The position numbers and the translations under genes are program-made. DNA of 64,000 nucleotides, from contig NZ_JFKC01000004.1 in assembly GCF_002115805.1 (NCBI RefSeq), forward strand, positions 1 to 64,000, written 5' to 3'. The notes below the pieces were generated by a model. The model did not search any database, had not been told where the DNA came from, and saw only the letters and a list, made by a program, of their open reading frames with translations. Position 1 is the first letter of the stretch. Every line of letters starts with the position of its first letter. The stretch is from Marivita geojedonensis (GTDB lineage Bacteria > Pseudomonadota > Alphaproteobacteria > Rhodobacterales > Rhodobacteraceae). Shown in pieces: positions 1-64,000 of this stretch.

Positions 1-419
1 CCGCCACTTCTGACCGGATGGCTCAGAGTGCCAGCTTTCTCTTCAGACCTGAACGATCCGAAGTTGCCAGCGCATGGTGGTTGGTATGCCCTGTCTGTTC
101 ATGCGTAACATGAACGGGTCATTTCGGTGGTATTGATGGCATGAGCCGTGCGCGGTCGGCTTGGTAAGGCTCACGCGACAGCGTGCCATGGCGCTGGTGC
201 TGGTGGCTCTTCCAGTCGGCCATTTCGTGTTGGTGCGCCCGAAGAGTTCGCGCGTTTGGGCGGTGAACCTTCTGACACCATGCCCCTTTGCTTTCGGCCT
301 GCGGCCCGCCACTTCGGCGTTTGTCGCCTTGCCGCAGGATTCCGATTGATAAATCGGCCCGATGCTTTCATCGTCCGACGGCATTCCGCACGAACCGGGT
401 ACTGTCATGGACGCACATC
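1..419. other. Leading stretch without a confident gene
   Basis: Several overlapping open frames exist on both strands, but none shows a recognisable domain, a convincing ribosome binding site or a composition that singles it out from the others. The longest minus-strand frame is arginine-rich and reads like a shadow. The last part, from about 350, must hold the promoter and leader of the M24 gene that starts at 420. I see no repeat or tRNA here. Confidence 0.5.
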
Positions 420-1577
420 ATGCTTGAAGAGGCTCAAACACGAACGCTGGCCCTTCAGGCGAGGATGAAGGACCTGAACATCCGGCAGGCGGTGTTCACC
501 GACGAGAGTTCCATTGCCTATCTCGCCGGGTTCTGGGGGTATCTCGGGATTGAGTTCGGGCGGCCCACCATGCTGGTTGTACACGCCGAGGACGCCCCGG
601 TTGTGATCACCCCGCTGATGGAAAGCGAAATGGTGGCGGCCATGACCTGGGTCGAGGATGTGCGGGTCTGGGAGGACATGGGGCAGCGGACCTGGGGGCG
701 CGCTTTGGCTGGTGCTTTGGGTGAGGCACCCGGCGAGATCTGGGTCGAAAAGAGCAGCATTCCGGCCATCGTGCGCAACCACCTGGACGAGGCCTATCCG
801 GGTGTGCCGATCCGGGATATCTCTGCGGTTCTGGGCGACATGCGGATGATCAAGTCACCGTTCGAGATTGCGGTGATGAAAGAGGCGGGGCAGATCGCCG
901 GGGCGATGATGGCGGCTGCGCATGACAGCCTGCGGGAAGGCGCACAGGAATACGAAAGCGCGTTGGCCGTGATCGATGCGGGGACGCGCCGCGCTGCCGC
1001 TTTCCTAACGGACAAGGGCTGGGAGCGTTTCATTTCGCCGATGATCCACAACCTTCAGATCCTGCAAAGCGGTCAGGACACCTCCATGGTGCATCGCCGC
1101 GCGTCGGTGCGCCACTACCGCCGTGGCGACCCGGTCTACTTCTGCTTTTGCAACATGGCGCAGTTCAAGCAGTACAAGTTGGGGTTTGACCGCATGTTTC
1201 ACATAGGCGAGGCCAGCGACGAGGCCGCGCGCGTGCAACAGGCGGCCATCGATGCCCAGCAGGCGGCCATCGCTTCGATCCGCCCGGGTATCGAGGCGCA
1301 GGAGGTCGCTGCTGCGGCCAACGAGATCTACGCGTCGCGCGGTTTCGAGACGGGGTACCGGACGGGCCGATCCATCGGCATGGCCTATCTCGAGGCGCCG
1401 GAGCTGAAAACCGGAGACCGGACCATCCTGCAACCGGGAATGACCTTTGCCGTAGACGGAGGCATCTCCATCGATGGCGTCACGGCAGGGCGTATCGGGG
1501 ATTCAATCGTGGTGACAGACACCGGCTGTGAGTACATCACGCACTACCCGCGTGAACTCCTGATCACCGATCACTGA
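420..1577 (+). CDS. M24-family (creatinase/prolidase-like) hydrolase with degenerate metal site
   Basis: A 385-residue protein with the creatinase N-terminal domain (roughly residues 1-145) and a C-terminal pita-bread M24 domain (about 155-375). The frame is open further upstream, but ATG 420 gives the normal family N-terminus. Canonical M24 peptidases bind two metals through Asp, Asp, His, Glu, Glu. Here the first Asp region reads FCFCN (241-245), the second reads GFDRMF, the His motif GHGIG reads GRSIG (about 315-319), the first Glu is Asp in AVDGG (343-347), and the second Glu is Gly in GRIGD (356-360). That pattern resembles metal-independent creatinase more than a dipeptidase. The carbon-nitrogen hydrolase follows 2 nt downstream, so the pair is probably co-translated and acts on a small C-N bonded compound. 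The substrate is unknown. Confidence 0.85.
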   Translation: MLEEAQTRTLALQARMKDLNIRQAVFTDESSIAYLAGFWGYLGIEFGRPTMLVVHAEDAPVVITPLMESEMVAAMTWVEDVRVWEDMGQRTWGRALAGALGEAPGEIWVEKSSIPAIVRNHLDEAYPGVPIRDISAVLGDMRMIKSPFEIAVMKEAGQIAGAMMAAAHDSLREGAQEYESALAVIDAGTRRAAAFLTDKGWERFISPMIHNLQILQSGQDTSMVHRRASVRHYRRGDPVYFCFCNMAQFKQYKLGFDRMFHIGEASDEAARVQQAAIDAQQAAIASIRPGIEAQEVAAAANEIYASRGFETGYRTGRSIGMAYLEAPELKTGDRTILQPGMTFAVDGGISIDGVTAGRIGDSIVVTDTGCEYITHYPRELLITDH

Positions 1578-1579
1578 GA

Positions 1580-2419
1580 ATGGAGCGCGCCTTCCGTCTT
1601 GCCGTTGGCCAGGCACCTGCCGAATTGTCCTCGACCGGGGATCGGCTTGATTGGCTGCGGGACAGTTTGCCCGGCGTTGCGGACCACGGAACAGACTTGC
1701 TGCTTCTGCCGGAGCTGTTTGCAACCGGCTACAACATTGCGGACCAGATCGCGCACAGGGCCGAACCGGCCAATGGTAAAATCGCGCAGGCGATCGCAAA
1801 AATGGCCGTGGATCACGGAGTTGCCATTCACTACGGGTTCCCCGAGGCCGACGGGGACACCGTGTTCAATGCGGCGCAATGTTTTGGGCCGGACGGACGT
1901 CGTTTGGGCGGACACAGGAAATTGCTGATCCCACCCGGTTTCGAGCGCGCGCATTTCACACAGGGTCAGGGCTGTACGCTGTTCACGTATCGCAATGTCC
2001 GCATCGCCACGCTCATCTGCTATGATGCGGAGTTTCCTGAAACGGTACGGCATGTGGCGGCTTTGGGGGCGCAGCTGGTCCTTGTGCCAACAGCCCTTGG
2101 TGCAGAATGGGATTGGGTCTCGCAACGGATGATCCCGACGCGGGCCTATGAAAACGGCGTGTTTCTTGCTTACGCCAACAGCGCCGGGACTGAAAACGGA
2201 ATGACGTTTCTGGGACAGAGTTTCATCGCAGCTCCGGGTGGCACTGAACTCGCCCGTGCCGGTTCACAACCGGAGATCATCCGCGGAACGCTGGAAATCG
2301 GTAAAGTCGCCGCCGCGCAAGCCCGGCTTCCCTATCTTGAAGATCGCAATTTGCTGGCGTCTGATATCCGCCAGGGCGGTCAGGCACGAAACCCTTCCGG
2401 TGCTTCCCGGGGAAGCTGA
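1580..2419 (+). CDS. Carbon-nitrogen hydrolase (nitrilase superfamily amidase/carbamoylase)
   Basis: A 279-residue cytoplasmic protein of usual family length. The nitrilase catalytic triad is complete: Glu45 in LPELF, Lys114 in GHRKLL and Cys147 in LICYDAEFP. Family members hydrolyse amides, N-carbamoyl compounds or nitriles, releasing ammonia. The gene begins 2 nt after the M24 hydrolase, which suggests two consecutive C-N bond cleavages in one pathway. Its last ~40 nt overlap the 3' end of the convergent LysR gene. The exact substrate cannot be read from sequence; an omega-amidase or beta-ureidopropionase-like role is possible. Confidence 0.9.
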   Translation: MERAFRLAVGQAPAELSSTGDRLDWLRDSLPGVADHGTDLLLLPELFATGYNIADQIAHRAEPANGKIAQAIAKMAVDHGVAIHYGFPEADGDTVFNAAQCFGPDGRRLGGHRKLLIPPGFERAHFTQGQGCTLFTYRNVRIATLICYDAEFPETVRHVAALGAQLVLVPTALGAEWDWVSQRMIPTRAYENGVFLAYANSAGTENGMTFLGQSFIAAPGGTELARAGSQPEIIRGTLEIGKVAAAQARLPYLEDRNLLASDIRQGGQARNPSGASRGS

Positions 2420-3246
2420 GCGATCAACCAGTCTTTGAACTGTCTGGCAAAGGCGTTCTCTTTGGCCACTGACAGGTAGTATCCTTCGTTTCCCGTGATC
2501 GATGCCGGGTGCGCCCGTTCCAGAAGATCGGTTTCGATCGCGTGTTTGATCAACAACTCGCTGACCAAAGCGACGCCATTGCCGTTTGCGGCAAAGTGGA
2601 GGGCCATGCCGTAGGAGTCAGCGAAGATCTGCGGCTCGGGGACCGGTCCGATCTGACGTGACCAGTCTTTCCACCCACTTGTCGTGCCGACGGACTCGAT
2701 GAGCGGCAATTCATTCAGGTCGCCGGAACGTCTGGGGGACTTGAGGGCGACAAGCCGGTTCGGCGTCAGCAAGTCCGCGTTGTGTCCGACCTGCTTCTCC
2801 GATCCGAAACGGATTTCCACGTCCGCGCGGGCCGAGTTGAAATCGTCCGGCCAGATCGCGCTCAGAAACCGCAGTCGAATATGCGGGTGCTTTCTCGAGA
2901 AGTCTTCAAGATTGGGTGCGATGATCCACTGGGTCACACTGACCGAAGCTGCAATGGTCAGCAGGTTCTCGGCCGGGCCTGCATCAAATTTGTCCGTGGC
3001 TGCCGACAGTGTCCCCAGAGCCGAGCCCACCTGGGGCAACAGCTTTCTGCCTTCATCGGTCAGAGCCAGGCCGCGCGCGTGACGGATGAACAAGGCGACC
3101 CGCAGCCGTGTTTCCAAGGCTTTCACCTGTTGGCTGACTGCCGATTGGGTCAGGCCGATTTCGTCACCGGCGGCGGTGAAGCTCAGATGTCGGGCCGCGG
3201 CTTCGAAGGCGCGGAACCACGTCAGCGGTGGGAGGGATTTCTTCAT
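2380..3246 (-). CDS. LysR-family transcriptional regulator (GcvA-like)
   Basis: A 288-residue LysR regulator. The N-terminal winged helix-turn-helix (about residues 6-65) contains the typical FTAAGDEIGLTQSAVSQQV stretch, followed by a periplasmic-binding-protein-like effector domain. It is transcribed away from the AA_synth gene at 3353 with a 106-nt divergent gap, the standard LysR arrangement, so it probably controls the AA_synth/monooxygenase operon. It may also affect the M24/C-N hydrolase pair, whose 3' end it overlaps by 40 nt. The C-terminus is somewhat short for the family, but the fold appears complete. Confidence 0.92.
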   Translation of the reverse strand: MKKSLPPLTWFRAFEAAARHLSFTAAGDEIGLTQSAVSQQVKALETRLRVALFIRHARGLALTDEGRKLLPQVGSALGTLSAATDKFDAGPAENLLTIAASVSVTQWIIAPNLEDFSRKHPHIRLRFLSAIWPDDFNSARADVEIRFGSEKQVGHNADLLTPNRLVALKSPRRSGDLNELPLIESVGTTSGWKDWSRQIGPVPEPQIFADSYGMALHFAANGNGVALVSELLIKHAIETDLLERAHPASITGNEGYYLSVAKENAFARQFKDWLIAQLPREAPEGFRA

Positions 3247-3285
3247 GGGTCAAGTCAGCCATTAGCCTTTTTAATACCTAAGCCC

Positions 3286-3302
3286 ACAAATCATTCGTTT
3301 GT
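3286..3302. promoter_or_regulatory. Candidate LysR operator, inverted repeat ACAAA-N7-TTTGT
   Basis: A perfect 5-bp inverted repeat, ACAAA then 7 nt then TTTGT, lies in the AT-rich divergent gap between the LysR gene and the AA_synth gene. It fits the T-N11-A half-site logic of LysR operators. This is based on symmetry and position only. Confidence 0.4.
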
Positions 3303-3352
3303 CAAAATGGCGGCGTTCCTGAACATGACGTTTCAGCGAACAGGAGAGCGGT

Positions 3353-3952
3353 ATGCAGCCCGAGATCAGAAAGATCGTGACCTATGATGAGGAGGTGTTC
3401 ATCGAAGGTTTCAAGGCCGCAGTCCCCCCGTGGCGCATGTTCGCGGTTGCAGCGGTTGTCCGCAATCCGTGGGCAGGGCGTTTTGTTGAAGATCTCAAGC
3501 CTGAAATCCAGGCCTACGGCCCGGTTCTGGGTGAGATGATGACCAATCGGATGATCGCTTTGGCGGGCAGCGGCGATGGGATCGAGGCCTATGGCAAGGC
3601 GGCTGTGGTGGGTCTGAATGGCGAGGTCGAACATGCGTCGGGTCTGATCCACACGCTGCGGTTCGGGAATTTCTATCGCGAAGCCGTGGGCGCAAAGTCC
3701 TACCTTGCCTTCACCAATACGCGCGGGCCGGCAAATGCGCCGATCATGGTGCCGCTGATGGACAAGAACGATGCAGGACGGCGGTCGCATTACCTGACCA
3801 TCCAGTTCTCAATCCCGGATGCGCCGCGTGACGACGAGATCGTCGTCGTGCTGGGCGGCGCGACCGGTGGCCGACCGCATCACCGGATTGGAGACCGTTA
3901 CCAAGACCTCAAGGATCTGGGACATGATCTGGACAACCCGGCCGCGGTCTGA
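3353..3952 (+). CDS. Amino acid synthesis (AA_synth/DUF1185) family protein
   Basis: A 199-residue protein recognised as the AA_synth family (PF06684), a small family of crystallised but functionally uncharacterised proteins. It is soluble with no signal peptide. Conserved stretches include AVVRNPWAG (about 34-42), a central YGKAAVVG block and a C-terminal DDEIVVVLGGATGG block. A Shine-Dalgarno AGGAGAG precedes ATG 3353. The downstream alpha/beta hydrolase start overlaps its end by 29 nt. A paralogue lies at 24825-25376. Neighbouring hydrolases and a monooxygenase suggest a catabolic role, despite the family name. Confidence 0.85.
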   Translation: MQPEIRKIVTYDEEVFIEGFKAAVPPWRMFAVAAVVRNPWAGRFVEDLKPEIQAYGPVLGEMMTNRMIALAGSGDGIEAYGKAAVVGLNGEVEHASGLIHTLRFGNFYREAVGAKSYLAFTNTRGPANAPIMVPLMDKNDAGRRSHYLTIQFSIPDAPRDDEIVVVLGGATGGRPHHRIGDRYQDLKDLGHDLDNPAAV

Positions 3953-4703
3953 GTTTGGCAGCCTGCGGGCGATCAAGACCGGGCAGGGGCCGCTTGTGCT
4001 GCTGATCCACGGCGTCGGTCTGCGCGCTGAGGCGTGGGCTGCACAGATCGACGCGCTCTCGCTGCAGTATCACACGGTCGCGGTGGATATGCCGGGCCAT
4101 GGGCAAAGCCCATCGCTGCAAGGGCGACCCGGCCTGTCTGACTATACCGATGCCATCGCGGATGGACTGGACACTCCGGCGCTTGTCATTGGCCATTCCA
4201 TGGGTGCGATGATCGCGTTGGATCTGGCTATTCGTCACACGCATCTGGTGCGCGGTGTGGCCGTGCTGAACGCGATTTATCAGCGGGATCAGGCGGCTTC
4301 TGACGCCGTGAAGGCCCGGGCGAACAGTCTTGACGGTGTAACCGTGGCCGATCCGTCCGGACCTCTGGATCGCTGGTTCGGTGATACGCCCTCGTCCGAG
4401 CGCACGGCATGCAGGGCGTGGTTGACGGATGTCGATCCCGCTGCGTACCGCTTGGCCTACACCGTGTTCGCCCATGAAAACGGTCCCGACCCAGCCGCGC
4501 TGGCGGCGATGTCCTGTCCGGCCCTGTTTCTGACCGGGCGGGATGAGCCCAATTCGACCCCTGCGATGTCGGAGGCCATGGCCGATATTGCGCCTAAAGG
4601 CCGGGCGCAGATCGTCGAAACCGCCGCGCATATGATGCCGATGACCCATGCGGATGAGGTGAACGGCGCTCTGCTGCGTTTTGCGCAGGAGGTCCGACTG
4701 TGA
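3924..4703 (+). CDS. Alpha/beta-fold hydrolase
   Basis: A 259-residue alpha/beta hydrolase. The oxyanion-hole motif HGVG is at 29-32 and the nucleophile elbow GHSMGA carries Ser92. The acid LTGRDEP and the catalytic His in TAAHMMP follow in the usual order. ATG 3924 was chosen because AAGGA lies 8 nt upstream and residues from there match the family start; longer frames read into the AA_synth gene. It probably hydrolyses an ester, lactone or carbamate generated by the monooxygenase encoded two genes downstream, much as RutD acts beside RutA. That comparison is by context, not by close similarity. Confidence 0.88.
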   Translation: MIWTTRPRSEFGSLRAIKTGQGPLVLLIHGVGLRAEAWAAQIDALSLQYHTVAVDMPGHGQSPSLQGRPGLSDYTDAIADGLDTPALVIGHSMGAMIALDLAIRHTHLVRGVAVLNAIYQRDQAASDAVKARANSLDGVTVADPSGPLDRWFGDTPSSERTACRAWLTDVDPAAYRLAYTVFAHENGPDPAALAAMSCPALFLTGRDEPNSTPAMSEAMADIAPKGRAQIVETAAHMMPMTHADEVNGALLRFAQEVRL

Positions 4704-4798
4704 CCGCATTTGACCCATGTGCCCTGACCCGCAGCTTCGGTCTCTGCCTCGGAGAGGCACAGCGCGGCGATGTGCACAGCATCACCGAAAGGATCTGA
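4700..4798 (+). pseudogene. Flavin reductase stub (apparent internal deletion)
   Basis: A 32-codon frame beginning with GTG 4700, which overlaps the stop of the alpha/beta hydrolase and is preceded at ideal spacing by AGGAGG. Its start, TAFDPCALTRSFG, matches the N-terminal signature of RutF/HpaC-type flavin reductases (FDPxALRxxFGxFxTGV), but the frame ends after about 32 residues instead of ~160-170. The stop is 3 nt before the luciferase-like monooxygenase, a class that needs reduced flavin from such a partner. The simplest reading is an in-frame deletion that joined the beginning of the gene to its end. The assignment rests on about 13 residues plus context. Confidence 0.5.
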
Positions 4799-4801
4799 TC
4801 C

Positions 4802-5836
4802 ATGGAGTTTTCGCTTTTCGCGCATATGGAGCGCATGACACCCGATCAAAGTCATGAACAGCTGAACTCTGAGTTCATCGAGCTGTGCAAGATGGCCGAT
4901 GACGCCAGGATGCGGGCGGTTTGGACCGGGGAGCATCATGGTATGGATTTCACCATCACTCCGAACCCCTTGCTGGCGCTGGTCAATCTGGCCAACCATA
5001 CCCGCCATGTGAAGCTGGGCACGGGAACCGTGATCGCGCCGTTCTGGCATCCGATCAAACTGGCGGGTGAAGCGGCATCAGCCGATCTGATCACCGGAGG
5101 CCGGATCGAGTTGGGCATCGCGCGGGGTGCCTATTCCTACGAGTATGAACGTCTCATGCCAGGCATGGATGCCTGGGAGGCCGGGCAGCGGATGCGCGAA
5201 ATGGCTCCGCTGATTCCAAAACTGTGGGAAGGTGACTGCGCGCATGAGGGCGAGTTCTTCCGGTTTCCGGCAACCACGTCGGCCCCGAAACCGGTGCAGG
5301 AGGGTGGCCCGCCGATCTGGATCGCCGCGCGCGATCCCAACAGCCATGAATTCGGCGTCCACAACGGGTTCAACATTCAGGTGACGCCGCTTTGGCAGGG
5401 GATCGAAGAAATCGAGACCCTGATGGACCGTTTCAATGCCGCCTGCGACAGCTACGAGGGCAAGCGGCCCAAGATCATGCTTCTGCATCACACCTATGTC
5501 GGCAAGGACGCGACGGATGTCGAGCAAGCCGCGAGGGAGCTATCGCGCTTCTATTGTTACTTTGGGGCATGGTTTCAGAACAAACGCCCGGTCCGCCAGG
5601 GACTGATCGAGGAACTGAGCGAAGAGGAAATGGCGGCCAACACGATGATGGCACCCGAGAATATCAAGCGCGATCTGACAATCGGAACCTCGCAGGAGGT
5701 GATCGACCAGATCAAACGCTACGAAGATCTGGGTTATGATGAATACTCGTTCTGGATCGACAGCGGCATGAGTTTCGAGCGCAAGCGGGACTCGCTCGCG
5801 CGGTTCATCGACGACGTTATGCCAGCCTTTCAGTGA
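4802..5836 (+). CDS. LLM-class (luciferase-like) flavin-dependent monooxygenase
   Basis: A 344-residue bacterial-luciferase-like TIM-barrel oxidoreductase of typical length. The N-terminal strand MEFSLFAHMER, the WTGEHHG motif (about 41-47), LGTGTVIAPFWHP and the GRIELGIARG strand are all present. These enzymes use FMNH2 and O2 to hydroxylate or cleave organic substrates. They depend on a separate flavin reductase; the only candidate here is the 32-codon stub immediately upstream. ATG 4802 is preceded by AAAGGATCTG. The aldehyde dehydrogenase follows without a gap and could oxidise an aldehyde released by this enzyme. Confidence 0.93.
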   Translation: MEFSLFAHMERMTPDQSHEQLNSEFIELCKMADDARMRAVWTGEHHGMDFTITPNPLLALVNLANHTRHVKLGTGTVIAPFWHPIKLAGEAASADLITGGRIELGIARGAYSYEYERLMPGMDAWEAGQRMREMAPLIPKLWEGDCAHEGEFFRFPATTSAPKPVQEGGPPIWIAARDPNSHEFGVHNGFNIQVTPLWQGIEEIETLMDRFNAACDSYEGKRPKIMLLHHTYVGKDATDVEQAARELSRFYCYFGAWFQNKRPVRQGLIEELSEEEMAANTMMAPENIKRDLTIGTSQEVIDQIKRYEDLGYDEYSFWIDSGMSFERKRDSLARFIDDVMPAFQ

Positions 5837-5844
5837 GGGACCAG

Positions 5845-7323
5845 ATGGGACAGAAACCACATTACCAGCTTTTCATTGACGGTATCTGGACCGAGGGAGC
5901 CGGGGCGCAGGTCATGGCGTCCGAGAACCCGGCCACGGGGGAAAACTGGGCCACGTTCGCCTGCGCAGCGCCGGCGGATGTGGACCGTGCCGTTGCCGCT
6001 GCGCGGCGGGTTCTGGACGATCCGGCATGGCGGGACATGACGCAGACGCAACGGGGCAAGCTTCTTTACAGACTGGCCGATCTGATCGAGGAGAATGCAC
6101 AGGCCATTGGCCGTGTGGAAACCACGGACAGCGGCAAACTGTTGGCCGAGACGGCGGCGCAATCCGCCTATGTGGGTGACTACTACCGCTACTACGCGGG
6201 ACTGGCTGACAAGATCGAAGGCGCGGTGCTGCCCATAGACAAGCCCGACATGCACGTCTTCACCCGGCGCGAACCCATCGGCGTGGTGGCGGCCATCGTC
6301 CCCTGGAATGCGCAGATGTTCCTGACCGCGACGAAGCTGGGTCCGGCACTGGCCGCAGGCTGTTCGGTGGTTCTGAAAGCCTCGGAAGTGGCCCCGGCGC
6401 CGATGCTTGAATTCGCGCGGTTGATCGAGGCGGCAGGATTTCCGCACGGTGTGGTTTCGGTCATCACCGGGGATGCAGAGAACTGTGCCATCCCGCTGAC
6501 CCGTCACCCGGATGTGGACCGGATCGCCTTTACCGGAGGCCCGGAAACCGCGCGGCATGTGGTGCGCAATTCGGCCGAGAATTTTGCTGTCACGACGCTG
6601 GAACTTGGTGGCAAGTCGCCCATCCTCGTGTTCGAGGATGCCGATCTTGATGGCGCGGCCAATGGGTTGATCGCGGGGAATTTCGGAGCGTCGGGGCAAA
6701 GCTGTGTCGCTGGAAGCCGAGGCTTGATCCAAAGAAATGTCTTTGACGATCTCGTTCAGCGGATCGAAGAGAAAATGCGGGGCATCATCATCGGTGACCC
6801 GCTGGCCGCAGATACGCAGATCGGTCCGCTTTGTACCAATGCACAGGTCGCAAAGATCGAAGCCACACTTGAGGCCGCGCGGGCCGGTGGCGCGCGCATC
6901 CGGTTTGGCGGTGCGCGTATCGATCGGCCGGGCAATTACATGGCGCCGACCCTGGTCGAATGCCCGGACACCAGTATCGCAACATTGAAAACCGAAATGT
7001 TCGGCCCGGTGATGTCGTTGCTGCCGTTCGACACCGAGGACGAGGCCATCGCCATCGCCAATGCGACACCTTTCGGGCTTGGCTCCGGGGTGTTCACCCA
7101 GAACGTCGCACGCGCGCATCGGGTGTCCGCGCGACTGAAAGCGGGGATCTGCTGGGTGAACACGTACCGTGCCGTGTCACCGATCGCGCCGTTTGGCGGG
7201 TATGATCAATCCGGATACGGGCGCGAGGCCGGGATCGAAGCCGTGTTGGATTACACGCGCACGAAGACCACGTGGATAAACACGTCAGACAGCCCGATGG
7301 CCAATCCGTTTGTGATGCGGTGA
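5845..7323 (+). CDS. Aldehyde dehydrogenase (NAD(P)+-dependent)
   Basis: A 492-residue aldehyde dehydrogenase. The general base Glu253 lies in ELGGKSP and the nucleophile Cys287 in GQSCVAG, and the C-terminal FGPVMS and FGGYDQSGYGRE blocks are intact. ATG 5845 was chosen over GTG 5833 because GAGGG sits 5 nt upstream of the ATG, while the GTG lies inside the preceding gene. It is the last gene of the AA_synth-alpha/beta hydrolase-LLM operon and probably converts an aldehyde product of the monooxygenase to an acid. Confidence 0.95.
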   Translation: MGQKPHYQLFIDGIWTEGAGAQVMASENPATGENWATFACAAPADVDRAVAAARRVLDDPAWRDMTQTQRGKLLYRLADLIEENAQAIGRVETTDSGKLLAETAAQSAYVGDYYRYYAGLADKIEGAVLPIDKPDMHVFTRREPIGVVAAIVPWNAQMFLTATKLGPALAAGCSVVLKASEVAPAPMLEFARLIEAAGFPHGVVSVITGDAENCAIPLTRHPDVDRIAFTGGPETARHVVRNSAENFAVTTLELGGKSPILVFEDADLDGAANGLIAGNFGASGQSCVAGSRGLIQRNVFDDLVQRIEEKMRGIIIGDPLAADTQIGPLCTNAQVAKIEATLEAARAGGARIRFGGARIDRPGNYMAPTLVECPDTSIATLKTEMFGPVMSLLPFDTEDEAIAIANATPFGLGSGVFTQNVARAHRVSARLKAGICWVNTYRAVSPIAPFGGYDQSGYGREAGIEAVLDYTRTKTTWINTSDSPMANPFVMR

Positions 7324-7366
7324 GGGCGTCACTCCCGCGCGTTGCACGGCCAGATGTCGTCCGCCG

Positions 7367-9085
7367 TCATCGGAAATGGGAAAGCCCCTTCTTGCGTGCG
7401 GACTCGACCCAGTTCGGGACGAAGGGCACGATCTTGTCCTGCGTCGGCACCATCATTTCGATGAAATTCGCCCCGGGATGCGCGATGGCCTCGGCCAGGG
7501 CCGGTTCGATCTGGTCTTCCGACGTGATGCGGGTCGCGCGGAAGCCAAAGCCTTCGGCGACCTTCACATAGTCGACGGCACCAAAATCGGTTGTCCAGGG
7601 GGCGTCGACATCGTCGAGCAGGATCGCTTCTCCCCGGATCCAGCCGTAGCTGTCGTTGCGCATCAGGACCACGGTGATGTTCTTTCCGCTGCGCCGGATG
7701 GTTTCGAAATCGCCCAGCACGAAGGCGAGCGAGCCATCCCCGGTGAGGCAGATCACCGGGCCGCTGCCTGCAAAGGCCGCGCCGATTGCGGCGGGCACGG
7801 AATAGCCGAGGGCGCCCATGGAATAGTTGGTCAGGTATCGCCGCCCGGCTTCGCGCACCGACATCAGCGCCGAGGGATAGATCGCCGCAACGCCGGGTTC
7901 GGCGGTGACAATGGCATCGGCAGGCAGAAGCCGGTCAAGGGCCTGCGTGAACCGGACGGGGGAAAACGTGCCTTCGGGCATCGGGATATTGGCGTTGAAT
8001 ACCGAGTCGAGCGCCGAACGCTTCACGTCGGTCAAATCCAGCGCGGGGCGGTTCAGATCCGGATGATCGCGGCGAAGCAACTCGAGCATGTAGTCCAGAG
8101 TGGCGCGTGCATCGCCGACCAATCCGACCGCCAGCGGGAAGTTGTTGCCCATATGCGCCTCGGCAATGTCGAGCTGCACGAAGGTCTTGGTCTTCGGGTC
8201 CCCGTAGAGTTTCCAGTGATTGGTCGAACTGGAGTCGGTGTTCGACCCGATCAGGAACACCGTGTCGGCCTCGTGGGCATAGTCGTTGGCATAGGCCATG
8301 CCGCCGCGCGCCCCGATGACGCGAAGGGCAAGTGGGTGGGTTTCCGGCACCGTTCCCTTACCCGGCGTGGTCGTGGCAACAGGAATCTGCAACAGCTCGG
8401 CCAGATCCAGAACCGCCTGTCCGGCCCCCGAAATCAGCGCGCCCTGCCCACAGACGATGATGGGCTTGCGGGCTGCGAGCAGCAGATCGATGGTCTGTCT
8501 GATCTTCGCATGATCAGCCACCGGACGGTGCGCCGGATAGACCCTGTAGTCGGGTTCGGCATAGAGGTCGGTGATCTCGGCTTCGTCGTGAAAGATATTG
8601 ATCGGAACCCGCACATGCACCGGCGCCGGACGACCCGAGGTCGCCACCCGAAAGGCGCGGCGCAGCAGGAACGGGATGTCTTGGACGCGAGTCAGGTAGA
8701 AGGATTCCTTGCAGATGCTCGCATAGAGCGCCGTCTGGTCGAGTCCGGTCAGACCGTGCTTCTTGTCCTGGTTCACCGGGATGTCGGAGCTGAAGAAGAT
8801 CACCGGAACGGAGGACAGATAGGCTTCGGCAATGCCCGGAGCGCAATGGGCGACGCCGGGACTGGGGGCTTCGAGAACGGCCGGGCGGCCCGTGACCTTG
8901 GCATAGGCTTCGGCGGCAAAGGCGGCGGTGCGTTCGTCGCGGGTCAGAACGAATTCGATGGACGAGGACTCCTGCCATTCCTTGTACCAGCCGATGGTCG
9001 TCTCGCCGGGCAATCCGAACACGCAACCCACCTCGTGCAGTTCCAGCATCCGCAGAATGACCTGTGCGCCGTTCATCCGTGTCAT
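7367..9085 (-). CDS. Thiamine-diphosphate enzyme (acetolactate-synthase-like)
   Basis: A 572-residue ThDP-dependent enzyme with all three domains. The N-terminal pyrimidine-binding domain carries the catalytic Glu51 in TRDERTA, a central FAD/DHS-like domain follows, and the C-terminal pyrophosphate domain has the GDGS...ND Mg-ThDP motif (449-478). ATG 9085 was selected for AAGGA 6 nt upstream; the open frame extends further without support. It is the last gene of a seven-gene minus-strand operon. It may decarboxylate or carboligate a 2-oxo acid made from the transported substrate. It lacks the features I know for Xsc, and cannot be assigned to a specific acetolactate synthase or benzoylformate decarboxylase. 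Confidence 0.88.
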   Translation of the reverse strand: MTRMNGAQVILRMLELHEVGCVFGLPGETTIGWYKEWQESSSIEFVLTRDERTAAFAAEAYAKVTGRPAVLEAPSPGVAHCAPGIAEAYLSSVPVIFFSSDIPVNQDKKHGLTGLDQTALYASICKESFYLTRVQDIPFLLRRAFRVATSGRPAPVHVRVPINIFHDEAEITDLYAEPDYRVYPAHRPVADHAKIRQTIDLLLAARKPIIVCGQGALISGAGQAVLDLAELLQIPVATTTPGKGTVPETHPLALRVIGARGGMAYANDYAHEADTVFLIGSNTDSSSTNHWKLYGDPKTKTFVQLDIAEAHMGNNFPLAVGLVGDARATLDYMLELLRRDHPDLNRPALDLTDVKRSALDSVFNANIPMPEGTFSPVRFTQALDRLLPADAIVTAEPGVAAIYPSALMSVREAGRRYLTNYSMGALGYSVPAAIGAAFAGSGPVICLTGDGSLAFVLGDFETIRRSGKNITVVLMRNDSYGWIRGEAILLDDVDAPWTTDFGAVDYVKVAEGFGFRATRITSEDQIEPALAEAIAHPGANFIEMMVPTQDKIVPFVPNWVESARKKGLSHFR

Positions 9086-9101
9086 GCGCTTTCCTTCATG
9101 G

Positions 9102-10046
9102 TTAGTACGTGTCGGCCCCCGCAATGGCACGGGGGCGGAGTGTTTTGCCCAGCAGTATGGGCGTGAGATACATCGGGATCTGGTAGCAGCCAATAAACAG
9201 CAGCACCCGGTCCATCACTTCGGGCGGCAAGGCGACAAGAAACAGTGCGATGTTTCTGTTGCCGGCGATGATGCTGGTGCCGGTGCGGTCGCGGGTTTCA
9301 TCGTCGACCGGCATGAAGCGATGCGCCAGAAGCTGCATCCCGAAGTTGATCGCGCAGGCAAAGGCAAGCCATCCCGCGAACTGCATGGGTGTCGACAACA
9401 ATGCCGGGCCTGCGGCACTCATCAGGCCAATGACGATGACGCCCAGCAATATGGCCGACATTCCGTCAAGCGACGCGCGGCCCCCGTCGCCCATGTCGCG
9501 CCAGACCAGCAATCGCAGGGCGAACGCCGATCCGACCGCGCCGAAAATCACAGCGATCAGACGGGCGGTGCCGAGCAGAGCTTCGGCGGGCGACTCAACA
9601 ATCGGTGACAGCGTCAGCACGATGAAGGCCGTCACCGGAAACAGCGCGGTTCCGATCAGCAGGATGCGCATGGCCACTGAAGGATCCTGACCCATCAGGA
9701 TGGTGAAATTCGCGCTTCCGGTCACGGAAGGCGCCGCCAGAACGAGAACCAGCGCCATGCCCACCGGGGTTGTGGCCATGCCGATGGAGGCCAGACCTGC
9801 AAGCGCGAGAAGCGGTGCAACCACTTGGTATATGGCAACCGTTCGCAAGGTGTGACCGATGGCCCTGAAGCCCCCAAGGGTCGCGCGCGGCCCGATGCGC
9901 AGAGCCGCCACAAAAAGAAGGATGCTCACCAACTCTGGCAGGTATGGTCGCAGAGTCTGGGCGAGGCCCGGCAGGGCCAGACCTGCCAAAAGGCCCGCGA
10001 CGAGGCTCCATCGACCGTGCCGGGCAACGAAACCGAGCAGTTGCAC
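9102..10046 (-). CDS. BASS-like (bile acid:sodium symporter family) membrane carrier
   Basis: A 314-residue polytopic protein with about 9-10 hydrophobic segments. The C-terminal half contains AGNRNIAL (about 261-268), resembling the conserved G-x-R-N block of BASS-family carriers; that is the main reason for the call. It starts at ATG 10046, overlapping the stop of dctM by one base, so it is translationally coupled to the TRAP genes. A second carrier in a TRAP operon could export a product or import a related acid. Family confidence is moderate. Confidence 0.6.
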   Translation of the reverse strand: MQLLGFVARHGRWSLVAGLLAGLALPGLAQTLRPYLPELVSILLFVAALRIGPRATLGGFRAIGHTLRTVAIYQVVAPLLALAGLASIGMATTPVGMALVLVLAAPSVTGSANFTILMGQDPSVAMRILLIGTALFPVTAFIVLTLSPIVESPAEALLGTARLIAVIFGAVGSAFALRLLVWRDMGDGGRASLDGMSAILLGVIVIGLMSAAGPALLSTPMQFAGWLAFACAINFGMQLLAHRFMPVDDETRDRTGTSIIAGNRNIALFLVALPPEVMDRVLLFIGCYQIPMYLTPILLGKTLRPRAIAGADTY

Positions 10047-11350
10047 TATCGTTGTCGAATGTTTTCGGGCAACCAGGTCGCCAGTTCGGGGAACGCGATC
10101 AGGACAAAGACCATGACGACCATGATCAGGAACATCGGGATCGCGGCCTTGGCGATGAAGTTCATCTCGTGGGTTGTCATGCCCTGAAGCACGAAAAGGT
10201 TGAACCCGATCGGCGGTGTGATCTGCGCCATTTCCACGACGACAACGATGAAGATGCCGAACCAGATGATGTCGATGCCAGCCTGACGGATCATCGGTTC
10301 GACCACTGCCATCGTCAGCACCACGGAAGAAATGCCGTCAAGGAACATGCCGAGGATGATGTAGAAGACCAGCAGGGCCATCAGCAACTCGAAGCGGCTC
10401 AGGTCAAGCGAGGCGATCAGATCGGCCAGTCCTCGGGGCAGGCCGGTGAACCCCATGGACAGCGAGAGGAACGCTGCGCCTGCGAGGATCAGCGCGATCA
10501 TGGCCGAGGTGCGCACCGCGCCCATCAGGCTTTCTGTGAATGTCTCCCAGTTGAGGGAGCCTTGGGTTGCGGCCAGCACCATCGAGCCGATGACGCCAAA
10601 CGCGGCGGCCTCGGTCGCGGTGGCAAAGCCGAGGTACATGGAGCCGATGACCACGAGGATCAGGCAGATCACCGGGATCAGAAAGCGCGAGTTCTTGACC
10701 TTTTCGGCAAAGGTCATGGGGGCTTCGGGGGTCGGATTGAAATCTTTCGAGACGAAAGACATGATCGCAACATAGGCCATGAACATCGAGGCCAGCGCCA
10801 GTCCGGGCAGAATACCGGCCATGAACAGCTTGGTGATCGATTCATTGATCGTGACGCCGTAGACGATCAGCGTCAGCGAGGGTGGGATCATCAGGCCCAG
10901 CGTCGCCGCGCCGGCCAGGGTGCCGATGACCATGTTTTCGGGGTAGTTGCGTTTGCGCAGTTCCGGGATGGACATCTTGCCGACGGTGGTCAGCGTTGCA
11001 GCGGAAGAGCCGGACACGGCCGCAAACACGGTGCAGCCGACGATATTGGTGTGCACAAGCCCGCCCGGCAGCCGCGCAAGCCACGGCGAGAGGCCACGGA
11101 ACATGTCCTCGGACAATCGCGTTCGGTAAAGGATCTCGCCCATCCAGATGAACAGGGGCAGGGCGGTCAGCGTCCAAGAGGAGGACGCGCCCCAGATGCG
11201 GGTGATCATCGCGTCGCCCGGTGGGCGCGAGGTGAAAAGCTCCATCCCCACAAAGGCCACGCCCATCAGCGCGAGGCCGACCCAGACACCGGAGCCAAGG
11301 AGGAAGAACAGGACGAAAAGGAAGATTGCGATCGGGGCAAGCTGTTCCAT
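10046..11350 (-). CDS. dctM: TRAP transporter large permease DctM
   Basis: A 434-residue inner-membrane protein with about 12 hydrophobic segments. TRAP-T large-subunit hallmarks are present: the GCTVFAAVSGSSAAT block around residue 105-120, LAGAATLGLMIPPSL, and the mirrored QITPPIGFNLFV near the C-terminus. It uses an ion gradient to import the ligand delivered by the DctP at 11973. It lies 6 nt after the small permease gene and overlaps the BASS-like gene by one base. Operon context suggests an amino or hydroxy acid substrate. Confidence 0.96.
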   Translation of the reverse strand: MEQLAPIAIFLFVLFFLLGSGVWVGLALMGVAFVGMELFTSRPPGDAMITRIWGASSSWTLTALPLFIWMGEILYRTRLSEDMFRGLSPWLARLPGGLVHTNIVGCTVFAAVSGSSAATLTTVGKMSIPELRKRNYPENMVIGTLAGAATLGLMIPPSLTLIVYGVTINESITKLFMAGILPGLALASMFMAYVAIMSFVSKDFNPTPEAPMTFAEKVKNSRFLIPVICLILVVIGSMYLGFATATEAAAFGVIGSMVLAATQGSLNWETFTESLMGAVRTSAMIALILAGAAFLSLSMGFTGLPRGLADLIASLDLSRFELLMALLVFYIILGMFLDGISSVVLTMAVVEPMIRQAGIDIIWFGIFIVVVVEMAQITPPIGFNLFVLQGMTTHEMNFIAKAAIPMFLIMVVMVFVLIAFPELATWLPENIRQR

Positions 11351-11356
11351 GATGCG

Positions 11357-11887
11357 TTACTCCGCGTGGCTCTGGTCGACCAGATCGGATTTGATCCTGT
11401 GATTGCCGGTCAAAAACAACTGGATCAGGTGATCCCAAAACGCGATGGCCAGAAGAATGGCGCCGACTGCCATCGAGATCTGGGGAATCCAGATCGGTGT
11501 CTTGTCGAGGCCCTGGCTGATCTCGTTCCAGCGCCATGACACGTAGGTGCCCTTGACCGCGTACCATGCGAAATAGGTCGCGATCAGGGTTCCCATCGCA
11601 AAGCAGAAGGTCTCGCCCCAGCGGCGCATCCGGCCCATGGCGCTAAGCACCAGCGACACCCGGATATGCGCGCCGTGGTTCAGCGCGTAGGCAAATGCAA
11701 AGAACGACGCGGCGGCCATGCAGTAGCCGGCGTAATCGGTCGCTCCGGGGAAGGTCGTGCCGGTCCAGCGCGCCAGCATCTGAAGGACGATGATGGTCAG
11801 AATGGCGATCAGGAAGACCGACGCAATGATCCCTCCCAACAGATAAAGAAAATCAAGAATGCGCCTGAGCGCGCGCGCTGCCGCCAT
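11357..11887 (-). CDS. dctQ: TRAP transporter small permease DctQ
   Basis: A 176-residue protein with four predicted transmembrane segments and the family motif around GATDYAGYCMAAASFFAFAY and NHGAHIRV. It forms the membrane complex with the DctM encoded 6 nt downstream. An 85-nt gap with a strong stem-loop separates it from the upstream binding-protein gene, a common feature that lets the binding protein be expressed at higher level than the permease. Confidence 0.95.
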   Translation of the reverse strand: MAAARALRRILDFLYLLGGIIASVFLIAILTIIVLQMLARWTGTTFPGATDYAGYCMAAASFFAFAYALNHGAHIRVSLVLSAMGRMRRWGETFCFAMGTLIATYFAWYAVKGTYVSWRWNEISQGLDKTPIWIPQISMAVGAILLAIAFWDHLIQLFLTGNHRIKSDLVDQSHAE

Positions 11888-11914
11888 TGTCCCGGTCCCG
11901 TATATTCATGGTGT

Positions 11915-11964
11915 GAAGCGGGCCAGAGCGACGTCTTGAACAAGACGCATGCTCCGGCCCGTTC
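11915..11964 (-). promoter_or_regulatory. Intercistronic stem-loop between dctP and dctQ
   Basis: A long imperfect hairpin pairs CGGGCC-x-GAGC on one arm with GCTC-x-GGCCCG on the other, closed by an inner GTCTTG/CAAGAC stem. No T-run follows it. It probably protects the upstream dctP message or causes partial termination, giving excess binding protein over permease. Confidence 0.65.
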
Positions 11965-11972
11965 GTTTCAGA

Positions 11973-12950
11973 TCAGTTGCCAGCCTTGTAGGCGTCGACG
12001 ATGGCTTTGCCCGCGTCGCCCGCACCGGCCAGCCATTCCTCGGTCATGGTCGCGCCGATGGCTTGAAGTTCGCTAACGAGAGTGTCGCTGGCGGGCTCCA
12101 CGGTCATGCCACCTTCACGCAGACCGTTCAGGGTGAAGTCGGTATAATCCTTGGATCGCGCCAGTCCTTCCGCCTTGGCAGCGGCAGCGCAGTCGTTCAT
12201 CACGCCCTTGGTGGCGTCATCCAGACCGTTCCAGGCATCCATGTTCACGAACACCGCGTTGCGGGGCAGCCATGCGTCCACGATGTAGAAGTGGTTCAGA
12301 TGCTCCCACACCTTGCGGTCGTATCCGGTCGCGCCGGACGAGATCATGGAGTCGGCCACGCCCGTTGCGAAGGCCTGGCTGATTTCCGCCGCTTCGATCT
12401 GGACCGGGATCATGCCGGTGAGTTCTGCCAGACGCGCTGTCGCGGTCGAATAGGAGCGGAACTTCACGCCATTCATATCCGCGACCGAGTTGACCGGATC
12501 CCGGAAGTAAAGGCCCTGCGGCGGCCACGGCACCGAATAGAGATAGTGCAGATTGTCTTCTGCCATGACCTCGGCAACTGCGGGGCCTGCGATTTCCCAG
12601 AGCTTTTCATGTTCGTCAAAGGACGACACGAGGAACGGGATGGAATCCACGCCATAGAGCGGGTTCTCGTTCTGGTGCGCAGACAGAAGGCGCTCGCCGA
12701 TATTGGCCTGACCGGTCTGGACGGCGCGCTTGATCTCGTTGCCCGGGAAAAGCGAGCCCGACGGGTGTGTCACGATCTCGAGATTGCCGCCCGTTCCATC
12801 GGTCACGCATTTCGCGAAGTTCGCGCCCACTTCCGAGTGGAAGTTCGTGGCGGCATAGGCCATCGGCATGTCCCAGGTCTCGGCCATGGCCGGTGCGGCC
12901 ACCGAGGCCGCGAGCGCGGCACCTGCGGTCCAGTTCATGAGGTTTTTCAT
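11973..12950 (-). CDS. dctP: TRAP substrate-binding protein DctP
   Basis: A 325-residue periplasmic solute-binding protein. Residues 1-23 form a Sec signal peptide ending APAMA, cleaved before ETWD. The DctP-family pattern follows: GNEIKRAVQTGQ (about 75), the conserved Arg in GVKFRSYS, and the KVWEHL region. The ligand is probably a carboxylate contacted by that Arg. It is encoded between a D-amino-acid-dehydrogenase-like gene and the permease genes, so an amino- or imino-acid derivative is a reasonable guess. Confidence 0.95.
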   Translation of the reverse strand: MKNLMNWTAGAALAASVAAPAMAETWDMPMAYAATNFHSEVGANFAKCVTDGTGGNLEIVTHPSGSLFPGNEIKRAVQTGQANIGERLLSAHQNENPLYGVDSIPFLVSSFDEHEKLWEIAGPAVAEVMAEDNLHYLYSVPWPPQGLYFRDPVNSVADMNGVKFRSYSTATARLAELTGMIPVQIEAAEISQAFATGVADSMISSGATGYDRKVWEHLNHFYIVDAWLPRNAVFVNMDAWNGLDDATKGVMNDCAAAAKAEGLARSKDYTDFTLNGLREGGMTVEPASDTLVSELQAIGATMTEEWLAGAGDAGKAIVDAYKAGN

Positions 12951-12999
12951 TCTTGGTCTCCCTGTGGTTTGGTACGGATCTTTTTGTGTTGTGATCCCG

Positions 13000-14250
13000 T
13001 CACGCAGAGTAGCGTGCGGGGGAATAGGGGCTCAGGTCAATATTCGGTGTGGTTTTCGACATCATTTGCGCAACGATCCGGCCCGTTCGGGGGCCGCCCG
13101 TCAGGCCGACGTGATCGTGACCGAAGGCAACAAAAGCTCCGGCAAGCCCGGGCGCTTCGCCGATCACCGGGATCGAATCCGCCATCGACGGGCGATGGCC
13201 CATCCATTCGACGGTTTTCTTCCAGGTGATGCCCGGAATGGCCGCGCGGATATTGCGCTCCAGCAGCTCGAACGGTGCGCGCGAGGGTGCCGCGTCCAGA
13301 CCGCCGAATTCGACGATCCCGGCAAGGCGCAAACGGCCGTCCATCGGCGTGGCGACGAATTTGCCTGAGGCGACCATGACCGGTGCGCGCGGCATCACGG
13401 AGGGTTCCCACAGTTCAAGGTGGTAGCCGCGTTCGCTTTCCAGCGGTGCTTTCAGGCCAAGCTTGGATGCCAGCGGTTTTGACCACGCGCCCGTGGCCAG
13501 TACCACGGCGTCGCAGGCAATCGTGTCTCCACCCGCCCGCACGCCCGTCACGCGGCCATTCTCGCGCACGAAATCCGCCACCTCGGCGCGGATGATTTGC
13601 GCGCCCTGCGCCTCGGCATGGGCAGCAAGCGCCTTGACATAGGCCCCCGGATCGGAAATCCGGCCGTGGTTTTCAAGGCGCGCTGCGAGGCCGATGTCCG
13701 GCGCAAAAACAGGGTCATAGGCGCGGAACGCATCGCCCTCCAGAACATCCCAGTCAAAGCCGTGTTCCTTGCGGACGGACCAGCCGAAGGCGTCCCCATC
13801 ATAGTGTTTGCGGTCGCGGTAGAGGTAGAGGTAGTCGCTTGGCACGATCCACTTCTCGGCACCCGTGCCTGCGGCAAGGGCCTGATGGTCGGCCAGACTG
13901 TCGCCGATGATGGGGGCCAGCGCCGCCGCCCGCCTGCGCACTGTGGCTTCGTTTGCGTGGCCCATATAGGACAGCAGCCAGGGCGCCAGCCGGGGCAGGT
14001 ATCCCCATTTCAGGAACAGGGGCTGATCGGGGCTGAAGAGCATCCCCGGAGCCTTCTTCCACAGGCCCGGCACCGTGACGGGAATGATGGAACAGCTTGC
14101 CAGCACGCCGCCATTGCCGTGGCTTGCCCCCGCCGCCGGTCCCTCGCGGTCGATCAGGATGACGTCATGCCCGCTGCGGTGCAGCCAGATGGCGGTGGAC
14201 ACACCCACGATGCCCGCGCCGATGACGGCGATTTTTCCAGCCGTGCTCAT
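13000..14250 (-). CDS. FAD-dependent D-amino-acid dehydrogenase-like oxidoreductase (DadA family)
   Basis: A 416-residue DAO-superfamily flavoprotein. The N-terminal Rossmann motif IGAGIVG (10-16) binds the FAD ADP moiety, and a conserved C-terminal [14 protein letters not shown] block closes the FAD site. DadA relatives oxidise D-amino acids or D-hydroxyproline at the membrane, passing electrons to quinone. Its ATG overlaps the stop of the enolase-superfamily gene by 4 nt, so the two proteins are coupled. With an epimerase/racemase-type neighbour on each side, a route from an L-amino acid through its D-form is plausible. Confidence 0.9.
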
Positions 14251-15380
14251 GCGGCCAACCCCTTGGCGATGCCGTAGTGATTGAGCTTGTCCACATCGGG
14301 TCTGATCCCAAGGCCCGGCCCGTCGGGCACCTGAACCCGTCCTCCGTCACAGGGGAACGGTGTTTCGAGGATGTCTTCGGCCAGGTAGTAACGCGCCTGG
14401 TAGAATTCGCAGCCAAGATCGATGGCCCGGGTTGCCACGATCATGTGCGCGCCCGCAAGGTGGGCAAGGCCCGCCTCGAACATGTCGCCGCCATAGGCCC
14501 CAAGGCCGTGGGCCGCAGCCATGTTGGCGACGGCCTGTCCCCGCGCCATGCTTCCGGATTTCATGATCTTGACCGACACGCCATCGCAGATGCCTTCGCG
14601 AATGGCGCGGGCCATGTCTTCGGGGCCGAAGACGCTTTCGTCCGCCAGCAGCGGCACATCGATGGCGCGCCGGATTTCCGCCATGAGGTCGTAGAGCGGA
14701 GCGCGGACGGGCTGTTCGATGAAGTCGGGCCTGAAGCCGGCGATATCCTGCACCCGCTGAAGGGCGCCTTCGGGCTCCAATCCCTGATTGAAATCAACGC
14801 GAACGGCAAAGTCGGGGTAGTCCCGCGCCAGGGCTTCGAGCCGCATCAGGTCGAAGGCGTGGTCGCGGAACCCTGTCTTGAGCTTGACGATCCGCACGCC
14901 ATCGGCCTGCAGGCGGTCCAGCAAGGCACGGTCCTGGTCGAAATCGGGGTTCGCGAGGGACACCGACAGCGGGATGCTGTCGCGACATTTGCCGCCCAGA
15001 AGTGCATGCACGGGCTGACCCGAAATGCGGCCTTCAAGATCGAGAAGCGCGGTATCGAGCGCGGCCTTGGCCTCGGTGCAATGCGCAACGGCCCGGCTTG
15101 CATCCAGCATGATCGCGTCGCGGTCCGAGACGCGACGACCAAGCACCAGCGGCCGGATGTAGCGGTTGAGCGCGGCATAGGTCGCTTCGGGTGAGCCGGT
15201 GAAGACAACCCAAGGCGAGGCTTCGCCCCAGCCTGTTTCCCCGCCTTCCGCCGTCAGTCGAAGGACGATCACCTCGCAGGCGCCGTCCACCCTGCCGATA
15301 CCGTGATCGCGTGCAGAGACCACAGGCAGCGAAAGGTACCAAAGGTCAAAGCCGATGATGTTCTGATCAATGTCGCCCAT
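14247..15380 (-). CDS. Mandelate racemase/muconate lactonizing enzyme family protein
   Basis: A 377-residue enolase-superfamily enzyme of the MLE subgroup. It has the N-terminal capping domain and a barrel with the KLKTG lysine pair, metal ligands in VDFNQG (Asp), FIEQP (Glu) and LADES (Asp), and the second lysine in SVKIMKSG. Two lysines facing each other allow racemisation or epimerisation, cycloisomerisation or dehydration. It is the first gene of the operon, divergent from the LysR gene at 15480. Candidate activities are an N-substituted amino acid racemase, a hydroxyproline (betaine) epimerase or a dehydratase; sequence alone does not decide. Confidence 0.92.
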
Positions 15381-15479
15381 CTGCGAAGGACCCCCATGAC
15401 ATCAGCCTGCCCTTGGGGCATCATCATTTCCAATACAAAATTTTTACGATCTCATAAATTTGTGTGATAGGTTGATCCC
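15381..15479. promoter_or_regulatory. Divergent promoter region of the enolase-superfamily operon and LysR gene
   Basis: A 99-nt gap separates the two divergent starts. An AT-rich core contains ACAAAATTT and, 13 nt later, AAATTTGTG, an imperfect dyad of the size expected for a LysR recognition site. This part is much richer in A+T than the flanking genes. Promoter elements cannot be placed precisely. Confidence 0.4.
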
Positions 15480-16400
15480 ATGTCCACGCCGTTTCGCCAG
15501 TTCCAAGCCTTTCACGCCATTATGGAACGCGGCACCGTTACCGCCGCTGCCGCGCATCTCGGGATTTCCCAGCCCGCCATCAGCAACCTGCTGGCGCAAC
15601 TGGAACGGCGGACCAAGCTGAAGCTCTTTGAACGCAGGCGGGGTCGCTTGGTCCCGACACCCGAAGCCGCAGTTCTGTTCGATGAGATCGACACGATCGT
15701 CCGAGGGCTTGATCATGTGAATCAGGCTGTCGCCGATCTGCAGAACCGTACGGCCGGGCAGTTGCAGGTCGCAACGAACCACGCGCTGGCGTTCGGCTTC
15801 ATCCCTGCGGAAATCGCCGCGTTCTGCGAACTGCGTCCGAACCTGACGCTTGCCATGCAGTCCCAGTATTCCGGGAAAATCCAGGAATGGGTCGCGGCCG
15901 GTCTCTATGAGATCGGCATTTGCGAGCGCCCCATTCTGCATGAAGGTCTGGAAGAGCGGCGGTTCACCTTTGAAACGCTGTGCGCCATTCCCAACAGCGC
16001 GGGTCTGTCCGACCATGCGTGGGTGACGCCAGCGGATCTGGATGATTACCCGTTCATCATCATGGGGGCCGATCACATGGTCACCCGCCGCACGCGTGAA
16101 GCCTTTCACGCAAACGGCGCGCATTTCCGCGTTCGGTGTCACACGGACCTGTTTCGAAATGCACTGAACCTGGTGAAACAGGGGTTGGGCGCCGCGATGA
16201 TCGACCCGTTCACCTTGGCCAGCGATGATGGAGAGGGGTATGTGGTCCGGCGTCTGAACCCGACTGTGCATCTTGACATAGTCATCGTGACGCGGCGGGA
16301 CCGGCCGATTTCGGTGGTCGGGCAGGAATTTCTTGATCAGATCATTCCCCGTATGGAGAAGATTGCCACAGACACAATGCAGGACAGGATCGAGGCATGA
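15480..16400 (+). CDS. LysR-family transcriptional regulator
   Basis: A 306-residue LysR regulator. The N-terminal winged helix (about 5-63) contains GTVTAAAAHLGISQPAIS, followed by the effector-binding domain. It is divergent from the seven-gene TRAP/enolase operon and overlaps the racemase gene by 4 nt, so it probably regulates both. The effector domain resembles those binding amino or opine-like acids, but no ligand can be named. Confidence 0.94.
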   Translation: MSTPFRQFQAFHAIMERGTVTAAAAHLGISQPAISNLLAQLERRTKLKLFERRRGRLVPTPEAAVLFDEIDTIVRGLDHVNQAVADLQNRTAGQLQVATNHALAFGFIPAEIAAFCELRPNLTLAMQSQYSGKIQEWVAAGLYEIGICERPILHEGLEERRFTFETLCAIPNSAGLSDHAWVTPADLDDYPFIIMGADHMVTRRTREAFHANGAHFRVRCHTDLFRNALNLVKQGLGAAMIDPFTLASDDGEGYVVRRLNPTVHLDIVIVTRRDRPISVVGQEFLDQIIPRMEKIATDTMQDRIEA

Positions 16401-17110
16401 AAGTGCAGGGCGGAAAGGCGATTTATGGAGCGAGCGTCGGGATTCTCATGCTCGAAGCGCGGTTCCCCCGCATCCCCGGCGACATGGGCAACGCGGCAAG
16501 CTGGGACTTTCCGGTTCATTACAAGATCGTCCGGGGCGCGTCGCCGGACAGGGTGGTGCGCCGGAACGCCGAAGGCCTATTGCCGGACTTCATCGCCGCC
16601 GCGCAGGAACTGGTTGCGGACGGGGTGGACGGGATCACGACCAACTGCGGCTTTCTTTCGATCTTTCAGCACGACATTGCCAAGGCGGTCGGCGTTCCGG
16701 TTGCCACCTCGTCGCTGATGCAGACGGCGATGGTGAACGCGCTTCTGCCACCCGGCAAACGGGCCGGGATCCTGACGATCTCGGCCAGCACCCTGACACC
16801 TGCGCATCTGGAGGCGGCCGGGGTTCCGCCGGGTACGCCGATCGGCACCACGGAAGGCGGGCGCGAATTCACACGCGCCATTCTGGGGAACGAATTGGAA
16901 CTGGATGTCGCCGCGGCAGAAGCCGACAATGTGGAGGCGGCACGGCAGCTTGTGTCCGACAATCCCGATATCGGTGCCTTGGTGCTGGAATGCACCAACA
17001 TGGGGCCTTATGCGCAGGCGATCCGCGAGACGACGGGTCTGCCTGTCTTTTCCATTCCGAACTTCGTGTCGTGGTTTCAGGCGGGACTGGCCCCCAAGCG
17101 GTACGGATAG
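16397..17110 (+). CDS. Aspartate/glutamate racemase family protein
   Basis: A 237-residue Asp/Glu racemase-superfamily protein. Both active-site cysteines are visible: Cys84 in TTNCGF and Cys199 in LECTNM, as needed for two-base proton transfer. Hydantoin racemase and maleate isomerase belong to the same fold. ATGA overlaps the LysR stop, so it is made with that regulator. It faces a DadA-like dehydrogenase and TRAP operon, which suggests it interconverts enantiomers of the imported amino-acid-like compound. Confidence 0.9.
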   Translation: MKVQGGKAIYGASVGILMLEARFPRIPGDMGNAASWDFPVHYKIVRGASPDRVVRRNAEGLLPDFIAAAQELVADGVDGITTNCGFLSIFQHDIAKAVGVPVATSSLMQTAMVNALLPPGKRAGILTISASTLTPAHLEAAGVPPGTPIGTTEGGREFTRAILGNELELDVAAAEADNVEAARQLVSDNPDIGALVLECTNMGPYAQAIRETTGLPVFSIPNFVSWFQAGLAPKRYG

Positions 17111-17217
17111 GTCAGTCTGGCCAGAACAGAGCAGGGCAGCCGCGCGGTTGCAGTGACGACGGCTGTTTCCCCAGATCCCGTTTTCAGATGGTATGGCGCA
17201 AGCCGGGCCGTTGGGCT

Positions 17218-18051
17218 TCAGGCAATCTCGACCACATGACTTGGCTCGTTCTTAATGCCATCGGCTGCGTTCACGTGCTGCGGTGATGCGCTGACACCTT
17301 CTGGCCACGTGACAAGCAAGATCGCGCACCCCTTCACCCGGTTGCTGCGAATGATTTCGGGCAGCGAACGAACGCTTGCCGAAAGATGCCTTTCGTTTCG
17401 CTTGGAGACGTCAACACAAATCTCTACCGGGCTTTCGGGAGGCAGACCGCTTTCCATCAGGTCTTTGGACAGGCGATCCGCCTGGCGGACAGACATGTAA
17501 AACGCCGTCGTGGTGCCCGGACCGGAGAGCCGAGTGCTGTCGGGGAAAGGATCGTCGGCGCAACCGGTCCCGGTGGCGAGAACCAGCGTGTTGGCGACAC
17601 CGCGCTCTGTAAGACTTTTGCCCAGAGACGCGCCTGCGGCCGAGGCGGCCGTCACACCGGGCACAAGTTCGATGGGGATGCCCGCCGCGCGGGCAGCGTC
17701 GAGCTCCTCTGTGGCGCGCCCGAAAATGCCCGGGTCGCCGGACTTCAACCTCACCACGCGCCGCCCCTTCAGGGCTTCGGCAACGATTGCACGGTTGATC
17801 CGGTCCTGCGGCCAACTGTGCGCGCCGACATGCTTGCCGACAAAGACCGTCTCTGCTCCGGCGCGGACGAGGTCGAGAACGTCCGGGTCAACAAGGCGGT
17901 CGTAAAAGACGATGTCGGCTTCCTGCAGGCGGTTGACGGCGCGCAACGTCAACAGATCGCGCGCGCCGGGACCTGCGCCGACAAGGGCGATCTGTCCAAC
18001 CCGTGCCTTTTCGCAGGACTCCGGTTGAGGAAAGATTGGGAAGGCTGTCAT
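17218..18051 (-). CDS. cobA: Uroporphyrinogen-III C-methyltransferase
   Basis: A 277-residue single-domain SUMT. The SAM-binding GAGPGARDLLTLRA motif (about 25-38), the YDRLV segment, SGDPGIFGR and VPGVTAA are all present. It adds two methyl groups to uroporphyrinogen III to form precorrin-2, the precursor of siroheme, the cofactor of assimilatory nitrite reductase. That explains its position as the last gene of the nitrate assimilation operon. It lacks the CysG oxidase/chelatase domain. The N-terminus starting MTAFPIF is slightly extended. Confidence 0.95.
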   Translation of the reverse strand: MTAFPIFPQPESCEKARVGQIALVGAGPGARDLLTLRAVNRLQEADIVFYDRLVDPDVLDLVRAGAETVFVGKHVGAHSWPQDRINRAIVAEALKGRRVVRLKSGDPGIFGRATEELDAARAAGIPIELVPGVTAASAAGASLGKSLTERGVANTLVLATGTGCADDPFPDSTRLSGPGTTTAFYMSVRQADRLSKDLMESGLPPESPVEICVDVSKRNERHLSASVRSLPEIIRSNRVKGCAILLVTWPEGVSASPQHVNAADGIKNEPSHVVEIA

Positions 18052-18064
18052 GAGAACGCTCCTG

Positions 18065-19015
18065 TCATGCCGCGTGCGGAGGAATCCGCTCTGCCCAGAG
18101 GGTTTCTGCCACGCGTGCGCTGTCGGCTACGCCCAGCGTATCGAGCGCCAGAGCGGCGGTCCCGGTGACGATCGCGGTTTGGAAATGGTCTTGAGGGGCA
18201 GGAAAACTGCCGTCGCCGGGGCTTTGGGCATCGTCATCTGCGAGGCGCCGGGTTTCGTCGCACAATGCCGGTACCGTCTCTTCCCAGGGCGCACCATTGC
18301 GGAGACCGAAACCTGCGATCTCTTTTGCGGGATGCCGTTCGAATTCGCCACCGCCGCCCTTGATCACCGACAGGCTCTCCCAACCAAGTTGAGTTGCCGC
18401 GTCTGCCTGTAGCAGTCGGTACGACGGATGGAACACGCCCTGGACGCTGGCGCGTGCCCGGGCGGGGTTGAGCATCCGGCAGATGGTGTTGATGCACGAG
18501 CGCAGGCCCAGCACATCGCGCAGCCTGAGCAGGTCAAAGAGCCGGGGATGCCATTGCTCCAACGGCAGGTAGGCAATGCGATCTTGCGCCAGCAGTCGGG
18601 ACAGCGTGGCGGGGGTATCCGCGATGCCGATCCCCGCATCCGTGAGGCCGTTGCGAACCGCCGCGTCAGGGCCGTTGAAGCCGTGCAATAGAACCGTATG
18701 TCCAGCCTCCGCGACGAGTTTTGCCGAGAGCAGAAACCAGGGGTGCCCGCGTGTGCGGCCGGCTGCATAGCTGGGCCAGTCCAGATCGACCTGCGGGAGA
18801 TCCGGTCCCCACTCCTGAGCGGCCTGTGCGAACCCCGCGATTTCCTCAGCTGTTTCGCCTTTCATGCGCAGGAGCATCAGCAAGGCACCGATTGCCGCGG
18901 GCTCGGCCCCTTCGGAAAGCATGGACCGCATGGCATCCCGGGCTTCGTCTCTTGTCAAAGAGCGCGACCGCCCCGGACCCCGGCCGAGTGTTCTGACATG
19001 TGCGGCGAGGGTCAT
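18065..19015 (-). CDS. Glycosyl transferase/TrpD2 (YbiB-like) family protein
   Basis: A 316-residue protein related to anthranilate phosphoribosyltransferase, of the YbiB/TrpD2 type. The helical N-terminal domain (about 1-75) carries the SLTRDEARDAM and GAEPAAIGALLMLLRMKGET blocks. The catalytic domain lacks a clear GTGGD phosphoribosyl motif, as usual for YbiB, a nucleic-acid-binding homologue in E. coli. In alphaproteobacteria this gene is often found with nitrate assimilation genes. Its start overlaps the nasA stop by 4 nt. Its role there is not established. Confidence 0.85.
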   Translation of the reverse strand: MTLAAHVRTLGRGPGRSRSLTRDEARDAMRSMLSEGAEPAAIGALLMLLRMKGETAEEIAGFAQAAQEWGPDLPQVDLDWPSYAAGRTRGHPWFLLSAKLVAEAGHTVLLHGFNGPDAAVRNGLTDAGIGIADTPATLSRLLAQDRIAYLPLEQWHPRLFDLLRLRDVLGLRSCINTICRMLNPARARASVQGVFHPSYRLLQADAATQLGWESLSVIKGGGGEFERHPAKEIAGFGLRNGAPWEETVPALCDETRRLADDDAQSPGDGSFPAPQDHFQTAIVTGTAALALDTLGVADSARVAETLWAERIPPHAA

Positions 19016-21642
19016 TCCGCTGCCTCGCGGGTCCGCGCGGCGTGCAGGAGGTCACTGATCTCGGGGCGGCATGATCCGCAATTGGTTCCGGCTCCGAGCG
19101 CTTCGCCAATGGCATCGACAGTGATGAGGCCTTTGGTCTCGATCGCGTCGAGGATCGTATTGATGCCCACACCGAAGCACGCGCAAAGGACAGGACCGGG
19201 GTTGGGCAAATCGGCGCGGGACCGGCCCGACAAAGGGTCCACCGCTTTGCGACCCGGAAGAGATTGCAGGTAGTCGCGCATAACGGCGACAGGTGACGGT
19301 GACGCGAAGAGTGCGCCCGTCAACACGCCGTCCTCGTGCAATGCGACCCGCGCGATGCCTCTGCCTGCGTCAATGACTGAAGCAACTTTCGCGGACCGGG
19401 ACCCGAACAGGCGCTGCGCTTCGGCTTCCCAATCCGGCACCGGGGCCGACCCTGCCAATTCGGCACGGTATCCCTGCTCTGTCCGGCTTAGAGCCCAGTA
19501 ATCGGACTGGGGTGACATGGGAGCTCGGGACACGGCAAACCCGTACCATGCCGCCGCGAACCGGGTGACCGACACGACGCCTGCCTTGCTTTCGGGTTGC
19601 CCTGAAACGGGATCGGTCACCGGAGCAACGAGCGCATCGATCCGCGCGGATGGGGCCGTTTCGCCTGTCCAATGGATGGGTGCAAAGACGTTGCCCTGCT
19701 GGACGGAGTCGGTGATCCGTGCCCGCAGAATGGACGATCCGATTGGGCTTGTGACGCGCACAAGGTCTGCAGCACTCAAACCAAGCGCGGTCGCGTCCGC
19801 CGGGTGAATGTCGAGAAATGGCTCAGACAGATGGGCGGAAAGGCGGGGGCTCAGCGAGGTGCGCGTCATGGTATGCCACTGATCGCGCAGCCGCCCGGTG
19901 TTCAGCCTGAATGGAAACCGGGGCTCGGTTCTGGCGGCAGGTGGTTTGAACCGTACGGGAATGAACCGGGCTTTCCCGTCAGGGTGGAAAAAGGCACCGT
20001 CACCGAAAAACCGGCCGCCCTCGCGGGTGCTGGTGACCGGCCAGCGCCGGGGCTCCATGTCGTCGTAGTGGGTGTCCGAGATATTCGACAGCCCGGACAC
20101 ATCGAAATCCCGTCCGAGTTGAGCAGCAACCTTTGACAGTGCCGCATATTCGCGGAAGATCTCGGCGGGTGACGCGTAGTCGAAGGCGGAGGTAAACCCC
20201 ATGCGCCGTGCGACCTCGGCCAGAATGTCCCAATCCGGGCGCGCCTGACCCGGAGCGTCGATCACTTTGCGCTGGCGGCTTATTGTTCTGTCGGAATTGG
20301 TGACGGTGCCATCCTTTTCCGCCCATGCGGTTGCGGGCAGCAGGACGTCAGCCAAACGTGCCGTGTCCGTGGCGCCGGTGATGTCGCTGACAACCGTGAA
20401 CGGGCAGGCCGCGATCGCGTCGCGCACCGCGTCTGCGTCCGGCATCGACACGGCCGGGTTGGTGTGGATGATCCACAGTGCCTTGATCCGCCCGTCGCCG
20501 ACCGCCTGAAACATGTCGACGGCTTTCAGGCCGGGTGCTTCCGGTATGGCAGGGGCGTCCCAGAACTGACGCACGGCGGCGCGGTGATCGGAGTTTTCAA
20601 GATCGAGATGGCAGGCCAGCATGTTGGCGAGTCCGCCCACCTCGCGTCCGCCCATCGCATTCGGCTGACCGGTGACCGACAAAGGCCCGCAACCCGGCGT
20701 ACCGATCCGCCCCGTGGCGAGATGACAGTTCAGAATGGCGTTGACCTTGTCGGACCCGGAGGACGATTGGTTCACGCCCTGGCTGTAGATCGTGACGACC
20801 TTTTCGGTCGCGATCCAGAGCCTGCAGAACTCGCTGATTTGTCTGTCGTTCAGTCCTGTTACGGACGCCTGTTCGTTGCGCGCGGCATCCAGCGCACTGT
20901 CAAAGCCGTTGGTGTGCGCAACGAAGCCCGGATCAACCGCGCCGCTTTCGTAGATTTCGGAAAGCAGGCGGTTGAACAGCGCGACGTCGCTGCCGGGCTG
21001 CAATGCCAGATGCAGATCCGCGTCATTGCAGCTTGCCGTGCGCCGCGGATCGATCACGACGATCTTCGTTCCGCGCGATTTCCGGGCCGCGAGGACGCGT
21101 TGGTACAGAACCGGATGGCACCAGGCCAGGTTCGATCCCACCAAAACCACCAGATCCGCCTCATCGAGGTCTTCGTACGTTCCGGGTACGGTGTCGGTTC
21201 CGAAAGCGCGTTTGTGACCGGCGACCGAAGAGGCCATGCAAAGCCGCGAATTGGTATCGATATTGGCAGAGCCGATGAAGCCTTTCATGAGCTTGTTGGC
21301 GATGTAGTAGTCTTCGGTCAGAAGCTGCCCGGACACGTAGAACGCCACGCTGTCGGGTCCATGGCGCGCAATCGTGTCGGAAAACCGGTCTGCGACCAGT
21401 TGCAGCGCGTCGTCCCAGGAGCTCTGTTCTCCATCTACGACTGGGGACAGAAACCGATGGTCAAGACCCACGGTCTCGCCCAGGGCGGATCCCTTGGAAC
21501 ACAGCCGCCCGTGATTGGCCGGATGCTCCGGGTCACCGCGCACCGCAATCCCGCCTTCGCCATCCGGGCGCAGCAGCACGCCGCACCCGACCCCGCAGTA
21601 GGGGCAGGTCGAGCGGATTTCGGGCAGACCGGAGCCGTCCAT
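19012..21642 (-). CDS. nasA: Assimilatory nitrate reductase catalytic subunit
   Basis: An 876-residue cytoplasmic molybdoenzyme. An N-terminal [4Fe-4S] cluster is bound by Cys13, Cys16, Cys20 and Cys48, followed by the bis-MGD domains with the NSRLCMASS block that carries the Mo-ligand cysteine. An MGD-binding C-terminal domain comes next, and finally a BFD-like [2Fe-2S] module (CACFGV...GTNCGSC) over the last ~60 residues. It reduces nitrate to nitrite. Its start abuts the nirD stop by one base. The gene is full length, in contrast with the deleted nitrite reductase and transporter genes just upstream. Confidence 0.97.
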   Translation of the reverse strand: MDGSGLPEIRSTCPYCGVGCGVLLRPDGEGGIAVRGDPEHPANHGRLCSKGSALGETVGLDHRFLSPVVDGEQSSWDDALQLVADRFSDTIARHGPDSVAFYVSGQLLTEDYYIANKLMKGFIGSANIDTNSRLCMASSVAGHKRAFGTDTVPGTYEDLDEADLVVLVGSNLAWCHPVLYQRVLAARKSRGTKIVVIDPRRTASCNDADLHLALQPGSDVALFNRLLSEIYESGAVDPGFVAHTNGFDSALDAARNEQASVTGLNDRQISEFCRLWIATEKVVTIYSQGVNQSSSGSDKVNAILNCHLATGRIGTPGCGPLSVTGQPNAMGGREVGGLANMLACHLDLENSDHRAAVRQFWDAPAIPEAPGLKAVDMFQAVGDGRIKALWIIHTNPAVSMPDADAVRDAIAACPFTVVSDITGATDTARLADVLLPATAWAEKDGTVTNSDRTISRQRKVIDAPGQARPDWDILAEVARRMGFTSAFDYASPAEIFREYAALSKVAAQLGRDFDVSGLSNISDTHYDDMEPRRWPVTSTREGGRFFGDGAFFHPDGKARFIPVRFKPPAARTEPRFPFRLNTGRLRDQWHTMTRTSLSPRLSAHLSEPFLDIHPADATALGLSAADLVRVTSPIGSSILRARITDSVQQGNVFAPIHWTGETAPSARIDALVAPVTDPVSGQPESKAGVVSVTRFAAAWYGFAVSRAPMSPQSDYWALSRTEQGYRAELAGSAPVPDWEAEAQRLFGSRSAKVASVIDAGRGIARVALHEDGVLTGALFASPSPVAVMRDYLQSLPGRKAVDPLSGRSRADLPNPGPVLCACFGVGINTILDAIETKGLITVDAIGEALGAGTNCGSCRPEISDLLHAARTREAAE

Positions 21643-21974
21643 TACGCAGCGCTCCTCTGTCCGACCGCGTCGCCGTCGATCAGGATGCGGTCGCCGTCCA
21701 GACGCACCGGATAGGTCTCGATGCGCCCTTCATCCGCGCCCTGCGCCTCGCCGGTGTTCAGATCGAACACCCAGTTGTGCAGCGGACAGGTGACTTTCTG
21801 TCCGTGGACGATGCCTTCGACCAAGGGGCCTTGCTTGTGCGGACAGCTGTTTGAAGCGGCAAAGACCTCGGTCTCGGCGGTGCGGAAAACGGCAATGCAG
21901 CCAACCTGCGTTTTGAGAAGCCGCGCCCCGCGAACGGGCACGTCGTCGATATGGCCAATGTCGATCCAGCTCAT
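21642..21974 (-). CDS. nirD: Nitrite reductase small subunit (Rieske [2Fe-2S] protein)
   Basis: A 110-residue protein with a Rieske-type cluster motif: Cys44-x-His46 in CPHKQGPL and Cys63-x2-His66 in CPLHNW. NirD partners the large subunit NirB in NADH-dependent siroheme nitrite reductase. ATG 21974 was chosen because AAGGA lies about 8 nt upstream; an in-frame ATG at 21989 overlaps the preceding stop (ATGA) and is an alternative. The cognate large subunit here survives only as a C-terminal fragment fused to an ABC ATPase N-terminus, so NirD may have no functional partner. Confidence 0.95.
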   Translation of the reverse strand: MSWIDIGHIDDVPVRGARLLKTQVGCIAVFRTAETEVFAASNSCPHKQGPLVEGIVHGQKVTCPLHNWVFDLNTGEAQGADEGRIETYPVRLDGDRILIDGDAVGQRSAA

Positions 21975-21985
21975 GGACGTGTCCT

Positions 21986-22816
21986 TCATTCTGCGGCCAA
22001 GGGGGTGAGGTCTGCCAGCGGCGCATAGTTCTGCGCTTTGTCTCTGGCGTGTTCGGCCCAAGGGTCTTTGCGGTAGATGCTTTGCGAGACTTCGAACCGC
22101 TCAACGAGCGCGCGGCGGTTTTCCACGTCGTCCACCACAACCTCTTTCACCCAGTCGAGCCCGACCTTGCCCACCCACTTGTAAATGCGGTCAAGATACT
22201 TGGCGTTCTCGCGATAGGCCTGGGTCACGGCGACGATGACCTCGATGCACTCTTCCTCGGTTGGCACCTGGCACAGAAGCTCTGTTTCCTTCACGTCCAT
22301 GCCCGCAGCACCCGCGATGCCGATCTGGTAACCGCTGTCGACGCAGATGACTCCGATATCCTTGCAGGTCGCCTCGGCGCAGTTGCGCGGACAGCCGGAC
22401 ACGCCCAGCTTGACCTTGTGCGGTGTCCAAGAGCCCCACAGGATCTTTTCGAGCTTGATGCCGAGCCCTGTGCTGTTCTGCGTGCCAAAGCGGCAATGGT
22501 CGGTTCCGACGCAGGTCTTTACCGTGCGCAGGCCCTTGGAATAGGCATGGCCCGAAACCAGCCCGGCCTTGTTCAGATCGGACCAGATATGGGGCAGGTC
22601 GGTGACGGGGGCGCCCTTGAAGGTGACGTCACCGCTTGTTGGCGTATCGAGACCGGCCATCAGATTGATCAGCGTGGTTTTGCCGGTGCCGGAGAAGCCG
22701 AGGAGCACGAGGAACTCGCCCTCTTGGACATCAAGATCGATGTTCTTGAGCACATGCGTCTGGTTGGTGCCGACGCCATAGCTTTTCGAAACGTTTTTGA
22801 AGGACAGGAAGCTCAT
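21986..22816 (-). pseudogene. NrtD-NirB chimera: nitrate ABC ATPase N-terminus fused to nitrite reductase C-terminus
   Basis: An open 276-codon frame that joins two unrelated genes. Residues 1 to ~70 are the start of an NrtD/SsuB-type ABC ATPase with a good Walker A (GFSGTGKTT, 40-48) and the SGDVTF strand, but no Q-loop, signature or Walker B. From about residue 73 (DLPHIW) it is the C-terminal part of NirB, with siroheme/[4Fe-4S] cysteines 102, 108, 142 and 146 and the usual C-terminal tail. The FAD/NADH domains of NirB and most of NrtD are missing. The frame is perfectly kept across the joint, with no stop or frameshift. Neither parent activity can be intact. It fits an in-frame deletion or a collapsed assembly. 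Confidence 0.9.
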
Positions 22817-22822
22817 CTCGGA

Positions 22823-23905
22823 TCACCGGTTGTTTGAGAAGGTGAAGAGCGACTGCAGGGCGTACATCACACGATCCAGCAGGAAGCCGATGATGCCGAT
22901 GGTCAGAACCGCAACCATGATTTTGGCGAGCGACGAGGACGACCCGTTCTGGAACTCGTCCCAGACGAACTTGCCGAGGCCCGGGTTCTGCGCGAGCATT
23001 TCCGCCGCGATCAGCACCATCCAGCCGACGCCCAACGAGAGGCGGAGACCGGTGAAGATGAGCGGAAGGGCAGACGGTAGCACCAGCTTGGTGATCTTCG
23101 TCCAGGTGTTCATCTTGAGCACCTTGGAGACGTTGATCAGGTCCTTGTCGATCGACGCCACACCCAGCGCGGTGTTGATGAGGGTCGGCCAGAGCGAGCA
23201 GAGCGTCACCGTCACCGCCGAGATCACGAAGCTTTTCGGCAGGAGGCCACCTTCAGTTGCGGCAAGCGCCGAAACGACCATGGTCACGATCGGCAGCCAT
23301 GCCAGCGGTGAGACTGGTTTGAAAATCTGGATAAGCGGGTTCAGTGCGGCGTTGGCGGTCGGGGACAGGCCAGCGGCAATGCCCAACGGCACGGCGACAA
23401 CTGTCGCGATCAGGAAGCCGAAGAACACGGTCTTGATCGATGTCCAGATCTGTTCGTAGAAGCTCGGTGCGCCGGTATAGGCGACGGTCTTGACCTCGTC
23501 GGCGCGGCCCGCGTCGATGAGCTTCTGGTTGCGCTGCGCCACCATCGCTTCGAACTTTTCACGCTTTGCCGCCTTGGCTTGCGCGTCTTCGTGCAGGTTG
23601 ACAGCTTCATCCCAGACCTGCGCTGGGCCGGGTACGGCACCGAGGGACGTTTGCACCTTGGGTGCCAAGGTCGCCCAGAGCATCAGGAACGCACAGATGG
23701 CAAGGATCGGGACGATCAGCAGACGCCAGATCTCTTTGATCTGCGCTTGCGGGTTGTCACCTGCAACGGCCTTCAGGACTGGGGTCACCCAACTCAGACC
23801 CAGAACCTGGAACCATTTGTCGGCAGCGTTGATGCGGGTGAACAGACGTGCGCGCCGGGCTTCGCGGTCTGCTGTGTCTGAGAAATTCGGATCGACGGTT
23901 GTCAT
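22823..23905 (-). CDS. nrtB: Nitrate/nitrite ABC transporter permease
   Basis: A 360-residue inner-membrane permease of the NrtB/SsuC type. It has an N-terminal cytoplasmic segment, a first transmembrane helix near residue 65, and a charged insert. The transmembrane core carries the EAA-like loop (KVLKMNTWTKITKLVLPSALP, split here as KVLKMNTWTK and LPSALP). The gene looks complete. It would work with a periplasmic NrtA and an ATPase NrtD. NrtA is reduced to a C-terminal remnant upstream and NrtD to an N-terminal fragment downstream, so the transporter is probably not functional as sequenced. Confidence 0.93.
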   Translation of the reverse strand: MTTVDPNFSDTADREARRARLFTRINAADKWFQVLGLSWVTPVLKAVAGDNPQAQIKEIWRLLIVPILAICAFLMLWATLAPKVQTSLGAVPGPAQVWDEAVNLHEDAQAKAAKREKFEAMVAQRNQKLIDAGRADEVKTVAYTGAPSFYEQIWTSIKTVFFGFLIATVVAVPLGIAAGLSPTANAALNPLIQIFKPVSPLAWLPIVTMVVSALAATEGGLLPKSFVISAVTVTLCSLWPTLINTALGVASIDKDLINVSKVLKMNTWTKITKLVLPSALPLIFTGLRLSLGVGWMVLIAAEMLAQNPGLGKFVWDEFQNGSSSSLAKIMVAVLTIGIIGFLLDRVMYALQSLFTFSNNR

Positions 23906-23936
23906 GGGATCGGGTCCTTTGTGGGAGAGGCGTACG

Positions 23937-23993
23937 GCGCTCCTCGCTCCCGAGGGAGCTCTTCTCGAAGACGGCCAAGAGCCGGAGGAGCGC
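23937..23993 (-). promoter_or_regulatory. Intercistronic stem-loop between nrtA remnant and nrtB
   Basis: A perfect 9-bp outer stem, GCGCTCCTC with GAGGAGCGC, encloses further pairing (GAGCTC, AAGAG/CTCTT). No U-run follows. It is the kind of structure found after binding-protein genes in ABC operons, and its survival shows that only the nrtA coding part was lost. Confidence 0.65.
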
Positions 23994-24003
23994 GCTGTGT
24001 CTG

Positions 24004-24093
24004 TTAGCCCTGGATTTCGTTTCCAACGACGATTTGCTCACCCTTCAGGCCGATCGGCAGGCTTTCGAGGTAGGCAACCGGAAGTCTGACCGT
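24004..24093 (-). pseudogene. nrtA C-terminal remnant
   Basis: About 30 codons, ending with TAA at 24004-24006, read PVAYLESLPIGLKGEQIV, which matches the conserved C-terminus of NrtA/NasF nitrate-binding proteins (PVAYLES...). There is no start codon or ribosome binding site, and the frame runs directly into the 3' end of nasT in a different frame. The rest of the ~430-residue periplasmic protein is absent from the window. Position before the intercistronic hairpin and nrtB is exactly where nrtA belongs. Confidence 0.75.
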
Positions 24094-24094
24094 C

Positions 24095-24679
24095 TCATCC
24101 CAGGAGCCCCGACGCCGTAACGAGCGCTTCGGCCACGTCAGCGACACGCCGGCCCTGATCCATCGCCGTTTTGCGCAAGAGCGCATATGCCGCGTCCTCG
24201 TCGATCCCTTTTGCTTTCATCAAAAGGCCCTTGGCGCGGTCGATCACCTTGCGTTCTTCCAGCGCCCGGCGGGTTTCGGCCAGTTCGTTGCGCATCTGGC
24301 GCACCATGCTGAACCGCGCGATTGCGGTGTCCATGACGGGTTTGATCCGTTCCGCGGACAATCCGTCAACGACATAGGCCGACACGCCCGCTTCGATTGC
24401 GGTCTGCGCCAGCCCGCCAGCTGCACCGGAAACGAACATGGCGACCGGACGTTCCAGCGGACCGGAGGCGAGGGTCAGTTCTTCAAGCATGTCGCGTGTC
24501 GGATGGTCGATGTCGATCAACACGATATCGGGCGCATACTCTGCGATCTTTCGTGCCAACCCGCTGGTGTTGCCGACGACATGCACATTGCAGTCGGCGC
24601 CGTTCCTCAGCGCATCCACGATCGCAATTGCGCGATCACGATCCTCTTCGACCACAACAACAGTGAGCTGGTTTGCCAT
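24095..24679 (-). CDS. nasT: ANTAR-domain nitrate response antiterminator NasT
   Basis: A 194-residue protein with an N-terminal pseudo-receiver domain (about 5-120, LIDIDHP around 54-60) and a C-terminal ANTAR RNA-binding domain (about 130-185, with RRALEERKVIDRAKGLLM split across helix 1). NasT proteins bind hairpins in the nitrate operon leader and allow read-through when nitrate is sensed by NasS. It is the first gene of the operon. Its stop lies at the deletion joint with nrtA, so the last few residues may not be native. A nasS gene is not present in the window. Confidence 0.92.
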   Translation of the reverse strand: MANQLTVVVVEEDRDRAIAIVDALRNGADCNVHVVGNTSGLARKIAEYAPDIVLIDIDHPTRDMLEELTLASGPLERPVAMFVSGAAGGLAQTAIEAGVSAYVVDGLSAERIKPVMDTAIARFSMVRQMRNELAETRRALEERKVIDRAKGLLMKAKGIDEDAAYALLRKTAMDQGRRVADVAEALVTASGLLG

Positions 24680-24824
24680 GGCTCACGTTTGGATATCTGA
24701 AATCCGGATAACAACCTGAAAACGGGTCACGAAACAGCAACGCGCTGCGGAGGTCGCAAAAAGCGCAGGTGTGTGCTCAAATCTTGTGCATTGCGCGTTC
24801 GGCGTCGGGCATCCTGGCCTGTCT

Positions 24825-25376
24825 TCAGGGGGCAGGTGAGGCAGGCCCGGACCCGACCCTCGGGTGCATCCGGGTCCCATCTGACAAGCCGATGCACAAG
24901 ACCAGTTCGTTGGCCCTTGGAGCGTCTGCAACGCAGAGCGTAACGGTGTCGATGAAGTCGAAGGCCCAGGGGTCATCCTTGTGTCCGAGCGGCAGGTCGA
25001 TCCGGTCCCCAAGGGAACCGACCTTGTGGTTCGAGGGCATCAGTGACTTTCCACCTCCGATTGCCGCACGGACAGGGGCACCGAGTTTCGGATGCAGGAC
25101 CGCCGCCCCATGCTCCATCGCGCCTGCGGCACCCACCAGAGCCGCCTTGCCGTAGGCAACGGGCGGATTGGGCAGCATCGACACCAGGTCCTTGGCGAGG
25201 TCCGGCCCCAGATCGGTGGCAATGCGGAAGAGGTCCGACAGATCCTCGGCGTCCACGCCCGCAAACGGGTTTTGGACCACTGCCATCGCGGCGGCGCGCG
25301 TGACCGGGGCACTGACGCGGCCCAACTCGTCGGCGTGCAGGGTTTCCTTCTGAAACAGGAGCTTTCTCACAATCAT
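24825..25376 (-). CDS. Amino acid synthesis (AA_synth/DUF1185) family protein, second copy
   Basis: A 183-residue member of the AA_synth family (PF06684), paralogous to the protein at 3353-3952. Shared blocks are AVVQNPFAG near the N-terminus, VAYGKAALVG in the middle, GGGKSLMPSN and a C-terminal block ending ELVLCIGLSDG. Its ATG overlaps the stop of the MFS gene by 4 nt. Together with the MFS carrier and an NTF2-like protein it forms a compact three-gene operon opposite a large regulator. The function is unknown; context suggests uptake and conversion of a small molecule. Confidence 0.85.
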   Translation of the reverse strand: MIVRKLLFQKETLHADELGRVSAPVTRAAAMAVVQNPFAGVDAEDLSDLFRIATDLGPDLAKDLVSMLPNPPVAYGKAALVGAAGAMEHGAAVLHPKLGAPVRAAIGGGKSLMPSNHKVGSLGDRIDLPLGHKDDPWAFDFIDTVTLCVADAPRANELVLCIGLSDGTRMHPRVGSGPASPAP

Positions 25377-26560
25377 GATACGCGTTCCTCTTGCAGGGTG
25401 GCACTGGCACCGGATCTGAACATCTCGAAGGAGAGCGCCAGCGGTACGACGCTTGCGAAGAGGGCCATCGCCAACCAGATCGGGCCTTGCGGCTGACCTG
25501 TTGCATCAAAGATCGCGCCTGCTGCCGGGGGTGTTGCAAGCATGATCGCGTAGTAGACCGTGAAGAACACGCCCATTCCGAAGGCCCGTACCTCGGGGCG
25601 CAGCGCCAGACCGGCCAGCGCCATGATCACCCCGGCAGGGGCCATCCCAACGAGGCCAAAGAGAAGGCTGGCCGTAAGGCCCGCGCCGGGCAGGGCCAGA
25701 AGCCACAGAGCCGCAACCGCGCCCGTCATGCATATGGTCAGGACAAGGTCGCGCCGACCGAAGCGATCAACAATCTGGCCGCAGATTGCGCCGGACCCGA
25801 TCATCAGCCAACTGCCGACGCTGATTGTTCCCGCCGCTGCGATTGCTGAAAGGCCAACCCCCTCGAGCACTTTCGGGCCGAAGGTCAGGTAGGTCACATA
25901 GGCTGCGTTGAACACGCCCCATGCGCCCGCTGCGCAAAGCACCAGCCGCCATTCCCGCCCCGTCAGTCTTGGAGCACCGGCCGATTTGGTCGCGGTCATG
26001 TGGTCGGGCGCTTTGTAGAACACGAACACCGCCACAGCAGCCACAAGGCAATAGGCCGATGCCACCTGAAACGGAATGCGCCAGCCGTAGGCCTCGGCCA
26101 GCCAGGCGTGGCCGACCTGACCCATCGCGATCCCGAAAGGCCAGGACATGACCAGAATGCTCATCGCGGTGGCAACCTCCCGGCCCTCGAACCAGTCAGC
26201 GACCATCTTGGTGAAATAGAGCGTCGTAAACAGGAAGCCGGCCCCGGCAATGATCCGTCCGGCCCCGATGCCCATGCCCCCGAAGGCCAAGGACGACACC
26301 AGCCCCCCCAGTGCCAGCGCGACAAGTCCAAAGACCACCATCTCGCGATCTGCAACCAGCCGTCCGAGATAGCCCGCCGGCAGGGCCAGGATCAGCCCGG
26401 GCGCCATGAAGAGCCCGATCAGAAGGCCGACGCCCGCGTAATCCAGACCGAAGGCGACAACGAGATCGTCACTCACCGAAGAGAGTGTCTGGAACTGAAA
26501 ACCGAGACCGACCCGAGCCAGGAACAGCAGGGCGAGGATGCGCCAGCGCATTACGCCCAA
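25373..26560 (-). CDS. Major facilitator superfamily transporter
   Basis: A 395-residue inner-membrane protein with 12 predicted transmembrane helices in two halves joined by a basic cytoplasmic loop around residues 190-205 (MTATKSAGAPRLTGREWR). The family motif around GRLVADREM, after helix 2, resembles the MFS loop 2-3. It lies between an NTF2-like gene (10-nt overlap) and an AA_synth gene (4-nt overlap), so it probably moves the substrate or product of that operon. It is not close enough to any characterised carrier to name a substrate. Confidence 0.92.
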   Translation of the reverse strand: MGVMRWRILALLFLARVGLGFQFQTLSSVSDDLVVAFGLDYAGVGLLIGLFMAPGLILALPAGYLGRLVADREMVVFGLVALALGGLVSSLAFGGMGIGAGRIIAGAGFLFTTLYFTKMVADWFEGREVATAMSILVMSWPFGIAMGQVGHAWLAEAYGWRIPFQVASAYCLVAAVAVFVFYKAPDHMTATKSAGAPRLTGREWRLVLCAAGAWGVFNAAYVTYLTFGPKVLEGVGLSAIAAAGTISVGSWLMIGSGAICGQIVDRFGRRDLVLTICMTGAVAALWLLALPGAGLTASLLFGLVGMAPAGVIMALAGLALRPEVRAFGMGVFFTVYYAIMLATPPAAGAIFDATGQPQGPIWLAMALFASVVPLALSFEMFRSGASATLQEERVS

Positions 26561-26964
26561 CCGAGCGCACGCAGCGCCTGCATGTCGTTCCAGATCTTGG
26601 TCATGTGGGCGATCCTGTTGTCCTCGAACCGCATGACATAAGCGTAGTCTGAAACCACCTCTTTCCCTGTTGGCGCACCAGGTCCGCCCGGTCCTGTTTG
26701 AGTGCCGTGAAATTCGGCTGTTGCCACGGCCGTGCCGCGGGCTTCGTCAACGGCAAATGCGGTCAGCACATAGCGGCCATCAGGCACAGGCGTCAGGAGG
26801 CCTTTCATCCACTCGCAATAGTCTGCAAGTGACTTGGTCCCGACGAGCGCATCCGCCTGACAGGTGAAGGTTGCATCGTCCTGACACCAGGCTTTGCAGG
26901 CATCCCAGCCCTTGCCGGTCTCACAGGCCTCGAAAAATGCGGAGGCGTCTTGGATCATCGTCAT
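26551..26964 (-). CDS. NTF2-like/SnoaL-fold protein
   Basis: A 137-residue small protein with the cystatin-like NTF2 fold: N-terminal helices (QDASAFFEACETGKGWDAC), CQDDATFTC, and the C-terminal strand motif YVMRFEDNRIAHMTKIWND typical of SnoaL-type ester cyclases and isomerases. ATG 26964 was selected since AGGAG is 8 nt upstream; the alternative GTG 26973 overlaps that site. It is the first gene of the AA_synth/MFS operon. It could be an isomerase, cyclase or binding protein. Confidence 0.85.
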   Translation of the reverse strand: MTMIQDASAFFEACETGKGWDACKAWCQDDATFTCQADALVGTKSLADYCEWMKGLLTPVPDGRYVLTAFAVDEARGTAVATAEFHGTQTGPGGPGAPTGKEVVSDYAYVMRFEDNRIAHMTKIWNDMQALRALGWA

Positions 26965-27118
26965 TGAAATCACTCCTGATCTTTGCGTTCATCGGACAAA
27001 GCCAAGGTTGCAGGAAAGTGGTCGGGTCTGGCATCGGTCAGATGCAGCAACCGATGTGGTAGCGGTGTGGTATAGGGATGACGCAGAGCACAGCGGAGCA
27101 AGGCGTACGGAATGATCG

Positions 27119-29110
27119 ATGACTGAACAGCCCAGCGACCGCGAACTGGAGATCGCGACAGCCTATGTGGATGGGCAGACCTACAAGGAGATCGCGCGAA
27201 GTCTGGACATTGCGCCGTCGACCGTGCGCACCCACCTCAGGACGGTCTACCGCAAGCTTGGTGTGACGTCGCGGACGGAGCTTGCCAATGCGTTGAGCCA
27301 GCGCCATGACGGTACACCCTCGGCACGGGATGACGCGGATCTGATTGCGGAGCTTTCGCTGCAACTGGACGAGGCGATCCGCCGCGAACGCGTGTTGGCG
27401 CGTGTATTGCGCATCATCAGCCAGAAGGGCCATGACCTGCCGGCGGTGATTGCTGCCGTGCTCGACCATACACTTGAGATCTGCGAGGCGGAGTTCGGAA
27501 TCCTTTTCGAGTATTGCGGAGACCTCCGGTTTCGGGCCCGGCATTCGCGCAATATTCCCGAACGTTTTTCGTCGTGGCTGACCGAACAGGACATTTTTTC
27601 CGTGGAGCCGGAAACCGGGCTCGGGCGGGTTGCAACGGAACTGGCGACCGTGAACATCGTGGATGTCCGGGGTGAAGACATCTATCGCCATGGCGCGCCG
27701 CTGCGGATCGCGACGGCGGAACTGGGCGGCGCGCGGTCTTTTGTGGCTATACCGATGATGTCCGACTCGCGCCTGCTGGGAGCATTCACGATCTATCGGA
27801 CCCGCGTCCACCCGTTTCGGGACCGCAGTCTCGAGCTGGCTCAGCTGTTCGCAGACCAGGCAGCCATCGCAATCGAAAACGCCGGCCTCAAGGAGGCCCG
27901 GGATCACGCAGAAACGGCGCTGGAACCAGCCGCCGTTCCGGTGCCGCCATTGCTTGCGGTTCTGCCCTTCCGCGCCGCGGACGAAACTGACGACGACGCG
28001 CGCCGTCTGGGGCGGCGGGTCGCTGCGGAACTGTCGATGGAGCTGTCAAGCAACCCATTGTTCCGTGTGATCGATCAGACATCCAGCTTTTCGCCGCGGC
28101 TGATGGGGCAGTCTGCGTTGCAGAGTGCAGAGCGACTTGGTGCCCGTCTGGTCGCCTCGGGTTCGGTCAGGCGTCTTGGCTCAGGACGGTATCGCCTTGC
28201 GCTTGAGCTGCACGAGGCCGGGCGCCCGGCTGCGATCCATCAAGATGTCCTGACTTATTCCGAATTGCAAAGATCGGACCTGCTTGAAGACCTCATCACC
28301 CGGCTTTGCGCTGCCATCGGCACGCGCGCAGAGCGATCGTTTCTGTCGGCGGCAAAGGAACGTGGAGATCGGAGCCCGTTGGCTCTCGATCAATTCCTCA
28401 TGGGTTTGGAGCATCACCACGTTCACAACGAAGAGGGCTATCTTGAAGCCCGGCGGCACTTCGAGAATGCGGTCTCTCTTGATGCCGGGTTTGCACGGGC
28501 CGAGGCTGCGCTTGCGATCACCTACGTTCGCGAGTGGTTCTGGAAAAGTGATAACCGGGAACTGCTGGATGTCGCTGAGGACTATGCCCGCAGGGCCTTG
28601 ACGATGGATTCAGAGGACGCCTGGTCGCTGACCGTGTCCGGCGTTGTCGCGCTTTACAAACGGCGGCACGGAGAGGCGGCTGCCCATTTCGAAGCCGCGC
28701 TGGAGCGGGCACCCTACGATGCGTATGTGGTGTCGCGGGCCGGGCTGGGGCGGTTTTACAGCGGCAATTTCGAGGATGCGGCGCAGCTGTTTCAGCGCGC
28801 TATTATCCTCGACCCGCTTCATGCCGATCGCCAGCGCGGGATGCTGGGCCATGCCTACCTGCACCTCGGGCGGTACGATGAAGCGCTGGCCGCGCTGCGG
28901 GCGGTGCGGGACCCCTTGCTTTGGGAGCTTGCCTGGATGGCAGCGTGTCAGGCTCTGTCCGGTGACGAGAGCTACCGGGACACATCCGACAGATACAGGA
29001 ATATGCTGGGACCGAAGGTCCAATCCTACAGGGCACCGACCCGCCCGTTCAAAAATGAAGCGGACATGCTGAGACTGGACGCGGCCATGAAACTTGCGGG
29101 GCTGATCTAG
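27119..29110 (+). CDS. LuxR-HTH/GAF/TolB-like/TPR multidomain transcriptional regulator
   Basis: A 663-residue regulator with an unusual order: a LuxR-type helix-turn-helix at the N-terminus (about 1-62, with YKEIARSLDIAPSTVRTHL and a KLGV recognition helix), a short coiled linker, a GAF sensory domain (about 88-262), a TolB-like/adenylate-cyclase-associated domain (about 275-395, LLAVLPF...) and a TPR array (about 425-600). No receiver Asp or kinase domain is seen. It is divergent from the NTF2/MFS/AA_synth operon with a 154-nt gap and probably controls it in response to a small ligand bound by GAF. The TPRs may mediate self-association or partner contacts. Confidence 0.85.
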   Translation: MTEQPSDRELEIATAYVDGQTYKEIARSLDIAPSTVRTHLRTVYRKLGVTSRTELANALSQRHDGTPSARDDADLIAELSLQLDEAIRRERVLARVLRIISQKGHDLPAVIAAVLDHTLEICEAEFGILFEYCGDLRFRARHSRNIPERFSSWLTEQDIFSVEPETGLGRVATELATVNIVDVRGEDIYRHGAPLRIATAELGGARSFVAIPMMSDSRLLGAFTIYRTRVHPFRDRSLELAQLFADQAAIAIENAGLKEARDHAETALEPAAVPVPPLLAVLPFRAADETDDDARRLGRRVAAELSMELSSNPLFRVIDQTSSFSPRLMGQSALQSAERLGARLVASGSVRRLGSGRYRLALELHEAGRPAAIHQDVLTYSELQRSDLLEDLITRLCAAIGTRAERSFLSAAKERGDRSPLALDQFLMGLEHHHVHNEEGYLEARRHFENAVSLDAGFARAEAALAITYVREWFWKSDNRELLDVAEDYARRALTMDSEDAWSLTVSGVVALYKRRHGEAAAHFEAALERAPYDAYVVSRAGLGRFYSGNFEDAAQLFQRAIILDPLHADRQRGMLGHAYLHLGRYDEALAALRAVRDPLLWELAWMAACQALSGDESYRDTSDRYRNMLGPKVQSYRAPTRPFKNEADMLRLDAAMKLAGLI

Positions 29111-29167
29111 AGCCGGATTGGCTTTTCGGAACTGTCCGTCCGTCTGACGCGGTTGGCGGTGACGTGT

Positions 29168-30097
29168 CTACTCCTGACCCATGAACCGCGGATCGCCCGT
29201 CGCCCAGGCGACGCCATCCCCCCGATCCATGCCTTCGATCAGCGCCATGTCCGCCGCATCGATCTCGAAGCCGAAAAGATCGATGTTCTGCCGCATCCGT
29301 GCGGGGTTCAGGCTTTTGGGGAGAACGCCAAATCCTTTCTGGACCCCCCAGCGCAACAGGACCTGGGCTTCCGTGACCCCGTATTTCGCGGCCATCGCCT
29401 TGAACGGAGAGTCCTCGTCTGTGCTTGCCGCCTGCATCTCGGATGTCTTGGCGCTGTCCTGTCCGGGTTCGGCGCGCCATGTCGAGAGGGGAACGAGAGA
29501 GCTGTAGGCAATCGGTGCGATCCCGTTCGCAGCCATGAAGCCGAGCAATTCGGGCTTCTGGGACCAAGGGTGCAATTCGATCTGATTGTATTCCGGCATA
29601 GGCAGGCCAGCCGCGCGGATTTCTTCGATATGCGCCTCGGTGTAGTTGCTGACCCCAATGGACCGGGCCTTCCCGGCAGCCTTCAGATCGACAAGCGCCC
29701 GCCACTCGTTCACCCGTTCCTGTCCGCCAGAGGGGGCATGGATGAGGTAGAGATTGACATGGTCGAGCCCGAGCGCCTGGAGAGACGTTTCGAAGGCAGA
29801 CATCGTTTCGTCATAGCCTTTCGGGGCGTCACCCCATGCGGCATTTCCCGGCCAGAGCTTCGTGGTGACGAAGAGATCAGAGCGGTCGAGGCCGCAGGCA
29901 GACAGGCCGCGTCGGATGCCTTCGCCAACGCCCGCTTCGTTGTGATACCCGGCTGCTGTGTCGATATGACGGTAGCCTGCTTCGATTGCCGCTGCGACCG
30001 CAGCGGGGGCATCATCATTCGAAATGAGGTACGTTCCGAACCCGACGATAGGCAGGCCGGTCGAAGTGGTCGGGGTTCCGTTGGCCAGACTGTTCAT
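29168..30097 (-). CDS. Aldo/keto reductase
   Basis: A 309-residue NAD(P)H-dependent aldo/keto reductase. The catalytic tetrad is complete: Asp in DTAAGYHNE, Tyr in the same segment, Lys in TTKLW, and His in YLIHAPS. The C-terminal NADPH-binding LPKSLNPARMRQN block is intact. It reduces aldehydes or ketones; the physiological substrate is unknown. It is divergent from an AraC-type regulator across a 189-nt gap, a common pairing for inducible detoxification reductases. Confidence 0.95.
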   Translation of the reverse strand: MNSLANGTPTTSTGLPIVGFGTYLISNDDAPAAVAAAIEAGYRHIDTAAGYHNEAGVGEGIRRGLSACGLDRSDLFVTTKLWPGNAAWGDAPKGYDETMSAFETSLQALGLDHVNLYLIHAPSGGQERVNEWRALVDLKAAGKARSIGVSNYTEAHIEEIRAAGLPMPEYNQIELHPWSQKPELLGFMAANGIAPIAYSSLVPLSTWRAEPGQDSAKTSEMQAASTDEDSPFKAMAAKYGVTEAQVLLRWGVQKGFGVLPKSLNPARMRQNIDLFGFEIDAADMALIEGMDRGDGVAWATGDPRFMGQE

Positions 30098-30286
30098 TTC
30101 GTGTTTCCCTCTTGAATTCTTGGCTTCGTGGTCAGTTGCCTGATTGGAGATTGTATAGGCAAAGAAAGATTGCGTTTCTTGCTTATTGATCCGCCAAAGT
30201 TGACTGTTCGTCCAAGATGCCGGAAGAATGTTAAATTCAAGAATAGATGTGCTACCACGCTACGGGACAGGATTTTGGGACGCCAT

Positions 30287-31186
30287 ATGCAGCCGGAGCA
30301 GATAGAAGCAGCGCGGGATCTTGCCCTTTCGGGCGCCAGTGATGGCGTGACGCGACTTGGGCTGGGTGAGGCGGTGGTGCTCCGTCAGAGCCATCCGACC
30401 GATATCGAAGGTACGCTCTACCGGCCTCTTTTGTGCCTGATCCTGCAAGGGGCAAAGGATGTCTCTGCAGGTGCGATTTCCGTTCGTTGTCCGGCGGGAC
30501 ATGCGATCATCGTCAGCCATGATCTGCCGGTGTCGTCGCGCATCACGCACGCGTCGGAGGATGCGCCATATGTTGCCTTCGTGCTGCCCATCGATCTGGG
30601 ACTTCTGCGCGGGTTTTTCGATCTTGTTCCCGATGTCCCGGATGGTGCCGAAGACGAGCGTGCGCTTACATGTCATCCGGCTGAACCAGGCCTGCTTGAT
30701 GCGGTTGCACGGTTCATCGCACTTTCGAGAGATCCCGCTGCAGCGCCGCTGCTGGGGCCAATCCTCCTGCAGGAAATCCACGCGCGGCTTCTTCTTTCGG
30801 CTCAGGGGGCCATTCTGAGGCGTTTCCTGCACCGTGAGGACCCGTCGCGGCAGGTCGCTCAGGCCATTGCGTCCATTCGCGCGTCAATAGACGAACCGCT
30901 GTCCGTGTCTGCGTTGGCGGAACGCACGGGCATGAGCAGGTCCTCGTTCCATGCGCATTTCAAGGCAGTTACCGGGCTGACACCGGGTCAGTATCAGAAG
31001 GATATCCGTCTGCTTGAGGCCCGACGCCTCATCGCAGAAGGCAAGGCTTCGATTTCTGCCGTGGCGTTCGATGTCGGCTACGAAAGCCCAGCACATTTCA
31101 GCCGGGACTACTCCAGGAAATTCGGGTATTCGCCGCGTGAAGAGCGCACTGGCAGACGGAATGTCCTGGAAGACGAGGTTACATGA
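30287..31186 (+). CDS. AraC-family transcriptional regulator
   Basis: A 299-residue regulator with the AraC_N (PF06719-like) sensory domain (about 15-185) and two helix-turn-helix motifs at the C-terminus (about 200-295, LSVSALAERTGMSRSSFHAHF and ISAVAFDVGYESPAHFSRDY). ATG 30287 begins the recognisable domain (MQPEQIEAA); the open frame upstream has no support. It probably regulates the divergent aldo/keto reductase and the quinone-reductase-like gene downstream. In related proteins the inducer is an alcohol or aldehyde. Confidence 0.92.
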   Translation: MQPEQIEAARDLALSGASDGVTRLGLGEAVVLRQSHPTDIEGTLYRPLLCLILQGAKDVSAGAISVRCPAGHAIIVSHDLPVSSRITHASEDAPYVAFVLPIDLGLLRGFFDLVPDVPDGAEDERALTCHPAEPGLLDAVARFIALSRDPAAAPLLGPILLQEIHARLLLSAQGAILRRFLHREDPSRQVAQAIASIRASIDEPLSVSALAERTGMSRSSFHAHFKAVTGLTPGQYQKDIRLLEARRLIAEGKASISAVAFDVGYESPAHFSRDYSRKFGYSPREERTGRRNVLEDEVT

Positions 31187-31263
31187 TCTGCAAAGCCTGC
31201 GCGCCTGCTGCATGATCCGCTCCTTGCGGTTTCATCCGGGACAAAAGCCGCTAATACTTGGGC

Positions 31264-32385
31264 ATGGCACAAGACCCTCACCGTTTTGACATTGGCCCGG
31301 GCGACGACGCGATGTGGGCTGTCGTTACTGTTGCGCAGGGCGGATATGACATGCTGTCCTATCGCCGTGTCCGTAAGCCACGCCCCGGGCGCGGCGAAAT
31401 TCTTCTGCAGGTGCTGGCCGCGGGTGTGAACAACACCGAGATCAATACGCGTTTGGGGTGGTACTCCTCATCGGTCACAGACGGGACAGAGCAGACGGCG
31501 GGTGCGGTGGCGGCGGCGGCTGAGCAAAAAGCCGATGGCGGATGGAATGCCGCAACGCCGTTTCCGTTCATTCAGGGCACGGATTGCTGCGGGCGCGTTG
31601 TTGGCGTCGGTGAAGATGTGGAGCGGCAGATGATCGGCAAACGCGCACTTGTGCGTGCGTGTATGCGTCCCAGAGGATTCGCATCACCGGAGAACATCTG
31701 GATGGGATCGGATTTCGACGGTGCTTTCGCGCAGTTCGTGGTTGTTCCTGCATCCGAGGTGTTTCCGGTCGACTGCGCCTGGTCCGATGCTGAACTGGCA
31801 ACCATTCCCTGTGCCTATGGGACAGCAGAAAACATGCTGCACCGTGTCGGACTGTCAAAGGGAGAGCGTGTCCTCGTCGCAGGCGCTTCGGGTGGGGTCG
31901 GCTCTGCCGCCGTTCAACTGGCGCTGCGGCGCGGGGCAGAGGTCATTGCCATCGCGGCCCGTTCAAAGCACGCGGACATGCGGTCACTCGGCGCTGTGGA
32001 ACTTGTCGATCGGAACGATGACCTTTTGACCCTTCTGGGCGAAAATGCCGTCGATGTCGTGGTCGACAATGTGGCCGGTCCCGGGTTTCCCGCGATGCTG
32101 AAGCTGCTGCGGCGTCGTGGGCGCTATGTGTCTTCAGGGGCCATCGCCGGTCCTGTTGTGTCGCTCGACATGCGTGACATGTATCTCAAGGACATCACGC
32201 TCTTCGGGTCGACTGGCTGGGACGCGCCCGTGTTCCCCGATCTGATCCGCTATATCGAAAACGGAGAGATCAAACCGCTTGTTGCTGCCACTTATCCGTT
32301 GAACCAGATCGCCGATGCCCAAAAAGCGTTCCTGAAGAAAACTCATGTCGGCAATTTCGTTCTGTTGCCGCCGGGTATGGATTGA
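31264..32385 (+). CDS. Quinone-oxidoreductase-like MDR alcohol dehydrogenase
   Basis: A 373-residue medium-chain dehydrogenase/reductase. The GroES-like domain contains GVNNTEINTR, and the Rossmann domain has the NAD(P)H motif AGASGGVGSAAVQLA (about 203-217). The zinc-ligand pattern is not fully conserved, which suggests a quinone oxidoreductase/YhdH-like enzyme. ATG 31264 is used; a TTG at 31258 and an internal ATG at 31312 are alternatives. It follows the AraC gene by 77 nt on the same strand. Confidence 0.9.
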   Translation: MAQDPHRFDIGPGDDAMWAVVTVAQGGYDMLSYRRVRKPRPGRGEILLQVLAAGVNNTEINTRLGWYSSSVTDGTEQTAGAVAAAAEQKADGGWNAATPFPFIQGTDCCGRVVGVGEDVERQMIGKRALVRACMRPRGFASPENIWMGSDFDGAFAQFVVVPASEVFPVDCAWSDAELATIPCAYGTAENMLHRVGLSKGERVLVAGASGGVGSAAVQLALRRGAEVIAIAARSKHADMRSLGAVELVDRNDDLLTLLGENAVDVVVDNVAGPGFPAMLKLLRRRGRYVSSGAIAGPVVSLDMRDMYLKDITLFGSTGWDAPVFPDLIRYIENGEIKPLVAATYPLNQIADAQKAFLKKTHVGNFVLLPPGMD

Positions 32386-32467
32386 TCCCGCAAAGAACCG
32401 TCAAGCCACCATCGTTAACGGGTATCGAGAGATACAGAGCCATCGGCCGTTGCCTCTTGCCCCGTGT

Positions 32468-32833
32468 CTACCCTCCGATGAACACTGTCCGCGCGACCAT
32501 CATTTTCGGGTCTCCCAAAAGTGTCCCGCAGCCCGCCATATCGACAATCCAGCGTGCTGCAGGGCGTCCGTGGATCAAGACGGTTGCGCTGCCTTTTGCA
32601 ATCGGGGGCATGGGCAGCGGTGGTACGAAAGCCGGCGGTGGACCAATCATCGGTGGGTGGGCCGGGCCGGCACTTGTCATGCCGGAGCAAAGCACGAAAT
32701 CCCCCATAACCGCTGCGGGCATTTTCTCGGTAAGCACAGTGACCGGGCGCCCGGGCGACGGAACAGCGATCAGGCCGCTGGGTACGACCGTATCATGTGT
32801 CACCGGGTCTGTGAGACGGGCTCCTGGGAACAT
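32468..32833 (-). CDS. PAAR-domain protein (type VI secretion spike tip)
   Basis: A 121-residue PAAR protein. It opens with ARLTDPVTHD, the PAAR family start, and continues with proline/glycine-rich repeats, GDFVLCSGM, a short PAHPPMIGPPPA segment, and ends TVLIHGRPAARW...CGTLLGDPKM, where the usual zinc-binding Cys and neighbouring residues can be seen. PAAR proteins sharpen the VgrG spike of the type VI secretion system and can carry effectors. No VgrG, Hcp or other T6SS gene is in the window, and no effector domain is attached. The gene is monocistronic and convergent with the MDR gene. Confidence 0.82.
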   Translation of the reverse strand: MFPGARLTDPVTHDTVVPSGLIAVPSPGRPVTVLTEKMPAAVMGDFVLCSGMTSAGPAHPPMIGPPPAFVPPLPMPPIAKGSATVLIHGRPAARWIVDMAGCGTLLGDPKMMVARTVFIGG

Positions 32834-33060
32834 ATCGCTGGGTCTTTCGACTGCGGATTATCGGCCACGGGCACGTCACGATGCCCGACCGCTTCATCCC
32901 AAGGGTGTCTGCATATGCCGTTCCAGTCAACCAAAAGCTGCCAATCCATAAAGGAGGGCAGGGGTTTGAACCGCCGTTGCCTCTCGCTTGTCCACAGTGC
33001 AGAGTTCAGGGACATCTCCGACCCGACAGCGCGGGTGCCGTTTGCGGTGCAACCCGTTGA
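32834..33060. other. Gap between PAAR gene and mtnA operon
   Basis: This stretch lies upstream of the PAAR gene on the minus strand and just before the stub that precedes mtnA on the plus strand. Short open frames exist in several frames, but none has a recognisable domain or a good ribosome binding site. It must contain the PAAR promoter and may contain the broken 5' part of a plus-strand gene. Confidence 0.4.
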
Positions 33061-33153
33061 TGGGCGGAACTCACGCAAGAGGCTGACGCGCTGGCAGATG
33101 GCGGTGTGGCCGATGCCATCGCCAAGGACTTCGATGGAAAGGACGTCCTATGA
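33061..33153 (+). pseudogene. Unidentified 3' coding remnant overlapping mtnA
   Basis: Thirty codons after an in-frame TGA read [15 protein letters not shown], then [15 protein letters not shown], then TGA. The composition is that of a normal coding C-terminus in this genome, and the TGA overlaps the mtnA start as ATGA, the usual sign of a preceding operon gene. There is no start codon, so only the tail of a gene appears to remain. I do not recognise the family; a kinase or phosphorylase acting on methylthioribose would be expected here by context. Confidence 0.4.
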
Positions 33154-34253
33154 AGATCGACGGAACCCATTACCGCTCGTTGTGGTGGAACCACGACAGG
33201 GATGTTCTCGAGATCATCGACCAACGGTGGCTGCCGCATGACTTCCGGGTGATCCCGGTCGAAACGATGCAAGACTTCGCGGATGCGATCTTTGAGATGC
33301 GTGTGCGTGGCGCGCCTTTGATCGGGGCGACGGCGGCCTATGGGATGGCTCTGGCGATGGCGGAAGACCCGTCTGACGCCAATATGGATGCTGCCTGGTC
33401 GTATCTGGAAAAGACGCGACCTACGGCGATCAACCTGCGTTGGGCGCTCGACCGCTGCCGGGCTGCATTGCGGCCAGTGGCGGAAGGGGACCGGGCGGCG
33501 GCCGCCCTGGCTCTTGCGCACGACATTGCGGATGAGGATGTGGAGATCAACCGCCGCATCGGTGAGAACGGTCTTGCCCTCATCCGGGAGATCGCAGCGA
33601 AGAAACCGGCGGGGGAGCCGGTGCGTCTGCTGACCCATTGCAACGCGGGTTGGCTTGCTACGGTGGATTGGGGCACGGCGACAAGCCCGATGTATCATGC
33701 ACATGATGCTGGCATCCCCTTGCATGTCTGGGTCGATGAAACCCGACCGCGCAATCAGGGCGCGCTGACCTCATGGGAGCTGGGCAAACATGGTGTTCCG
33801 CACACCTATATCACCGACAATGCAGGCGGGCATCTGATGCAGCACGGGATGGTGGACATGGTCATCACCGGCACGGACCGCACCACGCGACAGGGGGATG
33901 TGTGCAACAAGATCGGCACATACCTGAAAGCGCTGGCAGCCCATGACAACGGCGTGCCGTTCTACGTGGCGCTGCCGTCGCCCACGATAGACTGGACCGT
34001 GACCGATGGCGTGGCCGAGATTCCCATCGAAGAACGCAACGCCCGCGAGGTCACCCATGTGCAGGGCGTTCTCGATGCCGGTGATATAGGCGCGGTGCAG
34101 GTCACTCCCGAACGCACGCCGGGCGGCAATCCTGCCTTTGACGTCACGCCGAACCGTCTGGTGACAGGTCTGATCACTGAACGCGGTGTATGCGATGCAT
34201 CCGAAGAGGGGCTTGCGTCGCTTTTCCCCGAATTCGCCCGCGCGGCGGAGTAG
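33150..34253 (+). CDS. mtnA: S-methyl-5-thioribose-1-phosphate isomerase
   Basis: A 367-residue MtnA of the eIF2B-like fold. The catalytic Cys164 is in LLTHCNAG and Asp243 in TGTDRTT, with the supporting [10 protein letters not shown] and [10 protein letters not shown] motifs. It isomerises the aldose 5-methylthioribose 1-phosphate (or 5-deoxyribose 1-phosphate) to the ketose. The nearby class II aldolase suggests the dihydroxyacetone-phosphate shunt rather than full methionine salvage, since mtnBCDE-type genes are not seen. It overlaps an upstream coding tail by 4 nt and a 58-codon frame follows. Confidence 0.95.
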
Positions 34254-34261
34254 GGCAGCCG

Positions 34262-34438
34262 ATGCCTGCCGCACAATTCGGAATAACGCGCAGCACCTCG
34301 GTGGAGGAAACGCTTTTCGCCGGTGCGCGTTGCGAAGGGGCCGCTGGACCTGTGCTGGCCTCAGTGCAAAACGGATTTGTGGCCCGCCGCGCCACCGGAA
34401 CGTGCCGGGACCACACCCGGTTGGAGATGCAGGCATGA
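34262..34438 (+). CDS. Unidentified 58-residue frame between mtnA and aldolase (possible stub)
   Basis: A small frame starting at ATG 34262, with GGAG about 11 nt upstream, and ending in a TGA that overlaps the aldolase ATG as ATGA. The sequence begins MPAAQFGITRSTSVEETLF and ends HTRLEMQA. It resembles no family that I recognise. Its placement and coupling are those of a true operon gene, but the length suggests either a small unknown protein or the joined ends of a larger gene after an internal deletion, as at 4700-4798. Confidence 0.35.
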   Translation: MPAAQFGITRSTSVEETLFAGARCEGAAGPVLASVQNGFVARRATGTCRDHTRLEMQA

Positions 34439-35121
34439 CACCCGGACAGTCGACCGCTTTGCCGGACACCACAGTAACGCGTCAGGCGCTGATAGAAGCG
34501 TGTCTCTGGATGAACGAACGTCATCTCAATCAGGGCACTTCGGGCAATATTTCGGCCCGCGTGGGCGAGGGGCTTTTGATCACCCCGTCCGGCGTGCCGT
34601 ACGAAGATCTGAGCCCGGATGCCTTGGTGACGATCCCTCTGACGGGACAACCAAAGGCTGAAGGTCCGAAGCCCTCGTCTGAGTGGCGCTTTCACCAGAG
34701 ACTGCATCAGGCGCGTCCGGACATGCCGGTGGTGCTCCATGCGCACCCGCCCTATTGCAGTATCCTTGCGGTCCAGCGCAGGCCCATTCCGGCATGTCAC
34801 TACATGATTGCCGCCTTTGGCGGGAATGACGTGCCGCTGGTGGACTACGCGCTTTTCGGCAGTTCGGAGCTTTGTGAGAACATGGCCGAGATCATGTCTG
34901 ACCGGCATGGCTGTCTGATGGCCAATCACGGCGCGACCGTACTGGGCGAAACCATAGCCAGGGCGCGCTGGCGTCTCGAGGAACTGGAAACGCTGGCGCG
35001 GACATATCTGTTCAGCAGCATCGGCGGCGCCCCCCATATCCTGTCTGATGCGGAAATCGCCGAGGTCCTGGTTGCGTTCCAGACATACGGTCCGCAGGAC
35101 CAAGGCGAACGGAAAGCCTGA
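34435..35121 (+). CDS. Class II aldolase (FucA/MtnB/Ald2-like)
   Basis: A 228-residue class II aldolase/adducin-domain enzyme. The GTSGNISAR phosphate-binding loop (34-42), Glu83, zinc ligands His102 and His104 in LHAHPP and His165 in MANHGAT are present. ATG 34435 is preceded by GGAG; the longer frame upstream is not supported. Next to mtnA it probably cleaves 5-methylthioribulose or 5-deoxyribulose 1-phosphate into dihydroxyacetone phosphate and an aldehyde, as described for the Ald2 shunt. MtnB dehydratase has the same fold and cannot be excluded from sequence alone. Confidence 0.85.
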   Translation: MTPGQSTALPDTTVTRQALIEACLWMNERHLNQGTSGNISARVGEGLLITPSGVPYEDLSPDALVTIPLTGQPKAEGPKPSSEWRFHQRLHQARPDMPVVLHAHPPYCSILAVQRRPIPACHYMIAAFGGNDVPLVDYALFGSSELCENMAEIMSDRHGCLMANHGATVLGETIARARWRLEELETLARTYLFSSIGGAPHILSDAEIAEVLVAFQTYGPQDQGERKA

Positions 35122-35217
35122 CCTGCAAAGAGTGAGCGACCTGAAAGCGAGCATATTGCAGAGACCGGTGACTTGGCGTCAGTATGAAGGGCAGGCCACG
35201 ACACAGGAGACAGTGCG

Positions 35218-35571
35218 ATGTTACCCACACTTGGTATTCTCCTGACTTGCCAACTGATCGGAGAGGCGGTTGCCCGGACGCTCGCTCTGCCCATTCCGGG
35301 ACCGGTTCTTGGGCTTGCGCTTCTGATCGCTGCGCTGCTTGTACGCCCCGGTCTTGTTGAAACCCTGCGCACCACCGTCGGCGTGATCCTGGCCAACCTT
35401 TCGCTGATGTTCGTGCCGGCGGGTGTCGGTGTGATCGGCAATCTCGACGTGCTGTCGGGTGATTGGTTTGCGCTGCTGTGTATCCTTGTGCTGTCCACGA
35501 TCCTTGCCATGCTGGCGGCCGTGGGTACGTTCATCGGGGTCCGGCGTCTGACCGAGATGCGTCGGGCATGA
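35218..35571 (+). CDS. lrgA: LrgA/CidA-family holin-like membrane protein
   Basis: A 117-residue membrane protein with four predicted helices and the family motif IPGPVLGLALL near residue 27. LrgA/CidA proteins pair with LrgB/CidB and act as holin-like proteins or as importers of small carboxylates such as pyruvate. AGGAGACAG lies upstream of ATG 35218. Its stop overlaps the lrgB ATG as ATGA. It lies between the mtnA/aldolase genes and the gal genes, both of which make three-carbon products. Confidence 0.9.
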   Translation: MLPTLGILLTCQLIGEAVARTLALPIPGPVLGLALLIAALLVRPGLVETLRTTVGVILANLSLMFVPAGVGVIGNLDVLSGDWFALLCILVLSTILAMLAAVGTFIGVRRLTEMRRA

Positions 35572-36284
35572 CCAACGTCGCCAATCTTTGGAGCTACCTC
35601 TCCACGACGCCGCTGATGTGGCTGACGGCCACGCTGCTGGCGTATCTCGCGGCAAGCACATTTGCGCGACGTCTCGGGCATCCGCCCTGGGCCAATCCTG
35701 TTCTGATGGCGGTTCTGCTGATTGCCCCTGTTCTGTGGATTTCCGGCACTGACTACGCGACCTATTTCGAAGGCGCCCAGTTCATTCACTTCCTGCTCGG
35801 GCCTGCAACCGTCGCGCTGGCCTTCCCCTTGTGGGAGAACCGCGAGACGATCCGCAGTTCGGTGGCCCCGATCCTTCTTGCCCTGCTTGCCGGATCGGTT
35901 GTGGCTGCCGGTTCGGCCATTCTGCTGGCGCGGGCTTTTGGCCTGCCGGACGAGGTGCTTCTGTCGCTTGCGCCGAAATCCACCACGGCCCCTGTCGCTT
36001 TGGGAATTGCCGAAGCGGTCGGGGGCGTCCCGAGCTTGACGGCGGTTCTGGTGATCCTCACCGGTATCATCGGTGCGATCACCGTCACACCGCTTATGAA
36101 CCTGCTGCGTATCGAGGACTGGCGCGCTCGGGGCTTCGCGGTCGGTGTCGCAGCACATGGCATCGGAACGGCGCGCGCGTTTCAGGTGAACCCCGTGGCA
36201 GGGGCTTATGCGGGCATTGCGATGGCTCTGAATGCGCTGCTGACCAGTCTCATCGTGCCGGTTCTTGTTCGCTGGCTTGTCTAG
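35568..36284 (+). CDS. lrgB: LrgB/CidB-family membrane protein
   Basis: A 238-residue protein with about seven hydrophobic segments. The family block LAPKSTTAPVALGIAEAVGG (about 143-162), AAHGIGTARAF and the C-terminal GIAMALNALLT are intact. Plant PLGG1, a fused relative, carries glycolate/glycerate, and bacterial LrgAB has been linked to pyruvate uptake. Start ATG 35568 overlaps the lrgA stop. Its last bases overlap the stop of the convergent LysR regulator of the gal operon. Confidence 0.92.
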   Translation: MTNVANLWSYLSTTPLMWLTATLLAYLAASTFARRLGHPPWANPVLMAVLLIAPVLWISGTDYATYFEGAQFIHFLLGPATVALAFPLWENRETIRSSVAPILLALLAGSVVAAGSAILLARAFGLPDEVLLSLAPKSTTAPVALGIAEAVGGVPSLTAVLVILTGIIGAITVTPLMNLLRIEDWRARGFAVGVAAHGIGTARAFQVNPVAGAYAGIAMALNALLTSLIVPVLVRWLV

Positions 36285-37495
36285 ATGAGTTCGGTGCGCT
36301 GCGCGACGTCGCGCAGCGCCTCCAGAAGGCGCCGCTGCGTTGGAGTGGGAGACCATGTCCTGCGGGTCGCAATGCCAATCGGGCGACCGGGGTCGCCAAT
36401 CTCGATCGGAAGGCGGCAAATGGTGCCGTTGCGCACGTCCTGTGCCGTCTGGTGCGTCGACAGCATGGTCAGGCGCGGCCCAAGGGTCAGCAGCGACCGG
36501 ATCAGTGCCATGGAGCTGGCCTCGATGGGCGCCGCAGTCGGGGTTATCGCATGATGGTCGAGGAAGCGGTCGAACTGGTTCCGGGTCGGCGTGCCCTGAC
36601 GGGGAACGATCCAGCCGAATGGGGACAGATCGGACGGCAGGATTTGCGTCTTCCCCGCAAGAGGATGGTCGGGGCCGCAGAAAATGCCGAGATGATCGTA
36701 GAACAGCATGCCCTGTGAAATGTCCTCACCCGGTGAAGGGTCGCGCAACGCGCCGATGATCATGTCGATCCGTCCGTCGCGCAGTTCGTTCAGCAGGTCA
36801 GGATAGGGACCATCGACAACGTTGATTTCCGTCAGCGGGAAAGATCCGGTCACCCATGCGATCGCCTGTGGAAGCAAATGGCTTCGCGCCAGAGGCAGGC
36901 TTCCGATCACCACCCTGGCGTTTGCCGGTCCATGCAATTGGCCCAGTTCCTCCATAGCCTGTGCAAGTTCGACAAAAGCCAGCCGCGCCGCACGGCTGAG
37001 ACTTTTTGCTGCCGGCGTAAGTGAAATACCGGACACGGATTTGCGGTACAGCGAAAATCCCGCCAGCGTCTGCAGGTCCTGCGCGACGCGGTAGATCGTT
37101 GGTTGCGCCAGTCCAAGGGCGCGCGCGGCAGACGAATAGCTGCCGTGATCCGCGATTGCCGTCAGAGCGCGCAGTTGTGTCCAGCGCACGGAGTGGCGAA
37201 ACGCCGGGTTTGTTGCGGATTTTGCCTGACCGGCAGCAGATGCATACCCCGTCTCCAGACCCTCCAGCGCACGCCATACACGGGGGTGAAACACTGCGCC
37301 CGCCTCGGTCGGTGACATCCCCAGACGGTGTCGGATGAACAACTGTGCCTGAACAAGTGTTTCCAGTTTTCCAACGGCTTGGGTGATTGCTGGCTGTGAC
37401 AGGTTTACCCGTTCCGACGCTCCTTTGATGGTTCCAAGAGTGTGAATCGCCGAATAGGCGGACAGGTGTCGCAGGTTGAAATCAGGCAATTCCAT
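36281..37495 (-). CDS. LysR-type regulator with two HTH domains (probable GalR)
   Basis: A 404-residue LysR regulator, about 100 residues longer than usual. The first winged helix occupies about residues 5-65 (LGTIKGASERVNLSQPAITQAV). A second complete LysR helix-turn-helix occupies about 103-165 (HGSYSSAARALGLAQPTIYRV). A single effector-binding domain follows (about 190-395). It is divergent from galBCD, so it probably regulates aromatic-acid breakdown in the way GalR does in Pseudomonas putida. The duplicated DNA-binding domain is uncommon and may recognise the two palindromes in the intergenic region. Confidence 0.88.
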   Translation of the reverse strand: MELPDFNLRHLSAYSAIHTLGTIKGASERVNLSQPAITQAVGKLETLVQAQLFIRHRLGMSPTEAGAVFHPRVWRALEGLETGYASAAGQAKSATNPAFRHSVRWTQLRALTAIADHGSYSSAARALGLAQPTIYRVAQDLQTLAGFSLYRKSVSGISLTPAAKSLSRAARLAFVELAQAMEELGQLHGPANARVVIGSLPLARSHLLPQAIAWVTGSFPLTEINVVDGPYPDLLNELRDGRIDMIIGALRDPSPGEDISQGMLFYDHLGIFCGPDHPLAGKTQILPSDLSPFGWIVPRQGTPTRNQFDRFLDHHAITPTAAPIEASSMALIRSLLTLGPRLTMLSTHQTAQDVRNGTICRLPIEIGDPGRPIGIATRRTWSPTPTQRRLLEALRDVAQRTELI

Positions 37496-37500
37496 ACAGC

Positions 37501-37510
37501 ACCTATAGGT
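37501..37510. promoter_or_regulatory. Perfect palindrome ACCTATAGGT upstream of galB
   Basis: A perfect 10-bp palindrome only 5 nt from the start codon of the LysR regulator in the divergent galR-galB gap. It is well placed for autoregulation. This is symmetry evidence only. Confidence 0.4.
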
Positions 37511-37524
37511 TTCTTGAATGTCTC

Positions 37525-37546
37525 TGACCAGTCTTTGAAATGGTCA
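37525..37546. promoter_or_regulatory. Candidate GalR operator TGACCA-N10-TGGTCA
   Basis: A perfect 6-bp inverted repeat separated by 10 nt, located 54 nt before the galB start codon. It has the size and position of a LysR activation site. The galB ribosome binding site AGGAGGAGG follows downstream, at about 37586-37594. Confidence 0.5.
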
Positions 37547-37599
37547 ACCGGCATCGGATCGGGCATCCTGTTCAAGGGAGTATTCAGGAGGAGGGACGC

Positions 37600-38331
37600 A
37601 TGAGCGACCGGAAAACAGCGCTGGTGCTTTCAGCGCACGCTGCCGATTTTGTCTGGCGCTGCGGCGGGGCGATCGCTCTGCATCAGAAGCTGGGGTATGA
37701 CGTGACCGTTGTCTGCCTGTCCTTTGGCGAGCGGGGGGAAAGTGCGCGTCTTTGGAAGGATGGAAAGACGCTGACGGAGGTTAAATCCATCCGTCGCAAA
37801 GAAGCAGAGAACGCGGCCAAGGCGTTGAACGTTCACGACCTCCAGTTCTTCGATCTGGGAGATTATCCTCTGGTCGTGGATGATCAGAACAAGATGCGGC
37901 TGGTGGACGTTCTACGTGCGGTGCAGCCCAAATTCATGCTGAGCCATTCGAAATACGACCCCTACAACACCGACCACATGTATACGAGCGAACTGGCGCT
38001 TGAAGTGCGGATGATCGCGCAGGCCTGGGGCCACAATCCCGGCGAGAAAGTGCTTGGCGCGCCGCAGCTCTATCTGTTCGAGCCGCACCAGACCGAACAG
38101 ATGGGTTGGAAGCCGGATGTGTTCCTCGACATCACCGAGGTCTGGGACCAGAAGCGCGCGGCCATCGAATGCATGGAGGGCCAGCATCACCTCTGGGATT
38201 ATTACACCAATGTGGCCGAGAACCGGGGAAACCATTTCCGGCGCAACTCGGGCGGTCAGGCCGGGGGACGTCCGGCCAAGTATGCCGAAGGCTTCCAGTC
38301 TGTCTTTCCCCGCACGGTGGATGAACTGTGA
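37600..38331 (+). CDS. galB: 4-oxalomesaconate hydratase (PIG-L family)
   Basis: A 243-residue PIG-L-fold protein. The deacetylase motif AHPDDE is replaced by [13 protein letters not shown] (about 9-21), and [10 protein letters not shown] follows, both characteristic of the GalB group of zinc hydratases rather than sugar deacetylases. It hydrates enol-4-oxalomesaconate to 4-carboxy-4-hydroxy-2-oxoadipate in gallate or protocatechuate 4,5-cleavage. AGGAGGAGG 6 nt before ATG 37600 is a very strong ribosome binding site. The downstream aldolase and tautomerase genes complete the lower pathway. No ring-cleavage dioxygenase is in the window. Confidence 0.88.
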
Positions 38332-39002
38332 TGGGGGTCGTTGTTCAGAACATCGACCGGGCCGATGCCGAGGTCATCGAGGGTCTCGCCGCCTGCGGGG
38401 TGGCGACCGTACACGAGGCCCAAGGGCGCACGGGCTTGCTCGCGTCCTATATGCGGCCGATTTATCGCGGCGCGGCGATTGGCGGATCCGCCGTCACAAT
38501 CCTTGCGCCGCCCGCCGACAACTGGATGCTGCACGTGGCCATCGAGCAGATCAAACCCGGAGATGTGCTGGTGCTGGCCACCACCTCTCCGTCAGATGCC
38601 GGGTATTTCGGAGACCTGCTGGCCACGTCTGCACAGGCGCGCGGTTGTCGCGGCCTGATCATCGACGCAGGTGTGCGGGATGTCGTCGATCTTGAGAAGA
38701 TGGGGTTCCCCGTCTGGTCGAAAGCCATCTGCGCGCAGGGCACGATCAAGGAAACGCTTGGGTCGGTGAATGTGCCTGTGGTCTGCGCCGGTGCGGCGGT
38801 CGCGCCCGGCGATGTGATCGTCGCGGATGACGACGGGGTGTGCGTCGTGAAACGGACCGAGGCCTCGGACGTGCTGGAACGTGCGCAGGCGCGGGTCGCC
38901 AATGAAGAGGCCAAACGCAAGCGGTTGGCGTCGGGTGAACTGGGGCTCGACATGTATCAGATGCGAGAGCGGCTGGCCGAGAAGGGCCTGCGCTATGTCT
39001 GA
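38331..39002 (+). CDS. galC: 4-carboxy-4-hydroxy-2-oxoadipate aldolase
   Basis: A 223-residue class II aldolase of the HMG/CHA aldolase (RraA-like) family. It has [14 protein letters not shown], the [10 protein letters not shown] strand, and the [10 protein letters not shown] motif with the Arg/Asp pair that binds metal and substrate. It cleaves 4-carboxy-4-hydroxy-2-oxoadipate to pyruvate and oxaloacetate. ATG 38331 shares a base with the galB stop (TGATG). The C-terminal 30 residues are rich in charged helix, as in LigK. Confidence 0.92.
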
Positions 39003-40041
39003 CGGCGTTCGTTGCATGTGGATGCGCGGCGGCACCTCAAAGGGCGGGTACTTTCTTGCGGATGACCTGCCCGCGGACCGGGACGCTTTCCTGTTGCGCG
39101 TCATGGGCAGTCCGGATCCCCGGCAGATAGACGGCATGGGAGGGGCGGATCCGCTGACCTCAAAGGTGGCGGTGGTCAAACCGTCGGAGCGTCCCGGAGT
39201 GGATGTGGACTACCTGTTCCTGCAGGTGGCCGTCGATCAGCCGTTGGTTCTGGACGGGCAGAACTGCGGCAATATTCTTGCCGGGGTTGCACCCTTTGCC
39301 ATCGAGCGTGGGCTGGTTGCCGGACAGGACGGCCAGACCCGTGTCACGATCTACATGGAGAACACCGGCCAGACCGCGATTGCGACCGTTCAGACGCCGG
39401 GCGGTGTGCCGAACTATGACGGCGAGGCGTCCATTCACGGTGTGCCGGGACGCGCGGCGGCGATCCCTCTGGAATTCGTGGAGACCGCCGGATCAACCTG
39501 TGGTGCGCTTCTTCCCAGCGGCAACGCCCGCGACACGGTTGCAGGTGTCAACGTGACGATGATCGACAACGGGATGCCGGTGGTCGTGCTCCGCGCTTCG
39601 GATGTGGGCATCGCTGGAACCGAAAGCCGCGAAGAACTGGACACGAATGATGCGTTGAAGGCGCGGCTTGAGGAAATCCGTCTGGCCTGTGGGCCATTGA
39701 TGAACCTGGGCGATGTATCGAAGACATCGGTTCCGAAGATGACCATGGTCAGTGCCCCGACGCAGGGCGGCGTGATCTCGACCCGAACGTTCATCCCGCA
39801 CCGCTGCCATGCGTCCATCGGGGTGTTTGGAGCGGTGAGCGTGGCAACGGCGTGTCTGTTGCCCGGATCGGTGACCGAAGGTTTGGCACAGGTCCCCGAC
39901 GGCTTGGAGAAGCAGATGCCCATCGAACATCCCATCGGGGAAACCAGCATCATCGCGCAGATGTCAGAAAGCGGTGAAGTGACCTCTGCCGCTGTTCTGC
40001 GCACTGCGCGCAAGCTGATGGACGGTGTGGTGTTTGCCTGA
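38995..40041 (+). CDS. galD: 4-oxalomesaconate tautomerase (PrpF family)
   Basis: A 348-residue PrpF/GalD-type isomerase of the diaminopimelate-epimerase fold. It begins with the family signature [14 protein letters not shown] (about 6-19) and contains [14 protein letters not shown] and [15 protein letters not shown], including one active-site Cys. It interconverts the keto and enol forms of 4-oxalomesaconate, feeding GalB. ATG 38995 overlaps the galC end by 8 nt; the earlier in-frame ATG lies inside galC. It ends 2 nt from the convergent ABC permease gene. Confidence 0.9.
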
Positions 40042-40043
40042 GC

Positions 40044-40985
40044 TTATCTCTCGCCGCGCCGGTACGGGGCCATGAGCGCCTCTGGCACTTCCGCGCGGCG
40101 GGCGACAAGAATCAGTGCGACGATGGACAGCACATAGGGTGCCATCAGGAACAACTGATAGGGCACGCCCTCAACCACCGTTTGCAGGCGCAACTGGTAG
40201 GCGTCGAAGAATGCAAAAAGAAGCGCGCCGATCAACGCCTTGCCAGGACGCCACGACGCGAACACCACCAGCGCAATGCAGATCCAGCCACGCCCCTGCA
40301 CCATTTCCGGGAAGAACGAATTGAACGCCGCCGTGGTCAGGAATGCCCCGCCAAGACCCATCAACGCCGACCCCGCAACTATCGCCCCGATCCGTAGCGC
40401 GTTTGGGTTCAGCCCCTGCGCTTCGACCGCATGGGGGTTCTCGCCGGTCATGCGAATCGCCAGCCCCAAGGGTGTGCGCGCCAGCACATAGGCGAGCACC
40501 GCGACCGATATGAGCGCGAGGTAAGTCGGCGCTGTCTGGCTGAAGAGGATCGGGCCAAGGACCGGGATATCCGACAGCCCCGGAATATCGAGCGGTTTGA
40601 ACGGCGTAATCGTCGGCGGGGTTTCCCCGACCTGCACGATCAGACGGTAGAGATAATAAGCCAAAGCCGACGCAAAGAGCGTGATCCCAAGCCCCGACAC
40701 ATGCTGCGACAGACCCAGAGGCACTGTCAGTCCGGCATGGAGAAGACCCATCAACCCACCGCTCGCCGCTGCGATCACCAGCCCCATCCACAGGTCGCCG
40801 CCCAGATACACGGTCAGCCACCCGGCCATCGCGCCCATCGTCATGATCCCCTCGATACCGAGGTTCAGGACGCCCGCGCGTTCGCACAGGAGCGCGCCCA
40901 GAACGCCAAAGATCAGCGGCGTGGCAATCCGCAGGACAGCGGCCCAGAGGCTTGTATTGGTCAAAAGCTCCAGTGCTTCGATCAT
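40044..40985 (-). CDS. ABC transporter permease (nucleoside/nucleobase type)
   Basis: A 313-residue BPD_transp_2-type permease with about 8-9 helices. The FGVLGALLCERAGVLNLGIEGIMTMGA stretch near the N-terminus, the hallmark of YufQ/NupQ-type permeases, and IRMTGENPHAVEAQGLN in the cytoplasmic loop are present. It pairs with the permease at 40982-42025, sharing a 4-nt overlap. The substrate is probably a nucleobase or nucleoside, judging from the BMP-type binding protein and the cytosine-deaminase-like enzyme in the operon. Confidence 0.93.
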   Translation of the reverse strand: MIEALELLTNTSLWAAVLRIATPLIFGVLGALLCERAGVLNLGIEGIMTMGAMAGWLTVYLGGDLWMGLVIAAASGGLMGLLHAGLTVPLGLSQHVSGLGITLFASALAYYLYRLIVQVGETPPTITPFKPLDIPGLSDIPVLGPILFSQTAPTYLALISVAVLAYVLARTPLGLAIRMTGENPHAVEAQGLNPNALRIGAIVAGSALMGLGGAFLTTAAFNSFFPEMVQGRGWICIALVVFASWRPGKALIGALLFAFFDAYQLRLQTVVEGVPYQLFLMAPYVLSIVALILVARRAEVPEALMAPYRRGER

Positions 40986-42025
40986 CGGCGCAGCCTGTAG
41001 GTTGTGAAGAGGAGGGCGACCAGCATGGTCAGCAGCGACAGCGCGACGATCACATCCGCGATGAAGCTGGGCACACCCGTCGCGCGGCTCATCGCGTCGG
41101 CCCCGACAAACACCGTCGCCACAAAGATTGCCGCTGCCACCACGCCCGCCGGGTGCAATGCGGCGAGCATGGCGACTACGATACCGGCATAGCCAAAGCC
41201 CGGCGACATGGTGGTGGTCACTCCTCCGGTGACTCCCATCACCTCGACCGCGCCCGCAAGACCGGCCAACGCGCCCGAGACCAGTGCAACGCCCATGATC
41301 GTGCGGGGCAATGAGATGCCCGCAAACGCCGCCGCGCGGGCGTTCAGACCCGCGGCGCGGGTTTCGACGCCGAACACGGTGCGCGTCAGCACCAGCCAGA
41401 CCACGCCCGCCGCCGCGATGGCGAACAGGAGGCCGATATGTAGCCGTGTGCGCGGCACCAGATCGGGCAGGCGGTAATCGCCGTCTACAGGCACCGATTG
41501 CGGCCAGCCAAAGGCGAGCGGGTCGCGCAACGGGCCTTCGATCATCAAGCCGATGAACAGGATCACGATGAAATTCAGCAGCAGAGTGGTCACCACCTCA
41601 TCGACCCCAAACCGCAACCGCAGATAGGCCGGACCGGCCAGCAGCACCGCGCCAGCCGCCATGCCGCAGACCATCAGCACCGCGACGCCGATCGGGCCGG
41701 GCAGGCCCAGCGAATGCCCGATCCACGCCGTGACCAACGCTCCGACATAGAACTGCCCCTCGCCGCCGATGTTCCAGAGCCGTGCACGGAACGCGACCGC
41801 CGCCGCCAGCCCGGTCAGGATCAGTGGTGTCGCACGGGTCAGCATCTCGGTGATCGACAGGCGCGATCCCAAGGCGCCGCGCAGCATCTCGGCATAGGCG
41901 CTGAGCGGGTTCACCCCCGCCGCGCCAATCAGGCCCGCCGCCAGCACAAGCGCCGCGAAGATCGCTACCAAGGGTGCGGTGGCGACCAAAGCCAGCGGCA
42001 CGGTCTCGCGTCGTTCAAGCCGCAT
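40982..42025 (-). CDS. ABC transporter permease (nucleoside/nucleobase type)
   Basis: A 347-residue partner permease of the NupP/YufP type. It has an N-terminal helix, ATPLILTGLAAAVAFRARLWNIGGEGQ and GLNARAAAFAGIS, the equivalent of the EAA loop. It overlaps the ATPase gene end by 11 nt and the other permease start by 4 nt, so the four transporter proteins are made together. Confidence 0.93.
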   Translation of the reverse strand: MRLERRETVPLALVATAPLVAIFAALVLAAGLIGAAGVNPLSAYAEMLRGALGSRLSITEMLTRATPLILTGLAAAVAFRARLWNIGGEGQFYVGALVTAWIGHSLGLPGPIGVAVLMVCGMAAGAVLLAGPAYLRLRFGVDEVVTTLLLNFIVILFIGLMIEGPLRDPLAFGWPQSVPVDGDYRLPDLVPRTRLHIGLLFAIAAAGVVWLVLTRTVFGVETRAAGLNARAAAFAGISLPRTIMGVALVSGALAGLAGAVEVMGVTGGVTTTMSPGFGYAGIVVAMLAALHPAGVVAAAIFVATVFVGADAMSRATGVPSFIADVIVALSLLTMLVALLFTTYRLRR

Positions 42026-43532
42026 CGCTGTCCTCCCACACGCCTGCCATCATCAGGCCCAGCTTTCGGGAATCCGCCTCGCCCGCCATGACGGGTTGCG
42101 ACAGCCGCCCTTTGACGATGGCCTGGATGCGGTCCGACAGTTGCACCGCCTCTTCCAGTTCTTCCGAGATCAGCAGGATCGCCGCGCCTTCGGCCCGTGC
42201 GGCAAGCAACTCCGCATGAACCGCCGCAATCGCCCCTTCGTCGAGACCGCGTGTGGGCTGGTTCGCCAGCAGAAAGCGCGGCCCGGTGGCAAGGCAGCGA
42301 CCAAGGATCAGCTTTTGCATATTGCCGCCTGACAGGAGCCGGATGCGCGTGTCGGGGCTGGCCCCGCGCACGTCAAACCGTTTGATCAGATCAGCCGCAT
42401 GGGCGCGCGCGTCAGTTCGTCTGACGAACCCGGATTTCGAGAACTCTGTGCTGCGCAACCGCTCCAGCACGGCGTTTTCCCAAACGGTCATCTCGCCGAC
42501 AGCGCCCTCTGCATGTCGGTCCTCGGGCACCCGCGCGGCACCGGCCCGGATCAACCCGCGCGGTCCAAGATGCCCCGCATCGATCCCGTCAAGCGTTAGT
42601 GTCCCCGAACTGGGATGCATCAGACCGGAGAGCAGCGCGCCCAGTGCCCCTTGTCCGTTGCCCGACACGCCGACAATGCCGAGGATTTCACCGGCATGGA
42701 CAGTGAAGGACACGTCGTCCAGCTTCGTATCCCCGTCATCCGTCACCGTCACCCGATCCGCCACCAGAACCGGCGCGCCGATGCTCTGGTCCTGTCGAAC
42801 GGGTCGCTCCACCCGACGTCCGACCATCAGTTCCGCCAGTTCAGCGGGCGAGGTCAGGGCGGTCGTGCGTTCCGCCACCATTTTGCCGCCACGCAGCACC
42901 GCCACGCGGTCGGACGCTGCCATCACCTCGTGCAGTTTGTGGCTGATGAAGATCAGCGACAGCCCGTCTTTCGTCATGCCGCGCAGGGTTTCAAACAGCC
43001 GCTCCGCTTCGGGCCGGGCCAGTACGGCGGTTGGCTCATCGAGGATCAGAATACGCGCATCACGGTAGAGCGCCTTGAGGATTTCGATACGCTGCCGCTC
43101 GCCAACCGAGAGGCGCGAGACCTTGCTGTCGGGGTCGACAGGAAGGCCGAACCGCTCGGAAATCGCCATCAGCTTCTTGCGAGCCGCCGCCGTATCCGAC
43201 CGCAGCCGCCCCAGCGGTTCCGACCCAAGCATAACGTTTTCCAGAACGGTCAGGTTGCCCGCCAGCGTGAAATGCTGGTGCACCATGCCCACGCCCGCCG
43301 CAATCGCCGCGCGCGGCTTGCCGGGGGGCAGGGGGTCGCCAAAGACGCGCACCTCACCTTCGTCAGCTTCGTAGTGGCCAAAGAGGATGTTCATCAGGGT
43401 TGTCTTGCCTGCACCGTTCTCGCCCAGGAGAGCCAGGATTTCCCCTTGGGCCAGTGACAGCGACACGTTCTCATTCGCCGTCAACGCGCCGAACCGTTTG
43501 GTGATGTTGGAGAGTTCGAGAACGGCGGTCAT
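42015..43532 (-). CDS. ABC transporter ATP-binding protein, duplicated ATPase (YufO/NupO type)
   Basis: A 505-residue protein with two ABC domains. The first has Walker A GENGAGKTT (37-45), signature LSVGERQR and Walker B ILILDEPTA. The second (about 260-500) has a degenerate Walker A, GVSGNGQG, signature LLSGGNMQK and a divergent Walker B. A canonical first and degenerate second site are typical for the sugar/nucleoside class. ATG 43532 was preferred over the longer frame because it gives the family N-terminus and overlaps the amidase stop by 4 nt. Confidence 0.95.
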   Translation of the reverse strand: MTAVLELSNITKRFGALTANENVSLSLAQGEILALLGENGAGKTTLMNILFGHYEADEGEVRVFGDPLPPGKPRAAIAAGVGMVHQHFTLAGNLTVLENVMLGSEPLGRLRSDTAAARKKLMAISERFGLPVDPDSKVSRLSVGERQRIEILKALYRDARILILDEPTAVLARPEAERLFETLRGMTKDGLSLIFISHKLHEVMAASDRVAVLRGGKMVAERTTALTSPAELAELMVGRRVERPVRQDQSIGAPVLVADRVTVTDDGDTKLDDVSFTVHAGEILGIVGVSGNGQGALGALLSGLMHPSSGTLTLDGIDAGHLGPRGLIRAGAARVPEDRHAEGAVGEMTVWENAVLERLRSTEFSKSGFVRRTDARAHAADLIKRFDVRGASPDTRIRLLSGGNMQKLILGRCLATGPRFLLANQPTRGLDEGAIAAVHAELLAARAEGAAILLISEELEEAVQLSDRIQAIVKGRLSQPVMAGEADSRKLGLMMAGVWEDSDAA

Positions 43533-44860
43533 GTCGGCAGTCCGGCAATTGGGTGCGGGAAGGGAATATCGGTACAATGCGCAAGACAGGCCGCCAGCGC
43601 CAGCAGGTCTGCGTCTTTTCCCAGTGGTCCAAGAAGCTGCGCGCCGATGGGCAGACCGTTTCGAAACCCCGCCGGAAAGGCCAGCGCGGGCAACCCAGCG
43701 ACATTTGCCAGCGTTGCCATCGGCGCGATCTCGGCCATCCGGGCAAAGCGGACCTCGGGCGATGTCTCCGCGTCCGGGAAGCTGCCGATCCTGGGCGGTG
43801 GGCCTGAAAGAACGGGCATCAGGATCGCATCGAAATCTTCGAACAACGCTGCAGCCTCATGGCTCAAGCGCGCCACATCGCGGGTCAGGGCGAAAACTTC
43901 GGTTCCGGTCATGGCCCGCCCTTCGGTGGCGATGGACGCAGCGATGGGGGTTATGTCTGGTTCACTTAGGTCGAGGGCATCCACCCATTCCGCCAGAGAG
44001 ACCGTCAGGATGGCACGGGCAACCCGGTCGCATTCGGCCGCGAGTTCGGAGGGTGGCGGAATGTCGGTCACGACATGCCCCTGCGCCGTCAACGTGTCGG
44101 CGGTATTTCGGAGCACGGCTGCAGTCTCGACCGACGCGCCGGGCGGCAGGCAGAGGCCAATGCGTTTCGGCTCCGACGTCGCGACGGGCGAAGTCCCCGC
44201 CACCGCATGAAACACCGTCTCTACATCCCGCAGGCTGCGTGCAACGACAAGTTCCGATGCGATCCCCATCAGGTGATTGCCGAAATCCGGGCCTTCCGGG
44301 ACCGCCCCGCGAGAGGGCTTCGATCCCCACAATCCGCAACACGCAGCGGGCACGCGGATCGAACCGGCCGCGTCTGTGGCATGAGCAATGGCAACGATCC
44401 CGGTTGCCACGGCCAAGACGGCACCGCCTGAAGACCCTCCCGCAGAGAGCGCGGGATCGAACGGGTTGGCCGCAGGCGGTGTCCCGCGTGGTTCGGTGGT
44501 CAGGGCAAGTCCGAATTCCGGAACGGAGGTCAGACCAAACGGAACCAGCCCCGCCGCGCGGAAGGTTGCAAAGATTGCGCTGTCCTCGAACGGGTCAGGC
44601 AATCGGTCACGCAGGGCTGGCACGCCAGCGGCAATTCCCAACCCGCGTGCTGATGAACCGAGGTCCTTGCCCAGGAACGGCACGCCTGAAAATGGCCCTT
44701 GCGCCGGTGCGTCAGCCAGTGCCAGAGCGTCAGCCTCCGGCAAGACCCGCGCCACCGCGCCGGGAACCTCGCACACTCGCGCAAGGCTCGCCGCCATCAC
44801 TTCGCGGGCAGTTACCTGCCCGTCAGCAATGGCGGCAGCAAGGGCCGTCGCGTCCGTCAC
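43529..44860 (-). CDS. Amidase (amidase-signature family)
   Basis: A 443-residue amidase-signature enzyme. The Ser-cisSer-Lys triad is visible: Lys in FLGKDLGSS, and the serines in AGGSSGGAVLA. It hydrolyses a carboxamide, or a ring-opened product such as a ureido acid. It lies inside a nucleobase-type transporter operon, between the binding protein and the ATPase, which suggests a role in nitrogen release from the imported compound. The exact substrate is unknown. Confidence 0.92.
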   Translation of the reverse strand: MTDATALAAAIADGQVTAREVMAASLARVCEVPGAVARVLPEADALALADAPAQGPFSGVPFLGKDLGSSARGLGIAAGVPALRDRLPDPFEDSAIFATFRAAGLVPFGLTSVPEFGLALTTEPRGTPPAANPFDPALSAGGSSGGAVLAVATGIVAIAHATDAAGSIRVPAACCGLWGSKPSRGAVPEGPDFGNHLMGIASELVVARSLRDVETVFHAVAGTSPVATSEPKRIGLCLPPGASVETAAVLRNTADTLTAQGHVVTDIPPPSELAAECDRVARAILTVSLAEWVDALDLSEPDITPIAASIATEGRAMTGTEVFALTRDVARLSHEAAALFEDFDAILMPVLSGPPPRIGSFPDAETSPEVRFARMAEIAPMATLANVAGLPALAFPAGFRNGLPIGAQLLGPLGKDADLLALAACLAHCTDIPFPHPIAGLPT

Positions 44861-44866
44861 GGACGA

Positions 44867-45850
44867 TCAGGCAGGCTCGTTAGCGTCGATCGGCACCTCG
44901 AATTCGCCCGCCTGAATGGCCGCGCGTTTCGCTTCCATCGCGGGCACAGCGTCGGCAGGCACCATGCCGTCCACATAGATCAACTCGTTGCCGCCATGCG
45001 CCATGAACGAATACTCGGTATAGTCGCGACCGACCGGATTGCCCGCAATCACGTCGGCCACAATGGCCTCAATCGTCGGGCCATAGTTCCAGATCGCGTT
45101 GGCAAAGACGGTTTCCGGGTAGCGCGGCGTGTAGTCGATGAGCGAGCCAATCGCCTTGACCCCACGCGCCTGCGCGCCGTCCGCCGTGCCGATGCGTTCG
45201 CCGAACAGAATGTCTGCGCCGGAATCGATCTGCGCAATCGCAGCTTCCTGCGCGCGCGCCGGGTCGAACCACGCTCCGATAAAGCCGTTGAGGAAGGTCG
45301 CGTCGGCGTTCACCTCTTTCACGCCCATGCGGAACGCGTTGATGAGCAGGTTCACCTCGGGGATCGGGTATCCGCCGACCGAACCGAAGACATTGCTTTC
45401 GGACATCTTGCCCGCGAGCATCCCGGCAAGATAGGCGGCTTCGTGGTTGCGGGTGCCGAAGACGCCAAAGTTGTCGCCTTCCGGCCCGCCCGAGGACCCC
45501 ATAAGGAACGCGGTTTCCGGATAATCCGCCGCGACCTCACGCGCCTCGCGCTCCACTGCATAGGACTCGCCCCAGACCAGTTGCACACCGCTTTCCGCGT
45601 ATTCCCGCATCGCGCGGGGATAGTCGGTCGCCGCGACACCTTCTGAGAACTCGTATTCGATCAGCCCGGATTCGGCCGCTTGCTGCATCGCCAGATGAAT
45701 CCGGCTGTTCCACGCGTTCTCGACCGGCGAGGCATGGACGCCCGCTACTTTCACGACAGTCTGCGCATTCACGCGGCGGATATAGGCGGGCAGGGCCAGC
45801 GTGGCGGCAGCGCCGACAAGCAGGCTTCGACGGGTTGTGGTCAGGGTCAT
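44867..45850 (-). CDS. BMP-family ABC transporter substrate-binding protein
   Basis: A 327-residue periplasmic binding protein of the basic membrane protein (PnrA/BmpA) family, whose characterised members bind nucleosides. The N-terminus TTTRRSLLVGAAATLALPAYIRR has twin arginines followed by a hydrophobic stretch and an alanine-rich cleavage region (VNAQ), consistent with Tat or Sec export. No lipobox Cys is seen. It is followed by the amidase, ATPase and permease genes. Confidence 0.93.
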   Translation of the reverse strand: MTLTTTRRSLLVGAAATLALPAYIRRVNAQTVVKVAGVHASPVENAWNSRIHLAMQQAAESGLIEYEFSEGVAATDYPRAMREYAESGVQLVWGESYAVEREAREVAADYPETAFLMGSSGGPEGDNFGVFGTRNHEAAYLAGMLAGKMSESNVFGSVGGYPIPEVNLLINAFRMGVKEVNADATFLNGFIGAWFDPARAQEAAIAQIDSGADILFGERIGTADGAQARGVKAIGSLIDYTPRYPETVFANAIWNYGPTIEAIVADVIAGNPVGRDYTEYSFMAHGGNELIYVDGMVPADAVPAMEAKRAAIQAGEFEVPIDANEPA

Positions 45851-45877
45851 GGCAGCATCCTCTGTGTTGGGTTTGGT

Positions 45878-47170
45878 TTATGTGTCTTGCGGCGGGGCAT
45901 AGTCCGCCGGGTTCACGCTGTCGGGACGTCCCTCCAGCAAAAGCTGTGCAATACGCGGTGCAGTGCGCGACAGAACCTTGCCGCCTTTGATCACCGCCAG
46001 ACGTGTCGCCTTGAGGCGCACCGCCTCGATCGGGTCGCGGGCTTGCAGCAGGACCATGTTCGCCGGACCACCCTCGCGCAGCGTCGGGTCCGGCAGACCC
46101 ATCGCCAGGGCACCCCCAATCGTGACCGAATGGAACGCCCAGGCCATCGCCTCGCGCGAGGTCATGGGCACGGCATGAACGCCCATATGCGCCACTTCGA
46201 GCATGTCGGCCGAGCCCAGCGGATACCACGGGTCCATCGTGCAATCCTGTCCGAAGGCCACGTTCACCCCGGCGGCACGCAGTTCCTGCACCCGGGTCAG
46301 ACCCCGGCGGCGCGGATAGGTGTCAGAGCGTCCCTGCAGCGTGATGTTGATGAGCGGATTTGGAACCACGTTCATGCCTGACTCCGCAATCAGCGGAATC
46401 AGTTTGGAGGCGTAGTAATTGTCGTAGGAATGCATCGCGGTCACGTGGCTGGCGACAACGCGCCCACCCAGACCAAGCCGCGTGGTTTCCGCCGCGAGCG
46501 TTTCCACGTGGCGCGACATCGGATCATCGCTTTCGTCGCAATGCAGATCGACGGGCAGCCCGCGATGTGCCGCGATCTCGCACAGGCGTTTGACCGACCG
46601 CGCGCCGTCTTCCATCGTGCGCTCAAAATGCGGGATGCCGCCGACCACGTCGACACCCATGTCGAGCGCGCGCAGCAGGTTTTCTTCCGCGCCCGAAGCA
46701 CGGAACAACCCGTCCTGCGGAAAGGCCACCAGTTGCAGGTCGATATAGGGGGCAACTTTTTTGCGCACCTCAAGCAGCGCCTCGACCCCGATCAGGGGGG
46801 CTGTGCTCACATCGACATGGCTACGGATCGATAAGAGCCCCTGCGCCACCGCCAGATCGCAATAGCGCAAGGCCCGTTCGACCACCGCCTCGACGGTCAG
46901 CATCGGCTTCAACTCGCCCCAGAGCGCGATGCCTTCCAAAAGGGTGCCTGACTGGTTCAATCGGGGCAGGCCGAGGCTCAGGGTCGCGTCCATGTGAAAA
47001 TGCGGATCGACAAAAGGAGGGGACACAAGCTGCCCTTGGGCGTCGATCATCTCAGCCGCGTCGCCCGGAGTGTTCTGACCAATCGCGGCGATTGTGCCGT
47101 CCTTGATCGCGATGTTCACGGGGCCACGCCCGTCCGGCAAAAATGCCTCTTTGATCAGCAGATCAAACAT
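45878..47170 (-). CDS. Cytosine-deaminase-like amidohydrolase (CodA family)
   Basis: A 430-residue amidohydrolase. The metal ligands of E. coli CodA are conserved: His57 and His59 in PHFHMD, His210 with the catalytic Glu213 in LHCDES, His242 in SHVTAMHS and Asp309 in FGQDCTMDPWYPLG, a block almost the same as in CodA. It should deaminate cytosine or a related oxo/amino pyrimidine or triazine. It is the first gene of the BMP-type ABC operon, which fits nucleobase uptake and deamination. A structured leader lies just upstream. Confidence 0.88.
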   Translation of the reverse strand: MFDLLIKEAFLPDGRGPVNIAIKDGTIAAIGQNTPGDAAEMIDAQGQLVSPPFVDPHFHMDATLSLGLPRLNQSGTLLEGIALWGELKPMLTVEAVVERALRYCDLAVAQGLLSIRSHVDVSTAPLIGVEALLEVRKKVAPYIDLQLVAFPQDGLFRASGAEENLLRALDMGVDVVGGIPHFERTMEDGARSVKRLCEIAAHRGLPVDLHCDESDDPMSRHVETLAAETTRLGLGGRVVASHVTAMHSYDNYYASKLIPLIAESGMNVVPNPLINITLQGRSDTYPRRRGLTRVQELRAAGVNVAFGQDCTMDPWYPLGSADMLEVAHMGVHAVPMTSREAMAWAFHSVTIGGALAMGLPDPTLREGGPANMVLLQARDPIEAVRLKATRLAVIKGGKVLSRTAPRIAQLLLEGRPDSVNPADYAPPQDT

Positions 47171-47212
47171 AGTCCCACCAGATAGAATCCCCGCACGATA
47201 CGCCCGGTGCGG
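47171..47212 (-). promoter_or_regulatory. Candidate structured leader with mutually exclusive hairpins before the deaminase gene
   Basis: Read on the minus strand, CCGCAC and GTGCGG form a 6-bp hairpin with a 10-nt loop, preceded by an A-rich run. The overlapping segment CACCGG can instead pair with CTGGTG next to the ribosome binding region GGTGGGA just before ATG 47170. Two competing pairings, one covering the translation start, are typical of a translational switch. I cannot assign it to a known riboswitch class. Confidence 0.4.
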
Positions 47213-47511
47213 CTTTTTCCCAAGCGTTTAGAAAAACTTGAGCAAGAAAAAGCGGGACAGGCGTTTTTTTCGCGGGCAAGCCCGTCGGGCGCTTGGATGT
47301 GATCAGTTCTTAGGCAAATGCGTCTTGGCACTCTCCATAAACGGGAGAGCTGACCCGTCGTCTTATCGTTCGTCGGCTTCCGGGTTGTGGCCCATTGCGC
47401 GATTCCGGTGAAGCAGAGTGCGCGTCCAGAACGTGTCCGAGGGTCCTGCGCGACGCGTTTGGCATCCGCATAAGACATCCATGCGGGTTCACTGTACAGG
47501 CCACGGAAAGG
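47213..47511. other. Noncoding gap between the deaminase gene and paaX
   Basis: About 300 nt with no supported gene. It should contain the promoter of the deaminase/ABC operon, reading left. On the minus strand there are A/T runs (CGCGAAAAAAACGC and CTTTTTCTTGCTC) that could include a terminator for the paaZ-paaX transcript. No tRNA or repeat was seen. Confidence 0.5.
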
Positions 47512-48300
47512 TCACGCGTTTTCAATTATTCCGTCGAGGCCCGCCAGATTGGGCAGGGGAAGCACCCGCAAAAGTTCTGCAAATCCCGTGCGGCAGGCCG
47601 CGCCGTGCCATCTGTCGGAAAACAGACATTCCGGAAAGGCGGGAACACGCAAAATCAGCCGCCGCCACTCATGGACGACCGTTACTCGCAGGGCAGTGCG
47701 CTGAAGGTCCGTCATGGCGGTGAAATCGGTGTCCTGCAGCAAGAGTTGCAAGTGTCTGTTCAGTTCCTGCGATGCGTGCTGCACCTCCGTTGGGCAAAGC
47801 TTGTCCGAAACCCATTGCGGTACCGATTGCCCGCGTTGAAACGGTAACACCATCTGCTCGGTGCCTTCCGGGGCCTGTGTCGTGAGAACCGATCTTGCGC
47901 TGATCTGAACCGCGTTCTTGTCCGGTCCGCTTTGATCGGAGGAGGTCGACGGATCATCCATCACGAGGAAGACGGGGCCATCCCAAGGCGCAGGTCCATA
48001 GACGCGCGGCCATGCGCAGTTGGTTTCTGCGCGGCCTTTGGCTGTCAGGCCGTACCGAGTCTGCCGTCCCGTGCGGTGGCTTTCGATCCAGCCTTCTTTT
48101 CTCAACCGATGCAGCGCGACCCGCGTGGCTTCGGGTTTTATCCCGATGGCCGATGTCAGAGCATTGACGGTGGCTCCACTCAGCCGCGCATCGGGTGCAA
48201 CAGCGAGGTCACCGAACATCGTCACCAAAAGAGACCACACGCGAGGCGGCGTGGGGCCCAGCAGGCGGGAGATGAGGTGATCGAACTCGGCATCAAACAT
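47512..48300 (-). CDS. paaX: PaaX-family transcriptional repressor
   Basis: A 262-residue PaaX regulator. The N-terminal winged helix (about 15-90) has SLLVTMFGDLA and the recognition region GIKPEATRVALHRLRKEGW, followed by the PaaX central and C-terminal domains (LILRVPAFPECLF). PaaX binds phenylacetyl-CoA and releases the paa promoters. It is encoded after paaZ on the same strand, with a 38-nt gap. Confidence 0.93.
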   Translation of the reverse strand: MFDAEFDHLISRLLGPTPPRVWSLLVTMFGDLAVAPDARLSGATVNALTSAIGIKPEATRVALHRLRKEGWIESHRTGRQTRYGLTAKGRAETNCAWPRVYGPAPWDGPVFLVMDDPSTSSDQSGPDKNAVQISARSVLTTQAPEGTEQMVLPFQRGQSVPQWVSDKLCPTEVQHASQELNRHLQLLLQDTDFTAMTDLQRTALRVTVVHEWRRLILRVPAFPECLFSDRWHGAACRTGFAELLRVLPLPNLAGLDGIIENA

Positions 48301-48338
48301 GACCCACCGTTACGCCGCCCGGCTCGCTACGCCAAGAC

Positions 48339-50381
48339 TCAGTGCGGTTCGGAATAAGCGTTCATGGTCAGAAGTTCATATTCTGCAACAGGCTCGTCGT
48401 CGTGATTGCGCAGGATCACGTGCCAGCGGACTTCGCCATAGCTGTCGGTCCTGCGGGTTTTCTTCTTCACCGTCAGCTGAACCTTGATCCGATCCCCGGC
48501 GCTCACCGGTTTCTGAAACCGCAGGGAGTCGAGGCCCGTATTGGCCAGCACCGGGCCTTCGTCCGGATCGACGAACAGGCCTGCGGCAAAACTCAGAAGC
48601 AGATAGCCATGCGCCACGCGACCGGGGAAGAACGGGTTACGCTTGGCGGCGTCCTCATCCATGTGGGCATAGAAGGTGTCTCCGGTGAACTGCGCAAAAT
48701 GTTCGATGTCGTCCAGCGTCACCTCGCGCTCGGCGGTGTGCAGCGTTTCCCCGATCTGCACCTCATCGAAGCTGCGTCTGAACGGATGTGCAGGGCCTTG
48801 CGTGGTTGCGGCGCCCGGCACCCATTCGCCCGTCACGGCTTTGAGGATGTCTGGGCTGCCCTGCACGGCGGTGCGTTGCATATAGTGCAGCACCCCGCGC
48901 ACCCCGCCCAGCTCCTCACCGCCACCCGCACGACCGGGACCGCCGTGGACCATGTGGGGCAGGGGGGAGCCATGCCCCGTCGCCTCGGCCATGCTGTCGC
49001 TGTTGTTGAAATACAGCCGCCCGTGATAGGCACCCGCGCCCATAACCACTTCGCGGGCGACCTCGGGATCATGGGTGATGACCGACGCCACAAGGCTGCC
49101 TGCGCCCCGGTTCACGAGTGAAACCGCATGGGACAAATCGCGGTAGCCCATGACGGTCGCCACCGGGCCGAAGGCCTCGGTGTCATGCACATGGCTGGCC
49201 GCATCCGGGTCTGCGCAATGGTAAAGCATCGGCGGCAAGAATGCGCCTTTGGCAGCATCGGCCCCGCGTAAGTCAAACGCATCAGGATCGCCGAACACAC
49301 GTTCCGCCTCTGTGCTCAAAGTCGCGCATTTCGCCAGCACGTCGCGCCGTTGACCATCTGACACCAGTGCCCCCATACGGGTTGCCGGATCGCGAGGGTC
49401 ACCGATCACCGTGTCGCGCAGACGGTCGGATACAGCAGCAATCACCGCATCGACCTGCGCCTGAGGCGCGATGATCCGGCGGATGGCGGTGCATTTCTGC
49501 CCCGCCTTGGTGGTCATCTCGCGGTGGACTTCCTTGACGAAGAGATCGAACTCCGGCGTGCCGGGAAGCGCGTCCGGGCCGAGGATCGAGGCATTCAGAC
49601 TGTCCTGTTCTGCCACAAACCGCACCGAGTTGCGCAGCAGGTTCGGCGCGCTGCGCAGGGTGTGGGCTGTATCGGCAGAGCCGGTAAAGCTGACCACATC
49701 CTGAGGGCCGAGGTGATCCAGCAGATCACCCAAACCGCCAGTCACGAGCTGAATTGTACCATTTGGTAAAATTCCGCTCTCCAGCATCAACCGCACACAG
49801 GCTTCGGTCACGTAGCACGTCGTCGTCGCTGGTTTCACGATGGCGGGAACGCCGGCCAGCAGGGTCGGGGCCAGCTTTTCCAGCATCCCCCAGACCGGGA
49901 AGTTGAACGCGTTGATATGGACCGCCACACCCTGCAACGGGGTGCAGACGTGTTGGCCGACAAAACTGCCCTTCCGTGACAACTGCTCGACACCGCCATC
50001 GAGATAGACATGCCCATCCGGCATCTCGCGCCGACCCTTGGAGGCGATGACAAGCATCGTCCCGATGCCGCCATCCACGTCGATCAGGTGGTCCTTCTGC
50101 GTAGCGCCGGTGGAAAAGCTGAGGTCATAGAGCACCTGTTTGTGCTCTTGCAGGTAGAGCGCCAGGGCCTTGAGCATCCGGGCGCGGTCATGGAATGTCA
50201 TGGCCCGCAAGGCGGGTGCTCCGACGGTCAGAGCGTGGTCGATCATCGCGCCTGCATCGACCTGCGCACGGCCCGCACGCGCGATAACTTCGCCAGTCAC
50301 CGCATCGCGAATGTCCCGCGCGCTGCTGTCCGGAGCAAGCCAGTCACCGGCCACGAAACTCTGAATGTCCTGAACTGTCAT
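48339..50381 (-). CDS. paaZ: Bifunctional oxepin-CoA hydrolase/3-oxo-5,6-dehydrosuberyl-CoA semialdehyde dehydrogenase
   Basis: A 680-residue fusion of an aldehyde dehydrogenase (about 1-515) and a MaoC-like hydratase (about 530-675). The ALDH domain has the base Glu in FVAEQDS and the nucleophile Cys in GQKCTAIRR. The hydratase domain has [15 protein letters not shown]...GRVAHGYL with the Asp and His of the hot-dog active site. It opens the oxepin-CoA ring and oxidises the resulting semialdehyde. AAAGGGGGG is found before ATG 50381. It is divergent from paaI. Confidence 0.96.
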
Positions 50382-50446
50382 GCTGGCCCCCCTTTTCCCT
50401 GTCTAACTATTTGACCGGGCGCGAACTTCATGCAAGCGTCGCGTCT

Positions 50447-50875
50447 ATGACACCAGATGATCGAGCCCAAAAAGCCGCAGAAAAAATGTGGCAACAGGAC
50501 CATGCCTCGCAATGGATGGGGATGGAACTGACGCATATCGCCGAGGGCGAGGCGGTCATGGAACTGACCGTGAAAAAACACCACTGCAACGGTCACGGCA
50601 TGTGCCATGGCGGGGTGATTTTTACGCTGGCCGACAGCGCCTTTGCCTTTGCCTGCAACAGCCGCAATCAGGTCACCGTCGCGCAGCACAATTCGATCAC
50701 CTACATCGCCTCGGGCCGGTTGGGGGATCGCCTGCGTGCCACGGCGACCGAGATCTCGTTGACGGGGCGCAGCGGCATCACCGATGTGCAGGTGACCAAT
50801 CAGGCAGGGGTACTGATTGCCGAATTCCGGGGGCTGTCACGTTCGATCAAGGGAACGGTGTTCGACGAAGCGTAG
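50447..50875 (+). CDS. paaI: Phenylacetic acid degradation thioesterase PaaI
   Basis: A 142-residue hot-dog thioesterase. The NGHGMCHGGVIFTLADSAFAFAC block carries the catalytic Asp and the helix of the family, and the C-terminus VLIAEFRGLSRSI is typical. It removes CoA from dead-end or toxic acyl-CoA intermediates in the pathway. ATG 50447 was chosen over the longer start at 50411 because it gives the family N-terminus. It precedes paaK by 16 nt. Confidence 0.94.
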   Translation: MTPDDRAQKAAEKMWQQDHASQWMGMELTHIAEGEAVMELTVKKHHCNGHGMCHGGVIFTLADSAFAFACNSRNQVTVAQHNSITYIASGRLGDRLRATATEISLTGRSGITDVQVTNQAGVLIAEFRGLSRSIKGTVFDEA

Positions 50876-50891
50876 GGGAGGCGCTGGGCAC

Positions 50892-52202
50892 ATGAAAGAT
50901 TTGTCACCGAAACCGGGTGATCTGGACCCGATCGAAACCGCGTCGATCGACGAGATCCGCGCGCTGCAACTGGACCGCCTGCGCTGGTCGCTGCGGCACG
51001 CCTATGACAACGTGCCGATGTACCGTGCCAAGTTCGACGCGGCGGGGGTGCATCCGGATGACCTGCGCGACCTGTCCGATCTGGCGAAGTTTCCGTTTAC
51101 GCTGAAGTCGGATCTGCGGGACAATTACCCCTTCGGTCTTTTCGCCGTGCCGCGCGAACAGATCGCACGGATTCATGCGTCTTCGGGCACGACGGGCAAG
51201 CCGACCGTGGTGGGCTACACGAAGAACGACATCGACATGTGGGCGAGTGTGGTTGCGCGGTCGCTGCGGGCGTCGGGCCTGCGGGCGGGTGACATGGTGC
51301 ATGTCGCCTATGGCTATGGCCTTTTCACAGGCGGGCTTGGCGCGCATTACGGTGTGGAAAAGCTGGGCGGCACGGTGGTGCCGATGGGCGGGGGACAGAC
51401 CGAAAAGCAGGTCGGGTTGATCACCGATTTCAAGCCCAAGGGCATCATGGTCACGCCGTCTTATATCCTCAACATCCTTGAGGCGTTCCACAAAGCGGGG
51501 CTTGATCCGCTCGAGTCCTCGTTGGAGGTTGGCGTGTTCGGTGCGGAGCCCTGGACCAACGCGATGCGGCGCGAAATCGAGGACGCCTTCGACATGCACG
51601 CGGTCGACATCTACGGCCTGTCCGAGGTGATCGGGCCGGGTGTTGCCAATGAATGTGTGGAAACCAAGGATGGGCTGCACATCTGGGAAGATCACTTCTA
51701 CCCCGAGATCATCAACCCCGAGACCGGTGAGGTCTTGCCCGATGGCGAGAAAGGCGAGTTGGTCTTTACCACGATCACCAAGGAAGGCATGCCCGTCATC
51801 CGCTACCGCACCCGCGATCTGACGCGGCTCTTGCCGGGCACCGCGCGGTCGATGCGACGGATGGAAAAGGTGACGGGCCGCAGCGACGACATGATGATCC
51901 TGCGCGGCGTGAACGTGTTCCCGACCCAGATTGAGGAAGAGGTCATGGCGACCGGCGGGCTGGCCCCGTACTTCCAGATCGAGCTTTACACCGCAGGCCG
52001 GATGGACGCGATGCGGGTGTTGGTTGAGGCCACGCCGGACGCTGCGGACGAGTTGTCCCGCACGGCAGCGACGCGGATGCTGGTCAAGCGGATCAAGGAT
52101 CACATCGGCATCTCGACCGAGGTCGAGGTGGGCGATCCGGGGTCCGTGGCGCGGTCTCAGGGCAAGGCGGTGCGCGTTGTGGACAAGCGCAATCCGAGCT
52201 GA
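50892..52202 (+). CDS. paaK: Phenylacetate-CoA ligase
   Basis: A 436-residue ANL-superfamily adenylate-forming ligase. The ATP loop SSGTTGKPTVVGYT is at about 97-110, YGLSEVIGPG at about 240, and the C-terminal hinge TGRSDDMMILRGVNVFP around 335-352. It activates phenylacetate with CoA and ATP, the first step of the pathway. ATG 50892 is preceded by GGGGAGGC. It ends 3 nt from the convergent paaE stop. Confidence 0.97.
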   Translation: MKDLSPKPGDLDPIETASIDEIRALQLDRLRWSLRHAYDNVPMYRAKFDAAGVHPDDLRDLSDLAKFPFTLKSDLRDNYPFGLFAVPREQIARIHASSGTTGKPTVVGYTKNDIDMWASVVARSLRASGLRAGDMVHVAYGYGLFTGGLGAHYGVEKLGGTVVPMGGGQTEKQVGLITDFKPKGIMVTPSYILNILEAFHKAGLDPLESSLEVGVFGAEPWTNAMRREIEDAFDMHAVDIYGLSEVIGPGVANECVETKDGLHIWEDHFYPEIINPETGEVLPDGEKGELVFTTITKEGMPVIRYRTRDLTRLLPGTARSMRRMEKVTGRSDDMMILRGVNVFPTQIEEEVMATGGLAPYFQIELYTAGRMDAMRVLVEATPDAADELSRTAATRMLVKRIKDHIGISTEVEVGDPGSVARSQGKAVRVVDKRNPS

Positions 52203-52205
52203 CGG

Positions 52206-53270
52206 TTACTGGTCGTAATCGACAACGACGCGCTTGGTGATCGGGTAGGACTGACAGGACAGGACGTAGCCCGCCGCGACCTCGTAATCCTCAAGCGCGT
52301 GGTTGGCGACCATATCCACTTCGCCTTCGATCACCTTGCATTTGCAGGTCGAACACACCCCGGCGCGGCAGGCATGGGGCGCATCCAGCGCGTTGTCCAG
52401 CGCGGCTTCGAGGATCGTCATGTCGCGGCCCATTTCAAAACTGCGGGTCATGCCGTCGAGTGTGATGCTGGCTGCAATCGCGTCCGTGGCCGCCCCATCG
52501 GCAGCTTTGGTGCGCCGTTCCAGCCGCCCGGTCTGGGCGCTGGCGAAAAGCTCGAACTTGATCTGGTCCTTGCTCAGCCCGTGATCCTTGAGCGCCTGCG
52601 CGATGGCTTTCATCATCGGCTCCGGCCCGCAGATGAATGCGGTGTCGACGTTTTTGATGTCGATCCAATGCTCGAACAGTGCGGCGCATTTTTCGCCATC
52701 GACACGGCCCTGGAAGAGGTCGATGTCCTGCGCGTCGGTTTCCAGAATGTGGATGATGGTGAAGCGCCCCATATAGAGGTTCTTGAGGTCTTCCAGCTCT
52801 TCCCGGAACATGATCGTGCTGACGCTGCGGTTGGCATAGACCAGCGTGACCTGCGATTTCGGTTCCGCCGTCAGCACGGTTTTCAGGATCGACAGAACGG
52901 GGGTGATCCCCGACCCGCCCGCAAAGGCAAGGTAGGTCTTGGCCTTGTCCGGCTCGATGGGCGTGTTGAATTTTCCCATCGGCTCCATCGCGTCGATGGT
53001 CATGCCCGGTTGCAGGTCATTGTTGGCCCATTGCGAGAACGCGCCGTCCGACACTTTCTTGATCCCCACGCGCAGCACGCCTTCTTCCGCGCCCGAGCAG
53101 ATCGAATAGGAGCGGCGAAGTTCGGTGCCGTCGAAATCGCGTTTGAAGGTCAGGTATTGGCCTTGGGTGAAGGTGAAATCCCCTCCGTCGCGGGCCTCAA
53201 GCGTGATAGCCACGGCATCGCGGGTGGTCTTTTCGACAGCGGTGACGGTCAGGGGATAAAAACGCGCCAT
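52206..53270 (-). CDS. paaE: Phenylacetyl-CoA epoxidase reductase subunit PaaE
   Basis: A 354-residue reductase. A ferredoxin-NADP reductase module has the FAD motif RRSYSIC and NADPH region FAGGSGITPVLS, and a C-terminal plant-type [2Fe-2S] domain has CRAGVCSTCKCKV and a final Cys in LSCQSYP. It passes electrons from NADPH to the di-iron centre of PaaA. It is the last gene of paaABCDE. Confidence 0.96.
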   Translation of the reverse strand: MARFYPLTVTAVEKTTRDAVAITLEARDGGDFTFTQGQYLTFKRDFDGTELRRSYSICSGAEEGVLRVGIKKVSDGAFSQWANNDLQPGMTIDAMEPMGKFNTPIEPDKAKTYLAFAGGSGITPVLSILKTVLTAEPKSQVTLVYANRSVSTIMFREELEDLKNLYMGRFTIIHILETDAQDIDLFQGRVDGEKCAALFEHWIDIKNVDTAFICGPEPMMKAIAQALKDHGLSKDQIKFELFASAQTGRLERRTKAADGAATDAIAASITLDGMTRSFEMGRDMTILEAALDNALDAPHACRAGVCSTCKCKVIEGEVDMVANHALEDYEVAAGYVLSCQSYPITKRVVVDYDQ

Positions 53271-53285
53271 ATCAGGGCCTTACGG

Positions 53286-53744
53286 TCAGATGCATTTGAA
53301 ATAGTCGAACGGCTCAAGGCAGTCGTCACACCGCCAATGCGCCTTGCACGGGGTGGAGCCGAACTGGCTTATCCGGGTGAGTTGCGTGCCGCCGCAGCGC
53401 GGGCAGGCGTCGGGGCCACCGGCGGGCGAGGGGGGCGCGATGCCGTATTCGGTCAGCTTGGCGCGGCCCTTGTCGGACAGCCAGTCGGTTGTCCAGGGCG
53501 GCGCAATCTGGGTCTTGATCCGGACGTTTGTGATGCCTCGGTCGTGCAGGGCGGTTTCGATGTCCATCGCAATCACCGATGTGGCGGGGCAGCCCGAATA
53601 GGTCGGGGTCACAGCCACTTCGAGCGTATCGCCCTGCCATGCCACGTCCCGGACGATGCCGAGATCGACAACCGAGATCACCGGGATCTCGGGGTCCGGC
53701 ACCTGATCCAGCCAGTTCCAGATGGTGGACAGGTCGGGTGTCAT
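53286..53744 (-). CDS. paaD: Phenylacetyl-CoA epoxidase assembly protein PaaD
   Basis: A 152-residue protein with an N-terminal MIP18/DUF59 domain (about 8-90, DPEIPVISVVDLGIVR and YSGCPAT) and a C-terminal zinc-ribbon-like region with CPRCGG and HWRCDDC. PaaD is needed for maturation of the multicomponent epoxidase. It starts one base after the paaC stop. Confidence 0.94.
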   Translation of the reverse strand: MTPDLSTIWNWLDQVPDPEIPVISVVDLGIVRDVAWQGDTLEVAVTPTYSGCPATSVIAMDIETALHDRGITNVRIKTQIAPPWTTDWLSDKGRAKLTEYGIAPPSPAGGPDACPRCGGTQLTRISQFGSTPCKAHWRCDDCLEPFDYFKCI

Positions 53745-53745
53745 C

Positions 53746-54507
53746 TTACCAGGCGGCGCCAGGATAGGCGCGCTGGAGCCACTGCATCTGGGTCAGCATG
53801 TGGCCCAGATGTTCGGAATGGCGGAACCCGGTCTTGCCGCCCGATTGGGCATAGGTGCTGTCGGGTTTGGTCAGCGTCGCCTCAGTGAGAATGGCGTCGA
53901 TCCGTGTGTCGAAGCGGGCGCGCAGGGCCTTCAGATCGGGCGCGATCCCGGCGGCAAGCATGGCGTCGTCAACGGCGTCGGGTGTGAACATCTCACCGAC
54001 ATAGGGCCAGAGCAGATCAAGCGCGGCCTGCATCCGGCGGTGGCTTTCCTCGGTCCCGTCGCCAAGGCCGATCACGGTCTCGGACGAGCGGTCGAGGTGG
54101 TAGGTCACCTCTTTCAGCGCCTTTGCGGCAATTGCCGCGATGCGGTCGTCGGAGGCGCGAGTCAGGTCGGTCAGAAGTTCGAGGTGGAACGCGTCAAACA
54201 GGCACTGCCGCATCAGGGTCTGGCCGAAATCGCCGTTGGGCTGTTCCACCAGCAACAGGTTGCGGAAATCCCAGACGTCGCGGTGCATCGCCAGATCATC
54301 GGCGGAGCGCCCGGAGCCTTCAACCTCTCCGGCGAGGCCCAGCCACATCTGCGTCTGGCCGATCAGGTCCAGCGCGGTGTTGGCGAGCGCGATGTCCTCT
54401 TCCAGCACCGGCGCGTGACCGCACCATTCGCTGACCCGGTGACCGAGCACCAGCGTGTTGTCCCCCAGACGCAGGAGGTATTCGAACAGGGCGGTTTGGT
54501 CGGTCAT
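53746..54507 (-). CDS. paaC: Phenylacetyl-CoA epoxidase structural subunit PaaC
   Basis: A 253-residue helical ferritin-like protein that forms the stable PaaAC subcomplex. The LGDNTLVLGHRVSEWCGHAPVLEED start, DLIGQ and the C-terminal GFRHSEHLGHMLTQMQWLQR are typical. It lacks a functional di-iron site. ATG 54507 shares a base with the paaB stop (TGATG); a GTG three bases upstream is less likely. Confidence 0.95.
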   Translation of the reverse strand: MTDQTALFEYLLRLGDNTLVLGHRVSEWCGHAPVLEEDIALANTALDLIGQTQMWLGLAGEVEGSGRSADDLAMHRDVWDFRNLLLVEQPNGDFGQTLMRQCLFDAFHLELLTDLTRASDDRIAAIAAKALKEVTYHLDRSSETVIGLGDGTEESHRRMQAALDLLWPYVGEMFTPDAVDDAMLAAGIAPDLKALRARFDTRIDAILTEATLTKPDSTYAQSGGKTGFRHSEHLGHMLTQMQWLQRAYPGAAW

Positions 54508-54791
54508 CACATGTGACCCGCTTCATCGGGAATGTCGAAGAAAGTCGGGTGGCGGTAAACCTTGCTTTCCGACGGCTCGTAAAGCGGGCCTTTGTCCGAA
54601 GGCGATGAGGCGGTGATGTGCTGTGCCTCGACCACCCAGATGCTGACGCCTTCGTTGCGGCGGGTGTAGACGTCGCGCGCGTTCTTGATCGCCATTTCGG
54701 CGTCCGGCGCGTGCAGACTGCCAACATGGCGGTGGTTCAGCCCGTGCTGACCGCGGATGAAAACCTCCCAAAGGGGCCATTCCTGAGACAT
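54507..54791 (-). CDS. paaB: Phenylacetyl-CoA epoxidase subunit PaaB
   Basis: A 94-residue small subunit with the PaaB signature: WPLWEVFIRGQHGLNHRHVGSLHAPDAEMA near the N-terminus and YRHPTFFDIP near the end. It bridges PaaAC subcomplexes. It lies 12 nt after paaA and overlaps the paaC start. Confidence 0.96.
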   Translation of the reverse strand: MSQEWPLWEVFIRGQHGLNHRHVGSLHAPDAEMAIKNARDVYTRRNEGVSIWVVEAQHITASSPSDKGPLYEPSESKVYRHPTFFDIPDEAGHM

Positions 54792-54803
54792 CTGCCGCTC
54801 CTC

Positions 54804-55781
54804 CTATTCCGCTGCCAGCTTGGCCGCGCGTTTCTTCGCGGCATGGGCCATGAGCCCTTCGCGTACCCAAGCGCCGTCGTCCCACGCCTTGTTGCGCGCG
54901 GCGAGGCGTTCGGTGTTGCAGGGGCCGTTGCCTTGGATCACGTCGAAGAATTCGGACCAATCCGGTTCGGCAAAATCGTAGCCGCCTTTGTCTTCGTTCC
55001 AGCGCAGGGTTTCATCCGGCACGGTCAGGCCAAGGAACTCGGCCTGCGGCACGGTCTGATCGACGAACTTCTGACGCAGGTCGTCATTGGTGTTCATCTT
55101 GATCTTCCACTTCATCGACTGCGCGGAATGCACAGAGTCCTTGTCGGACGGGCCGAACATCATCAGCGACGGGTACCAGAAGCGGTTGAGCGCATCCTGC
55201 GCCATCTTCTTTTGCACGGGTGTGCCTTGGGCCATCTTCATCATGATGCTGTAGCCCTGCCGCTGATGGAACGACTCTTCCTTGCAGATGCGGATCATCG
55301 CGCGGGAATACGGGCCATAGGAGGTCCGCTGGAGCGGCACCTGGTTCATGATCGCCGCGCCATCGACAAGCCAACCCACCGCGCCCATGTCGGCCCAGGT
55401 GAGCGTCGGGTAATTGAAGATCGACGAGTATTTCATCCGGCCATCGAGCAGCATCTCGGTCAGTTCGTCCCGGCTGACCCCCAGCGTCTCAGCCGCGCAG
55501 TAGAGGTAGAGGCCATGGCCAGCCTCATCCTGCACCTTGGCAAGGAGGATCGCCTTGCGTTCGAGCGTCGGCGCACGCGTGATCCAGTTGCCCTCCGGCA
55601 ATTGGCCGACGATTTCGGAATGGGCATGCTGGCCGATCTGGCGGATCAGCGTCTTGCGATAGCCTTCCGGCATCCAGTCCTTGGGTTCGATCTTTTCTCC
55701 GGCATCGATACGGGCCTGAAAAGCGGCCAGTTTTTCCGGATCCTCCGCTGTCGCTTCGGACTGAACCATCTGCGCGTACAT
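54804..55781 (-). CDS. paaA: Phenylacetyl-CoA epoxidase catalytic subunit PaaA
   Basis: A 325-residue ferritin-like di-iron oxygenase subunit. The metal-binding helices are present: [15 protein letters not shown] with EAGH, and [11 protein letters not shown] with ExxH. It epoxidises phenylacetyl-CoA. ATG 55781 was selected for the ribosome binding site GAAGG 8 nt upstream and the family start MYAQMVQSE. It is the first gene of the paaABCDE operon. Confidence 0.96.
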
Positions 55782-55877
55782 GATGCCAACCTTCGTTGAA
55801 TGGAATGCGGTGACGTGGGTGCCCGCGGGCATTTGGCGCGGAAATTATCTCAGTTGGGCGAGTCGGGCAAGAATTTC

Positions 55878-55916
55878 GTTACAAAAAATGCATCGACCAC
55901 TCATCATGGTAACATG
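55878..55916. promoter_or_regulatory. Dyad sequences upstream of paaA
   Basis: About 100-140 nt before paaA there is an inverted repeat GTTAC...GTAAC with 26 nt between arms, and the second arm is part of CATGGTAACATG with palindromic CATG ends. These are candidate sites for PaaX or another repressor of the paa operon. Support is symmetry and location only. Confidence 0.3.
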
Positions 55917-55948
55917 TTTGTGGATCGTGCCAGAAACTGAGGTCATCG

Positions 55949-56887
55949 TCAGGCAGAGACAACGGCTTCGATGTCGTTTTGCATCTGATCGACTGCCGCA
56001 TGCAGCCTCGTAATGAAGGCCCGGCTTGCCATTGATTGGGTCGCGTAGCCGGGAGTCAGGATGGAAACTCCATTCGAAATCCGGGGTGTGAAACGCCGGA
56101 TGGATAACCGGGCGTTTTCAGGGGCCTGAAGCAGGTGGCTGTAGGCGGTGATCATGTCGCAGACCATCACGCAGGCCCCTGCGGCCACGAATTGCAGTCC
56201 TGGAAGGAACGTGCGCAGTTCCAGACGTTTGTGGAATGTGCAGCCTGCGTCCTGAAACGCGGCCTCTGTCTGCACCGCCGTGCGGTGTTCGTCAAAGAGC
56301 ACTGCCATTGGACGACCGTCCAGATCCTGCGGTGTAACCACCCTTGCCTTGGCCAAAGGATCGTCCGGAGGCAGGATGCAGACGCACTCCAGATCGTAGT
56401 CCGTCTGGCGGATCGAGGCACGGGGTTCAGGTGTCTCTGAAAACCCGACGTCGAACTGCTGTGAGGCAATGAGGTCTTCGATCACGTCCGAAGACCGCAT
56501 GATCAGGGACACTTCCAGATCGTCCTTACCATCGAGGAAACCTGTCAGCAGTCGGGGCAGAAAAACACTTGATGCTGCCGGGTGACACGCGACCTTGAGC
56601 TTGCCGGATTGAAGGCTGCTGATGCGTTCGAGGGTGCGCTCCGTGCGGTCGACGCGCTCGAGGATGTCTTCACACTCCTCAAGAAAGAAATGCGCCTCGG
56701 GGGTGGGGGTCAGCTTGCCCTGTTTCCGGACGAAGAGGGCGAAACCAAGCTGGTCTTCCAGGGTCTGCACCATGGTCGAGACAGCGGGTTGGGTCCGGCC
56801 CACGGTTCGTGCGGCCTGACTGATCGAGCCTGAACGCATCACTTCTCGGAAGGTCGACAATTGGCGCAGGGAAAGGTGCATTTGCAT
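55949..56887 (-). CDS. LysR-family transcriptional regulator (OccR/NocR-like)
   Basis: A 312-residue LysR regulator with the winged helix at about 5-65 (SGSISQAARTVGRTQPAVSTMV) and the effector domain after residue 95. It reads away from the TRAP/dehydrogenase operon across a 106-nt gap, so it probably regulates that operon. The overall pattern is like opine regulators (OccR/NocR), which fits the three-part dehydrogenase downstream. It begins ATG 56887; an ATG two codons later is possible. Confidence 0.92.
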   Translation of the reverse strand: MQMHLSLRQLSTFREVMRSGSISQAARTVGRTQPAVSTMVQTLEDQLGFALFVRKQGKLTPTPEAHFFLEECEDILERVDRTERTLERISSLQSGKLKVACHPAASSVFLPRLLTGFLDGKDDLEVSLIMRSSDVIEDLIASQQFDVGFSETPEPRASIRQTDYDLECVCILPPDDPLAKARVVTPQDLDGRPMAVLFDEHRTAVQTEAAFQDAGCTFHKRLELRTFLPGLQFVAAGACVMVCDMITAYSHLLQAPENARLSIRRFTPRISNGVSILTPGYATQSMASRAFITRLHAAVDQMQNDIEAVVSA

Positions 56888-56993
56888 ATAAATCCAATTA
56901 ATGGAGTCAGAGATATTATGAAATTGATTTTATGCTCTTTGTCCAGTGTGATTGTCCCAACGCCCACGGAACAATCGGTGGGGTGGGGGACAG
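56888..56993. promoter_or_regulatory. AT-rich divergent promoter region of LysR and TRAP operon
   Basis: The gap is very AT-rich near the LysR start, with ATAAATCCAATTAAT and TATTATGAAATTGATTT, in contrast with the GC-rich genes on either side. LysR operators are usually found in such gaps. GGTGGGGGACAG serves as ribosome binding site for the TRAP small permease. Confidence 0.45.
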
Positions 56994-57464
56994 ATGGACA
57001 ATTTTGCGAAATATCTGCTGACAGCGCTGATCTGCATCGTGGCGCTGGGCCAGTTCGTTCAGGTCATCACGCGCTATGTGTTGCAGGTGCCCGTCATGGG
57101 GTTGGAAGAGACAATGCTCTATCCGACGCTTTGGCTCTACATTCTGGGCTCGGTTAACGCCTCTCGCGAGAACACCCATATCCGGGCCAATGTTCTGGAG
57201 ATCTTTATCAAGACCGACCGGGGCCACACGATCCTTGCCATCATCGGTGAAGTGATCAGCCTGATCGTCGGCCTTTGGCTCCTGTCCTGGGCATGGGATT
57301 ACACGCGGTACGCGTGGCGTGTCTGGCGGGAAAGCCCGACGCTCTACATCCCGACCTTCTATTCCGACATCGCATTGGTGACCGGGTTGGGACTGATGAT
57401 GGTCTACACCGCGTGGCACCTGTGGCGTCACATTCGCAGCCTGCGCACAGGAGACCCGGCATGA
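56994..57464 (+). CDS. dctQ: TRAP transporter small permease DctQ
   Basis: A 156-residue membrane protein with four predicted helices and the family patterns VLQVPVMGLEETMLYPTLW and SRENTHIRANVL. ATG 56994 is preceded by GGGGGACAG; the longer frame at 56952 is unlikely. Its stop overlaps the dctM ATG as ATGA. In this operon the order is Q-M-P, with the binding protein last. Confidence 0.94.
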   Translation: MDNFAKYLLTALICIVALGQFVQVITRYVLQVPVMGLEETMLYPTLWLYILGSVNASRENTHIRANVLEIFIKTDRGHTILAIIGEVISLIVGLWLLSWAWDYTRYAWRVWRESPTLYIPTFYSDIALVTGLGLMMVYTAWHLWRHIRSLRTGDPA

Positions 57465-58771
57465 TCGAGATCGCGCTTATTGCCATCGCCGTTCTGGTGA
57501 TCACGCTGACCCTTGGGGTGCCTTTGCCCTACTGTTTCGGTGCGGCGCTGATGATCATGTATTTCATCGGTGACGTGACGATGAAGGGCATGATGCTCTG
57601 GGGGTTCCAGCAGCTTGGAAACCCGGTGCTGCTGGCCATTCCACTGTTCGTATTGGCCGGAACGATCATGTCCGAAAGCGGTATCGCGGCCTCTCTGCTG
57701 CGCTTCGTCAATGCCTTCATCGGCCATGTGCGTGGTGGGTTGGGTGTGGTTGCCGCAGTCTCGTGCGCGGTGATCGGGGCGATTTCCGGCTCGGGCCTGA
57801 CCGGCATCGCGGCTATCGGACCTCTGCTGATCCCCGAGATGGAAAAGCGTGGTTATCCCCGTGAATACGCCACCGCGCTGATCGCGAACTCGTCTATTCT
57901 CGGCCTGCTGATCCCGCCCTCGGTGACGATGATCGTTTATGGCTGGGTTACGGATACATCGATCCTCGCCTGTTTCCTTGCGACGCTTGGGCCGGGGCTG
58001 CTGATCATGGTGGCGTTCTCGGTGATCAACCTCGTGATGGCGCGGAAATTCAATCTGCACCTTGATGACAAGCCGACCTTTTCGGAACTGAGCGGAGAGG
58101 TGGCGCGCCGTGGCTTCCATGCCTTCCCGGCGCTGCTGATGCCGGTGATCATCCTGGGCGGCATCTATGGGGGCGTGATGACCCCGACCGAGGCGGCGGC
58201 TGTTGCGGTGATCTATGCGGTTCCGGTTGGCTTCCTGATCTACAAGGGCCTCAAGTGGGAGAACTTCCTGTCGGCCGGGCGCGAAGCTGCTACCGCCGTT
58301 GGCGCGATCATGATGATGATCCTGTTCTCCATGATCCTGAGCCAGATGTTCGTCTACGAAAGCATTCCGCAGCAATTGGTGCAGGGCATCTTCTCGATCA
58401 CCGAGAACAAGGTCCTGCTGCTGATCCTCATCAACATCCTGCTGTTTCTGGTGGGCATGGTGGTGAACGACGTGACCGCGATCATCCTGATTGCGCCGCT
58501 GCTTCTGCCGCTGATGCAGGCGATCGGGGTCAGCCCGGTGCAGTTCGCCGCAATCATGGGTGTGAACACCGCGATGGGCGGGGTCACGCCGCCCTATGCG
58601 TCGATCCTCTATCTGGGCGCGCGCATCGGCAAGGTGAAGGTCACCAAGGTGATCCCGCCGGCCATGAAACTCATCCTGTTCGGCTATGTGCCGGTGGTCT
58701 TCCTGACCTCGCTCTGGCCCGACCTGTCGCTCTTTCTGCCGCGCTTCTTCGGCTACGACGTCGCGCCCTGA
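57461..58771 (+). CDS. dctM: TRAP transporter large permease DctM
   Basis: A 436-residue permease with about 12 helices. The VAAVSCAVIGAISGSGLTG and LIANSSILGLLIPPSVTMIVYG blocks and the C-terminal GVTPPYASILYLG mirror are typical for DctM. It is translationally coupled to DctQ. The binding protein gene follows 39 nt downstream, and three dehydrogenase subunits after that, so the imported ligand is probably the dehydrogenase substrate. Confidence 0.96.
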   Translation: MIEIALIAIAVLVITLTLGVPLPYCFGAALMIMYFIGDVTMKGMMLWGFQQLGNPVLLAIPLFVLAGTIMSESGIAASLLRFVNAFIGHVRGGLGVVAAVSCAVIGAISGSGLTGIAAIGPLLIPEMEKRGYPREYATALIANSSILGLLIPPSVTMIVYGWVTDTSILACFLATLGPGLLIMVAFSVINLVMARKFNLHLDDKPTFSELSGEVARRGFHAFPALLMPVIILGGIYGGVMTPTEAAAVAVIYAVPVGFLIYKGLKWENFLSAGREAATAVGAIMMMILFSMILSQMFVYESIPQQLVQGIFSITENKVLLLILINILLFLVGMVVNDVTAIILIAPLLLPLMQAIGVSPVQFAAIMGVNTAMGGVTPPYASILYLGARIGKVKVTKVIPPAMKLILFGYVPVVFLTSLWPDLSLFLPRFFGYDVAP

Positions 58772-58810
58772 CTTTCCTGAACTCTGCAATCCAATCTGGA
58801 GGAACTCACA

Positions 58811-59809
58811 ATGAAACATGCAATGCTGACCACTGCCGCCGCCGCGCTGATGGTTCTGGGCTCTTACGCCGAGGCCCAAGACCTCAAGATGAGCCATGTC
58901 CGCCCGCAGGACGCCACCATTGACGTGGAGCTGCGCGCCTTCTCGAAAGCAGTGGCAGACGCCACCGGCGGTGACGTGAACGTGGAAATCTTCCCGGCGT
59001 CGGCGCTGGGCGACTACACCACCGTGCAGGAACGCATCAGCGTGGGGGCCATCGACATGGCGACCCAGCCTGCCGCGACGGCAGCGGACCGCCGGATGCA
59101 GATTTCGTCCTTCCCGTATCTTGCCGGGAACTGGGATCAGGCCCGCGCAGTCTATGGTCCGGGCGGCGTTGTCCGCGAGGTGATGGCAGGGCTGTATTCC
59201 GAGCAGGACATCACCATGCTCGCCGCCTATCCGGTCTATTTCGGGGGTATTTCGCTGAACGTGGAAAACCCGAATGCCGGCTCGGTCGAACCGAACGGGA
59301 TCAAGGTGCGCGTGCCGGGGATCAAGAGCTTCCAGCTGACCGGTGAAGCACTGGGCTATATCCCGTCGCCGATCCCGTTCTCCGAAGCTTTCACTGCCGT
59401 TCAGACCGGTGTTGTGGACGGCGTGATCGGGTCGGGCGCAGAAGGCTACTACGCCTCGTTCCGCGATGTGACCAAGACCTACATCCCTGCCAATACCCAC
59501 TTTGAAGTCTGGTACATGATCATTTCGAACGAAAGCCTTGCGAGCCTTTCGGACGAAGATCAGGCCGCCCTCAAAGAGCAGGCGGCGGCCTTTGAGGCAA
59601 CTCGTTGGGAAGTGGCGGAAGCCGACCAGGCGCGCAACGAGCAGCGTCTTGTTGATGAGCTGGGCGCGACCGTGGTTGCGCTGAGCGATGACGAACTGGC
59701 GGCGATGGCTGCAAAGACCCGTGCCGATGTCTGGCCCGCGGTTCTTGAAGATGTGGGTGCTGACTGGGGTCAGTCCATTCTCGACAAGGTTGCCGCAGCG
59801 GGCAACTGA
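58811..59809 (+). CDS. dctP: TRAP substrate-binding protein DctP
   Basis: A 332-residue periplasmic binding protein. Residues 1-22 form a signal peptide ending YAEA before QDLKMS. The conserved arginine block GIKVRVPG (about 158-165) binds the ligand carboxylate, and ALGDYTTVQERISVGAIDM is typical. GGAGGAACTCACA precedes ATG 58811. The likely ligand is an amino, imino or opine-type acid. Confidence 0.95.
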   Translation: MKHAMLTTAAAALMVLGSYAEAQDLKMSHVRPQDATIDVELRAFSKAVADATGGDVNVEIFPASALGDYTTVQERISVGAIDMATQPAATAADRRMQISSFPYLAGNWDQARAVYGPGGVVREVMAGLYSEQDITMLAAYPVYFGGISLNVENPNAGSVEPNGIKVRVPGIKSFQLTGEALGYIPSPIPFSEAFTAVQTGVVDGVIGSGAEGYYASFRDVTKTYIPANTHFEVWYMIISNESLASLSDEDQAALKEQAAAFEATRWEVAEADQARNEQRLVDELGATVVALSDDELAAMAAKTRADVWPAVLEDVGADWGQSILDKVAAAGN

Positions 59810-59873
59810 GTCAATTATGGGCGGGGCGGCTTTGCCGTTCCCGCCCGACATACTCATCACTTGGGACGAACAC

Positions 59874-60974
59874 ATGGAAACCGACTATGCCATCATCGGA
59901 GGCGGGGTTGTTGGCCTTTCGGTCGCGTGGGGATTGCTCCGGCGCGGTCGCAAGGTCACCGTAATCGATGGCGACGACGGATCCTTTCGGGCGAGCCGCG
60001 GGAATTTCGGGTTGGTCTGGGTTCAGTCCAAGGGCATGAACCAACCACGCTATGCCAGTTGGTCGCAGGAGTCCGCCGCAATCTGGGCGGAGTTCGCCAG
60101 TGAACTGCGAGACAACACAGGCAAGACTGTCCCGCTGGAACAGAAGGGCGGCTACGACTTTCATTTCTCGGAGGAAAGCCTCGACAGGACAGTCGCGCAG
60201 TACGAAGTCCTGAAAGAGAAGCTCGGTGGGAACTATCCCTACGAGGTTTTGGGGCACAATGCGCTTCGCAAGGAAGAACCGCATATCGGCCCAAAGGTTG
60301 TCGGCGCGATTCTGCATCACCAAGACGGACACGCGAATCCGCTGAAACTGTTGATGGCCCTTGCCGCAGACGTGCGCCGCCTTGGCGGACGGGTTCTGAA
60401 CGGCAAGACGGTCACCCAGGTGGACAAGAACGATGCGTTCCGTTTGGCTTGTTCGGACGGCACCTTGATTTCGTCTGAGAAACTGATCCTGTCGGCCGGG
60501 CTTGGGGCTGCCAAGCTGGGGCCGATGTTGGGGTTCAAAGCGCCGATCCGTCCGCAGCGCGGGCAGGTGCTGATTACGGAAAAGCTGCCCAAGATGATCA
60601 ACCGGCCGTCGCTCATTGCGCGACAGGTCGACGAGGGTGGGATCCAGATCGGAGCGACCAATGAGGAGGTCGGCTTCAACGATCACGTGACCCAGCCGGG
60701 TCTCTCGGGTCTGGCTGCCGATGCAATCGCGACCTATCCGGCACTGGCTCGGGCGCAACTGGTGCGCAGTTGGGGTGCGCTGCGGGTGCTGTCTCCGGAT
60801 GGCCTGCCGATTTACCAGGAAAGCTCGGACATGCCCGGCGCCTTTCTTGTTACCTGTCACAGTGGCATCACCCTTGCCGCCGCCCACGCACGCCTTCTGC
60901 CGGATTGGCTGGAAGGCACGGAGGCAGCCCCGAATCTGGAGGTCTTCAGTGAAGCCCGTTTCACCGTTTCTTGA
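59874..60974 (+). CDS. FAD-dependent oxidoreductase, DAO family (beta-type subunit)
   Basis: A 366-residue DAO-superfamily flavoprotein. The N-terminal YAIIGGGVVGLSVAWGL Rossmann motif binds FAD. The C-terminal part has VRSWGALRVLSPDGLP and GAFLVTCHSGITLA, conserved in the catalytic subunit of sarcosine, proline, opine and D-hydroxyproline dehydrogenases. ATG 59874 starts the Rossmann fold directly. The [2Fe-2S] subunit gene begins inside its 3' end. With the next two genes it makes a three-subunit dehydrogenase. Confidence 0.9.
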   Translation: METDYAIIGGGVVGLSVAWGLLRRGRKVTVIDGDDGSFRASRGNFGLVWVQSKGMNQPRYASWSQESAAIWAEFASELRDNTGKTVPLEQKGGYDFHFSEESLDRTVAQYEVLKEKLGGNYPYEVLGHNALRKEEPHIGPKVVGAILHHQDGHANPLKLLMALAADVRRLGGRVLNGKTVTQVDKNDAFRLACSDGTLISSEKLILSAGLGAAKLGPMLGFKAPIRPQRGQVLITEKLPKMINRPSLIARQVDEGGIQIGATNEEVGFNDHVTQPGLSGLAADAIATYPALARAQLVRSWGALRVLSPDGLPIYQESSDMPGAFLVTCHSGITLAAAHARLLPDWLEGTEAAPNLEVFSEARFTVS

Positions 60975-61257
60975 GATGGACGAGACACCGCGCGTCGAGG
61001 TGGTTTTCGACGGGGCGCGGCTGAGCCTGCCCGACGGAGCCAACCTCGCTGCGGCGTTGCTGGCAGCGGGAGTGGATGTTTTTCGGAACACGCCGGTTTC
61101 CGGTGCGCCGCGCGCGCCCTTCTGCATGATGGGGGCCTGCTTCGATTGCCTTGTCGAGATTGACGGGGTGGTGCGACAGGCCTGCATGGTCGATGTGTCC
61201 GACGGTCTGGTTGTCGGCAAACCCCATCGGGCGGAGGCACAGCATGCAGACCTATGA
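60949..61257 (+). CDS. (2Fe-2S)-binding subunit of dehydrogenase (HcnA/LhpF/OoxC-like)
   Basis: A 102-residue protein with a ferredoxin-like cluster: Cys59, Cys64, Cys67 and Cys79 in FCMMGACFDCLVEIDG...RQACM. GTG 60949 was chosen because GGAGG lies 6 nt upstream; ATG 60976 is an alternative. The 26-nt overlap with the DAO subunit and a 14-nt overlap with the next gene show tight coupling. It would move electrons between the two flavin subunits. Similar small subunits occur in hydrogen cyanide synthase and D-hydroxyproline dehydrogenase. Confidence 0.88.
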   Translation: MKPVSPFLEMDETPRVEVVFDGARLSLPDGANLAAALLAAGVDVFRNTPVSGAPRAPFCMMGACFDCLVEIDGVVRQACMVDVSDGLVVGKPHRAEAQHADL

Positions 61258-62638
61258 TCTCGCCATTATCGGGGCCGGTCCGGCTGGTATGGCCGCCGCA
61301 GCCGAGGCTGCCGCTGCTGGCCTGAGTGTGGCACTGTTGGATGAGCAATCACGCGCTGGCGGGCAGATCTACCGCGATGTCGACCGTGTTACCAAGGATC
61401 GTACCGATATTCTCGGCGCGGATTACACCTATGGAAAGACGCTGACAGCCGGGCTGGCGCACGAGTTGGTGACACACATCGCCGGGGCCGTGGTCTGGGC
61501 GATAGAGGACGGTTTCCGTATTTCGTTCACAAAGGATGGCAAAGGCGCACAGCTGTCTGCCGAAAGGGTTCTCTTGGCGACAGGTGCGCTGGAACGCCCG
61601 ATGCCGGTTCCCGGCTGGACCCTGCCGGGGGTCATGACGGCAGGCGCTGGGCAGATCCTGCTGAAACAGTCCGGCGTTCTGGCGCGAAAGGGAGTTCTCG
61701 TTGGAGCCGGTCCGCTTCTCTACCTGATTGCTGCACAGATGGTGAGGGCCGGTACGCCACCGGCCGCCTTGGTCGAAACTCAGACGAAGGCGAACATGGC
61801 CGTGGCCATGCGCCATCTGGGTGGCGCGCTGCGAGGCTGGCGATATCTGCTCAAGGGGCTGTCGATGCTGGCCGAGATCCGGCGCGCCGGTGTGCCTCGG
61901 TATGTCGGGGCATCCGAGATCAGTATCGACGGGCAGTCCAAGGCGGAAGCAGTGTGTTTCACCCAAGGTGGGACACGCCACCGGATCGATTGCGACACCG
62001 TCTTCATTCATCACGGGGTCGTACCCAATACCCAGGCCGCGCGCTCACTTGGCGTGACGCATCGCTGGAGCGACATGCAGGCCTGTTTCGTGCCGGTCCT
62101 TGACGCCTGGGGGCAAAGCAATCTGGACCGTGTCTTTGTCGCAGGCGATGGCGGCGGAATTGGAGGTGCCAAAGCCGCAGAACATGCCGGTCGTCTGTCT
62201 GCGCTCCGGATTGCAGAGATCGCCGGGCGGCTGACCGAAGGAGAACGGGATCGAAAAGCTGCACCCTTCAGAGCCGCGCTTGCAAAGGAACGTGCTGCGC
62301 GGCCGTTCCTCGATAGCGCCTATCCGCCCTATGCAGAGGCGCTGTCACCGTCAGACGCAACTATTGTCTGTCGGTGTGAGGAAGTCACCGCCGGCGATAT
62401 CCGGGGTTACGCGAAACTGGGTTGCCTTGGTCCGAACCAGACCAAGGCGTTTGGTCGAGCCGGAATGGGCCCCTGTCAGGGCCGCTACTGCGGTCTGACG
62501 GTGACTGCGCTGCTGGCAGAAGCCAACGCGCAGTCCCCTGATGCGACGGGCTATTATCGCATCAGGCCGCCGCTGAAGCCGGTCACGCTTGGAGAGCTTG
62601 CCGCGATGGAGACATCAGAGGCGACTGCCGCCGAATAG
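61244..62638 (+). CDS. FAD/NAD(P)-binding oxidoreductase subunit with BFD-like [2Fe-2S] domain (HcnB/LhpE/OoxA-like)
   Basis: A 464-residue flavoprotein. The FAD motif YDLAIIGAGPAGMAAA starts at residue 4, a second Rossmann motif VLVGAGPLLYLIA comes at about 145-160, and the C-terminus holds a BFD-like [2Fe-2S] site (CRCEEV...GPCQGRYCG). It resembles the large subunit of opine oxidases and D-hydroxyproline dehydrogenase. It would complete the dehydrogenase with the DAO and [2Fe-2S] subunits. It is the last gene of the TRAP-linked operon. Confidence 0.9.
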   Translation: MQTYDLAIIGAGPAGMAAAAEAAAAGLSVALLDEQSRAGGQIYRDVDRVTKDRTDILGADYTYGKTLTAGLAHELVTHIAGAVVWAIEDGFRISFTKDGKGAQLSAERVLLATGALERPMPVPGWTLPGVMTAGAGQILLKQSGVLARKGVLVGAGPLLYLIAAQMVRAGTPPAALVETQTKANMAVAMRHLGGALRGWRYLLKGLSMLAEIRRAGVPRYVGASEISIDGQSKAEAVCFTQGGTRHRIDCDTVFIHHGVVPNTQAARSLGVTHRWSDMQACFVPVLDAWGQSNLDRVFVAGDGGGIGGAKAAEHAGRLSALRIAEIAGRLTEGERDRKAAPFRAALAKERAARPFLDSAYPPYAEALSPSDATIVCRCEEVTAGDIRGYAKLGCLGPNQTKAFGRAGMGPCQGRYCGLTVTALLAEANAQSPDATGYYRIRPPLKPVTLGELAAMETSEATAAE

Positions 62639-62776
62639 GCCGGGGGCAGGCCGACCGTCTTCACGTTTGCGAGGATTTCAGACGCGGCTGTGTCACGCCG
62701 CGGTCTTGACGTGCACACACGCCTTGCTGGTTGGTCCAGACTGCCGGACATGCACGTGTCATGTTAAAGAGGAATG

Positions 62777-62853
<77 letters not shown>

Positions 62854-63021
62854 AGACCGCCGCGTGAGTACGGGCGACGCCGCGTGGCGTCAAGGGCTAA
62901 TCTTGCGTTTTTGGCGGTTCTCGGTCCGGTTTGCACGTGCAGTGTCACAACGCTTGCCCGAGGTCGCGGACGCATCGGCGCGTCCGCGAATTTCAGTCGG
63001 TTGAAAATCAGCCGATTGCGA

Positions 63022-64000
63022 TTATTTGACGATTTTTTCGTCCTTGACGAACATGTTTGCCCACGCCCGGTCGATCAGTTCCGGTGTCATCTTGTAGGGC
63101 CAGCCTTCGAAGTCACAGACCGCGATCATCTGGTCGATCAGGAAGACCGGCTGATAGTTCGCGTACACGTTCTTGATCGTCGGATACTTGGTTTTCAGAA
63201 GATGAATCAGCGACTTTTCACACAGCTGCATCTTCTTCTTTTTCGCCACCATCGAGAAGATCTTGAGGAAGTTCTGCTGATCCGGCCCGTCGATCTTGAT
63301 CTTGAAGAAGATCCGGCGCAGGGCGGCCTGGTCGAAGATTTCGTTCGGGTGGAAGTTGGTCGAGAAGATCACCAGAGTGTCGAACGGCACTTCGAATTTT
63401 TCGCCCGACTGAAGCGCAAGGATATCGCGCGATTCCTCGAGAGGGACAATCCAGCGGTTGACCAGTTTCTGCGGTGGTTCGGCCTGGCGGCCAAGGTCGT
63501 CCACGATGAAGATGCCGCCGGTGGACTTCAGCTGAAGCGGCGCCTGATAGGTGCGGGCGGTCGGGTTGTAGACCAGATCGAGCATGTCGAGTGACAGTTC
63601 ACCGCCCGTGATCACCGTTGGCCGTGCGCAGAGCACGTAACGCGTGTCGAACCGGTTGGTCAGACGCAGCCCGCTCGAGGCTGCCGCGCTTTCTGCCGCG
63701 CTGTGGACGATCGGGTCGTAAACCGTGATCACCTGACCAGCATATTCGATCGCATGCGGGATGTAGATCTTGTCTCCCATGGCGTCGCGGATACCGTTCG
63801 AGATCGATGATTTGCCGTTCCCCGGAGGCCCGTACATCAGGATCGACCGGCCCGCGCCGACGGCGGGGCCGAGGTTATCCAGAAGGTCAGGCGGAAGGAT
63901 CAGGTGGCCCATCGCATCTGTCAGCTGCTGGCGCGAGATGTGAATGTTGCGGATCGATTGGCGTTTGACCTGTTCGGCATAGATCAGAAGAGGTACGGGC
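63022..64000 (-). CDS. AAA+ ATPase (partial, 5' end beyond the window)
   Basis: At least 325 residues are encoded. An ATG exists at 63912, but the frame stays open with coding character to the window edge (RNIHISRQQLTDAM just before it), so the true start is beyond 64000. It has Walker A GPPGNGKSS and Walker B IFIVDDLG, then a sensor-type FSTNFHP and Arg-rich RRIFFKIKI. It resembles MoxR-like or unknown AAA ATPases that are common in this bacterial group. The function is not assigned. Confidence 0.85.
   Translation of the reverse strand, partial: PVPLLIYAEQVKRQSIRNIHISRQQLTDAMGHLILPPDLLDNLGPAVGAGRSILMYGPPGNGKSSISNGIRDAMGDKIYIPHAIEYAGQVITVYDPIVHSAAESAAASSGLRLTNRFDTRYVLCARPTVITGGELSLDMLDLVYNPTARTYQAPLQLKSTGGIFIVDDLGRQAEPPQKLVNRWIVPLEESRDILALQSGEKFEVPFDTLVIFSTNFHPNEIFDQAALRRIFFKIKIDGPDQQNFLKIFSMVAKKKKMQLCEKSLIHLLKTKYPTIKNVYANYQPVFLIDQMIAVCDFEGWPYKMTPELIDRAWANMFVKDEKIVK

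Follow-up and report, generated by a model that had tools for sequence, protein, structure and literature searches.

An in-frame nrtD-nirB chimera in Marivita geojedonensis is probably a fusion pseudogene left by deletion in a decaying nitrate-assimilation operon

One of the closest described counterparts of the locus studied here is the NasS-NasT nas operon of Paracoccus denitrificans. In that organism NasT binds the nasA leader, and nitrate is assimilated constitutively once nasS is lost (PMC3795266); the nitrate reductase receives its electrons from NADH by way of the nitrite reductase NasB and of NasG (PMC5424462). Measured against the operon described in those two papers, the window, by which we mean the whole 64,000-nucleotide stretch analysed (contig NZ_JFKC01000004.1 of Marivita geojedonensis, positions 1 to 64,000), has in common a nasT-type ANTAR gene and genes for NirB, NirD and nitrate reductase. 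Of the marks of such an operon (NasT, NasS, and a leader with hairpin and terminator) the window holds only the ANTAR gene, whereas a congener, G012, has NasS and a leader with hairpins as well, and differs from P. denitrificans in that its importer is ABC-type; the window also lacks the substrate-binding protein and the greater part of nirB. Literature searches on nitrate in Marivita, on NasT, NasS and ANTAR, and on loss of nitrate-assimilation genes in Roseobacter gave, among the titles listed, none that names the locus.

Fusion genes and pseudogenes born by deletion between neighbouring genes on the same strand are a known kind, and joining two such genes by deletion keeps the frame about one time in three. 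They resemble the window locus in their short direct repeats at the junction, kept flanks and frame left open by chance, and differ from it in nothing essential. We propose, with a probability of roughly 85%, that the chimera described here is such a fusion pseudogene, resulting from deletion in a decaying nitrate operon of patchy occurrence.

The remains of this nitrate-assimilation operon occupy 24679 to 17218 of the minus strand and include an ORF running from 22816 to 21986 (276 codons plus stop, no internal stops). An earlier note on this DNA, silent as to strand, had reported an uninterrupted 276-codon frame at 21986-22816, read it as an in-frame fusion of nrtD and nirB, and placed in it a Walker A motif and cysteines at 102, 108, 142 and 146, all of which we recover. 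Pfam places ABC_tran at residues 23-84 (profile positions 1-61 of 137, E 1.9e-13) and NIR_SIR at residues 94-232 (3-155 of 158, E 7.6e-32). The ABC ATPase Walker A, GFSGTGKT, occupies residues 40-47, and C102, C108, C142 and C146 form the pattern C-x5-C ... C-x3-C, which we take to be the siroheme/[4Fe-4S] cysteine motif of NirB; four more cysteines stand at 151, 158, 182 and 190, and all eight match those in the corresponding stretch of G012 NirB. Residues 1-73 align with G012 nrtD at 90% identity and residues 65-276 with G012 nirB at 91%, these being two separate genes that sit 3.3 kb apart. The ORF thus divides into the 5' 72 codons of nrtD, the nitrate ABC transporter ATPase gene (22601-22816; 92% amino acid identity to G012 nrtD residues 1-72), and the 3' end of nirB (21986-22597; about codons 613-815 of 815, 94% amino acid identity to G012 over 202 residues).

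Much is missing from each half, in agreement with the earlier note's statement that the remaining ABC motifs and the FAD/NADH domains of NirB are gone. In G012 the nitrate ATPase NrtC/NrtD is a double ATPase of 561 codons; the fusion ORF has its matching N-terminal 72 residues including Walker A, but neither the LSGG signature, nor LLLDEP (Walker B-type), nor the second ATPase. NirB (TIGR02374) combines FAD/NADH, [2Fe-2S] and NIR_SIR_ferr domains with NIR_SIR; the fusion ORF keeps the C-terminal 202 residues with the NIR_SIR domain and its cysteines, but lacks the first two and most of the third. Of the Pfam domains that an intact NirB shows, the ORF has lost Pyr_redox_2, Fer2_BFD and Rubredoxin_C entirely and NIR_SIR_ferr for the most part; NIR_SIR is the sole NirB domain present, and the family score, 203.7 bits, lies below the cut-off of 578.35. 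The solved structures matching G012 NirB number 171, and among the 60 listed nearly all match the flavoprotein parts, with one F420-dependent sulfite reductase aligned to the siroheme part.

The genes around the chimera likewise lie on the minus strand. Upstream are two intact genes, nasT, for an ANTAR antiterminator (24095-24679; PF03861, E 2.6e-22; 95% amino acid identity to G012; named by domain and place), and the permease gene nrtB (22823-23905; BPD_transp_1; 89% amino acid identity to G012), whose TIGR01183 ntrB score of 153.8 bits is below the cut-off of 209.05. Downstream follow an intact nirD, for the small subunit (21642-21974; TIGR02378, 92.1 bits, cut-off 74.65); an intact nasA-type nitrate reductase ORF with C-terminal Fer2_BFD (19012-21642); a YbiB/TrpD-like gene of the glycosyl transferase family (18065-19015; NF006564, 315.7 bits, cut-off 257), placed in the same order in G012; and a cobA/cysG-type uroporphyrinogen-III methyltransferase gene (17218-18051; TIGR01469, 221.8 bits, cut-off 185). 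Curated cut-offs are thus reached by NirD, CobA and the YbiB-like protein; for nrtB and the nitrate reductase the names come from domain, operon place and congeners, the latter reaching no curated cut-off (NCBIfam NasC, 429.3 bits of 1100) and being 74-85% identical to full-length congener genes.

Comparison with three members of the same genus, G012, G008 and G015, reveals what is absent. The operon of G012 is whole (nasT-nasS-nrtA-nrtB-nrtD-nirB-nirD-nasA-ybiB-like-cobA): at its locus, L033, nasS lies at 767-1930, nrtA at 2188-3558, nrtB at 3657-4733, nrtD with two ATPase modules at 4740-6425 and nirB (815 aa) at 6422-8869, the other genes standing in the same order as in the window. Window and L033 align in three blocks (24722-24071 to 143-795, 24075-22599 to 3487-4957, and 22600-17300 to 8255-13546), interrupted at two junctions. 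The first, at 22598-22600 on the minus strand, lacks about 3297 bp of G012, from nrtD codon ~72 to nirB codon ~613, and carries a 2-bp direct repeat, GA; the earlier note had put the join within 22590-22620 and suggested that alignment to relatives might reveal about 2 kb of lost DNA, and in the alignment about 3.3 kb of congener sequence has no counterpart there. In relatives the two genes that contribute the halves of the chimera are neighbours, on one strand and in this order, and the DNA that separates the matching portions there is absent here.

The second junction, at 24070-24075 on the minus strand and 1.5 kb from the first, had escaped the earlier note. About 2691 bp of G012 are absent there, made up of the larger part of nasS, the leader that follows it and the larger part of nrtA, and the direct repeat is GCCTAC. 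G015 carries both missing stretches (3297 and 2698 bp), and G008 carries that of the second junction (2689 bp), its nirB being divided between two contigs. Both repeats are read from the congeners in place of the window genome's own parental sequence: GCCTAC flanks both sides in G015, whereas the nasS side of G012 reads GCTTAT and so does not give the full 6 bp. What is left of nasS is a 29-bp remnant (24070-24098, minus strand) with the start codon and about nine codons, in which a 1-bp deletion just after the start codon shifts the frame; of nrtA the last ~23 codons and the stop remain (24004-24075, minus strand). Because the nasS remnant has this deletion of its own, nasS is dead whatever happened at the second junction.

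In G012 the leader between nasS and nrtA (L033 2027-2140) contains a 10-bp stem with the hexaloop AACGAG, which we presume to be the kind of hairpin read by ANTAR proteins, followed before nrtA by a terminator-like hairpin with a T-run. This single leader, the one folded, folds better than 200 of 200 shuffles (z -3.86). Rfam gave it no family match, and nothing useful in L033, L034 or L001 (one chance snoRNA hit below the gathering score). With the leader lost from the window, nrtB now follows nasT, and transcription of the operon would have to start from the nasT side or from an unseen promoter. A nas operon without an adjoining nasS is not unique to this genome, since in five of 80 loci compared (L071, L086, L106, L110 and L117) the best nasS match is nrtA itself and no nasS lies beside nrtA.

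The join itself was found at no other place among the 61 genomes listed or the best 80 of at least 582 matching loci, a selection from which very near relatives of the window genome may have been left out. In 79 of the 80 loci nrtD and nirB are 3269-4704 bp apart (two values extrapolated from partial nrtD), with none collapsed; the remaining locus, L051, is cut by a contig end. At L063 an apparent match across the join was rejected as a weak tblastn extension, its nirB being full length and its spacing 3287 bp. A plasmid search covering 281 records gave none with a single place covering 80% of the query.

The operon as a whole is patchy. Close nirB homologues occur in six of 17 genus genomes, the window genome included (77-91% on the best segment; in G004 nirB is split over two contigs, the second piece at 73%), and close nasA homologues in the same six (74-85%; in G005 80% and 62% on two contigs), with no comparable match to either in the other 11, among which two genomes reach no more than 87% completeness. 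Five congeners, G002, G001, G004, G016 and G013, are collinear with the left flank between 11001 and 17079-17115; in the four of them whose contig continues, the sequence past that point differs each time. From this and the six-of-17 occurrence we regard the operon as a patchy cluster at a variable place, broken in this genome. The synteny stops right at the end of an Asp/Glu racemase gene, as at a variable or insertion-prone site. Elsewhere in the window, a simple ORF pass calls no gene in several intervals of 0.4-1.2 kb within 30832-38881 and 58771-59688.

Could the strain possess a complete operon from which the assembler dropped about 3.3 kb and about 2.7 kb? The assembly is a draft (4.31 Mb in 73 contigs), and the retained nrtD, nirB, nrtB and nasA pieces give no sign of decay. 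Pairwise dN/dS against G012 and G008 is 0.01-0.09 for nasT, nrtB, nrtD', 'nirB, nirD and nasA, and 0.01-0.07 between G012 and G008 for the same pieces, synonymous sites being near saturation. Departures at conserved sites, counted against 71-80 homologues, number 0 or 1 per gene, a level reached by many relatives (for example by 24 of 80 with the nirB part and by 42 of 77 with nrtB); among the retained pieces the nasS remnant alone shows damage. An apparent acceleration of nrtB against three congeners (22 unique residues versus 5-9; dN/dS 0.08 versus 0.03 for G012-G008) was dropped when, with 14 relatives, the excess vanished (2 versus 1-8). Against a dropped-sequence error, an overlap misjoin needs a longer shared sequence than the 2 and 6 bp found at the junctions, and the nasS remnant is frameshifted in its own right; for these two reasons we hold plain misassembly to be less likely. 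Completeness is 100 and contamination 0.01, and of another part of the window, 17 kb long, congeners match about 15.8 kb, with nothing missing here alone (G003 is longer by ~4.9 kb at one place where G008 is not, and G012 and G015 by ~1.3-1.4 kb where G003, G008 and G009 are not). Nor do the missing stretches match other contigs of the assembly beyond short hits to ABC paralogues; this DNA search ran with no positive control alongside, the same method having recovered 66-88% identical stretches in congeners. The own assembly also yielded no second nirB, as the earlier note had suggested checking, no second nasS or nrtA, and no close copy of nrtD, the best ABC paralogues being ~50% identical over residues 1-70. 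The NasS protein finds only a 35% identical NrtA-like paralogue. That paralogue belongs to a second NrtA/NrtB/NrtC-like ABC transporter on contig C12 (L134 6712-9949), upstream of which, on the opposite strand, lies a gene that by eye resembles a sigma-54-type regulator. Taken together, we consider an assembly artefact improbable. Somewhat less improbable, though still doubtful, and compatible with deletion, is that the cluster was acquired already damaged or was damaged while moving to its site: the collinear left flank ends at 17079-17115, beside the operon, the sequence beyond differs in each of the four congeners whose contig runs on, and the operons of G012 and G015 adjoin other DNA. Such a history requires an extra step, and no donor with these junctions turned up in searches that may omit near relatives of the window genome.

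On a very different reading the cell makes a new, functional protein from the chimera, in which half of an ATP-binding domain is coupled to half of a siroheme/[4Fe-4S] domain. The open frame, the kept Walker A and eight NirB cysteines, and substitutions no more numerous than in intact homologues would suit it. Against it stand the missing motifs and domains listed above; the join recurs at no other locus among the matches listed, and AlphaFold predicts the structure poorly (mean pLDDT 52.9, with values under 50 at residues 1-71 and 79-116, from a shallow alignment of 14 rows, 13 of which span the NirB part only, leaving the first part to the chimera alone); we think this reading very unlikely. 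Slightly less credible still is a translated fusion, kept because its nucleotide-binding half-domain and siroheme-domain stump together serve some use, such as binding the NrtB permease, siroheme or NirD, while the operon is transcribed from the nasT side and no longer responds to nitrate. The earlier note found the preserved frame striking. Between same-strand operon genes about a third of deletions fall in frame, and no stops have gathered, so the open frame needs no special explanation.

We therefore favour the fusion pseudogene. A deletion of ~3.3 kb would have taken out all of nrtD beyond its first 72 or so codons together with the initial three quarters of nirB, leaving the two stumps in one frame by a one-in-three chance, and a second, of ~2.7 kb, would have taken nearly all of nasS and nrtA with the leader between them. 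Both probably arose in the living cell, through illegitimate recombination or slippage; the repeats GA and GCCTAC suit deletion by slippage or end joining. Because the retained pieces other than the nasS stump show no decay, and the other genes no excess of changes at conserved sites, the deletions would have to be recent, and a recent event explains both the junctions and the lack of decay. Counting against this account, it calls for two independent deletions within a single operon, more than the simplest history would need.

With the ATPase signature, Walker B, the flavin/NADH and [2Fe-2S] domains and most of the ferredoxin-like half domain gone, the fusion product most likely does nothing; judged by its domains, it would have neither ATPase nor nitrite reductase activity. 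PF01077 occurs in the genome only in the chimera and in one CysI-like gene (two NIR_SIR hits in one frame, neighbours judged by eye), NirK reaches at best 31.3 bits against a cut-off of 296.3, and a NirS candidate (PF02239, the cd1 family, 26.9 bits against 25.5) was rejected, covering 100 of 368 positions; among the siroheme, NirK and cd1 families, no other convincing nitrite reductase was found in the assembly. NrtABD import, NasS/NasT control and NADH-dependent nitrite assimilation would thus be lost, and nitrate assimilation probably with them. The earlier note, finding nitrate reductase, NirD and CobA intact downstream, expected the cell still to reduce nitrate. The ORFs are indeed intact; continued nitrate reduction is doubtful, since, if the electron path reported for P. 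denitrificans (PMC5424462) applies here, loss of NirB would probably stop nitrate reduction by the same route too. The nasA product, with its C-terminal Fer2_BFD, might accept electrons otherwise.

The locus gives the impression of a common set of genes in decay and not of a new protein, and when two neighbours in an operon are joined in frame, the chimera says little in favour of one. Provided that the deletions are real, gene-presence calls that find nirD, nasA and nrtB would mistake this strain for a nitrate user. On the same condition, the window catches a marine bacterium at an early stage of giving up nitrate assimilation: the importer, nitrate sensing, nitrite reduction and control by the leader have been lost, while the ORFs for nitrate reductase and siroheme synthesis are still intact.
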